From: Moniliella sp. 'wahieum'
Lineage: Eukaryota > Basidiomycota > Moniliellomycetes > Moniliellales > Moniliellaceae
Assembly (NCBI GenBank): GCA_003971905.1
Contig: RSEE01000086.1
Coordinates: 62,001-126,000 of the forward strand
Length of the DNA stretch: 64,000 nt
Direction of reading: 5' to 3'
The notes below the pieces were generated by a model. It was not told the origin of the DNA. It saw only the letters and a program-made list of their open reading frames with translations, and did no database searches. A program made the position numbers and the translations under genes. Shown piece by piece: positions 1 to 64,000 of the stretch; the first letter of the stretch is position 1, and the number at the start of each line of letters is the position of its first letter.

Positions 1-3000
1 ATCTAACCTCCGACTTGGTCCCGTTGCTCCTTTCGTTTCACCCTACTGTGTTCTCTGCCCTCCTGACCACCCTTGAGAACGTTCTCTTCACACCTCTTGA
101 GCATGCCGCCGAACAGGTTGCGCCTGCCACAAGGGTTGCCCTCGATCGCCCCCCACTGGATCCTCGATTGGAACTCCAAGCCGTATCTCGCTATGCCGTG
201 ACGTTGACTTGGCCTCCGGGCCCCGCATCCGAAACCCTGGTCCGAGTGCTGAGCTGATCGCGGCCGTAGCAACGGCGACACTGAGCTCACCTCATAGTCA
301 GGAGGACCTTCCTGCGCCCCAGGATGAGGAGGTGCGGTTGTTGCGCAAGCGCACTGTCGACGTCCTCTTGGCCTGGCACCGCGCTCAATTGGCCGCGATC
401 GACCTGCTCGCTCCCGGCTGAGGAAGCGTCGGTGGTCCGGGAGGAGGCACTTCAACTCCTCCACGCATGGAAGCGTTTGTCAATGTCGGAACCCTTGATG
501 GCCAAGGGCCAAGCGCAAGCGACCGAGGCACGCACGACGCTTGCACGCCTCCTTGTCGCCGCCCGCGACACACCCCGGCCATGCGCAAAGCCGTGCTGGC
601 GGCCCAGGTGGCCCGTGTGCGCGATGCCGCTAGTGGCCAGGAATCTGGGGCGCCACCGGATCGGTGGGCGACAGTCTCCTCAATGCTGTCTACTTCGACG
701 GCTGTGTACGCATCGATCGGTGCTCCGCCTCTGGCGCTCCCCGGCTCAGAGTTTGACACGAGCAGCAATCAAGATTTTGCTACGCCCTTGGCTCAGCCCA
801 CCACTCCTGCGGGCGTAGAGGACCCCAGCCCCTTTCGGCAGCACGTGGCATTGCCCGTAGCGGACGCATGGTCTCCAGCGCCAGCGCCATCGCCATCGCC
901 GACGCCGGCAGCGAGCCTGGCCCCTTCCAACTCCATCGGAACGGGGATGGCGCGGGGAGGACGGAAAAAGCTGGCGGCGCGCCGAATCCCAGCGCAGGCC
1001 CAGCTGGGTTCGGGCCCGTTCCCTTCGACGAGATGCGTGGGGGCTGGAAGAACCCCGCTTCCGGTCCCGGCCAAGCCTTCGTCCGTTCGCTCTTCCAGCG
1101 CCCTGTCCAGCCGCGCCCTGCCCTCGCGGCTGGGCCAAGTCCGCTCCTCCTCGGCGCGGGCGCGAGTGCAGGCGCAGGCACAGGCGCGCGCGCGCTTGGG
1201 CCCGGCCTGGGCCTCGCTGGCACCAGCTTGGGCGGCAGCATGGCCGGCAGCGTGTCGGGCAGTGTGCGGGCAGCGTTGCGGGCAGCGCGGCGGGGAGTCC
1301 CCCGTTGCGCCCGTCGCCCAGCCCGGTGCCCGTGCCCGTTCTGGGGTCCGATCTGGGCTCCAGCGCGCTGCCCTCGTCGCCGCGCCCGGTAGTGGCCAGT
1401 CCTCCTCCGTTGCCCAGCACGCTGTCTACGTTGGGGCACAGCCCTGCCTTGCCCTCGGCGCCCAGCCCGTCCTTGGCGTCCCCGCCGCTCCCCGGCCCTC
1501 TGGCGGGCTCGTCATGGGCAGGACTCGCTTCGGCCGCCACCAGCCCGCCGCAGGCACCTGCGCTCGCCCTGTCCCCGCGCCGCGCCTATTCCCCCTTTAG
1601 TCTCGCGCTGCCCCGCAAGCGCACGCGCGCATCCCCCTCCTCGGCCCCGCGGCGGCCCAGTGCGACGCTGAGCTCCCACATGTCCCTCTCCCCGCGGCCC
1701 ACCTCGAGTCTGTCGCGCACGTCGTCACAAGCGTCGGTCCGCCCGGAAGAACGTGGGTTAGGGGACGCTTGGGACTTGGCTCCAGAGTCGGTTCCCTCAG
1801 AGAGCGCGAGTGCTGCTCCCACGCGCGTCGTGTCTTTGCCCCCCATTGCTTCGCCCCCGCCTCCGCCTACCGCCCCTTCCCCGCCCCTGGGCAAGGCGAG
1901 CGAGCCGAGGAGTTGGATGCACTTGGTTTCTGCTGCATCTGCAGCGCTGGCTGATCATAGTTCGCCTGGTGAAGATGCCTGGGACTTGGGCGACGACACG
2001 TTCCGCCCGAAGGAGCCAGCGGTTTCGCGCCTGCCTGCGACTGAGAAGGCTGGCGTACCAACCTCTACGCCTCCGTCGGGGCTCTTGCGACGCGGCGGAC
2101 GAGTGGGATTTCTCAGGCGAGTCATCTGCGGCAGTGCCCGCGCCGGAGCCGGTCGAGCGTCTGCGTACGCCTCCTGTTCCTGCTGACGAAAGCTTCTCGC
2201 GTACGGCTAACGAGCTGGAGATGGTCACGCCGTCGCCATCTCAACAGGGCGGGTGGAAGCACGAGGCTCCTCCTTCGCCATCGCCGTTGCAGCACGACGC
2301 GTGGGACCTCGAGCTGCCCTCATCGTCGGCGCCTCGAGCTTCTTCGCCTCCGCCCTCCATCCCAGCTGCCCCGTCTTCCCAAACCTTGCCCGTCCTGCCG
2401 TTGTCCTCGGAAGCTGCCTTGCCTACTTCCCGCCCCGGCTCTGTTGCCAGCATGGATGCCGTGGCATCGCCTGACCACGCCGGGTCGCCCAGTCCTGCTG
2501 AGCCCGGTCTGGGTCTGGCCTCCCCCCCAGCTACAGCGGCCGACACGCTCGTTGTGAACCCGCAGCTGGCCGACCAAGCTAGCTTGGCCTCTCCCCCCTG
2601 ATCACGGACGATCAAGAGGGCGCCCGAACCCCCCGCCCGCCCGAGGGGCTAGTCCAGCCCTCTACTGCTTTCTACACCGCCACTGGCCCCGTCTGCCGCG
2701 GCGGACCAAGGAAGCGAGGCGGGCGGATGGGACCTCTCTTCCCCTACGCGCCCTGCTGCGATGGACGGTTCGGTCGCCAGCTACGCCCGTGCCGTTCTTG
2801 GAGAATGCGATGCCGGCCCCACCCCGGTCGTCTGCCGCTGCGCACAACGCGCATCTCACCCTCCCCGCTGGGCACGACGACGCTGGCACGCAGGCAGGCC
2901 CCGCGCTGGGCGGATGGGACAACGGCACGGAAGGGTGGGACTTTTCGTCGGATGACGCTCTGGATTCCTATGACGGCACGGCGGAGGACCATCCTGCCGA

Positions 3001-6000
3001 TATCGACAGTCACGCTGCTGTCCGTCGTGGCTCGGACACTGTTGCGCCCATGCCAGAGGGAAGCACCGCTGAGCGCGAAGGATGGTGAGGTGGGCTCGTT
3101 GGTTTCGGACGGAGGGGTAGTCGCCGTCGACGCCGCTGGGCCCCTGCCGTCTGCCTTGCCGCCCACCCACCTGGCCGGTCTCAACCTGGATCAAGGGGAG
3201 CCCCTTCCGCCCCCGATCGGCCGGTGCGCTTCTCCCGCCAGTGCCTGCGTCTACGCAAAACACCCTTTCTCCACCCTTGGAAGCGAGCCTGCCGGAGCAT
3301 GGGGCACCCGAACCGGTGGAACCCGCCGGCCCAACGAATGGGACTTCTCGACACACCAGACCCCTGGCGGCGATACTGTGCCAGGGCCGACTGAAGAGCC
3401 GCCGGCGCTCACTTCGCCTCTGCCTGTTGAGGACGAAGGATGGGACCTTTCGCCTGAGCTGGCGCCGGCGCCATTGCCAGATACGCTGGTGGATCCGGAC
3501 GCGGGGCAGGTGGTGGACGCGGGTGCCGAGGAACATGTCTTGCCGCCTCTGACGACCCAACCCTCGGCGGTGCACGTCCCTCCGCCCACCTCCTCCATCC
3601 GGGACGGAGGAAGGTCAGCCGCTAGACATCACCGAGGACGACGGATGGGACTTTTCACCCAAGAGGTGCCTGCGTCTTGCTCTCGCCAGAGCAGGTACAC
3701 AGGAAGGCCAACCGCTGCATGAGCATGGTCCCCATGAGGCGCATTCTTTGCCTGGCCCGACCGCATCCCCCCCGTTCTCTTCTCCGCCCGGGCGCCGGGA
3801 CCGGGGAAGGTCAACCTCTGAACGTGGATCAGCATGGTGCATGGGGGGCTTTGCCCGACCTGGTATCAGCGCCTCTTGATCTCGACACGAAAGCGGGTAC
3901 GCAGGAAGGCCAGCCACTGGATGTGAAGGATGTGGAGACTGGGAGGTAGGCCATGCCTTGGAACGGGAACCGGAGACCCTTGCCACGCAGGACGAGCGTC
4001 TGTCGTCGGCTCCACCTCACAGGGGGGATGATGCGCATATCGAACGGACGGGGAGGATGCGTGGGACTTGTCGGCCAAGGCGGCGTCTCCGCCCCTGGCT
4101 TTCCCCACTCACGCGGGTACCGAGGCGGCCCAGGTGGGCGCTCCGGCCGAACAGGAGCAGCCTCTAAACGATACGGGCGATGATGCATGGGGTTTCTCGC
4201 CCGAGCTGGAACCTGCGCCCTTCCTCTAACCTCGCAGGCAAGTACGCAGGAGAGGCAAGCACTGGACGTGAACGTGAACGTTGGTCAGGCGGACTCGACC
4301 GAGGCACCTGAGCCTGAGCTCGTGACGGCCCAGAACAAGCACATTGCCTCTTTGGCGTTGAGGTGGAGGAAGAGAAACTTCAGGACATCCCTGGCGATGC
4401 TGGATGGGACTTCTCGCCCGAGCTGGCACCTGCGCTCTTCCTCTATCCACTCAGGCAGGTACGCAAGAGGGATACCGCTGAATGTGCCGGTGTTGGTCCA
4501 TGCCGTCCTTCGCGCAGCGAGCGTGCCGTTGGTAGCTCCGACGCTGGGACGGAGCAGGCGCATGCTCTTGATACTGATATGCTGAGGACGATGGATGGGG
4601 ATTTTCGCCCGAGTGGCCCCCGCGGATCTTGCTCAGACACCCAAGCAGGTACCCAGGAAGGCCAACCGCTGGATGTGGATGTTGGCCTTGCCTTTGCCCC
4701 TGGCGCTCCGTCCGCCACGGCGCCTGATGAAGCTGTTCCCAGTGCCGATAGGGAGGATTATCGGCAAGTCAGTGCTGACGCAGAGGATGCGTGGGACTTG
4801 TCGCCGGTGCTGGCCCTGCCACGCATCTGCCCAGCCACAGCGAAGCCGGCGCGAAGAAGGAGGCGACGCTGTTGGAGCCTGCGGGATCTGCCACAGCACC
4901 GCTCTCACCCCCTGCTGCTGATGCGCCTCTGCCCGTCTCTGGTGCTGGAGCGGAGGAAAAGGCGCTCGACATTGCCAGTGATGAGGGTGGGATTGTCTCC
5001 GCCGCTGGCACCCGCGCCCCTGCTCCCCACCGAAGCGCACGCAGCAGAGGAGGATCAGCCCGGGACATGAATATGACCAAGCATTTCTGCCAACCCATTT
5101 CACGGTCGACGACAAGGCGCTGCACGCGTCTGGCGTTGCGACCGAGGAAGGGCCGTCTCCACGTGGCTGGTGATGACGGATGGGGCTTCTCGCCGGAGAT
5201 AGCACCAGTGGCCCTCCCTCCCGACACCCCTGTCGAAGCGGAGACGATCCAGCTGCAGCAAGACGTTGGCCATTCTGGCGTGTCAGAGACAAGGCCGTTT
5301 GTCGCTGGAGACGGTTGTTATTGATCTCGGCGCTGGGACGGAGGAAGGGCAGCCCCTGGATGTGGGAGGGTGATGGATGGGGCTTTTCTCAAGACGTTCC
5401 ACCTGAGGCCCTTCTGGGATGATGTCCAAGCCGGAACAGACGAGGGCCAGCCATTGGATCTGGACAATGGCCGCGTATTTGTGCCCGAGACCGAGATCCA
5501 CTCCTTCACCGCCACGGATGAGCATCTGCTGGTCCGGCTGCTGGCCCGAGGAAGGACAGCCCCTGGACACGGCAGCGAGGATGGGTGGGACTTGTCACCC
5601 AAATACTTGCGTCCATTCCCTCTCATGCTCAGGCCGACCAGGAGCCTTCTTTCGCTGGGTGACAGAGCCGCACGGACATACAGGCCATGATGGGGTGGAT
5701 CTACCTCGCTTGAGGGTGCGTTTGGACTTCCTTGGTGGCATCTTGAGACTGACTGTGGAATGCTCTCAGAAAACACGACCGACGAACATGAAGACGATTT
5801 TGCCCCCTTACCTCCACAAGGATCTGATGGCAAAACTCAGGCGGCCTTCTTCTTAACGAAGACGAGTGCCTCTACATTTGACACCAACCTACCAAGCGGT
5901 CGTTCGCAGACATGACAGCATCTACGAGGACACCCCCGCTTCACGGCGTTTCGGATACGGTCGTCAGTCAGGCGGATGCTGAGCTCGACACGGATGGTTG

Positions 6001-8482
6001 GGATCTCCCCGTTCTTGCCCTGCTCTGTCCTGCCCCTCTTCTGCTCTGCCCTGTGCTTGCTTCCCAGGCTGTGGCAAACCCGGCCCAAAGCCCCGCTATG
6101 GATGAAGGACGCACAAGCGGACGAGTGGGACTTTGAGACGGATCCGCTGGCGGGAACCCAGGAAGGGCAGCCTCTCGACTTGCGTTCGAGTCCTGACCTT
6201 CACCGTTCTCAACCGCAGGACGAATGCTGGGACTTGTCCCCCCGCTCGTTGGTGCACCCTCGCCGCCCTCGAACATGCTTCCTGAAACTGGGCCTATTCA
6301 TCTCCAGCACGCACCTCTACCCAAAAAACACGCTCACCGCCACTACAGCTGAGAGAGAGCCCAGCGTTGATGCTGCCCCGAGGGGGCAGCAGCTGACGTG
6401 GTGCCCGAGCGGTTCGAGGCAAGTCCTGGACCGACGGCGCCTACACCTGATCAAGCCGAGCAAACGTCCTTTACGTTGCACGAAGAAGAACCACATGCCG
6501 GACCTGAATCGAGTGCGATGGCAGAAGACGCCTGGGATCTGGATCTCGATGCGGATGACGATGCTTCGAGTCCTGCTGCGCCCCCAACCACAGATGCGAG
6601 GAGGAGGGGGTCCAGTCACCGGGTCGCTCAGACTCCTACGCCAACCACACGGCTGCTGCCCCCCCACCCAAGGGGAGCGAGGGCACGTCTGGCAGTTCGT
6701 GGGACGCGCTCAGTCGCAATTCCTCTCCCTTTGTGCACGCCTCGCCTCCTTCGTACGGCCGGGGTCAGGGCGGGAGGTACGCCATGCAAGCGCGTCCCCC
6801 GCTGCCAACCCGCCGCCGCCCGAGGCAGATGCCCCCTTGCTGTTGTGGAGGAGAAGGGGGCCGAGGTAGGGTCTGGGGCCGAGCCGCCGTACCCAAGCGG
6901 CGAAGGCAGTTCGGATCCGTGGGACCTTTCCTCTTCGCCCTCGCGGGCGCACAGCAACGACGAAGATGATAAGGAGGAGAGGGCGAGGTGGACACGCTCC
7001 TTGGGTCTCGCCCGCCCCGCGCAGCGGACCAACCGCATGTGGCGCCTCCCGCCCACCCTTCCTCAGACTTGCGCATGCGGCCCTGAGTCGAACGGCGGGT
7101 GCCGAGGCGGAAGCACATACCCCTTCTGCGGCTGCCACTGAGGCACGTGAAAGAGGGGTGCCGTTGTTGACTGTCGCACCTGCCGCCGCCGCCGCGGAAG
7201 AGGAGGGTATGTGGGGGTGGGGCGAAGAGGGTGACGGGTCGATGGCCGTGGCGGGTATGCCATCGTCGCAGGTGCGCTCTGCGCCCACCCCACCCCCGCT
7301 CGCACCCGCGCTGCCGACGGAAGAGGCGTATCAGATCTCGGTCCGTACCGAGTCGGTGCGGGCGCAGCTGGAGGAGCTGGTTGCGCTGTACGAACGTGCT
7401 ACCGCGGCGGATGGTAGTGGTGCGGGAGGGTTGACCTTGCCGAGCTCGCCGAGCTGGCGGGAGTGGAAGAAGTGAAGGAGGTTATGGAGCTGGCTGGTGC
7501 GCACGAATCCGTGCCGTCTGGCAGCACGCTTCCCGCCCTGTGCAAGCCAGCGTGGTGGACGCGGTGGACGTGTACATTGCCACGCTGCCCGCCACGTATG
7601 GGGCCGAGGCGAGCAGTGTGCCTGCGCTGGCCGGGCAGTACGCCAACGACTGTGCGACGATGGCCGCGTGGGTGCAAGCGGCTGCGATGCGCATGGGCGA
7701 GGCGGTGCAGGAGCGCTGCACGAGCGAGCCGAGCGTCTGGGCATGATGGGTCACGAATGCTTTGAGCATCAATTGGTACGTTGCGATCGCCGCCTCATCG
7801 ATTCATCGATTCATCCTGTCCTTCTTGTTGCGACTGAGCGGACTGACTAACCACCTCCCCTCTGTGCGAATGGAATGACAGCGTGTGCAAGAAGGCCTCG
7901 TGTCCCGCAGCTTGCTCTCGGCCGGGGGCTTTGGGGCTGGCGAATGTACATCGGTTCGGAGCGGCAGAGAAGGCGGTGGCGCAGGTGGTGGGCACGCTGG
8001 CGTCGCTGGCACGTGCATGGCAAGGCGTTGTGCCGGCGAGCGCGACGGCGCGTGCGCTGGGCCGCCTGGCCAACCTGGCGCTGGCCAGCGTTGTGGGCCA
8101 GATCGAAGCGCTGGAGGACATCTCGGACAACGAGAGCCGGCGCTTGGAGCAGCTGTGTTCGCAGCTGCGTCGCCCGCTGGGGCGCATGGTGGCCGCGGCG
8201 GCGCTGGGCCTGGACGCGGGCGCGGCCGCCGACGCGGCCCAAGCCGAGGCGGCCGGGTGACGGACGAACGGGCGTCGGCGGTGGCCGCGCCGTTTGTGCC
8301 ACCTGGTTCAAGGCGACTACTTGGCCGATGTGCTGACCGGCTCGTTGGCCGACATTGCCTTTCTCTGGGGCGAAGCAGGCGCGTTGCGCGACTTTGCCCC
8401 GCCGAGCTCACCCAGCTCCTCCGCCCTCTTTTCCGATTCGGCCAAGCGGGCCGAACTGATTGCGCGCATCGAGCGCAGCTAA
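1..8482 (+). CDS. DSL1: Dsl1/ZW10-family vesicle-tethering protein, giant, 5'-partial, frameshifted
   Basis: Subunit of the ER-membrane tether (Dsl1/NRZ complex) that captures COPI vesicles for Golgi-to-ER fusion; ZW10 relatives also serve at kinetochores. The C-terminal part (about 7320-8482) carries the family signature: a helix YQISVRTESVRAQLEELV, then YGAEASSVPALAGQYANDC, then SVVGQIEALEDISDNES, a VP..LVQGDYLADVL..SL..I segment and the final ALFSDSAKRAELIARIERS. These line up with the human ZW10 end as I know it. An intron sits at 7776-7881. The first ~450 bp (HPTVFSALLTTLENVLFTPL and following helices) fits the family's middle region; the N-terminus lies outside the window. Between them lie ~1.3 kb of Ser/Pro-rich sequence and ~5.5 kb holding about 25 tryptophan-acidic motifs of the form DxWDLS/EGWDFS. 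Family members are usually 700-900 residues; this span has about 2,800 codons. The frame changes many times, which I attribute to sequence error. Stop at 8480-8482. Family confident; one continuous gene likely. Confidence 0.75.
1740..7230 (+). repeat. Array of ~25 tryptophan-acidic (W-D/G-L/F-S) motifs
   Basis: Coding repeats inside the Dsl1/ZW10 gene. Motifs start near 1765, 1974, 2098, 2299, 2722, 2911, 2930, 3336, 3436, 3640, 3836, 4051, 4180, 4396, 4586, 4783, 4980 (frame-broken), 5170, 5368, 5578, 5690 (degenerate), 5993, 6118, 6222, 6528, 6693, 6910 and 7208. Typical forms are EDAWDLSPVL, DDAWGFSPELEP, EGWDLSPELAP, DEWDFSGE and, last, GMWGWGEEGD. In yeast Dsl1 a disordered acidic loop (the lasso) uses tryptophans to bind the delta- and alpha-COP subunits of COPI. 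I infer these motifs are an amplified version of it. Confidence 0.8.
3430..5610 (+). repeat. ~195-215 bp tandem coding repeat (65-70 residue unit)
   Basis: Between 3436 and 5578 the tryptophan motifs recur at 3436, 3640, 3836, 4051, 4180, 4396, 4586, 4783, 4980, 5170, 5368 and 5578, so most steps are 190-215 bp. Each unit also holds a second box, roughly GTQEGQPLDV, read at about 3608, 3690, 3798, 3894, 4238, 4456, 4648, 5338, 5431 and 5547, with a weaker copy near 6151. The unit is therefore W-box, LAPAP-type spacer, then TQEGQPLDV box. This is a true duplicated unit rather than scattered short motifs. Confidence 0.7.
7776..7881 (+). other. Intron in the Dsl1/ZW10 gene
   Basis: Donor GTACGT at 7776 follows the exon end CFEHQL; a CTGACTAAC branch-like site lies near 7843-7851 and the acceptor ACAG ends at 7881, after which the protein resumes as VQEGLVSRSLL. 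The 106 bp length is typical for this window. Confidence 0.75.
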
Positions 8483-8823
8483 CATGCAACACAACGTCGA
8501 AACCCACGCGCCGCTGCCGGCTGTCGGGGCGCGGGGTCTGGCATCTATCAAGGTGTACCTACCACCACCACCATCGTTCTCACATTCTCACCTTGACACA
8601 GTCATAGTATGCATAGCAACGACAATCGACGGATGGTAAAAGGCGGAAGCAGAGGGCGCTCGTGAAGGAAAAATGAAAAAAGGGTAGGTAACCACGACAG
8701 AAAAGAAAGACAGCGAAGCGAGGGACAAAACGTACGCGTAACGGCACAAGTCGACGGCAATGGGGGCTGCCGAGCTGGCGGGTGAGAGCGGGGTAGGCCG
8801 GAGGGCGAGGGGCGAGAGGGCGC
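8483..8823. other. Convergent intergenic region
   Basis: Space between the 3' ends of the Dsl1/ZW10 gene (+) and the RhoGAP gene (-). It is less GC-rich than its flanks and presumably holds both 3' UTRs. No gene or structured element recognised. Confidence 0.5.
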
Positions 8824-11800
8824 CTACTGGTTCGCCGCCCAATTGCCTGCCTCGCCCAATGTGAGCGGGGTGGTGGATCGGGAAGTGGGCTCAGCTGTGT
8901 GCCGCGGACGGGCGGGGGCGCCCGCATAGGCCGAGGAAGGCAGCGAGGGTAAGCTGCTCCGGCACTCGAGATCGAGGTCGAGGTCGAGGTTGAGGCCGTG
9001 TGGGAGCTTGCGTGCGGAGGAGGAGCGGGAGCGGGAGCGGGAGAGAAGCGGTGGGTGGGAGACAAGGCCGCCTCCACCCCGGAATCGGGCAGGCCAGGGT
9101 ACATTTGACCGGCGCTGGCTCCGGTGCTGGTCCCGGCCAGACCGAGCCAGGTGGGTGGGGGCGAGGAAGGCGCGTGGGACGTCAGCGACGGCGCGGCGGA
9201 GGACAGGTGGGAGAGGGAGGAATGGGAGGCGGACGAGGAGGAAGGTAGCGGCGACCCAACCGGGCTCCACGATTGGCCCAATCCAGTCCGCCACGGCTCG
9301 GCTAGGGTGTTGCTCAGCGGGGCAGGGTTGCGGGAGGCAGAGGCCCAGGCCGATCCCAAGGCGGATGCCGACGCGGAGGTATAGGAGGAATACGCGTAGG
9401 AGCCTGAAGCCGAAGCGAAGCCAGGGCCGAAGTAGGCGTCGCAAAGCCAGACGAAGAAGAGCCGAGCCCAGGCGTGAGCCCCGGGACGCCCGCGACAGAT
9501 CCAGTCCCGGACGAGGGCAAGCTAGGTGGGAGATGCACATGTCGGTGCTCGGTTGGGGCGAGGTGGTGAGGCCAGGAGCAGCCGAGGCAAGCGCGGGAGC
9601 AAACGCATGTCCATCCCGCGGTGAAGAGGCAGTCGCGGAGTGGGTCGGCGTGTCCCGAAGGGAGGCAGAAGCGAGGGCGGACGTGAGGGCGGCGGGCGGG
9701 CCCCTCTTGCGGCCGAGCGCGTGGGGGGCAAAGCCCGACGGCACGGCCGAGGCATACGCGGACGGAGGCGAGTGGAGCGAGAGGGGCAGTGGGCGTGGGC
9801 GGGCGGAAGGCTGGGTTGCGACACGCGTGATGGCCGCACCCGTCCCCGAGGCAACAGGGGGATGGGTGGGCGCGTGGGCACGGGTCGGGCTCGGGCGGAG
9901 GCCCTAATCCGAGCCCCGAGAAGGGCTGCGTAGAGGGAGGGGGTCGGGGAGGGGCGGGGAACTGAGGCTGCCATCGAGCGACGGGACGCCCGTCCACGGC
10001 GACGCCAATGGCGCGCCCAACGTCGGCACCGGGAAGACCAGGGCGGTGTGGGTCAGCAGCAGAGGAAACACATCCCGCACGGGCAGCCCGACCGACCACA
10101 CAATCATCAAGTTCTGCATCGTCATCCGGTTCACCCTGCTTGCCGCCAGCACACGGGCGAGGTGCGCGGCCAGCGTGCGGAGCAGCGCGTAGTTCGCCGG
10201 CGGGAGGTTGGCACGGAGGATCTCGCCCACCAGACGGGCGCGGGCCATGGTGCCGCGCACACGAGGACGCACCGCCGAGTGGCGCAAAGCAGAGGAGCCG
10301 CCCATGGCCAACCCCAGGGCAGGGTGAACAGCCGGGCTTGATCTTCGTCTTGCCTCATGGTGGTGTCCTCGTCTTCTTCCTCCTCTCCTTCTCTCTCGTC
10401 CCCTTCGTCCTCCTCGTCCTCGTCTCTTCGGGCGGTAAGGCGGCCAAGGCTGACGAGGCAGATGGCGTTAACACGCCCTGTCCTTCAGGAAGGAAGCGCA
10501 GAAACGCCTTCAAAAGTCCCGCAATAGCATGTACGTCCCAATAGAACCCCAGTCCCGCCGAGGTATCCAGTCGCTCGTCCGTCTCCTCCACCGCGGGCGG
10601 GGAAAAGTGTGAGGAGGACCCTGTCCATGGTGTGGTGGGGGAAGAAGGCAACGACGGCAAAGAGCGTTCATCTTTCGCGGTCGAGCCAAGGCGGGTGGAA
10701 GCGGCAGCCCAGGCGGCGCCGAGAGCGGTAGGGCGACGGCGGGGGACACGTTGCGCAAACGAGGCGACTGGTGTCGCAACTTGGCAGGACGAAGGAAAAC
10801 TCTTTCCTTGGCGTCGCCGCATCATCTTCTTCGGCCGGCGGCACAGTGACCCCGCCGGGGCGTGCGACCGTTCCCTAATCCAAGCTTGGACCACATGCGA
10901 AGAGGGCCGAGCAGGGACGCGTCGCCAAACGTATCGAAATACGCTTGCAACGATTTGATCAGTTCGGCCGAGCCGGATTGACGATAGATACCTTCCTCGT
11001 ACTGAGCCTTGCGGCGCTCCAAGTATTCTATGCATCGGAACACCAACGCCGGCACAGCGTACTCGTCCGGGCTGGCGCCGTGCCCTTGTGTCACGTAGGG
11101 CAGCGCCGTCGCCCCCCCCTGGCACAAAGGAGCACGCAAGTCGATCAGCACAGCGGATCGTGCGACAGAGGTCGACAGAGGGACGCCCATCACCGCATGC
11201 GCTCGGGTATCGTTCCACCATGAGACAGCGAACGGAAATGCGAAGCGCGCGAGTGGGAGCGTTGGCGTGCATGCGAAAAGGAAGGTGAGAGAGGAAGATG
11301 ATGCGCAGGGGGATCAGCGGGACGCGGGTCCCTATCCTTATCCTTGTCTTTGTCTTTGTCCCTGTCTTTGTCTTTGTCGGCACGATTGCGGTGCCAGAAC
11401 CTCCGACGAGTCGGCCCTTCTTCCTGCGGCGGAGGGACAAGTGGCATGCTCGGGTGCGAAGGCAGGCCCTCATGGGTAGCAGCCATACCCGTTGCTCCAT
11501 GCAACGTCAAGGCCGTTGACAAGCTGGCCGAGTGGCTGAGAAGCGAGGCGATCGCCCCGCCGGCGCTTGTCGCAGCAGCCGAAACGATAGCGGACCAAAC
11601 GCAGTGGGGGCAGAGGAGGATAAGACACTTGACGAACTGGTGCGGCCAAGGAAGGACTTGATTCTCCATCCATCATCCAGCCAGCAGGATCACCGCGCAC
11701 CGGAAGGGGTGGGACGGATGTGGCGGCGGTGGGGGTACGGTGTTGACAGCGGTGGCGGCGTTAGCTCCGCCCGTTCCGAGGGAGTGTCGATACTCCCACC

Positions 11801-13551
11801 CCGTACAACCGGTCCCGCAACCGGCTGCCACTGATCGTACGTGGACTAGAGAGCAATCGCGGAGACAGAGGGGCCGTGGGCGCTGTCCCAGGGGCGGGGC
11901 CACTGGCGCCCGCGGGCGCAACCGGGACATCACGCAGACGAGGTGGTGGAGAGGCGACCCCCCACCGCAAAGAGGAAGTGGAAGAGTAGGAGGAAGGCTG
12001 GAACTCTTTATTGACATCCCGACTCAAAATCTCATCCTGCCGCCGGGAAGGGTAGGGAGCCTGTTCCCGTTCCCGACCCAGCACCTCGTCCTGTCGCCTG
12101 GTCGGGATCGCCCATGGATCTGCACCGACAGAAGGGGGTGACATGGACACAACGCCCTCGCTTTGCGCCAGCGGGGAATGTGCCGAGATGGGGGGCAGTG
12201 CAGAGACGCCGGGAGGGGCGGTGCCGGGGCGGCGGGTAAGGCAGGGGCAGGAGAAGGCTCACCAAGCGCCAGGGCCCGTACCCGACGGCTGAAGCTGGTG
12301 GAGTGTTTGACGCGTCCAGGGGACTGCGGCGGCGTGGAGGCGGTAGAGGTGCGAGAGTAAGAACGGGAGCGCGTGCGGGAACGCTGGGTGGTGGCGTTAG
12401 GGTGGTGCGCGGGGAGGAAGAGGGGGAGGGGGAGGGGAGGAAGGGTGTGGGAGTGAGGGGGTGGCGGCAGGTGCAGGGGACCGATGCGAGAGCAATGCAG
12501 CCAGTGCGCTTGTACTGGCACTGGTGGACATGGCCTGGAGGCGCGGCGAAGGATGCGGGACGGGTGCAGACGCGGGATCGGGATGGGGATGGGCGAGAGC
12601 AAGACGGGACCCCGTCTCGGTCAAGGCGGTGATCCAAGCGTCGCGCTCAGCCCCATTGTCGGCGCTGAACAGATGAGGGCCGCCGGGTATGGTAGGCACG
12701 GTGAGGCGGATGCAAAAGGGAGGGACAAAGCCATGGACGTCCGGTTTGGGATGCTCCTCGCTCGTGGCCGCCGCACCTACCAGAGAGATGGAGTCGAGGA
12801 AGCGGCAATCGGGGCCATAGCGGTCCAGACGGTCGGTACGCAAGACAAACAGCTCGGGGAAAAAAGTGGAGCGCGGCCCAGGAAGCTTCGCACAGTCGGG
12901 GTGCCGGTCGCGTCGCGGGCAATCCAGGCGGGTGGTTGGTCGGGAGACACCAAGTTGGCGGTGAGGAAGGCATGCATGATGTTCTCAGGCGCAACGCGCT
13001 GCAGCGCATCTAGGAAGCCTGGACGGCGTGCTGGGGCAGAGGATGGTCAATGGAGGGCCGAGGGGAGCGAGGGGGAGCGTACCTTGCGTGCCGCGATACG
13101 GGCAGGACTGTGGTCGATGAAGAGGGCGGAGGAGGGGAGGGAAGGAAGCGAGGGCGGAGGGGCGTGGAGGTGGCGGCGGTGGCTTGGGCATGGAGGCGGA
13201 CCAGGTCGGACCAGGTTTTGCGGATGAGCCACGAGTGGGAGGGGACGGCGACGCGGACATGGTAGACGTAGGTGTGGGGGCCGGGCGAGGTGGTGAGCAA
13301 GACGCCGGAGGGCACCGCGATGGACCAGGGGGAGGGCAGACGCGGATGCGGATGCGGGGGCGGGCGAGTGGCGGCCGGTGGGGGCGGCGAGGGCGGGAGG
13401 ATGGTGGTGGCGGCGGGGGCGGCATGGGTGGGGCGAGGGCGGCGAGGCGGGCGCGGAGGGTGGCATTGTCGGCGGCCAGCGCATCCCGCTCGGCGCGCAC
13501 CGCCGCCAGCCCGTCGGCCGCGACGTCGGCGTCGGGGTCGCCGTCGGGCAT
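8824..13551 (-). CDS. Bem3-type PX-PH-RhoGAP, GTPase-activating protein for Cdc42/Rho, frameshifted
   Basis: Turns off Rho/Cdc42 GTPases at polarity sites; the PX and PH domains bind phosphoinositides. Order from the N-terminus: a short coiled coil (RAERDALAADNATLRARLAA) right after the chosen ATG at 13551; a PX domain (13.3-12.9 kb) with YHVRVAVPSHSWLIRKTWSD and its end RVAPENIMHAFLTANLV; a PH domain end with HLFSADNGAERDAWITAL (about 12.65 kb); a basic/Ser-rich linker with a KDKDRDKDKD run near 11.35 kb; a RhoGAP domain (11.2-9.95 kb) with the arginine finger in EEGIYRQSGSAELI, the DVHAIAGLLKAFLRFLPE helix and NRMTMQNLMIVWS. This domain order is that of yeast Bem3. The GAP domain looks interrupted by ~110 extra residues. 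A Ser/Pro-rich tail follows; the stop at 8824 is the least certain part, and 9904 is the alternative end. Confidence 0.8.
13019..13082 (-). other. Intron within the PX domain
   Basis: On the minus strand the exon ARIAARK is followed by GTACGC, and the CCAG acceptor precedes the exon encoding FLDALQRVAPEN. Length 64 bp. The frames on the two sides do not join cleanly, so an indel nearby is likely. Confidence 0.55.
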
Positions 13552-13990
13552 GGAGGGGGGGGGGGGGGGCGGAGAGCGGATGGGGCGGGGATGGAGGCGG
13601 TGGAGGCGGTGGCGACGATGGAGGCGATGGCGATGGCGATGGCGATGGCGATGGCAACGGCAACGGCAGCGTAGATGCGAGGCGCGGCGATGCTGAGCTC
13701 AGCAGGGCTGGAGCAGCGCAGGCACGGCGCCAGCCACGGCGGCTGCCTCAGCACGTGCGGCCATTCGGGCCAGAAAGCTTAACACGCTTAAGCTCCCTGG
13801 CTGCTCGTCACATGTCACATCCCATCACACATCACACCTGTCACATTCACAGCCCGCCTCCTCGCCAGGTAATCACCAGGCACCGCGGCCTGTATATAAT
13901 GGATCGCCTCTCCTGCCTCTCATCGGCTCTGTGCGGTCATCGACATGTCATTTCCAGTTGTGCGTGTCCTCCAGTCGCACTCCTGACCAT
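13552..13990. promoter_or_regulatory. Promoter region upstream of the RhoGAP gene
   Basis: Contains TCACATGTCACA-type repeats at about 13807-13855 and a TGTATATAAT box at 13891-13900 reading on the plus strand. No protein recognised here. The region separates the RhoGAP start from the 3' end of the response-regulator gene, both on the minus strand. Confidence 0.4.
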
Positions 13991-15626
13991 TCAACCGTCC
14001 CACAGCACCCCATCGCGTCCTCCTCCGCCCGTCACACGTTCCGTGTCCCCACTCGCTTCCCTCTCTGCGTCTCGTCCATCGCCCCTGGGCTGCCTTGCTG
14101 CCACCAATCCAAGCGCGCACCAGCCCAGCTCCGCCCCCGCCCCAGTGGGATGCTTCACGAGCACCGCTCTTCCGGTCCCGGTCCCGAGCCAACCTGGTTG
14201 CGCTTTGCCGCCGCCTCCTGGCCCGCTCGGTAGGCTAAGCGGGCCCAGGCTACAGTGTCGGTGCCTGTGGGGGAGCCGCGCGCCCGCTGGAATTCGGAGC
14301 CGTACTAGGGAGGGGGGTAGGGCGGGATGCAGAACAGGAAGGAGAGCAGGCGGTGGTGGCGAGGGCGAGGGCGATGGAGATGTCGATGGAGAGGGCGATG
14401 GCGATGGTGGCAGGGACGGGGGCGGCAGTGGGGAGGAGGAGGATCGGGGGGCTGGTCCTTGAGGTTGGGGAAGAAGATAAGGCAGGACAGCAGGAGTCAA
14501 CATCAGTTTCCCTTCTGGGAAAAATACGGGGGCGTTGGCACGAGGCGTGGCCTGGGTCTTGTGAGTGCCAGCCGGTTGGTCCCGCGGGGGCGTGAGAGGA
14601 GTCATTGCAGCGGCGCCACCCGGGAGAAGAGGGAGGGGCATGTCCGAGTTCCCCGGTGGGATGGGTGGGGGGAAGAGGGCACGGTGGAGCGCCTGCAGCA
14701 GCGCGGTCGAGGTGGATCGGGCGCACGGGCTTGGGGATGAGGCCATCTAGTTGGGCTTGGCGTACCTAGGCCAAGTGTCTTGTCCTGCTTCCGTGGTTAA
14801 GGCGACAATGGGCGCGTGCTGGTTGATGTGGGTCGCCGGGCCGGCTGGGAGAAGACCGGCTCGAATGGTGCGGGTGCAGAGCAGTCCGTCGGGCCCAGCG
14901 GGGGGCGGCATGTGGATGTCCATCAGGATCAGATCAAAGCGATGCATAGCAGCGAGCGCCAAGGCGGACGCGCCGGAAGTGGCGTAAAGTGCACGTGATG
15001 CGCAAAGGAGATGAGAGAAATGAAGGTGGAGGATGCGCATGGTAACTGTACAAACAAGACGATTAGAGGAAAATGCAAAATCAACCAAATCAGTTTCCTT
15101 TCCCTCTCTCTTTTTTCTCGTGCTCACTGCAGGAAAGCGGACGAGGAAGCTCGTGTATACATGATCAAACAAGATATACGATGCGGGGGGCACGTACCAG
15201 CCAATTGGACCACATTGTCGTCGACCACCAATACCGTCAGCCCCGGACCCTGGGATGGACGGGTGGTGTAGTATAACTTTGTGGATTGAATAGGCGTTCC
15301 AGAGAAGGGGAGCGGAGTTTCTTCCGGCGCAGGGGAGGGGTATCTGAGGAAGGCGCAGCAGGGTGGGCGGATGAGGTGCTGCTGCTGTCGAGGGTAGAGG
15401 AGGAAGAGTGGCCTGTGCTGCAGCTGGAGCCAGAGCTGATGGAGCTGGTGCGCAAGCAGCCACATGCGCCCCCCTCTGATGGGTGCTGGTCAATGGCGTT
15501 GGGGAGGGCCTTCCGTGACGGGCTGTATTCTTCTGCCGCAGTAGTATTGGGGGTGTTCATCACGTTCATCTTGGTGGAGGACTTGTGGTGTTGCAATTCC
15601 GTGGGAGTGCCACCGACAGAGGCCAT
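13991..15626 (-). CDS. Response-regulator receiver-domain protein
   Basis: A phosphorelay output protein with an aspartate receiver (REC) domain. Exon 1 (from ATG at 15626) encodes ~140 Ser/His/Pro-rich residues ending SLERLFNPQSYTTPPVHPR, then the first REC strand, LTVLVVDDNVVQLA. After an intron at 15046-15197, exon 2 continues the domain: MRILHLHFSHLL, ATSGASALALAAMHRFDL, the phosphoacceptor Asp in LILMDIHMP, the Thr in PIVALTTEA and the Lys in LDGLIPKPV, so all key residues are present. No histidine kinase, HSF-type DNA-binding or other output domain is visible, so Skn7 is excluded; an Ssk1/Mcs4-like role (osmostress MAPK input) is the closest guess. A Pro/Ser-rich tail follows; the stop at 13991 is uncertain because the frame shifts near 14746. 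Alternative starts lie a few codons upstream in frame. Confidence 0.7.
15046..15197 (-). other. Intron splitting the receiver domain
   Basis: Donor GTACGTG follows VVDDNVVQLA (minus strand, from 15197) and the acceptor TTTGTACAG ends at 15046; joining in phase 1 gives VVQLAVTMRILHLHF, restoring helix 1 of the REC domain. Length 152 bp, with a markedly AT-rich interior. Confidence 0.75.
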
Positions 15627-16521
15627 GGAGCAGAAGCGGTGAGAGGATTGCATGTGGTGGTGCAGCCCCAAAAGGTGCCGGTGTGGCAACGGTGCGGTAT
15701 GTGGGGGCCTTTTGCGGAGAGTTGCCGAAGAGGAAGAGTAGGAACGGAACGGTGTCTGGCATATATGACTCGAAACCATAATACGGTTTGCCCATCTGCC
15801 CTCGGTCCTCTTCGGGACTCCGACAGGCGACAGGCCAGAGGGCGCCGCGAGAGACAGTTGGTGGGGCTCGGACTTTGGACAGGCCAGCGCCACAGCCATC
15901 GATCGAGTCTTGTTTTTGCGGTTGGGGGTCTCCTGTGGATCACTTTCGCCTCAGTTGCATACTATCCACCACGCACAGACACACCAACTACGAACTAACG
16001 TCTGTTGCACATATGCACCGCCAGTCACAGCTGCCACCCCAATCCCCGCCGGCGCTCGGGCCTCTATATAAGCATCGCCGGCACCGCCTACGTCGGTGTG
16101 GATACAGACCAGCCCCGCCCCGCATCCCCCAGAGCTCCGGGCCACATAGACACCGTATAGACACCACTAGAGGGGCTGTCGTGGCAATAAGTATAACCCT
16201 TCTGTGGTTATGCCGAGCTTACGAATCCTAGTGATCGAAAACAACTCACCACTGTGGAGAGATATATGCAACACCCTCTCTCCGCCTCCTGCGCCCTGTG
16301 GGACCACCCACACCCGCCTAATCCGCTCGAGCTATCCGGTTGCACACCCACGGTGCCTTCTCATTCCCTGTATTATATACAGTTGCGCTACAACTCAGGC
16401 GCAAGAATATTATAGTGTAGCAATAGCAGGATATAGAGTTTTACAGTAGGTTGCCGGCCGACACAACAACTTTTGGTACATGCAGGACAGTCACCAGTCC
16501 ATACTTCTATAGGAACTCAGG

Positions 16522-16740
16522 ATGGGTGAGCTAGTCAAGCTCCACGGAGGCCGCTCGTCCCACCCGATCCACCTGATCGAGAGGCGGAGAAACGCTGCCG
16601 GAGAACGGATTGGGGTTTGCATTGTAGAATGTACGTTCTCTGGTGTGTATCGCTACAGCCCTCTGTTATTACCCCTTTCTCCTTCTACTGCAGTTGACGA
16701 CCGGCTGTGCAAGCCAGTCATTAATCATTTTGGGCGCTGA
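16522..16740 (+). CDS. Possible very small spliced gene, unknown
   Basis: ATG at 16522 opens a 36-codon stretch ending IGVCIVE, followed by a textbook intron (GTACGT at 16631, pyrimidine-rich end, CTGCAG ending at 16693). Splicing gives a 51-residue product ending CKPVINHFGR. The 63 bp intron is also open in frame, so unspliced RNA would encode 72 residues. No family recognised. The intron signals are the main support; without RNA data it may be chance or a relic. Confidence 0.3.
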   Translation: MGELVKLHGGRSSHPIHLIERRRNAAGERIGVCIVECTFSGVYRYSPLLLPLSPSTAVDDRLCKPVINHFGR

Positions 16741-16879
16741 ACGAACGTGGAACGTAGGACGTTGGACGTTCATGCAAGGCATATGCATCCAGAACGCTTA
16801 CAACCGCTGGTCGACGGCCATCGATGAGAAAAACGTATATGAGATGCTCAGGGGCGGACCACCTGCAGGTGTGGGGGGG

Positions 16880-16926
16880 GTTCAACGTTCAACGTCCACC
16901 GTTCACCGTTCAACTGAACGTTCAAC
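16880..16926. repeat. GTTCAACG tandem motif cluster
   Basis: Near-head-to-tail copies of GTTCAACGTTCAACG with diverged copies (GTCCACC, GTTCACC, CTGAACG). Related copies occur in other intergenic regions of the window, for example 16741-16772, 51365-51386, 52781-52808 and 53131-53160. Confidence 0.6.
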
Positions 16927-17899
16927 CTCGAATAGGCCAAAGTTCCCACCTACGTGCGTGTACGAAAAGCCCCTAAAGCTTATACCGACGCAGCGCCGGC
17001 CCGTGGCGTCTGGGAAGGACCGTATCTCCGACGGATTATGCGTGCACCAGTGCACCAGTGCACTCTCCTTCGGCGGTTAGTAGCTGTACTAGTAGGAGTA
17101 GGAGTAGGGCGAAGAGGAGGGTCAGTGCGGCCAGACCGTGCCGGACGGAACTTAAGCTACTGGCTGTATCAGCCCAAAGCAAAGCAAACTAGCAACACGC
17201 AGAGAAGCGCAGCCGCGGCACTAGCGCCACAGCAACACAAGGGACCCCCAGCCGACGAGAAAACTGAACGGGTCACGACAGGGGACTCGGGGTGTGGAAG
17301 ACAAAAATACGACACAGATGTACCACCCTGGTGCTCTCAGGCCTCAGGGACGACTGAGGGACGCCTCTTCAGCATCACTGCAACAGCCTGGTAGTCATGG
17401 CTAAACCTACCCTATATTCAACTGTACAACACTGAGGTTCTGCTCCCTTGCTCCCGGGGGACTATATGTTGCTTGCCCATACACACAGCAGAGATGGAAT
17501 TTGGATGAGACGGGTCCAATCGCAATGGGGACTTGAGGCGAGAAGGCAGAGTGTACCGGCACTAAAGGAAAGGGGTAGCCAGCATGCTGGAAAGCAGCAT
17601 GGGCAAGTAGTAAGGTCGAGGCGGCGAGGGTATCAAGGCAAAAGGAAGGTGGGCGGCGAGATCCGCAGGGTGGTGAGGGGGCAGGATCAGACAAGCGCAG
17701 AGCGCAAGCGGTAGAGCCAGCAGAGAAAGACGAAGAGGAAGAAGAAGAAGACGTAGAGGAAGAGGCAGAGGCAGAGGTAGAGAGAGACAGGGAGGTAGAG
17801 GCAGAGACTCACACAGACACAGAGGGGCGAACCAAATGTACCAACAGGCATGCCATCCTACTACCCCCTCACCTCTCCCGTCGGGCCCTTGCGCGCAGT

Positions 17900-20800
17900 T
17901 TAGTCCGACTTGTGCTTGTTAGCGTCGAGAAAGAGGGTGAAGCGACGCATCTTGTTGCCGCGTTTGGGCGTATCTTTCTTATCTGTGTCCGAGGCAAGTG
18001 GGCTGGACGGGCCCGGGGGTTGCGGCGACGAAGGAGGCCCAGACGCAACTGCGGCTGCCTTTCCCTCGCCTTCGTCCACCTCCAAGACCGAAGGCACACT
18101 TGGTCCGGCCGCGCGGTCCGTCGCGTCTCCGACCCAATCCGGCGGCTCAGACGGTACAGTCCGCGTTTCCGGCCCGACGGCGGCGGAGACCGCGCCGGGG
18201 ACCGCGCCGGGGGCACGACTACCGCCACCTCGGGCACTGCGTTCCATCTTCGTTTTTTCGACTCGTCCGTGCTAGCCTCTTTGCCACTAGGTTCGGACCC
18301 CGTGTCTTCCTCCTGAATGGCGGGAACATCCGACTTGCGCGTGAGCAGACGATACTTGTCGTCCATGTGGGGCACAAAGGTGCGGCGGCGATGGGCGGCG
18401 GCGGTGAGTGCACGACGGGATTTGCGCAGCGTCCGGGCCGTGGAGGAGTACACGCGGGGCGGGAGAGCGGCCAAGCCTGAACCTCCATTCCGTTCCGAGT
18501 CGGCCGCGACAAGCAGATCGGTATTGAGGTCGTCAATCATGTCCCAGTCCTCTTCTTCGCTTTGCTCACCCTCCTGCTTGAGCGCCATCGAGGCACGGCG
18601 CGCGGGGGGGGCAATGGACGCGCTGGGGACCACGTTGGGGTTGGCAATCGTCGCTTGGGCTGCTGCCGCAGCAATCGAAACGATATCCGTGGGACGACGT
18701 TGGCTCGAAGAGGAGTGTTGGGCCTTGTGTGCACTTGGTTTGACCAGCCCCTCGGGCTCGGCGGCTGGATTGGTACCACGGGCACGAGCTAAAGAGCCAA
18801 TGCCGCGTTGAGCGATGCCGTCTTGGACAACGTGGGTGCAGGGGTGGTTTGCGCAGTGATGCTCCCTGCAGTATTGGCAGTGGTGGCGGTGGTGGTGGTG
18901 GTCGTGTTGCACATCGACTGATCCGGAGCATCGAGACTAGCAATGGAGCCCGAGGTGGCCATAGCTTCGGGTACGCTAGTCGGGATGGAAGAGGCCTGGC
19001 GCTCATTGAATCCTGGTGATTCCAGGGTGAGCCCGGCCACGTCCTTCTCCGTTTCCGTTTCCGTCTCTGTCTCGGGCGGCTCCGTGGCAGAAGAGCCAAC
19101 GTCAGGCAAGCTGACCACTTCGGGGTTAGAGAAGCTTGACTCATTCGCCTCTCGCTCCAGTTCTTCCAACGTCGCATTCGCCAAGAAAGCAGCTGCTTCG
19201 TACTCTTCAAACTCGGCTGCCTGAGCGCTGGAAAACTGGACAGACAAAGGACGGGAGGTGGGGCGTGCCCTCGGAACCGAGTGAAGAAGTTGGTGGGACG
19301 GTACCGAGGCGTGGAAGGGGATGACAACGACTGTTCCATCGTCCGGTCCGCCCGTGAAGAAGAGATGATCCGTACCGTTGTGCCAGGGGGCGCAGGAGCC
19401 CACGCAGGTTGAACGGGCGAGGGCAGCGGTTGCTCCACCACGGGTGGACTAGGCTGAGGCTCGGGAACCACATCCATAGGCGTCAATTCCGGTTCGGCGG
19501 CCGGGGCGGGGGCAGAAATGGCCAGTTCTGGCCCAGCGGGCGTTGAACTGTTCTCCTCTGCGACATGAGATGGGCTGGGAGTGACTTCCATCGCTTCGGC
19601 GTCCACGGGCGCCTCCCGTACTGGCATCGCCTCCACCACGGGGGAAGATTCGACCGGTTGGTCCGAAACAACGGTTGTGTCGACTTTCGGGCTCGAGGGT
19701 GCTGCTGGTGAAAGAGAAGGAAGAGCAGATACATCAGCGGTAGATGAGCTGGATGAACGCGCCGCTGGGGACCGGGAAGTAAGGGGAGTGTGCTGGAGCC
19801 GCTGAGGCTCTTGTTTAGCCGCAATGGCCGCACCGTAGGTGTGAGCAATCTTGCGTGTCGGCTTGTTGGGCAACAAGGGCGCAGCCCCGATTTTTTCTGC
19901 GCTGCCTCCAACGCAGCCAAACGTGCCTTAACGCTCCCTGGTGGATAGCGTTGTGCGGGGGCGGGCTTGGGTGGAGGGGGTTGTGGCTCTACCGGAGCAG
20001 CAACAGAGGCAGCAGCAGTGGGAGTGGCAGTCGGAGCGGCAGTGGGAGTGGCAGCGGCAGCGGCAGGAAGACCGGAAGGAACACTGGTAGGGACGGCGGG
20101 GATGGCGGGGACGGCGGGGATGGCGGGGACGGCGGGGACAGTGGGGGGAAGCTCCTGAACAGGGCTCGGGGGAGCCGGAGGCGCTGACGCCACCGGCTCG
20201 TCCGGAAGCTCGGAGGAGGAGGGTGGGACCAAGGCCGGCTCGAGGGGAGCGTTCACAGGAGAAAGTTGGGGGGCATTCCTGCTCTCTTGTGGGACTGGTC
20301 CCGACGAGCTAGAAGGCAGCCCATCGGCACTACCAGACGTCGTGTCCCATGCACTCGTCGTATCCGGTAGACCCGCCGCCGGGCCTGGTGCAGGAGAGGG
20401 CGTACGTTCCCGCATCGCAGTGTCTTCATCATGTGTGTCGTGCTCCTCGGGCGAGGGTGCGTCAACGTCCATCCCATGACCATCTTCTTCCTCCCCCTCG
20501 GCAGGAACAAAAGAGAAGGTGGAAAAGTCGTAGCCTTCAAACAGGCTTTGCACGTCATCCTGGCCCTGGGCCTTGGCCACACTCCGGACCTTGGCCAAGA
20601 GACGGGTGCGTTCGGCCTCAGCCGCAAGTTCGTCCTTTTCCCTGCGGCGGCGTGCACGGTCCTTGGACGACTCATGCGCATGCTGTGGATCGTCTTCGTC
20701 CGAGCCCTCGGGTTCGTCTGATTCGTCATCGTCAAACTCCAAATTGGGCCGCAAGCCGAGGAAGGTTTCATCAAAGTTGCGCGTGTCCTCTTGGTTGTGG

Positions 20801-21916
20801 GGATCAGTGTGGGGGACATAGGGGGGGATGTAACGGCGGAAGTGGATGTGGTCCCACTCAATCATGCCAAAATAAGGATGCTTCTTTAACCGGGGCTCCT
20901 GCAACCGCAAGCCTGGGTCCTTCTGCAACAAGCCACGGAGAAAGCCGCGCGTGTCCTGGTCCCAGGCTGTTGCATCGTAGCCGCGCGACAAGGGATCAGG
21001 GAAAGACAACGGCTCCCGCAACACCCGCACGTACATCTCCGTGTGACTCTCACCGGCAAAGGGCGTGTAGCCTGCCAGCATCTCGTACAACATGGTACCA
21101 AAGCTCCACCAGTCCACCTCGTAACTGTAACGCCTGGCCCGAGATGACCTCGGCGAGAGGTATTCGGCTGTTCCGCAAAAGGTGGTGGTGGCATCCTGGC
21201 CAGCGAGTTTGGCTAGCTTCTCAGCCTCGGCCAGGCTCTTGCTGCTCGAGGCGGAGGGGAGCAGCCAATGGGGGAGCGCGCCTCGATCCCGGGCGCGGGA
21301 ACTCTTTGAGAGGCCAAAGTCAGAGAGGACAATGTGTCCATCCTGTCCGATCAGTACGTTCTCTGGCTTCAGGTCGCGGTAAATGATGCCGGCCGCATGG
21401 AGCGCCTCGACACCCTCGGCGATCTCGGCAGCATAGAAACGGGCACGGTCGGTGCCCAGGCGGCCCCAGCGGGCGAGCTGGGTGGCGAGGTCGCCGCCAG
21501 GATGGAAGTCCATGACGAGGTACAGGTTGGTGGCATCGTGGAAGCTGTACCAGAGCTTGACGATGAAGGGAAGTCCGGTCTCGCCGGGGGCGGCGTGGGC
21601 GGCGGAGGTGCGGGCAAGCACGGCCTGCTCGGTGAGGGTGTGCTGGAGCTCCTGGTGGGCGAGCACGTGGCGCTTCTGGATGGTCTTGAGGGCAAAGATG
21701 GACTTGGTGGCGCGCTGGCGCACGAGGAGGACCTGGGGAGGGAGGGGTTAGAGGAGGGAGGAGGAGGAGGAGGAGGAGGAGGAGGAGGAGGAGGATGGAG
21801 ACCTCGCACCTTGCCAGCGCAGCCCTTGCCGAGACACGCAGCAGGTCAAAGTCGGCGATGGTGGGCGCGCGGCCGGGGCGCGGGGGCCAGCCAGTGGCCG
21901 GCGGGGCGCTGGGCAT
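17900..21916 (-). CDS. AGC-family serine/threonine protein kinase with very long C-terminal tail
   Basis: ATG at 21916 gives a short N-terminus, then the glycine loop (DLLRV.GKGCAGKV), split by an intron at 21733-21809. Kinase features: lysine in IFALKTIQKRHVLA, LVMDFHPGGDLATQL hinge, HRD variant IIYRDLKPENVLIG, DFG in LSDFGLSKSS, activation segment TTFCGTAEYLSP and SYEVDWWSFGTMLYEMLAGY. About 35 extra residues lie between DFGLSK and TFCGT. The APE region is garbled by one lost and one gained base near 21130-21150. A hydrophobic-motif-like FEGYDFSTFSF lies near 20.5 kb. Beyond it run ~850 residues of Pro/Ala/Ser-rich and acidic tail (a VPAIPAVPA repeat at 20095-20150, SEEEDWDMIDD near 18.5 kb), ending in the basic KRGNKMRRFTLFLDANKHK. 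AGC membership is firm; I cannot assign it to Ypk, Sch9 or another named member. Confidence 0.8.
21733..21809 (-). other. Intron in the glycine-rich loop of the AGC kinase
   Basis: Donor GTGCGAG follows GKGCAGK; the acceptor CCCCAG precedes VLLVRQRATK. The 77 bp intron contains a (GGA/GAG)n tract at about 21748-21795 on the plus strand (a pyrimidine tract in the transcript). Confidence 0.75.
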
Positions 21917-23591
21917 GGCGGACAGAGGACGCGGCGGGCGGCGGGGAGAAGGCCGGGGAGCCGCGGGAATGGTGGAGGTGGAGGCGCAGACTGGCCCCTG
22001 GCGGCGGCCGGCGAGCAGCGGCGTTTGCGGTGGGTTGGTGGGGTCCTGCCGCCCCCCGCCCCCCGCGCCCAAGCTATGGGTTGCGCCGCCACTGCCCCTG
22101 TGCCCAGCACCGCCTGCCCCACCCCCTGCCCCCGCGCCGGCCCGTCTCGCCCGCGCGCGCGCCGCACACCGCACACTCGCGCCACGCCACACAACCCTAG
22201 CGTCCCGCTCGGGCGCTCCACTGGCGCCGCGCCACAGCGCCTCGACACTCACGCATCGCAAGCGGTGATGTGTGATGCTTTATGCGCCTGCCGCCGCGCC
22301 CTGCTCATCGACCAGCCATCAACCCATCGTCCACCGTCCATTCTCAACACCACGCGCCCACCACATCCACCAACCCAGCCCAATCCAACGCACATTCCCC
22401 CGCCCCTTAGTCCTCCTCCTCGTTGTCTCTTGGGCTCCTCGCTCCCACCGTCGCCCTCCAGCACATGCCCGCCGCCCCCCCATCCGCCCATGCCGGCCAC
22501 GTGTACAGTACGCCATTTCACCCCGACCAAAACGTATATATTTGGAGCCGCAGCAGACAAGCCCTGCGTCCCTCTCGGACACACCCTACTCGGCCCAAGC
22601 GCAGGAAGCAATGTGTCAGTAGAAGAGGTGAGACTAATGTCCGTCGCCTGTGTTGGTGGTGGGCGCCATCGTCGCGCACCCATCCTGAACCACAACAGTC
22701 GTCCAATTACTACTCTAGCTGCCCTACAGTAGAACACTGGCTGCAGGACACTCCGTTCACCTCGTATATACACGCGGTATACTCCCCAGGCTCCCCTACA
22801 CGCCACATGACACTGTCAAGGGACACGGTGGTAAAATCCGGTTTCAGAGGGAAGAGTGGCTGTTGTCTGCAAAGTCGCGTAGTAGCGGTGGGCAGTGGTG
22901 CTCCAGGTGACCCATCAATCAATTGAACGTGTTGAGCCCGGATCCGAGGAAGAGAGGAGAGACGGAGCGAGAGAAACGGAGAAAGAGAAACCGAGAGAGC
23001 GGAGGAAGAGAACGAGAACGACAGAGGGAGCATGTTTGCCTTGACTTGTTTGTTTATACGTGAGCATAGCCTACTTGCACGTACTGCCGTGGTCGCACGC
23101 GCCTGCAGTGCAACCGGGACTTCTACAGCGCCTGGCCCCAACCTCGTCGGGTCCACGCAACATGTGAGAGTGAGAGCGCCAGATACGGCATTGGGGCCGG
23201 GGGAATGGGCCGCAAGGCTGGGGAGAACAAGTGAAGGGCACAGACAAGTCAAAAGATGGGGAGGGGAACGAGGAGAAAGATGAGATGAGACGAGACATGG
23301 GAAAGGGGAGCGGTGAGGTGGGGTATACAGTGAGGGTAGAGCCAGGTTGGGACGGAGCCCCGGCTGGGCTCAACGGTCTACCATAAGGGCGAAAGAAGGA
23401 AAACACAGCGAGAGGGAAGAAGAGACCGAGACCGAGGACCGAGACCGAGACCTAGACAGAGAAAGAGAAAGAGACCGAAATGAGAAAGGGAAAGGGAAAA
23501 AAAGCGGGCGCAGTGCGAGGGCCAAAAGGAATGTGAGGCCAAGGACAAGGACAAGGGAGGAGAGAGCAGAAGAGAGAGAGCAAGATCGGTT
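21917..23591. other. Intergenic region upstream of the AGC kinase
   Basis: Holds the kinase promoter. TATA-like boxes occur at 22532-22538 (GTATATATTTGG) and 22764-22770. A purine-rich GAGAGACGGAGCGAGAGA-type stretch runs at about 22945-23030, and GACCGAGACC/GAGAAAGAGA repeats at about 23425-23480. Some short open frames exist but none looks like protein. Confidence 0.4.
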
Positions 23592-26500
23592 TCACCGTGC
23601 CCGTGTTGGGACGGGCAGACCGGACGCCCGCAGCCGGCTGGGCGTCTTGGCCGAGGCATCGGACGAGGTCGAGGGGCGGCAAGCGCACGGGACGGGATTG
23701 GTAACCGGAACCCCGCGCGGGGCCGAGGCGCGCGGGAGAGAGCTGCCGGTCTCGGTACGCATACTGGAATCAGAAGGACGAGGCAAGGTGCTGTGACTGG
23801 GACGGGGGAGTGCACCTTGGCGTCGTCTCGCTACGCAAGGAGCTGGTTTCCGGACGGGGCAACGAACTGTCGCTTGGTCGCGGAAGTGCACTGCGGCCAA
23901 ACCGACACTTCGGGGTAAGGAGCTGCGCCCGCCGGGGTAGGGAGCAAAGAAACAGGTGGCTTGCCCCCGTCACCGTGCAGGATCGGGGATGCTGCCCTAT
24001 CTTCTCCCTTGTGGCGGCGGCAAGCCGACTTTCATCCGTCGGCGCCTTTGGGCTGTGGAGAGAAGGGGGCACGATGCGCGAAGCGGAACGGGGAGAAGGG
24101 GCACTTGATCCCAGTGTCTTGATCCCTGCAGCGGGATGCGAGTTGGGGGCAGGAAGCTTCCTAAAGAGGAGGAATCGAGGACGTGCGTGTGGTGGCGGGT
24201 GCATGTCGGGACCAGGTAAGGTCCCATCTCCTCCTCCTCGTCCTGCTGCGACCAGAGGAAGAAGAGTTGGGTTTGCGCGAGCGGGTAAACGACAGGGTAT
24301 CGTCTTCGATCGGAGAAGGGCCTACCGGCGACGAAGTAGGCAACTGGGTTGGTGTTTGTCGCGGTGTCGTATCCTCCGCCTCAGGTAGAGGGATTGGTGG
24401 GCCACGAGTCAAGGCCAGGACCCGCCCGTGAATCCGAGATGGGTTCAGGACTACCGCGCCGAGGAACCTCCGAGTCCCCTGATCGATCGTCCACCGGGGA
24501 AGACACCTCGTCCTGGCCCTGGCTCTGGTCAGTTCGAGATGGTGGTCGTGACTGTGGCTCTGGTCCTGGCTTTGTCCCTGGCTTTGGTCTTGGTCTTGAT
24601 CTTGCTCTTGGTTTTGGTTTTGGTCTTGGTGCGTTGGTCCTCCTCCTCCCAGGATGGTTCCTCCTCGCTCGGGTTGGACGACTCTTCCCAAGCCTCAAGC
24701 CGGGCAAGAGACGCTGAGGCAGCCTCCATCTGGCGCTCAAACCAAGGGTCCTCCGTGAGGAGTTGGTCGTCGTCCAAGTCCTCCTGCTCCCAGTCCGTAG
24801 TCTCCGTCTCGTTGGTCGGGGGGAGGGGGAAGGAAATGTCGGGAGCGAGCACGAGGGAGGGATGTTTGCGCGGCAGCCGGGGTGCCACACTGCACTGGAC
24901 GGCATGCAGGCGAAGGTAAGTCCCTCCCGCCAACGGCGGAGAGGCAGGGGAGAAGAGGGAGCCAAAGCGGCTGGTCGCCCGGGGACGGACGACGCGGTTG
25001 GTTAGCGGCGTGGATGGGTACACGTTCTTTTCCTGCCCGGGCGACCACTTGCGTTTCTCCCCGCGCGCAGCGGGCACCGCAAAACCACCCACTTCTCTCT
25101 GCCAGCTCGTCCAGGTCCGCACCCACGTCCAAGTCCGAGTCGGAATCGCTTAGTTCCAGCTGGTAAGCGACGATACTGGGACGATCGGTCATCCGATGGC
25201 TCCAGCCCGCCACGCCGACGAGCATACGCGATCGCCGTGCGATACATCAAGCTTGTCTTTGTCTGTGAGCGTGGCCCAGGATTGCGGCTCGGAGTGGGCC
25301 TCGGACTGGACCGAGGGCGGAGGCGAAGGGCGCGGTGAGGTCTGCAGAGACACTTCCACATAGCGCTTTTCCGGGGATGTTGGAGGAAAGGAGGGATGAA
25401 CGGCACGTATCCTTCGGATTGGATGAGACGACTGTACCCCCTCCCCATCTACCATTTCTGGTGCAGCATACAGGTCCGGTCTGCCGATGTCCCCAAGGCA
25501 GACGTTAGCGAGGCCGAAGTGCGATTGGTGGCTGTCGTGCGAGTAACGTCCGAGATGCGTGAAGCGGCGCGCGACAGGTCGGTCGCCCCAGAGGAGAAGG
25601 CATGGAACACGTGGATCGGAGGCGAGACCAAGGTGCTGCGCTACATGTTTCTCCAAGTCGGCCGGGTAAGATGAAGATTCGCAAGCAGCGTTTGCTGCAC
25701 TTCTATCCTCGCAGCGCGTTCTTGTTGCCGCCTCGTTGCCTCCGCCACGGCACGCATTGACAAATCGTGGGTCTCGGTCACCGCCGAAAAACTCGACAGA
25801 GCGGTACCGGGCCGGTCAAACGAGCTAAGACGCTGTCGAGTGCCGTGCACTCCCAAGCACCGACCCTCCATCCTCGGCACGCATCGCATTGAGCCCGGCT
25901 CGAGCTACGAGCCCGGCCCAGGTGCCTGCACCCGTCAGGTCGCGGGACGCAAGCCCTTGGCAAAGGGGGGCAGGTCGGGGCTAAAGTCGTAGTAGTTGAA
26001 CGCGTCGGTACCGAAGGTGGGCGAAGGGCTACGTGGGCTTGACGGTTTTTGATCCTGGCCCTCTGGGTCAGGGGGCAATGACCAGGGGTTCGCTTGTGCC
26101 GGTCAACAGGCCCGAGTCCTCCTTGGGGGCGGAAGAAGGGGCGCGCTTATGTTTCCTCCGCAGGCGCGATAGGGCGGCTTTGGTCACGCCGGCCGAGAGG
26201 GAGCGAGCAGAGGCGAGGCGGAACGCGGGGTGGATGTCCTCTGTCGATGTGCCCGCAGTGGCACGCAAGGCAGGGAGGGTGGAGACGCAGCTTTTGGGGG
26301 CCTACCGACTGGTCAAGCGGGGGGCTTTGGATCGTTGTTCGGTAAAAGAGGTCAACTTGGGGGGGGCAAAGTGGGGGGGGCGCATCCGCGGAGGGACGTG
26401 TTGCTTGCGTGGGGTTATGTCGGGTGGTGCCTCTTGCAGCTGTGGCGTCCGGTGCATGGGGGGTGGTATCGGGCGCCGGGAAGGCCGATGCAATCGCGGT

Positions 26501-27473
26501 GGGGTAGGGTAGTAGTTCGGAAGAGTCAGGGAGCAGGGGAGGAAAGGGAGCGGTCATGCTCCTGCTCCGCTCGCTTTCGGGCAGGACATCGAGTTCTGTG
26601 CTGAGGGCTGAGCGCGGAGCGTGCGTGGCCGGCGGGCTCCTCTTCGGCGGCGGCTGCGGGCCGATCCCAGGGCGCGCCAGTCGACCAGTTCGGACTCGAG
26701 TGCGTACAACAAGATTGAATGCGGGCGGGGGTCCATGTTCTCGCCGGGACACGGCGCGGGGGCGCAGAGGGGGTTTGGGTGGCAGTGGAGGCAGTAGGGG
26801 GGTGGGCTAGGGGTTGTGGCATGGGGGGTGGGAGTCGAGGATGCGGATGCGGACGGGATGAGGAGAGGGAGAGGGCCGGGAGGGCGAGGGGGGGTGCTGG
26901 ACGGGACGAGGCTGTGGTCGGCAGGGCGGCGGGGCGCCGGGGGGGAGGGCCGCGCTCGGGGAGGCCATGCGGGTGCGGGTGGGGGCGGAGGCGCGCGATG
27001 GAGGAGAGCGTCGTCGGCAGCGAGGACGGCGGCGGCAGGGGCAGGCGGGGGGTGCTGGGGGGCGGGCCCATGGGGGAGACGGTGCGGAGGGAGGAGGAGA
27101 CGGAGGAGAGCTGGCCGGGCAGGCGAGGGTGGCGGAGGGGGTCGCCGGCGGAGCGGCGACGCTCGAGGTCCTGCTGGAGTGGTGCAGCAGCAGCGACGGG
27201 TCGGCAGGGCGAGGCGAGGCCCAGCGTGCCACCGAGGGAGGCGCGCTGCGGGGGTGGCGGCGACACGGATGCCGGCGCCACGGACGCGCGCAGGCGGCGG
27301 CGAGTAGGGCCGGCTAAAGTTGCGCGTGTGGCCGAGCACGGCCGGGGCGGAGGCGGGCGCGGGCGCGGGCGGGGCAGCGCCGGTGGGTCGGCGGAGAGGT
27401 GGAGCGCGGGGCGGGCGGGGCCGGGGCCAGGCGCGGAGAGGGCGACGCCGACGGGCTCGGCGGGCGTGGACAT
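23592..27473 (-). CDS. Large unrecognised Pro/Ser-rich protein, frameshifted
   Basis: I do not recognise this protein. Starting at ATG 27473 (MSTPAEPVGVALSAPG) it has a ~300-residue Pro/Ser-rich region, then RPHSILLYALESELVDWRAL (about 26.7 kb), a basic RLRRKHKRAPSS patch, FNYYDFSPDLPPFAKGLRP, GTWAGLVARAGLNAMRAEDG, SRLSSFDRPGTALSSFSAV, a probable helix (RRQQERAARIEVQQTLLANL), LEKHVAQHLGLASDP, an acidic LELSDSDSDLDVGADLDELA, WEQEDLDDDQLLTEDPWFER with a coiled segment, a Lys/Thr-Gln/Asp run (24.55-24.65 kb) and a tail repeating LPRPSDSS-type units. Segments sit in all three minus frames. I joined them because protein-like sequence continues across an apparent stop at 25937 with only ~50 bp before the next ATG; two separate genes remain possible. 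Confidence 0.5.
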
Positions 27474-27714
27474 CGATCGCGCGCGGCGGAGGACACGGCG
27501 GGCGCGGCGGAGGACACGGCGGTGGCGACGGCGGGGCGCGGCGGTGGCGGTGGTGTGGGCTGGCTGCTACGGCCTAAGGCGCGGTGGAGCAGCGCGGCGG
27601 CAGCGGAGCAGCGGGTTGTTAGGTAAGCGTGCCTTCCCGGCGCGTCGGGCGAGAATCTCTACGATCTAAGCCAAGCCCAGTTCGCTCGCTTGCCCACCAC
27701 CACCGCCTGCGCCG
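27474..27714. promoter_or_regulatory. Short divergent promoter
   Basis: About 240 bp separate the start of the large unknown protein (-) from the KH-protein start (+). It is GC-rich with a 15-bp GGACACGGCGGGCGCGGCGGA-like duplication near 27490-27525 and no TATA box. Regulation is probably bidirectional (inference from spacing). Confidence 0.4.
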
Positions 27715-30700
27715 ATGAGCCACCGTGTGCCCGCCGACGAGGGCGCTACGCCTCGCCTTTGTCGGCCGCCGTCGCCACCACCGCCACCACCACCACCAAA
27801 GACGACGCCGCGCGCATCGCCCACACCCACCACATCGCGCCACCGCACCCCCACACCCGCACCCACGCCCCCGCCCCCCGCCGCCCCCTCCACCGCCCGC
27901 CGCCGACCCCTCGCCCCCGCCGCCGCCCTCGCGTCCCCTCGTGCCCTTCCCCTCCGCCCTCCCCCGCCCGCCGCCGCACGCCCCCCCCAGCACGCCCCCC
28001 CACCCCGCCCAGCCCGACGCAGCGCCCACGCCCCACACCGTCTGGCAGCTCGCCGGCGCTCCTGCCTCTGTTGAGGCAGCCCACACCAGCATCCTCCGTG
28101 ACGCCGCCCAGCACGCCTCGGCCGTCGTGCGCGTCCCCACGTCTATCCTCCTCCCATGCCGACTCGCCGCGCGTCCGCCCCACCGTCCAGCACCGCATCG
28201 ACGCCATTGCCCACGCGACCGCGCCAGTTCCAGGTCGTCCACCGTGTCCCCCGCGCGCTGCCTCGGCCGCCGTGGCCGAGGTCGAGACAGAGTTCGAATC
28301 CGAGGTGCGCCTCAGCGGCCACACGGGACATGGTGGACCTGGCGCGCATCCGCGTGCTTGCGCTGATTGACGAGCTGGTACGTACCCCCCCCCCCCCCCC
28401 GTGACAAGCTCGTGCCTTGATCTGCTCTCCCCCCTGCTTACCACCCTCCTTTTTCTTCAGAACGGGCTCGATTCAGACACGTGCGAGCTGGAGAGCATCT
28501 GCACCATTGTCGGGGCCGCACAAGCGGTGTGTGATCCAAACCATCCAGACTGAAACTGCCACATCCATTTACCTTTGCCCCGGAACCTTTGGCTGGTTGC
28601 GCGCCGAGCCCGAAGCGCCCCTCGCCTCCCTGGCCAACACCATCCTTATCACCGGCCCCCGCCCGGGCGTGCAGCGCGCCAAGGAAATGCTGCTGCAGAT
28701 CGCAAACCCACAAGACCAGCGTGCTCCTCCACAAGCCTGCCGATCTCCCGCCTGGCAAGCGCGACTGGCTGTGCTCCACCACTCACTCAAGCTCGCCGAA
28801 ATCGCACGGGACAATGCCACTCTTTCTCTCCCCCCGTTGGGAAGTGACTCGCCTCGTCTTCTCGTCTGGGGCGACAACCGCGCTTCGATCGAACGCACAC
28901 TCCGTGCCGTTATGGCCTTGGCCACCGAACTCTACCTCGCCTCGATCCAACTTGCCCCGCCGCTGCCTCGCGTGATCAACCCGGGCTTTGAGGCGTTTTC
29001 TACCCCGGCACGGCCCGTGGAAGCCTTCCCTTCCATGGCGCGCCAAGTGACGGTAGGGGATGTGATCCAGGCCACGGCAGCCGCCTCTGGGGCCGAGGTA
29101 GGCGCCCAGCAGCTTGCGTCGGGCGTGTGGGGAATGGAGCTTTCGGGCACCGCGACCGAGGTCAAAGCGGGACTGGCGACGGTGCTGAGCACCCGTGGAC
29201 CCAGTCGTTCGAGTGCCATGTATCGGTCTGTCTTGAGCTTGCCGCGGAACATCGTGACTTTTTGTCGGGAAAAAAGAACGGCAAGGTGAACAAAATTATG
29301 CGCTTGTCCAACGTCCAGATCGTCTTTGAGGAGGGGAACGAGTACAACTTTATTATTCGCCTCTCTGCTAGCGGCCGCGGGTGGGACTTGGCCGACCCCA
29401 ACCCGGGCCCTCTGGAGGGAATGGACCGGAGCAACGTCCTGCTTGGCCTCACCTACCTCCAAGAGGAGCTGCCGGCCGAAATTGCGTTCTATGTGCCCGA
29501 GGCGTACCACAAACGCATCATCGGCGTCGGGGGCAAGAACATTCAGCGTATCATGAAGCGGTACGGAGTGTACGTCAAGTTTCTTCGGCTGAAGAGGCTG
29601 CCTGGGGAGGCTGTCTGCCCACCGAGGACAACGTCGTGGCCCGTACGCCTGCCAAAAATGCCAGTGCGTCTCTTTGCCGCTAAGGCGACCGTGCTGGAGA
29701 TGGTGGCGCCAAAGACCGGGACTTCACGACGCTTCAAGTGCCCTTGGCTCGGGGGCAGCACCGCATCTTGGCCTCGGAACGTGCTTTGGTCCTGCACGAC
29801 GTTGAAGCACGCACATCCTGCAGCATCACCTTCCCTCCGCGCGAGAGTGGGGACGAGACGATTACGCTGTATGGTCCGAGCATGTCGCTGCGCTTGTTGC
29901 GCATGTGGTTTGGACCAAGTGCCTTACCGTGCCAGCTTGCAAATCCGTCCGCCCAACCGATGCTGCTGCAAGACCGGCTGGCCAGTGCCGAGTTTGGTGT
30001 GCTGCTGGAAGTGCTGCGGCGCGAGTACAGTATCCGCACCACGGTGTGGCAAGCGCCGTCGGATGCTCCTCCCTCGCCTCCTTCGGACAAGACCGAAGCA
30101 GGGGTACACTTTCAACTGCTCACCACGCGTGCCCACTCAGATTGGGTACCGATTGCCAAAAAATGCTTACTACGTTTTTTCTCTTCGGGCTCGCACCCGC
30201 CCACGCAGCCTCGGTTTCCACCCCGCTCGTCTCGCCCTCGGTGCGCACGATGGGCCTCCTTCGCGCTTCAGCACGCCGGCCTCCCTCCCCGATTCGCCCA
30301 TCTACCGCTCCAACCCGCACGTGGCCGTGGGCGCCGGCGCGGGCGTGGGCGTGGGCGTGGGCCCGGCGCACCACTGCCCCCGCACCCGGCACGGTACGTG
30401 CACGGTTCCTTGCCCGACGGGGACCGGCACGCGCGCTGCCCCCCTAGCCCATGCACGCCACGGCTCCCACGCCTCGCACCGGTCCTTTGGCTCAGCGGGA
30501 TCGAACGTGTCGGGGGAGGTCCGTTGGCGCCGGTGCAGGGCAAACGCTACCCGACCCACACCCACACCCTCTCGGGCAACCTCTTGTGGGGCAAGCCCGG
30601 GGAACGGGAATGGTCGTCGGGGTGCGTCCGCGCGGCGCAATGGAACGCTGGGACGGACCGGGCGCGATCGCGAGCGCTAGCTGGGTGCCGACGATGGAAC

Positions 30701-31233
30701 CGAATGTGCCGAGCCCAGGTCCGAACCCTGTGGGCTCGCCCGTGTGGACCACGTCGGGGCGGAGCGAACGGGCGCATTCGCTCGATTACCGGCTCCCGCC
30801 GCGCCTGGACCGCGTAGACCGCATGGACCGCATGGCCGCATGGACCGTGTGGACCGGTGGACCGTGTGGACGGGTGGACCCAGTGGACCGCGCGCGGGAG
30901 AGGTACGATGGCGCTGTGGACCTGCGTTCGACCCGCCCTTGGATCCTGCCTGGGACAAACTCAATACTCCCTTTGTACCGCCCCACGCGCACTCGGCTTG
31001 TACGAGCCCGACCCCTCACGTACACCGACCCGCTCCGTAGCGAGCCCCTGGGAGACCGACCCGTACGACCCGTCGCTCCAAGATGCTCGCATGGTACGTG
31101 TTTTCTGGTGAAGGTGTTCTTCTTGATGTTCTTCTTGGTGTTCTTGCTCGTGCGCGTGGTCCTGGGCTACTCGCATGTGCCGTCGATGCAGTCGGATATG
31201 AACCGTGCGATGCAACTGTGGTCGCTGCAGTAA
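27715..31233 (+). CDS. Multi-KH-domain RNA-binding protein (YLL032C-like)
   Basis: A fungal cytoplasmic RNA-binding protein of the YLL032C-like/bicaudal-C-like KH group. After a Pro/His-rich N-terminus and an intron at 28378-28460 come KH-type blocks: IQTIQTETATSIYL with ITGPRPGVQRAKEMLLQIA (28.5-28.7 kb); a block with ATLSLPPLGSDSPRLLVWGD (28.8 kb); VTVGDVIQATAAASGAEV (29.05 kb); and the best conserved part, SGKKNGKVNKIMRLSNVQI, LLGLTYLQEELPAEIAFYVP and the GxxG loop of KRIIGVGGKNIQRIMKRYGV (29.27-29.57 kb), then TEDNVVARTPAKNAS. Another block is QHRILASERALVLHDVEART. One base is missing near 29580 (TTTCT for TTTTCT). The low-complexity tail has a GTGGACCGC-type minisatellite. A last intron (31094-31191) leads to the short end SDMNRAMQLWSLQ; stop 31231-31233. 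Confidence 0.85.
28378..28460 (+). other. Intron 1 of the KH-protein gene
   Basis: Donor GTACGT follows ALIDEL, with a C homopolymer right after it; the acceptor TTCTTCAG ends at 28460 and the exon resumes as NGLDSDTCELESICTIVG. The boundary may be off by one base because of the C run. Confidence 0.7.
30795..30895 (+). repeat. 9-bp minisatellite (GTGGACCGN) in the KH-protein tail
   Basis: Tandem degenerate copies of GTGGACCGC/GCATGGACC. In one frame they read DRVDRMDRM and WTVWTGG. The array lies in the poorly conserved C-terminal region. Confidence 0.65.
31094..31191 (+). other. Last intron of the KH-protein gene
   Basis: Donor GTACGT at 31094 after PSLQDARM; T/G-rich interior; acceptor GATGCAG ends at 31191. 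Splicing in phase 0 leaves only 13 codons (SDMNRAMQLWSLQ) in the last exon. Without splicing the frame reads a spurious hydrophobic stretch, so the intron is the better model. Confidence 0.65.
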
Positions 31234-32173
31234 CCTCACTACATCACTGATTCCCCCCACCTTTAACCCTCGCTATGCATCGGTTTCACCAACAAAACGC
31301 CTGCCCCCGATACCTGGGTCTTTGTCTTTGCGCAGCCCCCGAGGGAAGGCGGTCACCTCGCTCGTCTCGTTCGTCTTGTTACTCATCTCGCTTCCTCGCC
31401 CGGTCTCGTCTCTGCTCCCACCTTGTCTGCTCCCCTGGGTGCCCGGGTGCCCCCCTGGGTACCCCTCTGGGTTCCCCCCTGGGTTCCCCCTGAGTTCTTT
31501 CGGGGAGGGCGAGGCGCTGGCCCACATGGTTTTCTCGTCCACGATCATGAGGATCGATCATCGATCACGGCTGTATACTCCCCCCCGCGTAACTGTTTCT
31601 CTTGGAGGCTTGCACGCTCCTGCCTATTCTATTCCTGCCCCCGCTGTGCTCTGATTGGATTTGCATTCGTTCTGTCGACGCCCGAGGTGGGTGAGGAGGA
31701 GAGGAGGGAGGGAGTGGCGGGAAGGACGATGGAAGGACGATGGGAAGGACGATGGGAAGGACGATGCGAGTGGCGATGCGAAGGAGATGGCCACTTGGAA
31801 CCCAGCTCGCTTGCTATAAACCCGATCGAAGCGGCGGATGGCGGGTGTGGGATGGGTGATATGCGAGGGTGATGCTTCCTTCGGGAGGCGGCAGAGGGGC
31901 AGTGTAGCTGGCACAGCGCCCCCCTGCTGCAGCTGACAAATAGTGATATTGAAACATGCGCCTGCAAACGCAAAACAGTTGCACCGATCCCCTCCTGCGG
32001 CTGCCCTGCCCCAGCAGCAGCCTGTCTTTGCCACTGGCCTGCGCCTGGCCCCTCCACTGCGGTCTCCACCTTTCTCCACCACCGCCACCGCCACCTCCAC
32101 TGCCACCGCCGCCTTCGCCTTCGCCTTCGCCGCCACCTTCCCTTTCTCACCCACCTTGCTTGCCTGCCCGGCC
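31234..32173. other. Intergenic region upstream of PRPP synthetase
   Basis: Contains a CCCCTGGGT-type minisatellite at about 31434-31495 and a GGAAGGACGATG 12-mer repeat, four to five copies, at about 31719-31770. A frame open from 31943 runs into the PRPP synthetase ATG and could extend its N-terminus. Otherwise no feature seen. Confidence 0.5.
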
Positions 32174-33465
32174 ATGGTCTCCAACGGCATCCGCCTCCTC
32201 ACGGGCAACGCCCACCCCGAGCTCGCCAACCTGGTTGCCGAGCGTCTCGGCATCCAGGTGACGCCGTGTGTGCTCAAGCGCTTTGCCGACCAGAGCATCG
32301 ATGTGCGCATCGGCTCGAGCGTGCGGGACGAGGACGTGTTTGTGATGCAGACCTCGTCTGGCCCTACGACGGATACCAACGACTCGTTGATGGAGCTTCT
32401 CATTCTTCTTTCGGCGTGCAAGACGGCGTCGGCGCGGCGCATCACGGCCGTCATCCCTTCCTTCCCGTACAGCCGCCACGACAAGAAGGACAAGTCGCGG
32501 CAGCCCATTACGGGCAAGTTGATTGCCAACATGATCACCACCGCTGGTGCGGACCATGTGATTACGATGGACCTGCATGCGGCGCAGGTGCAGGGATTCT
32601 TTGACATTCCCGTCGACAACTTGGTTGCCGAGCCGTCGGTGAGCCGGTGGATTCGTTCGCACGTCCGCGGCTGGCGCAACGCCATCATTGTCTCTCCCGA
32701 TGCCGGTGGTGCCAAGCGCGCGACCGCGGTGGCCGACGCACTCGGATTGGACTTTGCGCTGATCAACCGCAATCGGAAGCGCGAAGCGAACCGTGCCCGT
32801 GCCAAGGCCAAGAACAAGTACACTGACCCGACCCAGACGCCGTTGACGGGCAGCTTGATTCTGGACAACCAGGACGTGCCTCCGCTTGCTGCGTCGTCGG
32901 ACCCGCACCCGCTCACCCAGCTCACGCCCATTGCCAACGGGGTGCAGGTCAAGCCGTCGGGCGACTGGGTGATTACCGACGACGACGGCACGCTCGTTTC
33001 GAGTGGCGGTTCGCGCAGTGCGACGCGCCAGCGCGTGTGCCTGGGATGGAGAGTGCGGCTGCGTCGGACGCCGAGTCGGCCGCATCGGACGGGAGAGGAG
33101 GAGCACAGATGGAGATCTTGGTGGGCGACGTGCAGGGCCGCACGGCGATTTTGGTGGACGACATGGTGGACACGGGTCGCACGCTCGCCCTGGCTGCCAA
33201 GACACTGAAGAACGCCGGGGCCGAGGCGGTGTACTCGATCAACGTGCATGGCCTGCTGAGCGGCAAGGCGATGGACCTGGTCAATGCGTTGCCGCTCGAG
33301 AAGCTGGTGGTGACCAACACCGTGTCGCAGGCCGACAAGATGGCGCAGTCGTCCAAGTTGGAGGTGATGGACATCTCGGCGCTCCTGGCCGAGTCGATTC
33401 GGCGCACGCACAATGGCGAGTCGATCAGCGCGCTGTTCCGGGAGGATGCGGCGATCATGTTCTAA
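32174..33465 (+). CDS. PRS1: Ribose-phosphate pyrophosphokinase (PRPP synthetase), Prs1-like
   Basis: Makes PRPP from ribose 5-phosphate and ATP, feeding purine, pyrimidine, NAD, His and Trp synthesis. The start [20 protein letters not shown] matches the usual N-terminus. Conserved blocks: [13 protein letters not shown], the loop [53 protein letters not shown] and the PRPP-binding loop [19 protein letters not shown]. Between [11 protein letters not shown] and [12 protein letters not shown] there is a ~110-residue insertion, at the place where yeast Prs1 and Prs5 carry their non-homologous regions; hence Prs1-like. The frame slips once near 33035, inside this insertion. An in-frame upstream ATG (31943) would add ~77 Ala/Pro/Thr-rich residues; I prefer 32174. 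Stop at 33463-33465. Confidence 0.9.
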
Positions 33466-33998
33466 GGCCGTGCGACGATCGGTCGCTCGCGCTCGCGCTT
33501 GGAAGAGTGGGATGGGGGGGGTTCTGCCTGTGCCGTCTAGGTGGTGTGGCGGCGGGGAGAGCAATGCACGCTGTAAACCTGCATGGTGGGGGAGTGGGGG
33601 AGGCAGGCGGTTGGTTATACCATCGAGTAGTTAGCGAGCAAGCAAGCGGGGCTGGGCTAAAAGGGGATGGGGACGCCCAGAGGATGGGTAATGGCCTGGG
33701 CCATGGGTAACGCTTAACGAAGGCCATGGGCGTGAATTGATACTTTCATTTTCCCATCTGCCAATTGGAATCCAGCCAGCCCCAGAAAATATTCCGCCCT
33801 GCATCTCCGAGCGGCGACGCTCGCCGTCTCGGACGTAGCCGGGCTTGGGCACTGGGAGCGCCGGTGGCAATCTCCTCGGACACAGGCAGCGGCGCTATGG
33901 AAGCAGAAGCAAACTAGCACCCCCCCCAACGCAACCCAGAAACGGGGCGAAACATGTATCGAAAACAGTGAAGGACAAGGGACACAGCGGGGGAAGGC
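33466..33998. other. Convergent intergenic region (PRS1 / ISD11)
   Basis: Holds the 3' ends of PRPP synthetase (+) and ISD11 (-). A few short open frames are present; none resembles a protein. A GGCCATGGGTAACG / GGCCATGGGCGTG near-duplication occurs around 33699-33730. Confidence 0.45.
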
Positions 33999-34509
33999 TC
34001 ACGCATCGCTTGGTGGCTCGCGCGAGGCAGTGAAGACATGCGGCTCCTCCACCACCAGGCTGTCGACGGCGTACATGCGATTGACAATGGCCGCGCGCTT
34101 GAGGGCGTGGAGATCCTTGGATGCCGTGTCGTAAAAGTGGCGCAGGTGCGCGACCTGGTCCGCGGCAGACGCCTGGCCCTCGGGGGCGGCCTTGGCGCGC
34201 GCAGCCTCCGGAGGCTGGGCCACCTGGGCGGTGGCAGCAGTGAGCGACTGGGGCGCGACGGGCGTGGTGGTGGCGCCCACCTTGCTGAAGGGCGACGAGG
34301 TGGCAGCGGCGGCAGAGGGATACAGGTTGGCGCGGAACATGTCGCGGGAGCGGCGGAGGAAGTAGGTGCGGAACGAGTAGGCCGACTGGGCAGAGGGGTC
34401 AGCGAGGCGGAGCGGATGGGGGGAGGAGACGTACGAAGGACTGGGCCGTGCGCAGGTAGTCGCGGTACAGGCGCGTCCAGGCCTGGCGGGTGGGGGCAGC
34501 AGCAGACAT
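33999..34509 (-). CDS. ISD11: Isd11 (LYRM4), LYR-motif partner of cysteine desulfurase Nfs1
   Basis: Mitochondrial matrix protein that stabilises Nfs1 for Fe-S cluster assembly, with acyl carrier protein. Exon 1 from ATG 34509 encodes MSAAAPTRQAW then the LYR motif, TRLYRDYLRTAQSF. After a 49 bp intron (34386-34434) come SAYSFRTYFLRRSRDMFRAN, an Ala/Thr/Pro-rich stretch, and ASKDLHALKRAAIVNRMYAV ending in VDSLVVEEP. Both ends match yeast Isd11 as I know it ([20 protein letters not shown] and following). Yeast Isd11 is 94 residues; this one is ~150, because a loop of ~60 extra residues separates helices 2 and 3. It has no frameshift, unlike its neighbours. Divergent from CDC48 over 460 bp. Confidence 0.88.
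34386..34434 (-). other. Intron in ISD11
   Basis: Donor GTACGTC after TAQSF (minus strand, from 34434), a CTGACC branch-like site, and acceptor GCCCAG ending at 34386. At 49 bp it is the shortest intron I find here. Joining gives TAQSFSAYSFRTYFLR, matching the family. Confidence 0.85.
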
Positions 34510-34972
34510 GCTTGCGGGGGTGGGCGGGAGGATGGCGGTGGTGGGCAGGGGGATGACTTGAGCTTCGCTTGAAGCTTCACTGGAAGGCCGATGGACGCCG
34601 CGGGGGCAGGGCGGTCAGGTGACCGGGGCCACCAGTCAGCGCGTGCTGAGCTCAGCGGGGCATGCGATGCCGGGGCGGAACGGGGGCGGAGCAGGCGAAC
34701 GTTGAAACTTTGCGGCGCTGGACGGTGCAGGACGCGTCACCGGCTCACTCCCGGACGAGTGACGTCACGGGTGGGTGACCCGGTGACGTGGCCTGTGCGC
34801 GCCCACCGCCGCACAGCGGCAGTGTGCGGGTGGCACTGGCGACGCGTGAGCGTTCCGAACGTTCCGCCTGCTTCCGCCGCCCGCAACGCGTCAGCCGGCC
34901 GGCGATATAGAACAGAGCGCCGCCGCCCCTGCTGCCCCCACCACCCCCCACCCCACCATCCCCCCGCCGACG
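34510..34972. promoter_or_regulatory. Divergent ISD11-CDC48 promoter with CRE- and UPRE-like sites
   Basis: The palindrome TGACGTCA (a perfect CRE/ATF site) lies at 34760-34767, and TGACGTGG, the sequence known as a UPR element for Hac1/XBP1-type bZIP factors, at 34784-34791. A weak TATA-like GATATAG sits at 34904-34910, ~65 bp before the CDC48 ATG. A single GAACGTTGAA motif is at 34697-34706. Binding is inferred from the sequence only. Confidence 0.5.
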
Positions 34973-37534
<2,562 letters not shown>

Positions 37535-38048
37535 GGCAAAGAAAGCATTGTCAGAATTGTCGCTTGGCCTTGACTTTTGCTTGGCTTTGGCTTTGGCCCC
37601 GCTGGTTCCATCCTAGGGAGGGAAACGCATCCCTGTAATCTTCTTCCCTATGTGGTTTGAATTGAACGTTGAACCGAATCCATGTGTTCCCGAATCTAAA
37701 GGCGCCCCAGTACAAGGATTCCTATAGCATTCCTATAGAATAGAGATGCCGCGCCATGGACCTGGGGTCTGGTGGGAATCCGACGCGACGACCCACCAAG
37801 GACAAACAGGGACCGGCACAGTATCTACATGCGAGAGAACCAACCCTGGGTACCCTGGGTGGCACTGGGTGGCACTGGAGCCAGTAGGAATGTTTTGGTT
37901 GGGGAGGGATACAAGGCGATACATAGCGCTGACAAAATGAATCCAGCTTGGCCGCCAACAACGAAGGACAAGATATGTGGGGCAGGTGTGTAAACGAATG
38001 CCCAACGCGCCTGCCGCCTGGGGGCAAGGTCCAAGTCCAAGGTCCAAG
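37535..38048. other. Convergent intergenic region (CDC48 / signal peptide peptidase)
   Basis: 3' UTR space. Contains a TTGAACGTTGAA copy of the dispersed heptamer at 37662-37673, a CCTATAGCATTCCTATAG duplication near 37722-37738, and a (GGGTGGCACT)2 repeat at about 37857-37877. No gene seen. Confidence 0.5.
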
Positions 38049-39336
38049 TTACTGCGCCGGCACAGGGTCTTGAGTGGGGGTCTTGTCAGTCTTGGCCTTG
38101 TCAGCCTTGGCCTTTTCCTTCTTGGCCTTTTGCTTCTTTTGCTTCTTGTGCTTCTTTTCCTGCTGCTCCTTCTCCTTGTCCTGGTCCAAGTCGGCCCAGG
38201 ACCAGACGGCGGACCACTCGCCGCGCACGGCGGCCGTCATGGCCAACGCGCCCACGCACGCTGGTGAGAGGTAAGCAGCGCGGGCTGGGCGGCCTTGAAG
38301 AGCGTCATGACAGTCATGGTGACCACGAGGCCAATGACGTACGCAACCAAGGTCGCGGTGACGTACGGGAGGCAAAGCGGGTTGCGGGCCGTGAACCGAC
38401 GGAGAGTCTGTGGTGCAGCGCGTACCGCAGCTTGTGCTGGTCAAAGCGCAACGCCAGTGCAACAAAGCACCCGGGCACCACAATGTCGCCCAAGCCGAGC
38501 ATAGCTAGTTCCCACTTAGCCGGCAGCGCTTGGTGCGTCACGTACGCATGCAGCATCAGCGGGAGGTTACGTGGCCAAGTAATCTTGATGGGAGCATCAA
38601 AGTTGCGCGCAACGCTGACCATGACGTTGGTGCCAAATACCCAGAAAATGTCGTACAGGAACAACCCGCCCAGCACGATTGACCCGTGACGAAACCGGTC
38701 CAGCTCGACGAGCGCGACGGCCTGCCACGCAAGCGCCGCGGCATCACGTTGGATGCGGCCCAGTGGCGTGCGCACGTACGTGCTCACCACCCCCACCGAA
38801 AGGGCAGCAGAACCCCAGTCCAAAACGTGAGCGTGCGCACAAAGTGCTGCGTACACGCCACCCAGTGCTGCACCACCTCTTTGTTGATAGCTCTTCCTCC
38901 TCATCGTCATCGTCCTCGTCCTCGTCCTTTCTTCGCATCTTTCGCATCCTTTGGACCGTTTGCGGCGGCACTGTCCTTACCGTTTTCCCCAGTAGTTTCT
39001 TCTTGGACGGGAGCTTGGGTGCTGGCGGGCGGCGGACGCGTCACGACCAACGCAGCAAGGGAGCGGAGGCACTGCGTACGAGAACCACAGGGGAGGGGGT
39101 ACAGAGTGAGCAGGGGTTAGGGAATAGACATGACATGGTTTCTGTCGCAAAACAAAAGGCGCCCAACGTACCTGGAAGACGGCGGCGCTGCCAATCAGGC
39201 CAAAGTACGCGCTGAGCAGCGCGTTGAGCGCAGCGGGTCCAGGTACTTGAACGCGAGGTACATGCTGAACAGCACGCCCGAGCCCAGAATGGGGAAGAGC
39301 CACGCATCAGCAGCAGTGACCTTGTCGCTGTGGGCA

Positions 39337-39369
<33 letters not shown>

Positions 39370-39553
39370 GTGGCGCCGGGGAGGTGGTGCCAGTCGGGGG
39401 CGAGGCCGGCGGCGAGGTGGGCCTTGCGTGCCTTGCGGGTGGCGAGCGGCGTGCGCAGCGAGTAGAAGCGCCGGCGTAGATGCAGAGCGTGGCGGTGGCA
39501 AGCAGCACCGCGTATGCCTGCAGCTGGCCGGCATCGACGAGACGGGCAGGCAT
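38049..39553 (-). CDS. Signal peptide peptidase (presenilin-type intramembrane aspartyl protease)
   Basis: ER membrane protease that cuts signal-peptide remnants and tail-anchored proteins. Both catalytic aspartates are visible: YD in GGLFLYDIFWVFGTNVMVSV (about 38.66 kb) and GLGD in MLGLGDIVVPGCFVALALRF (about 38.49 kb). The PAL motif is in AAQPALLYLSPACVGAL. ATG at 39553 gives MPARLVDAGQLQAYAVLLAT (first membrane segment). An early soluble loop carries an Asp run of 11 or more residues encoded by (GTC)n at 39337-39368, then YLAFKYLDPL and YFGLIGSAAVF. An intron at 39072-39171 follows, then a charged ~50-residue loop (QEETTGENGKD). The frame shifts around 38880-38920. The C-terminus is a long Lys-rich tail (KKHKKQKKQKAKKEKAKADK) ending QDPVPAQ. 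Stop at 38049-38051. Confidence 0.88.
39072..39171 (-). other. Intron in the signal peptide peptidase gene
   Basis: Donor GTACGTTGG after GSAAVFQ and acceptor TACGCAG; 100 bp with a CCCTAACCCCTG branch-like region. Phase 0 joining continues as CLRSLAALVV. Confidence 0.75.
39337..39368. repeat. (GTC)n trinucleotide repeat, poly-Asp coding
   Basis: Ten to eleven consecutive CGT/GTC units encode an aspartate run in the signal peptide peptidase (minus strand). Copy number may be misjudged given the indel-prone assembly. Confidence 0.8.
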
Positions 39554-39722
39554 GGTGGAGGCGATGGAGGGGGGGGACTAACGCTCCCTCGCGCCGCACG
39601 CCTTCCTGCCACGTGGAGCAGGCGGAGGGCGCCGGGCGGAATTGTGTGGCGCGCACGGCGGGACGAGGGCTGCCTAATGGACAGCTGGACGAGTGTAACC
39701 GGTAACCACCCCCACCTCCACC
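39554..39722. promoter_or_regulatory. Compact divergent promoter
   Basis: Only 169 bp separate the starts of the signal peptide peptidase (-) and dynactin p62 (+) genes, so both must share it. No TATA box or known site recognised. Confidence 0.45.
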
Positions 39723-42169
39723 ATGCCTCCGCGCGTGCTCTACCTCTGCCCCTGCACGCTCACCCGCCTCAACGTCCCCCCGAGCACGCCGTCTCCATCG
39801 GGGACGACGATGTGCCCGCGTTTGTGCCGCCCGTGCCCTCGGCCGACGCGGCGGCGGCGTACGGTATGTGCCGCTGGACTACCTGTACTTTTGCGAGGAG
39901 TGCTCGGCGCTGCGCTGTCGGCGGTGCACGACGAGCGACGTGGCGTCGTTCTACTGTCCGCTGTGCATGTTCGACATGCAAGCAGTCAACGTCAAGGCGG
40001 ATCGGAACCGGTGTCCGCGCAGCTGCTTTGTCTGTCCATCTGCACGCATGGGCTCACCATCTCCGCCACGGACCCGAGCCACGCCGCCGACCCACTGACG
40101 CAGGCGGCCAGCGTCGGACAGCCACCGTACTACCTGTCCTGTTCTTCTGTCGCTGGGACTCGAAAGAGATGGGATCAGCTTTGACAAGCCGACGGCCTGG
40201 CGCTGCAGCTGCAAGCCACCGAGGAACATGCCCCCGACATTCTCGAGTACGAGCGACTTGCGCACCTCGAAACGCCGCTTCGCCAACGCCCTCGGTCGCC
40301 GCACACGGCATTTATGCCTTCCCGTTCAGGCCCTGGCGCCAGCCCGGCCTCCTCCGCATTCGTCCCGGCTGCCGGGTCAAAGTTGCTTCGTGACCTTCCG
40401 TTTTTGGCTTCGCCCTCGGCGCACCTGCCGCCCAGTGGGAGCGGGTCGGCACAGACGGAAGCGGCGTGGGACGCCCTCCCGCCCTACGCCGCCTTCACCG
40501 CCTACACCTCGGGGCAAGACACGAGCGACCGCACGTCGCTGGGGCCGCTCGCGTCCAAGGCTGAGTATTCGGCGCGGGGTGGGCAAAGCGCTGGGCGCGC
40601 CGGTGGCTGGGCCAGGGTCAGACGCGACCGAGTTGGGTTTCTATGCATCTTCGACGCTGGAGCAAAAATGGGCCAATGGGTGGGACCACCGGTACGGGCC
40701 AAGGCGCTCATGCCGCCGGGCACCACTCAAGACCAAGGTCACCCGCCGCTGCGGCGTCTGCTCTCACATTCTCGTCCGGCCCGACGGGAAAACGACAATG
40801 ACCAAATTCAAAATCAAGTTGCTAGCCAACGCCTACTTGCCTCTATTGGATTGCCGCCCGGCCCATCCGCAACCAGCATGGGCCACGACGCTCAACCGGG
40901 ATCGCGACCGGGCGCTGCGCGGCTACCCGCTCCACACGCCCGGAGCACACACCCTCTCCGTCGGTCATGGTCATGGTCATGGTCATGGTCTCGATCCGCC
41001 CGAAGGACGAGGAGACGCGCGGCCCGACTGGCAAACGGGCGAGCCACCTGACCCTGAGCCGGAGACAAGAGGAGGAAGGCGTGCTGGACACGAACCGGTT
41101 GCTACCGGGCCATACGTATGTGTTTGAGCTGACGCTGACCAACCCGCTGGAGGATGGGATGAAGGTGCGTTTGTATGTCGGGCCGGCACCGTCGACGAGC
41201 GTGACGGTACCGGTGGAAGCGCACGCCCAAGCCCAAGCCAGGCCCAAGCTCAACCGCAAGAAGAAGGAGAACCGTCGCCGGAAAGGGTAACCAAGCAAGT
41301 GCGTCTCTGGCGTTTGGCACCGAGCACTACCTCGTTTGAGTTGGGTGCGGCCAGCATGTTGCCGTTGGACGATGAGGATGAGCTGTTGGCGCCCGGGCGC
41401 GGCAACGAGTACGACCAAGATGCCGCCAGTGGCGATGGCTCGCTCTCTGGCTCGGGCTCCGACTCGGAGTCGGAGGACGACTATGCCTATTCCAACCGGT
41501 ACGACGCCGAGGCGCACGTGGGCAAGCGCGAGCGGCTCATAGGGCCAGCCGGTCCGGCAGCCGGGGACGAGAAGAAGAAACGGCGGACAAAGGGCGGGGA
41601 AGGGGGGCATTGTGCGTCGCGCGAGCGAACGCGACGACGATTGCGCTGGAACTGTCATTGGGCAACATGCCACCGGACCTATCGAAGCTGCGGTCCGCGT
41701 CGCCTTCTCCTACACCCCCGACGGTACTGCTGCGCCCCCAACGCGCACCCCCACCCAGCCCGACGCGGCCGACTCAGACCAACGTGCACTCAGTTTCTGG
41801 ACCAGCATCTACCTCGGCCACTGTGCGCCCCGCCCACACGACCCGCTGCCCGGCGGAACAGCTTCCTTGGCCTCGGCCCACTCTACTCGCCCGGCTTCCC
41901 GCATCGCATCTCCCACCCCGGCCGCAGCCAGCGCGCCAGAGCGCGGTACGCCGACGCCCAGCACACCCACTGCCGATGAGGACGCGACGGCGAGAACGGG
42001 CGCGGCGGACGCAGTGGACACGGCGGACACGGCGGGGGCGGGACCGCTGCCGCGCCCGCCTCCGATCACCGTGACGGGTGTCTCGTCTTCGTCTGACCCG
42101 TCGAGGCGGAGGAAGAATGAGCGGAGGGGGGGGGCGAATGCATGCATTCCGTTGCAGCAGACACGATAG
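39723..42169 (+). CDS. Dynactin subunit 4 (p62)-like protein, frameshifted
   Basis: Pointed-end component of dynactin, the dynein activator. Start MPPRVLYLCPC. The cysteine-rich domain appears at 39.88-40.04 kb: PLDYLYFCEECSALRCRRC, then SFYCPLCMFDMQAVNVK and NRCPRSCFVCP, the pairs expected for p62. Mid-region: LQLQATEEHAPDILEYERLA. A second cysteine pair in RRCGVCSHILVRPDGK leads to FKIKLLANAYLPLL (about 40.8 kb). C-terminal blocks: LLPGHTYVFELTLTNPLEDG, TTSFELGAASMLPLDDEDEL, an acidic SGSDSESEDDYAY stretch, ATTIALELSLGNMP, EAAVRVAFSYTPD and LSFWTSIYLG, then a Pro/Ser-rich tail. Several frames are used. A GGTCAT repeat (40966-40990) encodes MVMVMV or HGHGHG depending on frame. The last stop (42167-42169) is tentative; one near 42120 is possible. 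Confidence 0.85.
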
Positions 42170-42223
42170 ACGGAGAGACGGAGGGAGCAAGCGAGGGATT
42201 GTTACGACGGAGGGACAGCGAAA

Positions 42224-42556
42224 GCACATCACGTGACGCACGGGGGGGGTGCACGTTGAGATGGTAGGCACGGGGGCAGTGTCGCCACGGGCGCTGGGCC
42301 TCGATCGGACGGGCCAGAGGGCACGGGGGCAGTGAGATGCATTAAAATACCCCAGCTGCCGGGGCTGCCACATGTCAGCTCGATCGCATTGCCCATCGCA
42401 GCCATGCGCCTCAGCAGCAGCTCGGGCCACCACCTTCCCGCTGGACAGACTGTCCTCAGCATCCCCAGCGCCATCCTCAGCTCCATTTCCATCGCCACTT
42501 CCATCTCTACTTCCATCTCCACTTCCATCCCATCCCGCTTCCCCCCCACCACCACC
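42224..42556 (+). promoter_or_regulatory. Promoter and leader of the NAD(P)HX epimerase gene
   Basis: A TCACGTGACG E-box-like palindrome lies at about 42229-42238 and a TATA-like ATTAAAATA at 42341-42349. Ser/Thr-coding repeats (TCCATCTCCACTTCCATC) at about 42485-42530 may be leader or a presequence. Confidence 0.45.
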
Positions 42557-43474
42557 ATGCCCGCCACTCCGCCCAGCAAGCCCTCCGCTTCCCTGCCTAC
42601 CCCTGCGCCGTGCGGCCCGCCGCCGCCTGCCTCCTCCTCGTCCACCTCCAGCGGCCCCGCCGTGCCCTCCGCCTGCGCTACATCTCTGCCCAAGATGCAG
42701 CGGCGATTGACCAGGCGCTGATGGGGCCGCGCCACAAGTTTAGCCTCGACCAGCTCATGGAGCTGGCCGGCCTGGCGTGTGCGCAGACCGTGTTCGAGAC
42801 CTACCCGCCGCCCCACTTCCCTACCGTTCTCGTTGCCTGTGGGCCTGGCAACCAGGGAGGCGATGGGCTGGTGGCCGCGCGCATCTGCACCATTTCGGGT
42901 ACGAGGTGCAAGTGTGGTACCCCGTCCGAAGCAAGCCGAGCTATTTGAGCGGCTGCGCACCCAACTCGACGCGCTTCACATTCCCATCTTGGCACGGACG
43001 AATTTGAGGATGCGTACAACCAGTGTGACGTGGTGCTGGACTGCATCTTTGGGTTCTCGTTCCACGGCGCGCCGCGCGATCCGTACAAGCACGCAATCGA
43101 CCTGCTGACCAACGAATCGATTATGGAATTCGAGCAGCGCCGCCACCGGCCGCCGATCGTGTCGGTGGACTTGCCGAGCGCGTGGGACGTCAACCAAGGC
43201 ATGTCAACCACACCTTTGTCCCACAGGTCTTGCTCTCCCTTACGGCGCCCAAGCTCGGCGCGCAGCTCTTCCACGGCCAGCACTTTCTCGGCGGCCGCTT
43301 TGTCCCCGACGACCTCGACCGCCAATTCGACCTCTTCCTGCCTGCCTACCCGGGCGCATCCCAGATTGTGGATGTGACGGGGGCGCACGCCCTGAGCGAC
43401 CAAGACGTCGCCGCGCTTCGAGCGAGGCCCCGCGCGGCTCCACCGCCTCGCCGCGCCAGTCGCCCGAGGCCTAG
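42557..43474 (+). CDS. NAD(P)H-hydrate epimerase (YjeF_N/NAXE), probable mitochondrial presequence
   Basis: Interconverts R- and S-NAD(P)HX so that the companion dehydratase can repair damaged NAD(P)H. Conserved sequence: YISAQDAAAIDQALMGP, SLDQLMELAGLACAQTVFET, PTVLVACGPGNQGGDGLVAA (substrate loop), FGYEVQVWYP, QCDVVLDCIFGFSFHG with the catalytic-site Asp, PIVSVDLPSAWDVNQG and LTAPKLGAQLFHGQHFLGGR, then DLDRQFDLFLPAYPGASQIV. C-terminus SEAPRGSTASPRQSPEA with TAG at 43472-43474. Just before YISAQD the frame encodes an Arg-rich stretch (VHLQRPRRALRLR), consistent with a mitochondrial targeting signal. Frame changes near 42900, 42950 and 43205 leave the exact start unsure; ATG at 42557 is my choice but needs one frameshift to join. 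Confidence 0.87.
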
Positions 43475-43842
43475 CGCGTACATAGCACAGACCGCGCAAT
43501 TCAGTATGCTACACTCGGATCATACCGCCCGTCGATAGAAGCTAAGGGAGTGGACAGCGTGGTTGACGGATGGAGGTGCGGTGTGTGTGTGTGTGGTTGG
43601 GTGGGTTGGAGGGGGCGAACGCAGTTGGGGGTCGGCTCGCGGCTTCTCTCTGCTTGGAGCGCAAGATGGCTACGCCAAGCCAAAGCAAGCTCCAGGAGCA
43701 GGAGCGCGGGGGGGACACTGGCCTGCTGCGAGCAACGGCAAGGCAAGCGCACAAGCAACGCACCTCCGCCCGCCCCGCTCCGCCACAACGACGGCCAGAG
43801 GGAGCTGCCACCGGCACGCGCCACTGCTCCGGCCGCCATGCC

Positions 43843-44946
43843 ATGCCCAGCCTCGTGCGGCGCACCTTGAAGCGCATCTTCAGTTCCCGCCGCCTGCGCC
43901 GCCCCGCTCCCCGCCTCCTGTCCCCGTCAGTCCTGCCGACGGCCATCCGAGCGGCCCGTACGCGTCCAGGCCGAACCAGAGCCGCAGTTGGACCCAGCTG
44001 CCGACCCAACCTCCCACGCGAGCCCGACCTGGGATGGCCCCGCGCCAGGTCCCACCAGCGCTCCTGCGCCTTCGTCCTACGCCGCTCGACCGCCGCCGTC
44101 GTCCTTCCCGATTGGAAGAGGGGAGGCCAAGTTCGGCCTCGGCCTCAGCCTCGTCTGCCTGCAATGCCTCGTCGGTTGCCCTGCCTATACCAGGCACCAG
44201 TCCTGCCCCGCCGCGCGCGTTCACTGCCTCGGTCGACTCGGTTGATATGATCAATCCATTTGATGGCTGCAGCTGGGCCGGGTGCCTGCTGTGCTGGCCC
44301 AGCAGCGCGAGCGGGCAGGCAGCTTGCCCTCTGGCGCTGGGATCGCCACTGCACCATACGCCCATGTACCACATACGACACACACAAGCGACGCGCGGCT
44401 TCCACCGCCACTGGCGCCTCTTGTGCGCCCCGCCCACTGCCCCGCCCCAACCGGCTGGTAACCGCGTTGGACTGGAACGACGCGATGCAGAATCGGGTGT
44501 GGGCGCGGCGGCGAAGCTGCGCCACCCTACCCAGAGCAGCTCCCAGTCCCGCCCACCGTGGACCAAGCCCATGCCGCCACCGCCGTCCGCACGGCTGCAT
44601 TCCCATTCAGTCCTCGGCTTCACCTCCTCCCAGACGGCGCTGCACCAGCGTGCGGTGCAAAAGATCCATGCGTACCAGGGCATGTCATCCCCACGCGCTC
44701 CTTCGCCCGGGGAGAAGCCGAAGCAGAGAAGCAGAAGAAGCGGCAGCGGCGGAGGCACTGCGGTCGTCGGCGTGGCCGTTGCGCCGGCCCCGGCGCAGGG
44801 GGGGAAGCAACGACGAGCGCGCGGTCCAAAGCGGCGCGACGGACCACGCCAGGGCCGGGAACGAGGCGCGGCAGTCGCGCTCGTCGTCGACGCTGTGCTC
44901 GTCCCGCAGCGAGCGGGACCACGTGGCTGGCGAGCGCGGGGCGTAG
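43843..44946 (+). CDS. Hypothetical basic/Ser-rich protein
   Basis: I do not recognise it. ATG at 43843 opens with a basic amphipathic segment, MPSLVRRTLKRIFSSRRLRR, which could be a membrane or mitochondrial signal. Protein-like segments then change frame: SFPIGRGEAKFGLGLSL, SSVALPIPGTSPAPPRAFTA, SVDSVDMINPFD, RLHSHSVLGFTSSQTALHQR, VQKIHAYQG, a charged FARGEAEAEKQKKRQ and a C-terminal STLCSSRSERDHVAGERGA with a stop at 44946. A long minus-strand frame overlaps (43880-45430) but looks like a GC-rich shadow. Placed between NAXE and DOT1, same strand. Confidence 0.45.
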
Positions 44947-45244
44947 CGGAGGGGATGGGGGTGGGGGAGCAGCGGGGGCAGAGGCAGACTGACAGACAAT
45001 GTTCGTATTCACCTGAGCCGCAACCTCCCATTTCATAGCACTCGCACTGCAATTTCAAACAGGTGTCGCATCTCAGCTGAGTACTAGGTAGCGCACGCCA
45101 CACACTGCCCCCCTGCGCGCATCGGCGCGGCGGTTGGCTGTCGCCACGTCGCACCGCAGTCACCTGACCTGACCCAGCCGACTGCCCAGCAGCACCACCT
45201 GCACTTCCACCACCACTTCCACCACCCCCATCGCCCCCCCGGCC

Positions 45245-47079
45245 ATGCTCGACTTCTTCGGCGCCCCCAGCGGCAGCAAGGAGCCGCGCAAGCCCCACCC
45301 CCGCGTGCCAGTCGTCAAGACCACCACCGTCAAGCGCCGTGCTGCTCCGGCGCCTGCCGCGCGTGCCCCCGCCCCCTCCGCCCCGCCACCACCAACGCGC
45401 TCTCTGCCGACGTGCGCGCGCGCCTGGCACGGGAGCGCGCCGCCCGCACCCCGACCCCCGCTACGGATACCAGTTCTGACCGCCCGCGCAAGCGCCCCGT
45501 CCTTCCCAGCGCAGCAAGCAGCCTTCGCCCACCCCGCCTTCCACCCCCTCCCAGTCGAGCGAGAGCGAGCAAGAAACCGACACGGGAAACGAACACAGCA
45601 GCCACCATGATCACGAGAGTAGGAGCGGGAGCCAACGTTCGCGCCGTCGAACGTCGAGTCCGCGCCGGCGCAGGGACACAGCCTCGGTCTCGAGTCCTGT
45701 GCCGAGCGGGATGGCGCGTCTGGGCCGGAGCGGGGTTGCGTCCGAGTACAATGTGCCGCGTAAGTGTGGTGGAGGCGGCGTATGAGCGTAGCAAGTACCC
45801 TGTGCTGAGTTCGCGCCAGCTGGTGCGGCAGACGGGGTCGCAGGCGTTCCAGCCGTTTTTTAAGGACTTGGCGCCGGACACGGTGGCCACGCTCGAGTAC
45901 CCGGCTATGGATGCGCAGGAAACTTTCTGCTCGTCTCGCCGCGTTCGGAGGAAGAGTACGACCCGATTGCTGAGCTGCTGCGAGCAGTGTATGCGATGGT
46001 GGCAGCCTACGTTGATCCGGCTGTGGCGAGCGAGAGGTTTGGGTCGCTGGACGATCTCGAGACGGGACCTACGTCGCTGGCGCCTCGGTTGCGGATTCAC
46101 ACGCCCTCGGCACCCGCTACGCCCAACCACGTCCCGCCTTCCTCCTCCTCTTCCCGCCGCAGGAGGAGCCGATCCTGCGCTCATTCACCAAGGCGCGCAA
46201 CCGGCGCGACGGCACCCTCTTCCTCCACACTCTCGACCGGTTCAACCACACCTTGCGCGCACTCAAGGCGTCCGGCTCGGTGCTGGAGGTGATGCGGCGG
46301 CAGACCGAGACCGAAGGTGTGCCTGAGGTGGTGTGGTCGGTGATCCAGGCACAGTGCTACGCGCGCGCGGTCGGACCGCACGTAGAGGGCTTGGCGGAGT
46401 ACCAAGCGTTTAGCGATAACGTCTATGGCGAGCTCTTGCCCGTGTTTATGAGTGAGATTGCGCAGCTGACCCAGCTCGGTCCGGGCAAACACTTTCTCGA
46501 TCTCGGCAGCGGCGTGGGCAACCTGCTCGTCCAAACTGCCATCCAAACGGGCGCGCGGGCCGACGGGGTAGAAATCATGAAGAATCCCGCGGCGTGCGCC
46601 GAGGCGCAGTTGGCCGAGGCGCGATCCCGGTTCCGCATGTGGGCACTCGAGGCCGGACCAATGCAAGCGTGGCGCGCAGACTTTTGCGACGACAGCCGCG
46701 TGCGGCGCGCATTGGCGTTGGCAGACGTGGTGTTGGTCAACAACTATGCGTTTACGCCAGCCACCAACGAGACCTTGTCGCTACAGTTTCTCGATTTAAA
46801 AGACGGGGCGCAAATTGTCTCGTTGCGCCGTTTGTGCCGCACGACTTTAAACTGTGCGAGCGCACCTTGTCCTCCCCGCTGGCCATCTTGCGCGTCGAGG
46901 AACGCGAACACGCACGTGGCGCCGTCTCCTGGGCCGAACGGTCGGGCAAGTACTACATTCATACCGTCGACCGCTCCTTGGTACGCACCGTCGCCTCGGC
47001 CCTGGCCAGCTCGCCGCAGCGCAAGCATCGGCCCAAGTACCGCCGTCAGCCCGACGAGTCGGACGACGAAGACAGTTGA
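45245..47079 (+). CDS. DOT1: Dot1-type histone H3-K79 methyltransferase
   Basis: SAM-dependent, non-SET methyltransferase acting on H3K79 in nucleosomes; role in silencing and the DNA damage response. Start MLDFFGAPSGSKEPRKPHPR, a basic/Ser-Pro-rich N-terminus, then KYPVLSSRQLVRQTGSQAFQ and YDPIAELLRAVYAMVAAYVD. The catalytic fold is clear: AFSDNVYGELLPVFMSEIA, the SAM loop HFLDLGSGVGNLLVQTAIQT, ADGVEIMKNPAACAEAQLAE, ADVVLVNNYAFTPATNETLS and LQFLDLKDGAQIVSL. After one lost C near 46826 the frame resumes as PFVPHDFKLCERTLSSPLAI and ends YRRQPDESDDEDS. Other frame changes lie near 45920 and 46130. The C-terminal acidic end is short. ATG 45245 is the first in frame. Confidence 0.92.
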
Positions 47080-48507
47080 GCGCAGAGTGCTGAACGCGGA
47101 GCACTGAACGCTGGACGCTGGACGCTGAATATGCGGAGCATCAAGCTCAGAGCTGCTGATTCCCCCCCCCCTCCCATCCAGGAGCGGCGGCTGGCTGGAC
47201 CCAATGCGCGAATCGAATGATACCAGGCGACTCGCCTCCTTGCTGGGTCCCCTGGCTTTTTTGCCCACCCATCCTATTCCCTATTCACCCACCCTCGATG
47301 CTTAGTCTGGGAGTCTGGTCTGCGACCAATAGAGTGCCATATATTTTGGGGGGCGGGGGCAGTACGTACAAAGTACGAAGTACGAAGTCCTAAGTACGCT
47401 CCCAAGGCGAGGCCGGGGCCAATTGGATGGCCTTTTGCAAGGGGCGCCCTGTGACATGCGACATGGGCCGCCCCACCCATGGCCGTATACGAATGCGCTG
47501 CCCTAGGAGGACGGTAGCTGCCCCGCGTCCCTAGTAGCCATCGGCCTGGTCCTAGCCAAGATCACGGCCATCGCCATCGCCGTAGGAATCGGATTCGGAT
47601 TCGGATTCAGATTCAGAATCAGAATCAGAAACGGGTTAGCCAGTGGCCATCCCCGATGCGTAGCGACCAACTGGATCGCTGCACCAGCTTGACTTGAATC
47701 TTATGCGGCAACTGGATCGCGCCACCCGCTTGCTTGATCTTGTACTCGGCCGCGGCCGAGACACGGAGCACCCCGCACGACACGCGACGCACCACGCGCC
47801 ATCACCACCACCACCGTCTGCGACGCCAACCGGGTGGGACGCCGAGGCACTACACGCCAACCCTACTCGGACGGGGGAAGCAGCTCGCACGCCTGCTCCG
47901 CCCAGCCCCCGCCCAGCGCCACTGTATCCTCGCCGCAGCCGCCTGTGCTGCCCCCTAGGGTTATGCGGTGCCTGCAGCGTCCGCCGGGATACAGCTCAGT
48001 GACAGGGTGGTACATGTGACGGCTGTAATACAGATGACGTCATAACGACACGTGACATGTCACACGAAGCTCGCCAATGAATGAATGAATGAACAGCTAC
48101 TGTGACTGCGTCCTGACGGATGGAGACCCGATGCGTTCACGGCGGCCTACGGTGGCTCGCTCGCTGCGTTCGGCCTTAGCCTAAGACGTTAGGGCCACCG
48201 CCGCCCAGCACCAGCCCGAGCCGCGTCTAGCAACCAACCAACCAGTACGACAGGGGGAATCGACATTCATAAAAACATAGCCAGCTTCGCCAGCTTCAAA
48301 TCATGGGCCACATATGGGGATCTGGGAACGTGTATAGGATCGCTGCGCCTCTCGGGCGCAGACGTAGCACGGATGAGGTGGGGGGGGGGGGATCGAACGG
48401 TCCAGAAGACCAGGCATAAGGCCTAAAGGCCAGACACAAACACAAACAGAAACACAAACACAAAACAAAACTATGCCGGACGAGGCGGCACGGGTGGTAG
48501 GGTGGTA
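47080..48507. other. Intergenic region with short tandem repeats
   Basis: Contains GCTGAACGC/GCTGGACGC copies at about 47088-47125, GTACGAAGTACGAAGT repeats at 47367-47397, a GGATTC/AGAATC hexamer run at 47587-47632, a CRE palindrome TGACGTCA at 48035-48042 close to an ACGTGACATGTCAC site, and (AATG)3 at 48073-48090. No gene recognised; the ~1.4 kb probably holds the DOT1 3' UTR and the 3' UTR of the next minus-strand gene. Confidence 0.5.
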
Positions 48508-49944
48508 TTAGCTGCGCCCCGCCGTCCAGGGCTCGTGCAGCCGCGCGCGCGGGCGAGCATGCGAAGCGCGGGAGAACGAGGAGGCAGGCGCAGAAGCTGA
48601 AGACGAAGTGGGAGCTGAGGCCGAAGCAGAAGCAGAAGCAGAGGCCGTCGAGCGGAACAGCAGGGACATCATCCCGGCACCGAGCGCCATAGCCACGGCC
48701 CCAGGCGAGGGGAGGTAGTAGTAGCGCCGGTTTCCGAGCCGAAGGGGGCGGGCGGTCGTGGCTCGGAACGTCTTTGGGCGGTGGATCTGGGCAGGTATCC
48801 GGGCAGGCGTCCGGGCAGGCGTCCGGACGAGGATCTGGGCGGGGACACGACCGCGAGTGGAAAGGGAAGGAAAAGCGGCGAGCGAGGAAAGGGTGGTAGC
48901 ACCCCACGTCGTAGCTGGTCCCACTTTATCTTTGCCCCAGCGCAAGCCATCTTCGATGCTCGTCTTTGCGCGCGACGCGGCCGAGTGCAGCTTTCGACCG
49001 CGGGCCGATGCATCGTCGTACGCTGTGAGGAGGTAACTGAGACTCATCAGCACGCCCAGCGCCAGCAGCGCAGCCGAGCTCAGGCTCGCGGCAAACCCAA
49101 ATTGAAGCAACGGTTTGATCGAGTGGGAGAGCGGGGCGGGAGGACGCGGGAGCGCAGGATCAGTGTCAGTCCCGGGGGGACGAGGGGGCGCCGACGTGAA
49201 GCGATGCGTGCGGCGATGGTGCGTGCCTGGCTGGGGCGACGGTCGTTCCTGCGAGAAAGAGGTGCGACGGGTGGGAAGAGAGGTGGTGCGGGGAGGGGGA
49301 GGCGGGTAGGAGAGAGACTGCGAGAGCGAGTGCGAGTGCGAGTGCGAATGCGAATGCGAATGCGAGGGGGTCGCGGTTGAGGGTGCGAGTCCAGTGGCAA
49401 CGGTGCATGCAGAGGCGTGTCGACGGAAACCGGGCGGGAAGAGCGGCCGCGGGCAAGCTCCCAGTCGCTGCAGTCGGTCTGGCGAGGAGGGACGAAGGAG
49501 ATGGGGGTACTGGTGGTGCGAGAGCGGTGGTGGGCGCTGGAGTGCGCTCGTGGAAAGGGTGGGAGAGGGAGAGAAGAAGTGTCCTGCGCACGGGGGAAGA
49601 CGCACCCCGCTCTCTCGAATCAGAATCCGTGCCGAGCTGGAAGCTAGTGCGGAGGAGGGTGCTGCTGCGCGTCGGAGGCGGACGAGGATACGAGACGCGC
49701 GGGATCGCATCGGGGGGCGAGCGTCCCCCATCGGAGGGGAGACGTGGACGGGGTAGGTCCACTGGGTGGAGCTGGTGGAAGAAGCGGAAAAAAAGGTACG
49801 AGCCGAGTCGTAGCTGTTATGCCGGCGGTGCCCGCGCGCCGAGGCAGGCGCCGACGAAGCCGGCGGCACATGCGAACCATTCGCGGCATCGGTACCGACA
49901 AGGCGGGGCGTAGGCAGCGGCACGGGCAGCTCGGCGCTGGACAT
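48508..49944 (-). CDS. Hypothetical membrane protein with His-Ser repeats
   Basis: Unrecognised. From ATG 49944 it starts MSSAELPVPLPTPRLV, followed by a Ser-rich segment (RRHNSYDSARTFFSASS), an HSHSHSHS run encoded by GAATGC/GAGTGC hexamers at 49329-49372, a basic Ser/Pro-rich linker, and a hydrophobic segment LSSAALLALGVLMSLSYLLT (about 49.04 kb) flanked by AYDDASARGRKLHSAASRAK and a soluble RAKTSIEDGLRWGKDKVGP. An RTPARTPARIPAQI repeat (48.79-48.85 kb) and a second hydrophobic segment, GAVAMALGAGMMSLLF, lie near the C-terminus; the end is basic. One or two membrane segments with both termini Ser-rich suggest an organelle or ER membrane protein, but no function is inferred. An in-frame upstream ATG exists at 50208. 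Confidence 0.5.
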   Translation of the reverse strand: MSSAELPVPLPTPRLVGTDAANGSHVPPASSAPASARGHRRHNSYDSARTFFSASSTSSTQWTYPVHVSPPMGDARPPMRSRASRILVRLRRAAAPSSALASSSARILIRESGVRLPPCAGHFFSPSPTLSTSALQRPPPLSHHQYPHLLRPSSPDRLQRLGACPRPLFPPGFRRHASACTVATGLAPSTATPSHSHSHSHSHSHSLSQSLSYPPPPPRTTSLPTRRTSFSQERPSPQPGTHHRRTHRFTSAPPRPPGTDTDPALPRPPAPLSHSIKPLLQFGFAASLSSAALLALGVLMSLSYLLTAYDDASARGRKLHSAASRAKTSIEDGLRWGKDKVGPATTWGATTLSSLAAFPSLSTRGRVPAQILVRTPARTPARIPAQIHRPKTFRATTARPLRLGNRRYYYLPSPGAVAMALGAGMMSLLFRSTASASASASASAPTSSSASAPASSFSRASHARPRARLHEPWTAGRS

Positions 49945-51433
49945 CGCGTGGTGCTGCGCTTGGCGCAGCTCGGCGCGCGCAAAGAGCAGCTGCTCAGAGG
50001 GCGTGCTGGGGCGTTCGTAGAGAGGTGGGCATGGCCTAGATGCTGGGGGGAGGTGTTGCACAAGTGCAGACGCAAGGGCAGCCGGGCATGCAGATGGCGG
50101 TCGGCGGCGGAGCTGGACAGCGGAAGGAGGGAATGGCAGGCAGGAGACAGTGCGGGGGACGGGGTGGCGGGACGGTGCGCAAGAGGCAGCTGTGCGGTGT
50201 ATAACCAACCAGAGAGAGGCAGTCCTGGCCGGTGGCGGCGAAAGGAGGAATGAATAATCGGAGCTGGACAGTCGGGCGATTGAGCCACACTAGCCCTCTG
50301 CCGGGGGGGCGTGTTGGCCCCGCCGTTTTCACGCTGACACTCGGCCCTTTCCCCTCGGCCCGACGTCATCGATCCGTCATTAATCAGTGTGCGCGTCATC
50401 AATGGATCCTGCCGGGTGGGGGCGTGTGGGTGCTAGGGTGCATTATGAATGGAGCCAACACACGGCACAGTCGTGGGCAGCGGGTACGCAGGACGACCGC
50501 GGGGCGTACGGATGGGATACCTAGAGTACTCCACTGAGTCTCAGTACTCCGACTGAGTGCCTAGTGCTCCGAGTAATCGATCTGATCAAGATCATATCCA
50601 GGCCGCAGAGCGAATCGGATGGAATATGGAGCGCTGCGGACGGCTGGCGGCCGCGGTAGCTTTGGGTGCCTTCGACTGGCCACTTGCCTCTTGCCTGGTG
50701 TTGCCACCGGCCACCAGCCACTTGCCGCCGGCCCAACGCTTTCACAAATCGGCCCCAGCACACGTGAGACGCGTGACGCTCTTCCTCTCCTCTCCGCGGC
50801 CGCCCTCGCGCTACGTCGTGCCCTATCGATCCTATCTGCACCACCTGCTCCAGGCCAGTAACTAGTAACATGTAACACCCTCGACGTCTCAGCTCAGCAT
50901 GCGCCACAGCCATCAGAGACTGCCGCACAGGAGGATTCTACTGGTGCCGGCTACGTAGAACATCGTACTTACTAATGACTACCATGCGTAGGCACCGAGT
51001 CACCGGTCACCACCTCCCGTCTCGGGCGTCTCCAGCCTCCAGCATGCTTGCTTCTTTGTCCGGCCCCGGCCAACGACCCCGGCTGTCCGACGATCTCCTC
51101 CGAGCGGCAGAAGAAGCTCGCGAAGCGCGTCAACGTTCAACGTACATGGTGGACACAGAACAAAGAACGTGTAAACTCTACGATATGGCCAAGCTAACCG
51201 GAACCTTCCCCCCCGGCCTATAGTCCCGACTACCGGTGAAGACGTGACGCGTGACTGACTACCGGGGCACTCCCTGACTCGGGGTGATGGTGATGCTGGT
51301 TGGTCGCTCCAGGATATACTGTGTACACGACGTCCGGTAAAAGATCGATCAGATCCATACGTAGTACGTTGAACGTTGAACGTTGAGTCGGTGAGTCGGT
51401 GAGATCCGAGAGAGATCAATCTTCTATTACCAT
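49945..51433. other. Intergenic region
   Basis: About 1.5 kb. The proximal part is the upstream region of the membrane-protein gene. Includes CTGAGTCTCAGTACTCCGACTGAGT-type palindromic sequence near 50534-50560, a TATA-like box near 51311, and GTTGAACGTTGAACG copies at 51129-51142 and 51365-51386. No convincing gene. Confidence 0.4.
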
Positions 51434-51968
51434 ATGGCAGGACCCAAAGAATCCGCCAACAACCCTACTGCTCCCGACCTGAACCCTACTGCTCCCCCAC
51501 CTGCACGTGACGGGGGGGGGCTGCCGACTATCGGGCATATGACGGAGTCGCGTCGACGCGTCCCTCCACTCCCTTACAATGCCCCCCACCCGTACTCACC
51601 GCCGGTGCCCCCATTGCCGCACCAACGACCACACTGGCACACGGTGCCCCTTCAATCCACTCCCACGTTTGTGCCCCCACTGCCGTCGACCTGGCTACAA
51701 GGCTGCCGCGGAGCGGTGGAGCAAGGAGGAGATGTGGAAAGCAATTGGGGTCTTTGCGACAAAAATAAGGTGGGGGGGGAAGGACAAGAAGAGGGGGGCA
51801 GGACAAGAAGAGGGGGGGCAAAGGGGATTGGTGGTGGAAGGATGGAGCAGGATGGTCAATGCTCCAGAGGTGGCCGGCTCCATCCATTGTAACGTGAATT
51901 ACGTCGACCCTATACGCCGGCTGGAGGGTAGTAACGTGTCTGAAGCCTCCGGGGCTGAGCGACGGTAG
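51434..51968 (+). CDS. Small protein with a CCHC zinc knuckle (putative)
   Basis: Start MAGPKESANNPTAPDLNPTA; after a frame change near 51580 the sequence reads RRCPHCRTNDHTGTRCPFNP, an exact C-x2-C-x4-H-x4-C zinc knuckle, then LCPHCRRPGYKAAAERW (a partial second knuckle) and WSKEEMWKAIGVFATKIRWG, a Lys/Gly-rich run and an end at 51966-51968. CCHC knuckles bind single-stranded nucleic acid and occur in Gag proteins and cellular RNA-binding proteins. No reverse transcriptase or LTR is visible nearby. Short and in a repeat-containing region, so it may be a transposon remnant or a small cellular protein. Confidence 0.4.
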
Positions 51969-53531
51969 ATGCAGTGGAACGGACAGACACTTCCAGGTCT
52001 GAGGCATGGCAGTGGCTGTGAAAGGAACCCACGCGACACGCTGTGGTACGGAGAACCGACGCGGCTGATGGAAGGCTCGCGCGACTGGGCAGATGAAAAG
52101 ATAGAGTGCGACTTGGGAGCACTCGCGATCCTATGGATGAGCTGCAAAGCAGCCTTCAGACAGGCGTGAAGGCAAAGAGGTGAGCCACAAGTCTTCAGGC
52201 AACATCTCAATTGAAGGGAAGGAGACAGGAGAGAGAGAGGGGCATAAAGCGAGCAGGGCGCGCGCGCCTGCGAGCGAAACTCTTCCGCCCGGTTAAGTGA
52301 GCGTCACCGATGCACCGAGGGCCGTGCAAGGGAACCTCAGCACTCCCCTCCTACAGAAGCAAGCGGAGGCTGCGAAGGCACTAAGGATGTCATCCGATAG
52401 CACTTCCTCGTATTCCATGGGCAAGTTTCTTTAGCATGCTGAAGTCAGGCCCAGGCCTGAGGCGTAGCAACGTGCAACGCAGAGCTGCGCAACTCCTTCT
52501 CGCCAGTCCATCCTCTAGCCGCTAGAGACGTGTCCATTCTTCAATTGTCCAGACTACCCACAGTTGATCGTTGATGTACGCTCCCCCAGCCCCACCGACC
52601 ACCACCTCACACGCAAAACCAGCACCGTGTGGCCCATGCTGTGTCACCTGTGACAGGCATTACACTATTGGCTGAAAGAAGGGGGCTAGGGCGAAGCACT
52701 AGACTATGGGCGATCAATGGGTGCGCGATAAATCGGTCAAACCAGTGAGAAAGCCCAGAACCGCGGTTGTCCGTTAGCGCGTTAACGTTTAACGTTCAAC
52801 GTTCAACTGAGAACTACGCTACCAAGTAAGGACGATTGTACTGTGCAGGGTGGGAACAGTCAGAGATAGCTTCTGGTAAGTTACGGACGCTAGTACAACC
52901 TTTTGTGCAACAGAGAGAAGAGGAAGGAGGGGAATGATTAATGAGGGCGCGACGGCAACCAATCCGGGGCGGGGCGAGTCGCGGAACTATATAGCGAGTT
53001 CCTGCCAGCGACAGGGTACATGCAACATGGCCGATCTAGCCATCACACCAAGTGGTGCCACATGCCACCACACTCCAACACTGGCATCCACAATTCACAT
53101 CCCTGATCTTCAGCTTCAAGCTTCAAGCTCGACGGTTGAACGGTTGAACTGGACGTTGAAGTCGCTGGCGGTATAGATCTAGCTTAAACTTAACGCAACA
53201 GGAGGACGCGACAGGGCATAGGGTGGGTGCCTTTCATGCAGCGCATGGTGATTGGAGTGCCGAGAGCAGGTCCCAGGGCGATGAAAGGCTTGCGTTTACG
53301 CGTTACGCCGGGTGGAAGATGGAATGAGATCCACCATAACCCTTACCCTCCTCGGCATTGACTATTGAGGAAGAGAGGGATGGGATTTGCCTTTGGCCCA
53401 CATCATGTGATGCAGATGCATCCGGGCGAGTGATGCGGAGGGTCGTGGGTCGAGTGATGCAACCGTCAATGGCACAGGCGGAAGAAGGCGGAAGAAGCAT
53501 GACGAGCAGAAAAGAAGGATGGTAGGATGAA
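51969..53531. other. Intergenic, repeat-bearing, no gene
   Basis: About 1.6 kb without a recognisable gene. Contains GTTAACGTTTAACGTTCAACGTTCAA at 52781-52806 (written here across two 10-base blocks), CGGTTGAACGGTTGAAC at 53134-53150, and a CTATATAG box at 52988-52995 with an ATG 33 bp downstream starting a 49-codon frame of unknown meaning. Confidence 0.4.
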
Positions 53532-54450
53532 CTAGATTGGCTCGGAGGCAGAGCACCATCGCCCGGATGGCAATGGCGTTGAGGAGGCGGTCATGGGGTT
53601 CGCGCGGTACCATCTGTCCCGGTGGCAGCAGCTGTGGTTCCAACGCCAAGGCCAACGTCTCGACCGGGGGCAAGTGAGGTGGGCCAGGCGACAGCATCCA
53701 TCGCAGTGAGGTACCGATCGTCGTACCCTTTGCCATGCCCAACCGGCCTGCGTGGTGATCAAATGCCACGCCTGGCACGACGATTAGGTCCAGCCCTTGA
53801 CCAGTGCGCTGGGAAGCAGTGGGTCGTCCCTCTTTACCAGCTTGGGGCCGTCAAGGTGCACGGTGGGATGGGAATGAGCGCATAGTGTTCCCCGGTTCGC
53901 GGATCCCCCACTGTTGGGTTGGAGCGCATGAAATTCCTCCTCAGTGTGGATGTGAAGCATCCTCATTTCCCCCATCTTGTCCCCCGATCCAAACAGCGGC
54001 ACATGAGCCTCTTGCCTGTCGCAGCTACAGTCAGCGCTCAGCTCGCCCCCCCGAAACGGAAGCAGCAGCAAGTAGCAAGTAGCCAGTAGCAAGGAGTATG
54101 TAGCAAGAGGGGTTAGGGGGACGGAGAGTACGACCTTGCCCCAACGCCGCGCGGCACAGACTGTCGTGTACACTTCGCCTTGTCCATGTTGACGTAGATG
54201 CTGATGGCGTGGGCGGCCTTCCATAGAGGCGGGCCAAGACCAGTTGCTCGACCGTGGCGCTCTGGGCAGTAAGCTGCTCCTTGGTCATGGCATCCAGCGT
54301 GCGGGCCATGGACTTGCGCAGCGTGCGCTTCTGCTGCCGAAGCGAAGGAGGAGGGGCAGGCGAGGTGGCCGCATCAGCAGCCGAAGCGGTGGCCATGGTG
54401 CGCACCACACCGACGGCACCAGGCAGGGCAAAGGCACGCAGGGTAGGCAA
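53532..54450 (-). CDS. FAU1: 5-formyltetrahydrofolate cyclo-ligase (MTHFS), frameshifted
   Basis: Converts 5-formyl-THF plus ATP to 5,10-methenyl-THF, returning stored folate to one-carbon metabolism. The N-terminus from ATG 54450 (MPTLRAFALPGAVGVVRTMA) looks like a mitochondrial presequence; MATASAADA at 54396 is an in-frame alternative. Family blocks: SLRQQKRTLRKSMARTLDAM, WKAAHAISIYVNMDKGEVYT, WGK, an intron at 54025-54134, VPLFGSGDKMGEMRMLHIHT, then DLIVVPGVAFDHHAGRLG with the GKG/YDRY region garbled, and ETLALALEPQLLPPGQMVPR with EPHDRLLNAIAI. Frame changes lie near 54225, 54185 and 53780. The end near 53532 (SASEPI) is tentative because a neighbouring frame stays open to 53362. Confidence 0.82.
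54025..54134 (-). other. Intron in the cyclo-ligase gene
   Basis: Donor GTCGTACT after ARRWGK, acceptor CTGTAG before the exon encoding CDRQEAHVPLFG. It contains TGCTACTTGCTACTTGC-like direct repeats at about 54065-54100. Boundaries are less certain than for the other introns. Confidence 0.5.
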
Positions 54451-55682
54451 CGCGGGCGAGCATGCTCATCGAACCCACGGCTTGCGTGTGGCTGGCGCCT
54501 TACAGGTGGCTGAGAGAGCGGGGTGCGTACGTAAGCGGCATCGAGGGGAAGGGCCGTGCCTTATGTCATTTCACGTGCCCGCTGCTTGCTCACCTGGGCG
54601 ATGCGTGGCCCGTGCACAGCAACACCATGCCTCCGCGTGGGCCGCCAAGGCGACCAGGAACAGGCGGTGGCAGAAGCGAGCAGTGTGCCTTGCCCACTGG
54701 CCCCTTGTGCGCATGGCACCATCTCCATCAGGCAGCGGCAAAACTGGGCGCACACACGCATAATCCAACCCATTTCTTAGATACAAAAACACATCGTCGG
54801 GTAACCTTATTATATGCCAGCCTACTCGTGTTTATCCCCGGGAACAACGGCAGAAGACCCTATCAAGCAAACACGCACCTCACCTTTTCCGGCTACGAGC
54901 GGCGGCGAAGGATCGATGGATTGAGCAGATGATGGGGGCGGCAACACCAGACAAAAAAGGGAGCTGGGTGGGATGAGCTCTGCTGGGCTTTTGGCGTGCG
55001 GTCCAGTCCAAAGACCACATGCGTATGAAGCTTATTGAGTTCGCAGCCCAAATGGCCCCAAAGCCTTGCCCTGTTCACACCACACGATTGGCCGCACACA
55101 CCCGCACAGCCATCCTTAAGCCCCCGGCCGCCGCGCAGTGGCAAAACACACCCATCAGGGGGCGGCGAAGTGTATCTGGGTGGAAAAGCGCTATGAGATC
55201 GCAGTGCGGGTGGGAGGGCCGAGAGAGGAGCGGCTCATCTCATGCGTCGGTGCGTGGCGCGGAGTGGTGAACAGGCTCGCAGATCGCTTCGTCAACCCTT
55301 GCAGCGGCACACACACTCCCCAACTGGCCGCATCAGAGGGGAAGGCGGTGCTCTGGGCTGCCATGCGTCCTCGCGGCAACCCCTATGCCAAGGCGTTCGG
55401 CTGCCATGGGAGCAGATCCTGCTGCTTTTGTCTACTGTGCACCAGTGGCAGTGCGGTGCACTGGTGCTGGTGGTACCAAGGCGTAGATCCTGCCACTCCA
55501 TCTTCTTGCCCATTCATCCCAGTCTCGGTTCCCTCTCGTTTTTGTCGCGCCATGGCCAACAGCAGCATCGCCGTCCGAGTCCTTCCGTGGGGAGCCGGGC
55601 GCACCGGCCGGAGCTGCCGTATTCCCCTTGCGGCCGCACCCACGACCTCTGTGCCTTCGTTACCGGCCCAAGGCCTCCTCGT
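54451..55682. other. Intergenic region
   Basis: About 1.2 kb between divergent genes. Open frames are present (for example 55138-55686) but their composition is Cys/Trp-rich and unlike proteins here; no gene is called. A GTGCACCAGTGGCAGTGCGGTGCACTGG near-palindrome lies at 55437-55464. Confidence 0.4.
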
Positions 55683-57746
55683 ATGATCCTCTTCGTCCTC
55701 CTGCTTCTCTCTGTCTTTCTGCTCTTCGCATCGGCCAACGTGTGGCTCCGACGCCCCCCAGCGCAACACCGAGCGCCCAACATGCCCCCGTTTTCGATAC
55801 CAAACACAGCTGGCTCAAGCCTCGCAGCGGCCCCGTCTTCTGCGACACTGCGTCCCCGCCCTTGATACCACACTCACTGCTACCGCTACCAGCAGCCTCG
55901 ACTGGCGCGCCTCCATCCTTTCTTCCCTTTCAGCCGCTGCTTCGTCTTCCTTGCCGTCCCCATCTTCCACTGCGGTCTCTGCCACCGCCGTGTGCACTTC
56001 GGCTGCAACCGTCCTCGTCCGCTTCGCTCTCCTCTTCGGCTCTACCGTCCTTTGCTAGCAACAGTATTAGCTACATTGTCTCCTCTTCCTCTTCCTCAAC
56101 TGCAACCACCGCCGACACGGCGCAACCACGACGCTTCCGCGCCCAACTCGCTCACTACGCGGCCCGCCAACAAAACTGGCCTATCTGGTGGACGTCTGGC
56201 CGGAGTGCTGGTCGGATCGATCATAGGTGCCGTCTTACTCGGCGCCCTTCTCACGATAAGCCTGTTGTGGTGCTTACGCCGTCATCGACAGAGAAGCTCA
56301 CGCTCGCCGCGGCGACACCAGCCGAGGCCGACGTGGAGGGGACGCCGTCTGCGCGCGAAACTGTCCGCGCAGCAGAGAGGGGGGACGCAAGCCTCCTTCC
56401 CGAGCGGTGCATACCAACAAGCCCCTTCCAGTCTCGCCGTGCCCTCGTTGGACCCTCCGACGGGACGCGGCCATCTTCTTGCCATCCGCTCCTGCGACGC
56501 CGTCCACAGCAGAAGACGATGCACGGCAGCGTCCTCGCCTCTGCACACCCTCCCCCCTTCCCCGCACACAGCACCACGCCACCCAACGCCCCCGCCTCCC
56601 ACCCGCACCCGCCTATGCCCACGCCCATGCCCACGCCCACGCCACTCGAAAGCCCACCTCCTCCTCGTCCCAGCCCACTGCCTGCCTCTTCCCCCTCCGC
56701 GCACCGCCCCCGCCCCCGCACCAGCCTCGCACCCCGCGCACACCACCTTCCCCCACGCGCCTAGCCAACGGGGACACATCTGTCTCCTCGTCGCTTGCTA
56801 CCCTTGACCCGACCTCGCACCTGTCCCATTCCATTCCCATTCCCCTTGGCCCCGTCCCACCTCTCTCTCCTGTGCAGCAAGCACCTCATCCGGCGATACT
56901 GCTGTGCCCCCTGCGGGCATGTGGGTGGGCCTACGCCCGCCCACCCCTCGCCCGCTGCCCTCCCCACCCCACGGATGCAGGACGGTGCCCACGCCCATTC
57001 CTACGGACCCCCGACCGCGTACACCCCCGCCGACTGCTGAGCCAGAGTGCCGCCCGAGCGGACCTCCCAACGGGCCGGGTGCTAGTTCCGGGCCCACCTC
57101 ACCCACGGTCTCGTCTCGCCCACTGGGTCCGACCTGCCCATCTCTTCGCCCGGTACGACGGTGGGGGAAGTCAGAGACGTGTACAGTGGTCAACTGATTC
57201 GCGGCCGGAGCAAAGTGGTGGCCGTGTACCATTACGCAGCCCAGTTGCCCGATGAGTTGACCTCCACCGCGGAGAGGTGGTGACGGTGTTACGGCTGTAC
57301 GACGATGGGTGGGCGTTGGGCCAGACGGCTGCGGGCCGGCGGCGGTGGTGGGACGAGGTACGCCGGTTCGGTAGTTCCACCAACCGCCCCACCATCATCG
57401 GCAGCATCAGCACCAGCAGCAGGACCTGGACCTGGACCGAACGGGAGCGTTCCCACTCGTGTGTTACCTTGCTCGTCCCTTGTCGGCTACGAGCACAGGA
57501 ACAGGAGGAGGCAATGGAGCTGCGCTGTTGCTGCGCGCGAATGCGAATGCGAATGCGAATGCGAATGCGAATGCGAATGCGAATGCGAATGCGATGCGGG
57601 AGGACAACAGCTATCTACGCTTGGGTCCACGCCAGGTACTTTGCTTCTGGCGAGCCTCGCGGCCGCCGTCGCGGCCGACCTTGGCCCGTGCGCCCGGCGG
57701 CTCGGCAATTCTCGAAGCCGAAGAAGGCACCGAAAGCTCGTCGTAG
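55683..57746 (+). CDS. Fus1-like single-pass membrane protein with cytoplasmic SH3 domain
   Basis: ATG 55683 opens a clear signal peptide, MILFVLLLLSVFLLFASA, then a Ser/Thr/Pro-rich outer region (SSLDWRASILSSLSAAASSS, SNSISYIVSSSSSSTATT). A transmembrane helix at about 56.2 kb, LAGVLVGSIIGAVLLGALLT then ISLLWCLRRHRQR, is followed by a Pro/Ser-rich basic cytosolic linker and an SH3 domain at 57.2-57.35 kb: KVVAVYHYAAQLPDELTLHR, GEVVTVLRLYDDGWALGQTA. The layout (secretory, Ser/Thr-rich outside, one TM, SH3 at the C-terminal side) is that of yeast Fus1, used in mating-cell fusion; osmosensor Sho1 has four TMs and is excluded. Past the SH3, a (GCGAAT)9 tract encodes Asn-Ala repeats and the end is EAEEGTESSS. 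The frame changes several times. Confidence 0.68.
57538..57593. repeat. (GCGAAT)9 hexanucleotide repeat
   Basis: Nine near-perfect GCGAAT copies in the Fus1-like gene, reading as NANANA in the favoured frame. A related GAGTGC/GAATGC run sits at 49329-49372 in another gene. Confidence 0.85.
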
Positions 57747-58195
57747 CAACCACACCCGTTTCTTCGCTACCATCCTGCGCTCTTACGCTCTTGCGTTCTT
57801 CTTGGCGTTGCCTCTCGTCTAACCGGGGTTGGTATATTGTATCTTATCCACTCGTTCGCTTATCGGAGGCCTGCGGGAGGAAGCTCTCCTGCCCACCACC
57901 CACCACCGACTACCCACTACCCACTACCCACATTATCCCTCACCCCGCTCGATCGTTACCGTGCGCCCGACTATAGATCTTGTTGACGTGGTTCGGGGAC
58001 TCGGCTCGTGCGTTTCCTACCGCCCAGTCGCTATAGAGTCGAGGCCCAGGTCCCGCTTGCCCCTATGAATGATCCATTGGTGAAGCGGTGGGTGGTGCCA
58101 GGGACGAGGGGATGGGGATAGGGTGCGTATAACAAGACAAGACACAGGGCAAGAACGCCTGCACCGTAGAAGGGTTATAACCGCTACTAGTTAGG
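57747..58195. other. Convergent intergenic region
   Basis: 3' UTR space between the Fus1-like gene (+) and the TRIP4-like gene (-). Holds a CCCACTACCCACTACCCAC repeat at about 57893-57930 and TATAGAT / TATAGAG words near 57973 and 58032. No gene recognised. Confidence 0.4.
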
Positions 58196-60208
58196 TTAGG
58201 TGGGAGCGTTGCCCTTGCCCTTACCCTTGCCCTTGCCCTTAGCTTGGTTGGGGCCTTGCCGTTAGTCTTGGCTGGGGCTTTTCCTTTACCCTTGGGGTTG
58301 GGGGGGGGTGGGTGGGGACGTGGATGTAGACAGAGATGGGTTGGATGTGGATTCCTTAGCTCGAGTTGGAGCCGACTGGGAGCCAGAAGGGTTCGAAGAG
58401 CCCGGCGTGGCAAAGTGCGGCTCCACCACGGGGGGAACAATGTCCTTGCCTTTAGACCAAGCGAAGCGGTCTTTTGCCTTTCTTGTTCGGCATCCTGTCC
58501 GTGTGAGTCGGATTCGAGATCAGACTCTGGCTCAGACTCGGACTCTACCTCTTCCACCGGCACGCCCGCCTGGACCCACGCACTCCAAGCAGGCGCCCTC
58601 CACCTGCCTCGCTCTTCGGTGCGATAGAGTACATCGGCCTCCTCTTCCCCGCCACTTGCCTCTTGGGTGGTGCCCACCTGCGCTCTGCCCTCGGCACCGT
58701 CCGCTCCACCCCGCCGCGAAGCGGGTTGGTTCGACCCAAGTCATACGGTCGGCTACCAGAAGCTGGTCTGCTTGGTCGGGCTCCTCGTCCGAGTCACTCT
58801 CAATCACCAGAGCCGGCTTGGGCGCGAGGCGGAAGAAGCAGAGGAAGCCTGCGCCGGAGCTGGAGCCGGGGCCGCGGCGGCGCGGACTTTTCGTACCTTG
58901 CGCTCGCTCGTCATCTTGTGGGTCGTCGTATTGAGCCGGAGAACGCGGTGGTTTTTTCGCGCACCGCCTCCGAGGCTGAGGAGCTTTGCCACGAGATTTG
59001 CCCGAGGGCAGGTCAGGGAAGAGATGGTCCAGCGCAAGTTCTTGACCGCGTTGCTGGGCAATCAATTGGGCCTGGGCACGTTGCCGCTCCAACAACAGTT
59101 GTCGCTGCACCTCCTTCTTCGTTCTTCCTTCTCCTGCTGCACCTCTTGTGCACACTGCTGTTCATATTGGTCCAGCACCAGCGTGTACACCCCCTGCCGC
59201 ACCAAACTTGCTCGGACTCGTGTCGTTGCGCTTGCCTTGGCCTTGCCTCGCCTCCCCACTCTTCCTCCTCGTCAGCGGCAAGGTCGGCGTGCCGCAGCTG
59301 GGACACTGCCCGCCGGGCGCAAGCGGCGACGGCCGGAGCGCTGTGCAGAACACGAGTTGACACTGCGAGCAGAGGGATCCACTTCATTGGCCGATGCACT
59401 TGGCCTGCACAAAAGCATCGCGTCTGGGCCACCGCGGCAGCAGGATGCGGTACACGTAGCAGGCCAATGCATCCTCCATCTCCACCAGCTCGGACGTCGG
59501 TTTGCCAGGCCGCTCGAACTGGGGAAGAGGGAGCAACCCGTCTTCCTGCTCGTCTGGGTCGTCCGGCGCACGCGCTGCGACCGAGGTGAGGCGGGGTCAG
59601 GGAGGAAGTGGGGATGGAGATGGAGGTGGGGATGGGGGTGGGGGGGGTCTCGGGCGTCAGCTCGGGTTCCGGCGTGGCCGGAGCCGAGGGGAGGTGGCCA
59701 GGGCGGGGAGAGGAGACCGAAGGGGAGGCGGATGTGCTCCGTGCGGCGTGGGTGGATCCCGAATTAGAAACGGGCTTCTTCTTGCCTCCGTACTGCGCTC
59801 CAATCGCATCGAGCGCATTCTCCTTCTTGTACACCATCCCGGCGGTGGGCGCAACGGTGCGCACAGCACGGGGCGCAGGAAGGTGGCCCTTCTTGGTATG
59901 CGCCAGGCCAGGCTGCGTTTTCTTTTGCTTCTCCCTCCGGGGCCGGTCGGGGGTGGGCGGCGCGGTGTGGGTGTGGCGGGCAAAGCCTTCCCAGCAGCGA
60001 GTCGGCCGAGGGCAGGGCGGGGAACTTGGTGGCGGGCGAGAGCAGCGCCACCACCTCTTCCACCGGCGCGCCGGGGCCCAACATGGAGCGCAGGTGCTCG
60101 CCTGCTCGGGGCGCGGGAGGCTGCGAGGTAGGGCAAGAGCTGCTCCTGCACTCGGCGGGTCGAGCCGGTGAGGCCAGCAAGACGCGCAACGGCCTCCTCG
60201 TCGGCCAT
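58196..60208 (-). CDS. TRIP4/ASC-1-like C2HC5 zinc-finger protein (Rqt4-like)
   Basis: Probable subunit of the RQC-trigger/ASC-1 complex, which splits collided ribosomes. ATG 60208 opens MADEEAVARLAGLTGSTRRV with a helical QEQLLPYLAASRAP and AGEHLRSMLGPGAPVEEVVA, fitting the family's N-terminal ribosome/ubiquitin-binding region. Then come HTKKGHLPAPR and GMVYKKENALDAIGAQYGGK, and a long Ser/Pro linker. The zinc finger (59.49-59.29 kb), read through two indels, is RCFCAGQVHRPM, then CSQCQLVFCTALRPSP and GGQCPSCG: C-x-C-x4-H ... C-x2-C-x4-C ... C-x2-C, the zf-C2HC5 pattern of TRIP4. A coiled coil follows (QQCAQEVQQEKEERRRR, RQRAQAQLIAQQRGQELALD), then an acidic VIESDSDEEPDQADQ and a Lys/Gly-rich tail (KGKGKAPAKTNGKAPTK), with TAA at 58196-58198. 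No ASCH domain is visible, as in yeast Rqt4. Confidence 0.65.
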
Positions 60209-60474
60209 GGCGGGGTGGGGATGCGGGTGGTGGTGGCGTGGTGTGGAGGTGGAGGTGATGGGGCGGCGGGCGACGCAACCAGCGGCTGGCTGGATTCGCG
60301 TGGCGGTGATGCCTGTGACGTGACAGCCACTTGGTTTGAATTTGATTGTTCACTTCCTCGTGCTCGCCGGCGGAAATGCATTCCGCCTCGCGCGTTCCGC
60401 GGGCGGCAGTTGCCACCTGCCTCTCGCTCGTCGGCCGTCTGCTCTGTCCCCCCCACCACCAGCATCTACGCCCC
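60209..60474. promoter_or_regulatory. Divergent promoter between TRIP4-like gene and SDE2
   Basis: 266 bp. A TGACGTGA site lies at 60315-60322, similar to the bZIP/UPRE-like element in the CDC48 promoter. No TATA box seen. Confidence 0.4.
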
Positions 60475-61414
60475 ATGTCGACACTGCTTGCCCCGCCGTT
60501 GTCCCCGCCGTTGTCCCCGCCGTTGTCCCCGCCGTTGTCCCCGCCGTGTCCCCCACCATGGCCGCCGGCATCGCGACGAGGCGGTGGCCGCACAGCGCGT
60601 GCGCGCCTGCCTCGCCCGCTTGGGCCAGGGCTCGTCGCCCGTGTGCCTCCGGCTGCCCTTCCTCTCCCACACCCTGTCTGTTTCCATGCCTGCCAACACG
60701 ACTGCGGGCGAATGCTGGACGCATTGGCCCCGCTGAGCCCACGGCGCATGCGCATCGTTGCCTTCCCCTCGGGTCGTGCCGTGGCGGAGGCGACGTGCGT
60801 GCCCCCCCTGGAGGAGGTGAGTGTGTTGGCTCCTCTGCCGGGTGGCAAGGGTGGGTTTGGCAGTATGCTTCGTGCCCAAGGCGGCCGCATGAGTGCCCGT
60901 CGCCGTACGGGAAGGGGAAGATACGAGTGCGTGTCGGGACCTGTCGGGTCGTCGGCTAAGTGTCAAGCGCGATGCCCAACGTCTTGCCGAGTACCTCCAA
61001 GCCGAGCCGGAACGACGAAAGCAGTTGGATGCGCGGCACCAAGCGCGGATCAAGCGGACTGGAAAAGATGTTGGGCCGGACACCCAAGACGGAACGTGAC
61101 CTGCAAGAGGCCGCGGAGAAGATGGTGGCGTCCGATGCCGCGTTGGCAGAGGCCGTCGAGTTTGATTCGGAGGAGGAGCAGGTGGCCACCACCTCGGCTT
61201 TGGCGTCGGCGTCGGCGTCGGCGTCCACGCCCGCACCTGCTGCGCTGGCGAGGGATCGTCCAAGGCGCGCATCAACGACCACCAGTTTGTTGAGGACAGC
61301 CGGGCGGCTGTGGCGGGCGCACGGAATGCGGTGGCGCTGGCCATGGCCAAGAAGAAGAAGAAGGCCAAGGGTGCGGCAGCCAGCCAGGCGTTGCCGTCGC
61401 CTTCGCACCTGTAA
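60475..61414 (+). CDS. SDE2: Sde2-like ubiquitin-fold splicing/genome-stability factor
   Basis: Sde2 is made as a ubiquitin-like precursor cut after a GG pair; the C-terminal part, beginning with Lys, joins the spliceosome and affects intron-specific splicing and telomere/replication control. The processing site is plain at about 60.83 kb: SVLAPLPGG followed by KGGFGSMLRAQGGRMSARR. Next come DTSACRDLSGRRLSVKR, QRLAEYLQAEPERRKQLDAR, LEKMLGRTPKTERDLQEAAE, an acidic VEFDSEEEQVATTS, and the C-terminus VALAMAKKKKKAKGAAASQA ending SPSHL with TAA at 61412-61414. The ubiquitin-like part (60.56-60.83 kb) is broken by frame changes. The start is uncertain: ATG 60475 precedes a CCGCCGTTGTCC 12-mer repeat, ATG 60558 follows it. 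Confidence 0.82.
60489..60548. repeat. 12-bp tandem repeat (CCGCCGTTGTCC)n near the SDE2 start
   Basis: About five near-perfect copies; in the ATG-60475 frame it encodes LSPP repeats, in another VPAV repeats. Copy number may be affected by assembly quality. Confidence 0.8.
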
Positions 61415-62028
61415 TCGGACACGTGACATCTGATATGAGTGTGGAGTGGCTGAGGCGCGTGCGATGGGTGCGGGCGGTGATAAAGGGGGGGGGCGGCTGT
61501 AGCGGAGAGAGAGCGGGGCTAGCGGGGCGCAGACAAGGCGCAGGGGAGGCTGTGGGGATGGGGGGGGGCGTGTACGTAGGGGGGCGAGGGCGGAGGATGG
61601 GCTCGGGACGCAACGGGCCGGAGCCGACCAGGGTTTGTTTTCCAGAGAAGTTGACCCCTGGGAAGGACGGGCGTGGCCGGGTGGCGCTAATCATGGGCGA
61701 CAAGCGTGGCCCCTGGCATGGGCCGCACGTGACGGGCGCCTGCTGGCAGCTGGGCAGCGGCGCGCACAGACCGCCGGCGCTCTCCTGCTCCTCCTCGTGC
61801 CGCCCGATCTGCTCCGACGGGGCGCCAGGAGCATCGGCTGGCGCGTCGGCCTCAGCCAGCCGCACCCAACACCCACCGCAAGCTTCGCCTCTTCCACGCG
61901 GGGCGGCCCGCAGCCACCCCACCCTCAGCCGGCGATCCCACACCCGCGGGGTATATAGCTTCGTATATAGCACCCACCCCCGTCCCCCCCAGGCGCGCTG
62001 CTGCCCCCCCCCCCCCACCCACCCCGCC
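61415..62028 (+). promoter_or_regulatory. PEPCK promoter with twin TATA boxes
   Basis: Two GTATATAG boxes lie at 61951-61958 and 61963-61970, about 60-80 bp before the PCK1 ATG at 62029. A C homopolymer of about 13 is at 62004-62016. The region between SDE2 and the TATA boxes has no recognised gene. Strong, probably regulated promoter (inference from the TATA boxes and the gene's role). Confidence 0.65.
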
Positions 62029-63935
62029 ATGACGTCGCCCGGAAACTACCACGGCGAGCTGCCCACCCACAACCCCGAGTACAAGCTGCTCGGCCAGAAG
62101 CTGTCCCTCGTCTCGGAGGCCGGCGTGGACCTGAACCGCGTCGCCATCAAGCGCAATGCCGCCATCGCCATCCTGTACGAAGAGGCTGTGCGCAAGGAGG
62201 GTGCTGTTATTGCCCGCTCCGGCGCCTTGATCAACTACTCGGGCAAGAAGATGGGCCGCTCGCCCAAGGACAAGCGCATCGTCTACGAAGAGACGTCCAA
62301 GGACGATGTCTGGGTACGTCTTTTTTGTTCTTTCCCTTCCCTTTCCCTTTCCCTTTCCCTTTCTCTTTCCCTTCTTCTTGGCTGTCGTTGCCTGGCCCCT
62401 CTTTGCATTGACTTCCCTTGGCTCACACCCTGCTCTCGGCTCTCTCTTTTTCTACACCACAGTGGGGGCCGGTTAACATCAAGATGGACGAGCACACCTT
62501 TGAGATCAACCGTGAGCGGGCGATCGACTACCTCAACACACGCAAGGATGTGTATGTGTTTGATGGGTATGCTGGCTGGGACCCCAAGTACCGGATCAAG
62601 GTGCGGGTCATCTGTGCGCGAGCGTACCATGCGCTGTTTATGCACAACATGCTCATCCGTCCCACGCGCGAAGAACTGGAGAATTGGGGTGAGCCCGACC
62701 TGACCATTTTCAATGCCGGCCAGTTCCCTGCCAACCGGTTCACTGCCGGCATGACCTCCAACCTCGGTTGAGATCAACTTTAAGCGCAAGGAGATGGTCA
62801 TCCTGGGTACCGAGTACGCTGCGAGATGAAGAAAGGTGTGTTTACCTACATGCATTACCTGCAGCCCGTCAAGTTTGGCCAGCTTTCGCTCCACTCTTCG
62901 TGCAACCAAGGCCCCAAGGGGGATGTGACGCTCTTCTTTGGTCTTTCCGGCACGGGCAAGACGACGCTGTCGGCGGACCCGGCCCGGTTGCTCATCGGAG
63001 ACGACGAGCATGTGTGGTCGGACGGGGGTGTTCAACATTGAGGGAGGCTGCTACGCCAAGTGCATTGATCTCAGCGCTGAAAAGGAGCCCGAGATTTACA
63101 ATGCGATCCGGTTTGGCTCGATTCTGGAGAATGTGGTGTTTTCCCGCTTGGGGCGGCAAGAGCTGTACGACGATGCGAGTTTGACGGAGAACACACGGTG
63201 CGCCTATCCCATTGAGTACATCCCCAATGCCAAGATCCCGTGCATCGCCGACGCACCGCCGAGCAACATTGTGATGCTCACCTGCGATGCATACGGTGTT
63301 CTCCCGCCCGTGTCCAAGCTGACCACCGAACAGGCCCAGTACCACTTTATCGCGGCTACACGTCCAAGACGCCCGGTACCGAGGATGGCGTGGCAGAACC
63401 GCTGCCGACCTTCTCCACGTGCTACGGACAGCCGTTCATTGTGCTCCACCCGGGCCGGTACGCAGCCATGCTGGCGGAGCGCATGGCCAAGTACAACGTG
63501 GACTGCTGGTTGGTCAACACGGGTTGGACGGGGGGCAAGTTTGGGGTGGGCAAGCGGTGCCCGCTCAAGTACACGCGTGCTATCATTGATGCCATTCATG
63601 ATGGCACGCTGGCCCAGGCCGAGTACGAGACGTTGCCCGTGTTTAGTCTGCAGGTGCCCAAGGCGGTCAAGGGGGTACCGTCGGTGCTGCTCAACCCGCG
63701 CAACGTCTGGCCGGACAAGTGGGAGTTTGACTTGGAAGTGAATGCGCTGGCTCGCAAGTTCAACAAGGCGTTTGGCAAGTACGCTGCCGATGTCCATGAA
63801 ACGGTGGCTGCCGCAGGGCCTAGGACGCAGTTTGTCCGCCCCAAGTGGCTCACTGCAACCAATGTGCTTTCGGCAGTGGGCTTGCTGGCCATTGGCGGCG
63901 CGGCCTGGCACCGTTTCAGGCAAGCAAACAACTGA
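62029..63935 (+). CDS. PCK1: ATP-dependent phosphoenolpyruvate carboxykinase with extra hydrophobic tail, frameshifted
   Basis: Converts oxaloacetate plus ATP to phosphoenolpyruvate, the committed step of gluconeogenesis. Exon 1 ([40 protein letters not shown]) is joined over an intron at 62314-62462 to [20 protein letters not shown]. Signatures: the P-loop [69 protein letters not shown] and [20 protein letters not shown]. Frame breaks near 62775, 62820, 63030 and 63355 are each repaired by one or two bases. The normal C-terminal end (AAGP) is followed by ~43 extra residues containing [20 protein letters not shown] and WHRFRQANN, a probable membrane helix. This tail is continuous in the frame that encodes the last ~190 residues of the enzyme. 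Stop at 63933-63935. Confidence 0.93.
62314..62462 (+). other. Intron in PCK1
   Basis: Donor GTACGT after SKDDVW and acceptor CCACAG before WGPVNIKM; 149 bp, with a (CCCTTT)n tract at about 62331-62371. Confidence 0.85.
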
Positions 63936-64000
63936 GCCACCGAGGCTGGCCGCCTAGAGGCTCCCGATGACCTTCCTCTATCGGTCGTCGAAGGAGGCTG
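63936..64000. other. Downstream flank of PCK1
   Basis: 65 bp of 3' flank; nothing recognised. Confidence 0.4.

Follow-up and report, generated by a model that had tools for sequence, protein, structure and literature searches.

A Dsl1/ZW10-type gene of Moniliella carries a long array of tryptophan motifs that may be an expanded COPI-binding lasso

The lasso of yeast Dsl1 is short and carries a few tryptophans. Positioned some 20 nm above the membrane, it binds alpha- and delta-COP through tryptophan motifs (PMC4868844), a mode of COPI binding also described in PMC4206994. The locus described here, from the fungus Moniliella sp. 'wahieum', raises the question of whether an acidic stretch with about two dozen tryptophan motifs, lying ahead of a ZW10-type domain, is a lasso of this kind, and what it would bind. 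The locus lies in a 64,000-nucleotide stretch of DNA (the window, C86:62001-126000, with a G+C content of about 64%) taken from an assembly of 69.5 Mb in 223 contigs; positions are those of the window, with negative numbers for bases upstream of it. We consider it reasonably probable that the gene is this fungus's Dsl1/ZW10, present in two allelic or homeologous copies, and that a COPI-binding lasso has grown in it to about 1,880 residues, which would make the array a multivalent COPI ligand of the tether.

The whole locus occurs twice in the assembly. The second copy, on another contig (C87:237501-251500, reverse strand), covers window positions 1-9000, and the parts of the locus follow in the same order on both contigs. 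Over 13.8 kb, the alignment of the two copies contains 13,186 matches, 508 mismatches and 163 gaps. With the entire locus thus present on two contigs, at an identity of about 96% in the aligned bases, two haplotypes or homeologs of the Dsl1/ZW10 region seem to be represented in the assembly.

The identity of the gene is judged by its C-terminal domain. For a query of 352 C-terminal residues, read from the second copy with the letters of the window copy at two breaks, Pfam returned ZW10_C2 at 2.3e-21 (77 bits against a cut-off of 27), and the raw window frame gave the same family at 5.1e-10 (40.1 bits). In a search of PDB sequences, these residues aligned to positions 481-778 of the 779 residues of human ZW10 (7qpg_W, 5.7e-22), and hence the C-terminal region resembles that of metazoan ZW10, a member of the NRZ and RZZ complexes. 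The preceding part of the joined reading matched ZW10_C at 4.9e-5, with 23.8 bits and thus below the curated cut-off of 25.8, and is covered by the human ZW10 alignment. We assign the first exon part of this region to 7330..7775 on the + strand and the helical ZW10_C2 domain with the stop codon to 7882..8482; a probable intron between them (GTACGT...TGACAG, 7776..7881) is suggested by splice-like ends and by the frames on both sides. When the genome was searched with the ZW10_C2 profile and the best candidates only were scored, three matches were obtained, all of them at this locus and its second copy. The initial annotation had placed a motif array upstream of a ZW10/Dsl1 C-terminal domain on the same strand, with a profile search of the last part against these families as its check, and the matches to ZW10_C2 and human ZW10 bear this out.

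The gene spans the + strand from an ATG at -889, that is 889 bases before the window, to a stop at 8480-8482. The feature had been placed at 1740..7230; the motif array does lie there, but the gene extends beyond it. The N-terminal region, of which 1..927 falls in the window, can be read in both copies when frame switches are allowed, and splice-like ends and frames point to an intron at about -552 to -444. Its 465 residues have no Pfam match over the cut-off (the best being FerA, 0.037, and COG5_N, 0.044) and no match among PDB sequences; from their position, they probably represent the helical N-terminal part of the family. In PMC2241642, the N-terminus of Yarrowia Dsl1 is also said not to align with that of yeast. 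A low-complexity linker at 928..1763 (+), rich in Ser, Ala, Pro and Gly in some frames, separates the N-terminal region from the array. It contains an outlying W-G-L motif at 1038, seen as SDEDAWGLEEP in a three-frame reading of the second copy, and its frame is uncertain, as are the exact length of the gene and the 835 bases of low-complexity sequence (929-1763).

The motif is present in clear excess over chance. Between 1740 and 7230, the strict form W[DG][LF]S occurs 16 times on the + strand, against a mean of 0.13 and a maximum of 1 in 200 dinucleotide shuffles, and is absent from the minus strand; elsewhere in the 64 kb, there is one more on the + strand (58273) and none on the minus strand. 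The relaxed form W[DG][LFV] occurs 22 times in the same interval and strand (shuffle mean 2.49, maximum 7, 200 dinucleotide shuffles). In the second copy we count 24 relaxed motifs, of which one lies in the linker preceding the array and another at a frame junction; a WDN and a WDA occur in addition. Of the 24 relaxed motifs, 23 (counting W1038) are retained in the window copy, where they are intact locally and spread over all three forward frames. A count of about 25 W-[DG]-[LF]-S motifs, as first proposed, is thus close to the truth for the relaxed form and too high for the strict one. In the 24-motif consensus, D stands at -2 in 16 cases and A (10) or G (9) at -1, while the tryptophan is followed by D (19) or G (5) at +1, by L (14), F (9) or V (1) at +2, by S at +3 (17) and by P at +4 (13).

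The array is not uniform along its length. An upstream dispersed part (1764..3431, +) has W-D-[LF] motifs at 1770, 1980, 2104, 2302, 2728, 2936 and 3339, and a downstream dispersed part (5990..6950, +) has motifs at 5999, 6126, 6228, 6533 and 6920. Between them lies a central tandem array (3432..5620, +) of about a dozen units, evident from DNA repeat families D1-D7, spacings and unit scores. Here the joined reading has 11 W-[DG] sites spaced 65-74 residues apart, with one spacing of 42, and a twelfth site at the frame junction. The consensus of the central unit is D-D-[GA]-W-[DG]-[FL]-S-P-E-L-A-P-A-P-L-P, followed in many units by A-G-T-x-E-G-Q-P-L-D. For this second segment, over window positions 3600-6180, the second copy has 11 matches to a loose pattern, six of them with an exact EGQPLD. 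Beside the ZW10 domain, at 7212..7220 (+), stands a W-G-W in acidic context, a lasso motif of the WxW type (EEEGMWGWGEEGDG in the window copy and EEEDMWGWGEEGDG in the second copy).

In all, the array measures about 1,880 residues (1888 in the second-copy reading) and carries a net charge of -239. Its composition in the second copy, in percent, is Pro 14.9, Ala 14.8, Ser 8.9, Leu 8.5, Asp 8.4, Glu 8.2 and Lys 0.8, from which we would predict that it is disordered. Neither the six raw array frames nor one joined array reading gave any Pfam match at E up to 0.1, and a search of PDB sequences with an idealised array sequence gave one match only, to Sec7 at chance level (E 2.3). The proposal of a lasso of over 1,500 residues agrees with this length, with the lasso-like position and with the acidic WGW beside the ZW10 domain.

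The closest known counterpart is Dsl1p of S. cerevisiae, which shares with the Moniliella gene a C-terminal domain of the ZW10 superfamily, an acidic tryptophan-bearing insert between the N- and C-terminal parts, and a WxW in acidic context. The two differ in that the Moniliella insert measures about 1,880 residues and carries some two dozen W-[DG]-[LFV] motifs, partly in tandem units, instead of a short lasso with few tryptophans, and in that it often has Leu where a second aromatic residue is expected. Metazoan ZW10 differs in another way: the Moniliella gene has a lasso-type array, whereas homologs from metazoans, and likewise from plants and aquatic fungi, are stated to be without a lasso in PMC4868844. 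The C-terminal tryptophan motifs of Gcs1/ArfGAP1 are similar in being short and set in acidic surroundings, and those of this type are described as binding the mu-homology domain of delta-COP (PMC7145657, PMC6737914); these proteins, however, carry single or few motifs, and are ArfGAPs rather than tethers. The ligand class LIG_deltaCOP1_diTrp_1 is described in PMC7145657, and the affinity of the delta-COP domain for such tryptophan peptides is given as low micromolar in PMC6737914. In the open literature we found no description of an array such as this one, the 2010 Dsl1/Zw10 review comparing fungi being outside that scope.

To assess the fit to COPI ligands, we compared the 30 array tryptophans of the second copy with 2000 shuffles. 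The strict ELM pattern for LIG_deltaCOP1_diTrp_1, [DE]{1,3}.{0,2}W.{1,6}[WF] (PMC7598153), is matched by only nine of the 30 (shuffle mean 2.1, maximum 8 of 2000), and Wx(1-6)[WF] by 13, a level reached in 1 of 2000 shuffles. If Leu is also allowed within these positions, 27 of the 30 match (mean 15.6, maximum 24), and 24 are followed by a hydrophobic residue at +2 (mean 5.7, maximum 15 of 2000), this last pattern having been chosen post hoc. An acidic residue within the three positions before the tryptophan is found in 19 of the 30 (mean 12.5, maximum 23), which is no strong enrichment given the acidic composition. Because the tryptophans fit these patterns to this degree, we infer that the array is an expanded and partly drifted delta-COP ligand, with many weak sites that would serve avidity and reach.

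The array would hang from the tip of a tether at the ER, where its many weak and interchangeable sites could engage delta-COP, through its mu-homology domain, and perhaps alpha-COP. Avidity and reach together would allow one tether to grip a COPI vesicle at several coat subunits; alternatively, the array might compete for coat contacts and so help uncoating, and the Dsl1 complex is indeed described as possibly assisting uncoating by blocking COPI domains (PMC4206994). Since Ser-Pro directly follows 12 of the motifs, proline-directed phosphorylation could tune the binding. More tentatively, and as something we would regard as possible rather than probable, a short lasso may have been tandemly amplified into a brush of about two dozen weak sites on a chain that reaches around the vesicle, with the motif shifting from WxW/WxxF to W-[DG]-[LF]-S-P together with the pocket of delta-COP, phosphorylation at the Ser-Pro sites acting as a switch, and avidity capture, or stripping or holding of coatomer, taking the place of one-to-one docking. 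Open questions about tethers include the number of contacts with the coat that they require, and whether they dock coated vesicles or pull the coat off. A natural tether with more than 20 lasso motifs offers a test case in which valency, affinity and uncoating can be compared with the yeast lasso, and it would show a short linear motif multiplied at one defined site of machinery that is otherwise conserved.

The alternative that survives best, although we still consider it unlikely, accepts a real array on a real Dsl1/ZW10 protein and has W-[DG]-[LF]-S-P bind a partner other than COPI (another coat, an adaptor ear, a SNARE-associated or a cytoskeletal protein), leaving the WGW and a few WxF to serve COPI. 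What gives this alternative its weight is the residue at +2: the commonest is Leu, in 14 of 24 motifs, which the ELM pattern does not accept as a second anchor, the published patterns calling for Trp or Phe among the residues that follow. The ELM pattern likewise has no place for the S-P that commonly comes after the motif, or for the AGTxEGQPLD-like second segment. Against it, the array belongs to a tether, and the yeast relative of this tether contacts COPI through acidic tryptophan motifs; moreover, nine W-x-F and one WGW fit the COPI-type motif in kind; nor do two other tryptophan-reading systems offer a better match. The core of the kinesin light chain W-acidic ligands is [LM][DE]W[DE]. 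These ligands also have tryptophan in an acidic context, and binding to kinesin light chain TPRs had been suggested for the array, but this core has no match anywhere in it and we drop the suggestion. The Atg8/LC3-interacting region reads [WFY]xx[ILV] with a preceding acidic residue, Ser or Thr; only two regular-expression matches occur in the array, TGAFDFL and SSWDAL, and neither is a WD[LF]S motif.

Selection on the motif was assessed by comparing units with one another, and the comparison speaks to a second alternative, in which a disordered insert has grown in a neutral or near-neutral, minisatellite-like manner and the copies of the motif come from DNA duplication and not from use. We based this comparison on the codons at -2, -1, +3 and +4, which had not been used for choosing the units. 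Between the 11 central units, pN/pS at these unconditioned codons is 0.21, against 0.64 at +5 to +13 and 0.82 at -14 to -5. The core units differ at about 0.6 of their synonymous sites, yet these motif codons are little changed at the protein level; the low ratio, set against the higher flanks, indicates that in the core the motif has been held while the DNA and the linkers drifted. Across all 24 units the contrast is weaker than in the core (0.57, against 0.86 and 0.93 in the flanks). The motif also persists outside the tandem core, mostly without similarity between the linkers of the dispersed units; the linkers were compared in 68-residue windows, and neighbours less than 68 residues apart score high because their windows overlap. 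Furthermore, neither copy has gained or lost a whole unit relative to the other, the largest gap in the array being 14 bases. Neutral growth draws its support from two adjacent central units whose DNA shows 74% identity over 116 nt, and from the fast change of the array between the copies. Mismatches reach 49.7 per kb in the array, compared with 19.8-23.1 in the N-terminal part, linker and C-terminal region and 33.1 in the upstream stretch, and dN/dS between the copies, to which assembly errors add noise, is 0.58 in the array, 0.30 in the N-terminal part and 0.38 in the C-terminal part. Between the copies, and subject to the same noise, motif and linker codons show no detectable difference in change (14 of 417 and 147 of 3,399 nonsynonymous sites, p = 0.44), which likewise speaks for neutral growth. 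We regard neutral growth as quite improbable.

Whether the array and the ZW10 domain are read as one protein has to be judged across frame breaks, which both copies carry. The gaps between them are mostly not multiples of three (146 of 163) and mostly one or two bases long (131 of 163), and point to small indels. The gaps are sparsest in the N-terminal part, at 6.6 per kb, compared with 11.7 upstream, 13.2 in the linker, 13.0 in the array and 10.3 in the C-terminal region. A codon-usage model that allows frame switches and forbids stops reads 2,554 residues from the window copy with 28 switches and 2,756 residues from the second copy with 14, of which 11 lie in the array; since the model forbids stops, a stop-free reading does not by itself count as evidence. 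Both copies can be read from the N-terminal part through the array, and the linker is called non-coding in both. The model omits 7564-8600 in the window copy and 12542-12876 in the second, although the raw frame of the former contains ZW10_C2. In the second copy, the reading continues unbroken from the array across the border into the ZW10 region (12159-12541). When the two copies are compared in the chosen frames, pN/pS is 0.54 (124 synonymous and 187 nonsynonymous changes, 2,544 codons); the two shifted frames give 0.85 and 1.40, and this difference supports the coding reading. Most likely the breaks arose as errors in the assembly, and the N-terminal part, the array and the ZW10 domain are likely to form one continuous gene across them.

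Assembly errors are not the only way to account for the breaks in the window copy. This copy could instead be a decaying allele, in which most single-base gaps of the array are genuine and the other copy alone is in use. Such an allele would account for an imbalance in missing bases: bases are missing from the window copy at 61 places in the array (window 1764-7320) and at 10 in the C-terminal region, against 11 and 2 for the second copy, while the N-terminal part is balanced at 5 and 7. The deficit in the array reflects either uneven polishing or decay. Uneven polishing of a repetitive stretch would give the same picture, the other copy itself needs 11 switches in its array, and the motifs of the window copy are, with one exception, intact locally; we therefore give decay a low probability. 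That the array and the ZW10 domain belong to separate genes, or that the locus is misassembled, can be set aside as very improbable despite the number of switches required under a model that forbids stops and leaves out part of the ZW10 region, because the two contigs agree in order and the better copy reads from the array into the ZW10 region, and the gap density in the array is similar to that upstream and made up mostly of gaps of 1-2 bases.

An Rfam search of the window gave no match. By Pfam, it contains genes for a protein kinase (19483-21747, -), a KH-domain protein (28992-30680, +) and a DOT1 histone methyltransferase (46016-47107, +), and the start of a gene for an ATP-type PEP carboxykinase (61294-62703, +). 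Upstream, in C86:56001-62100, the neighbours, read by eye only, appear to be a Zn2Cys6-type transcription factor and a DPM3-like subunit of dolichol-phosphate mannosyltransferase.
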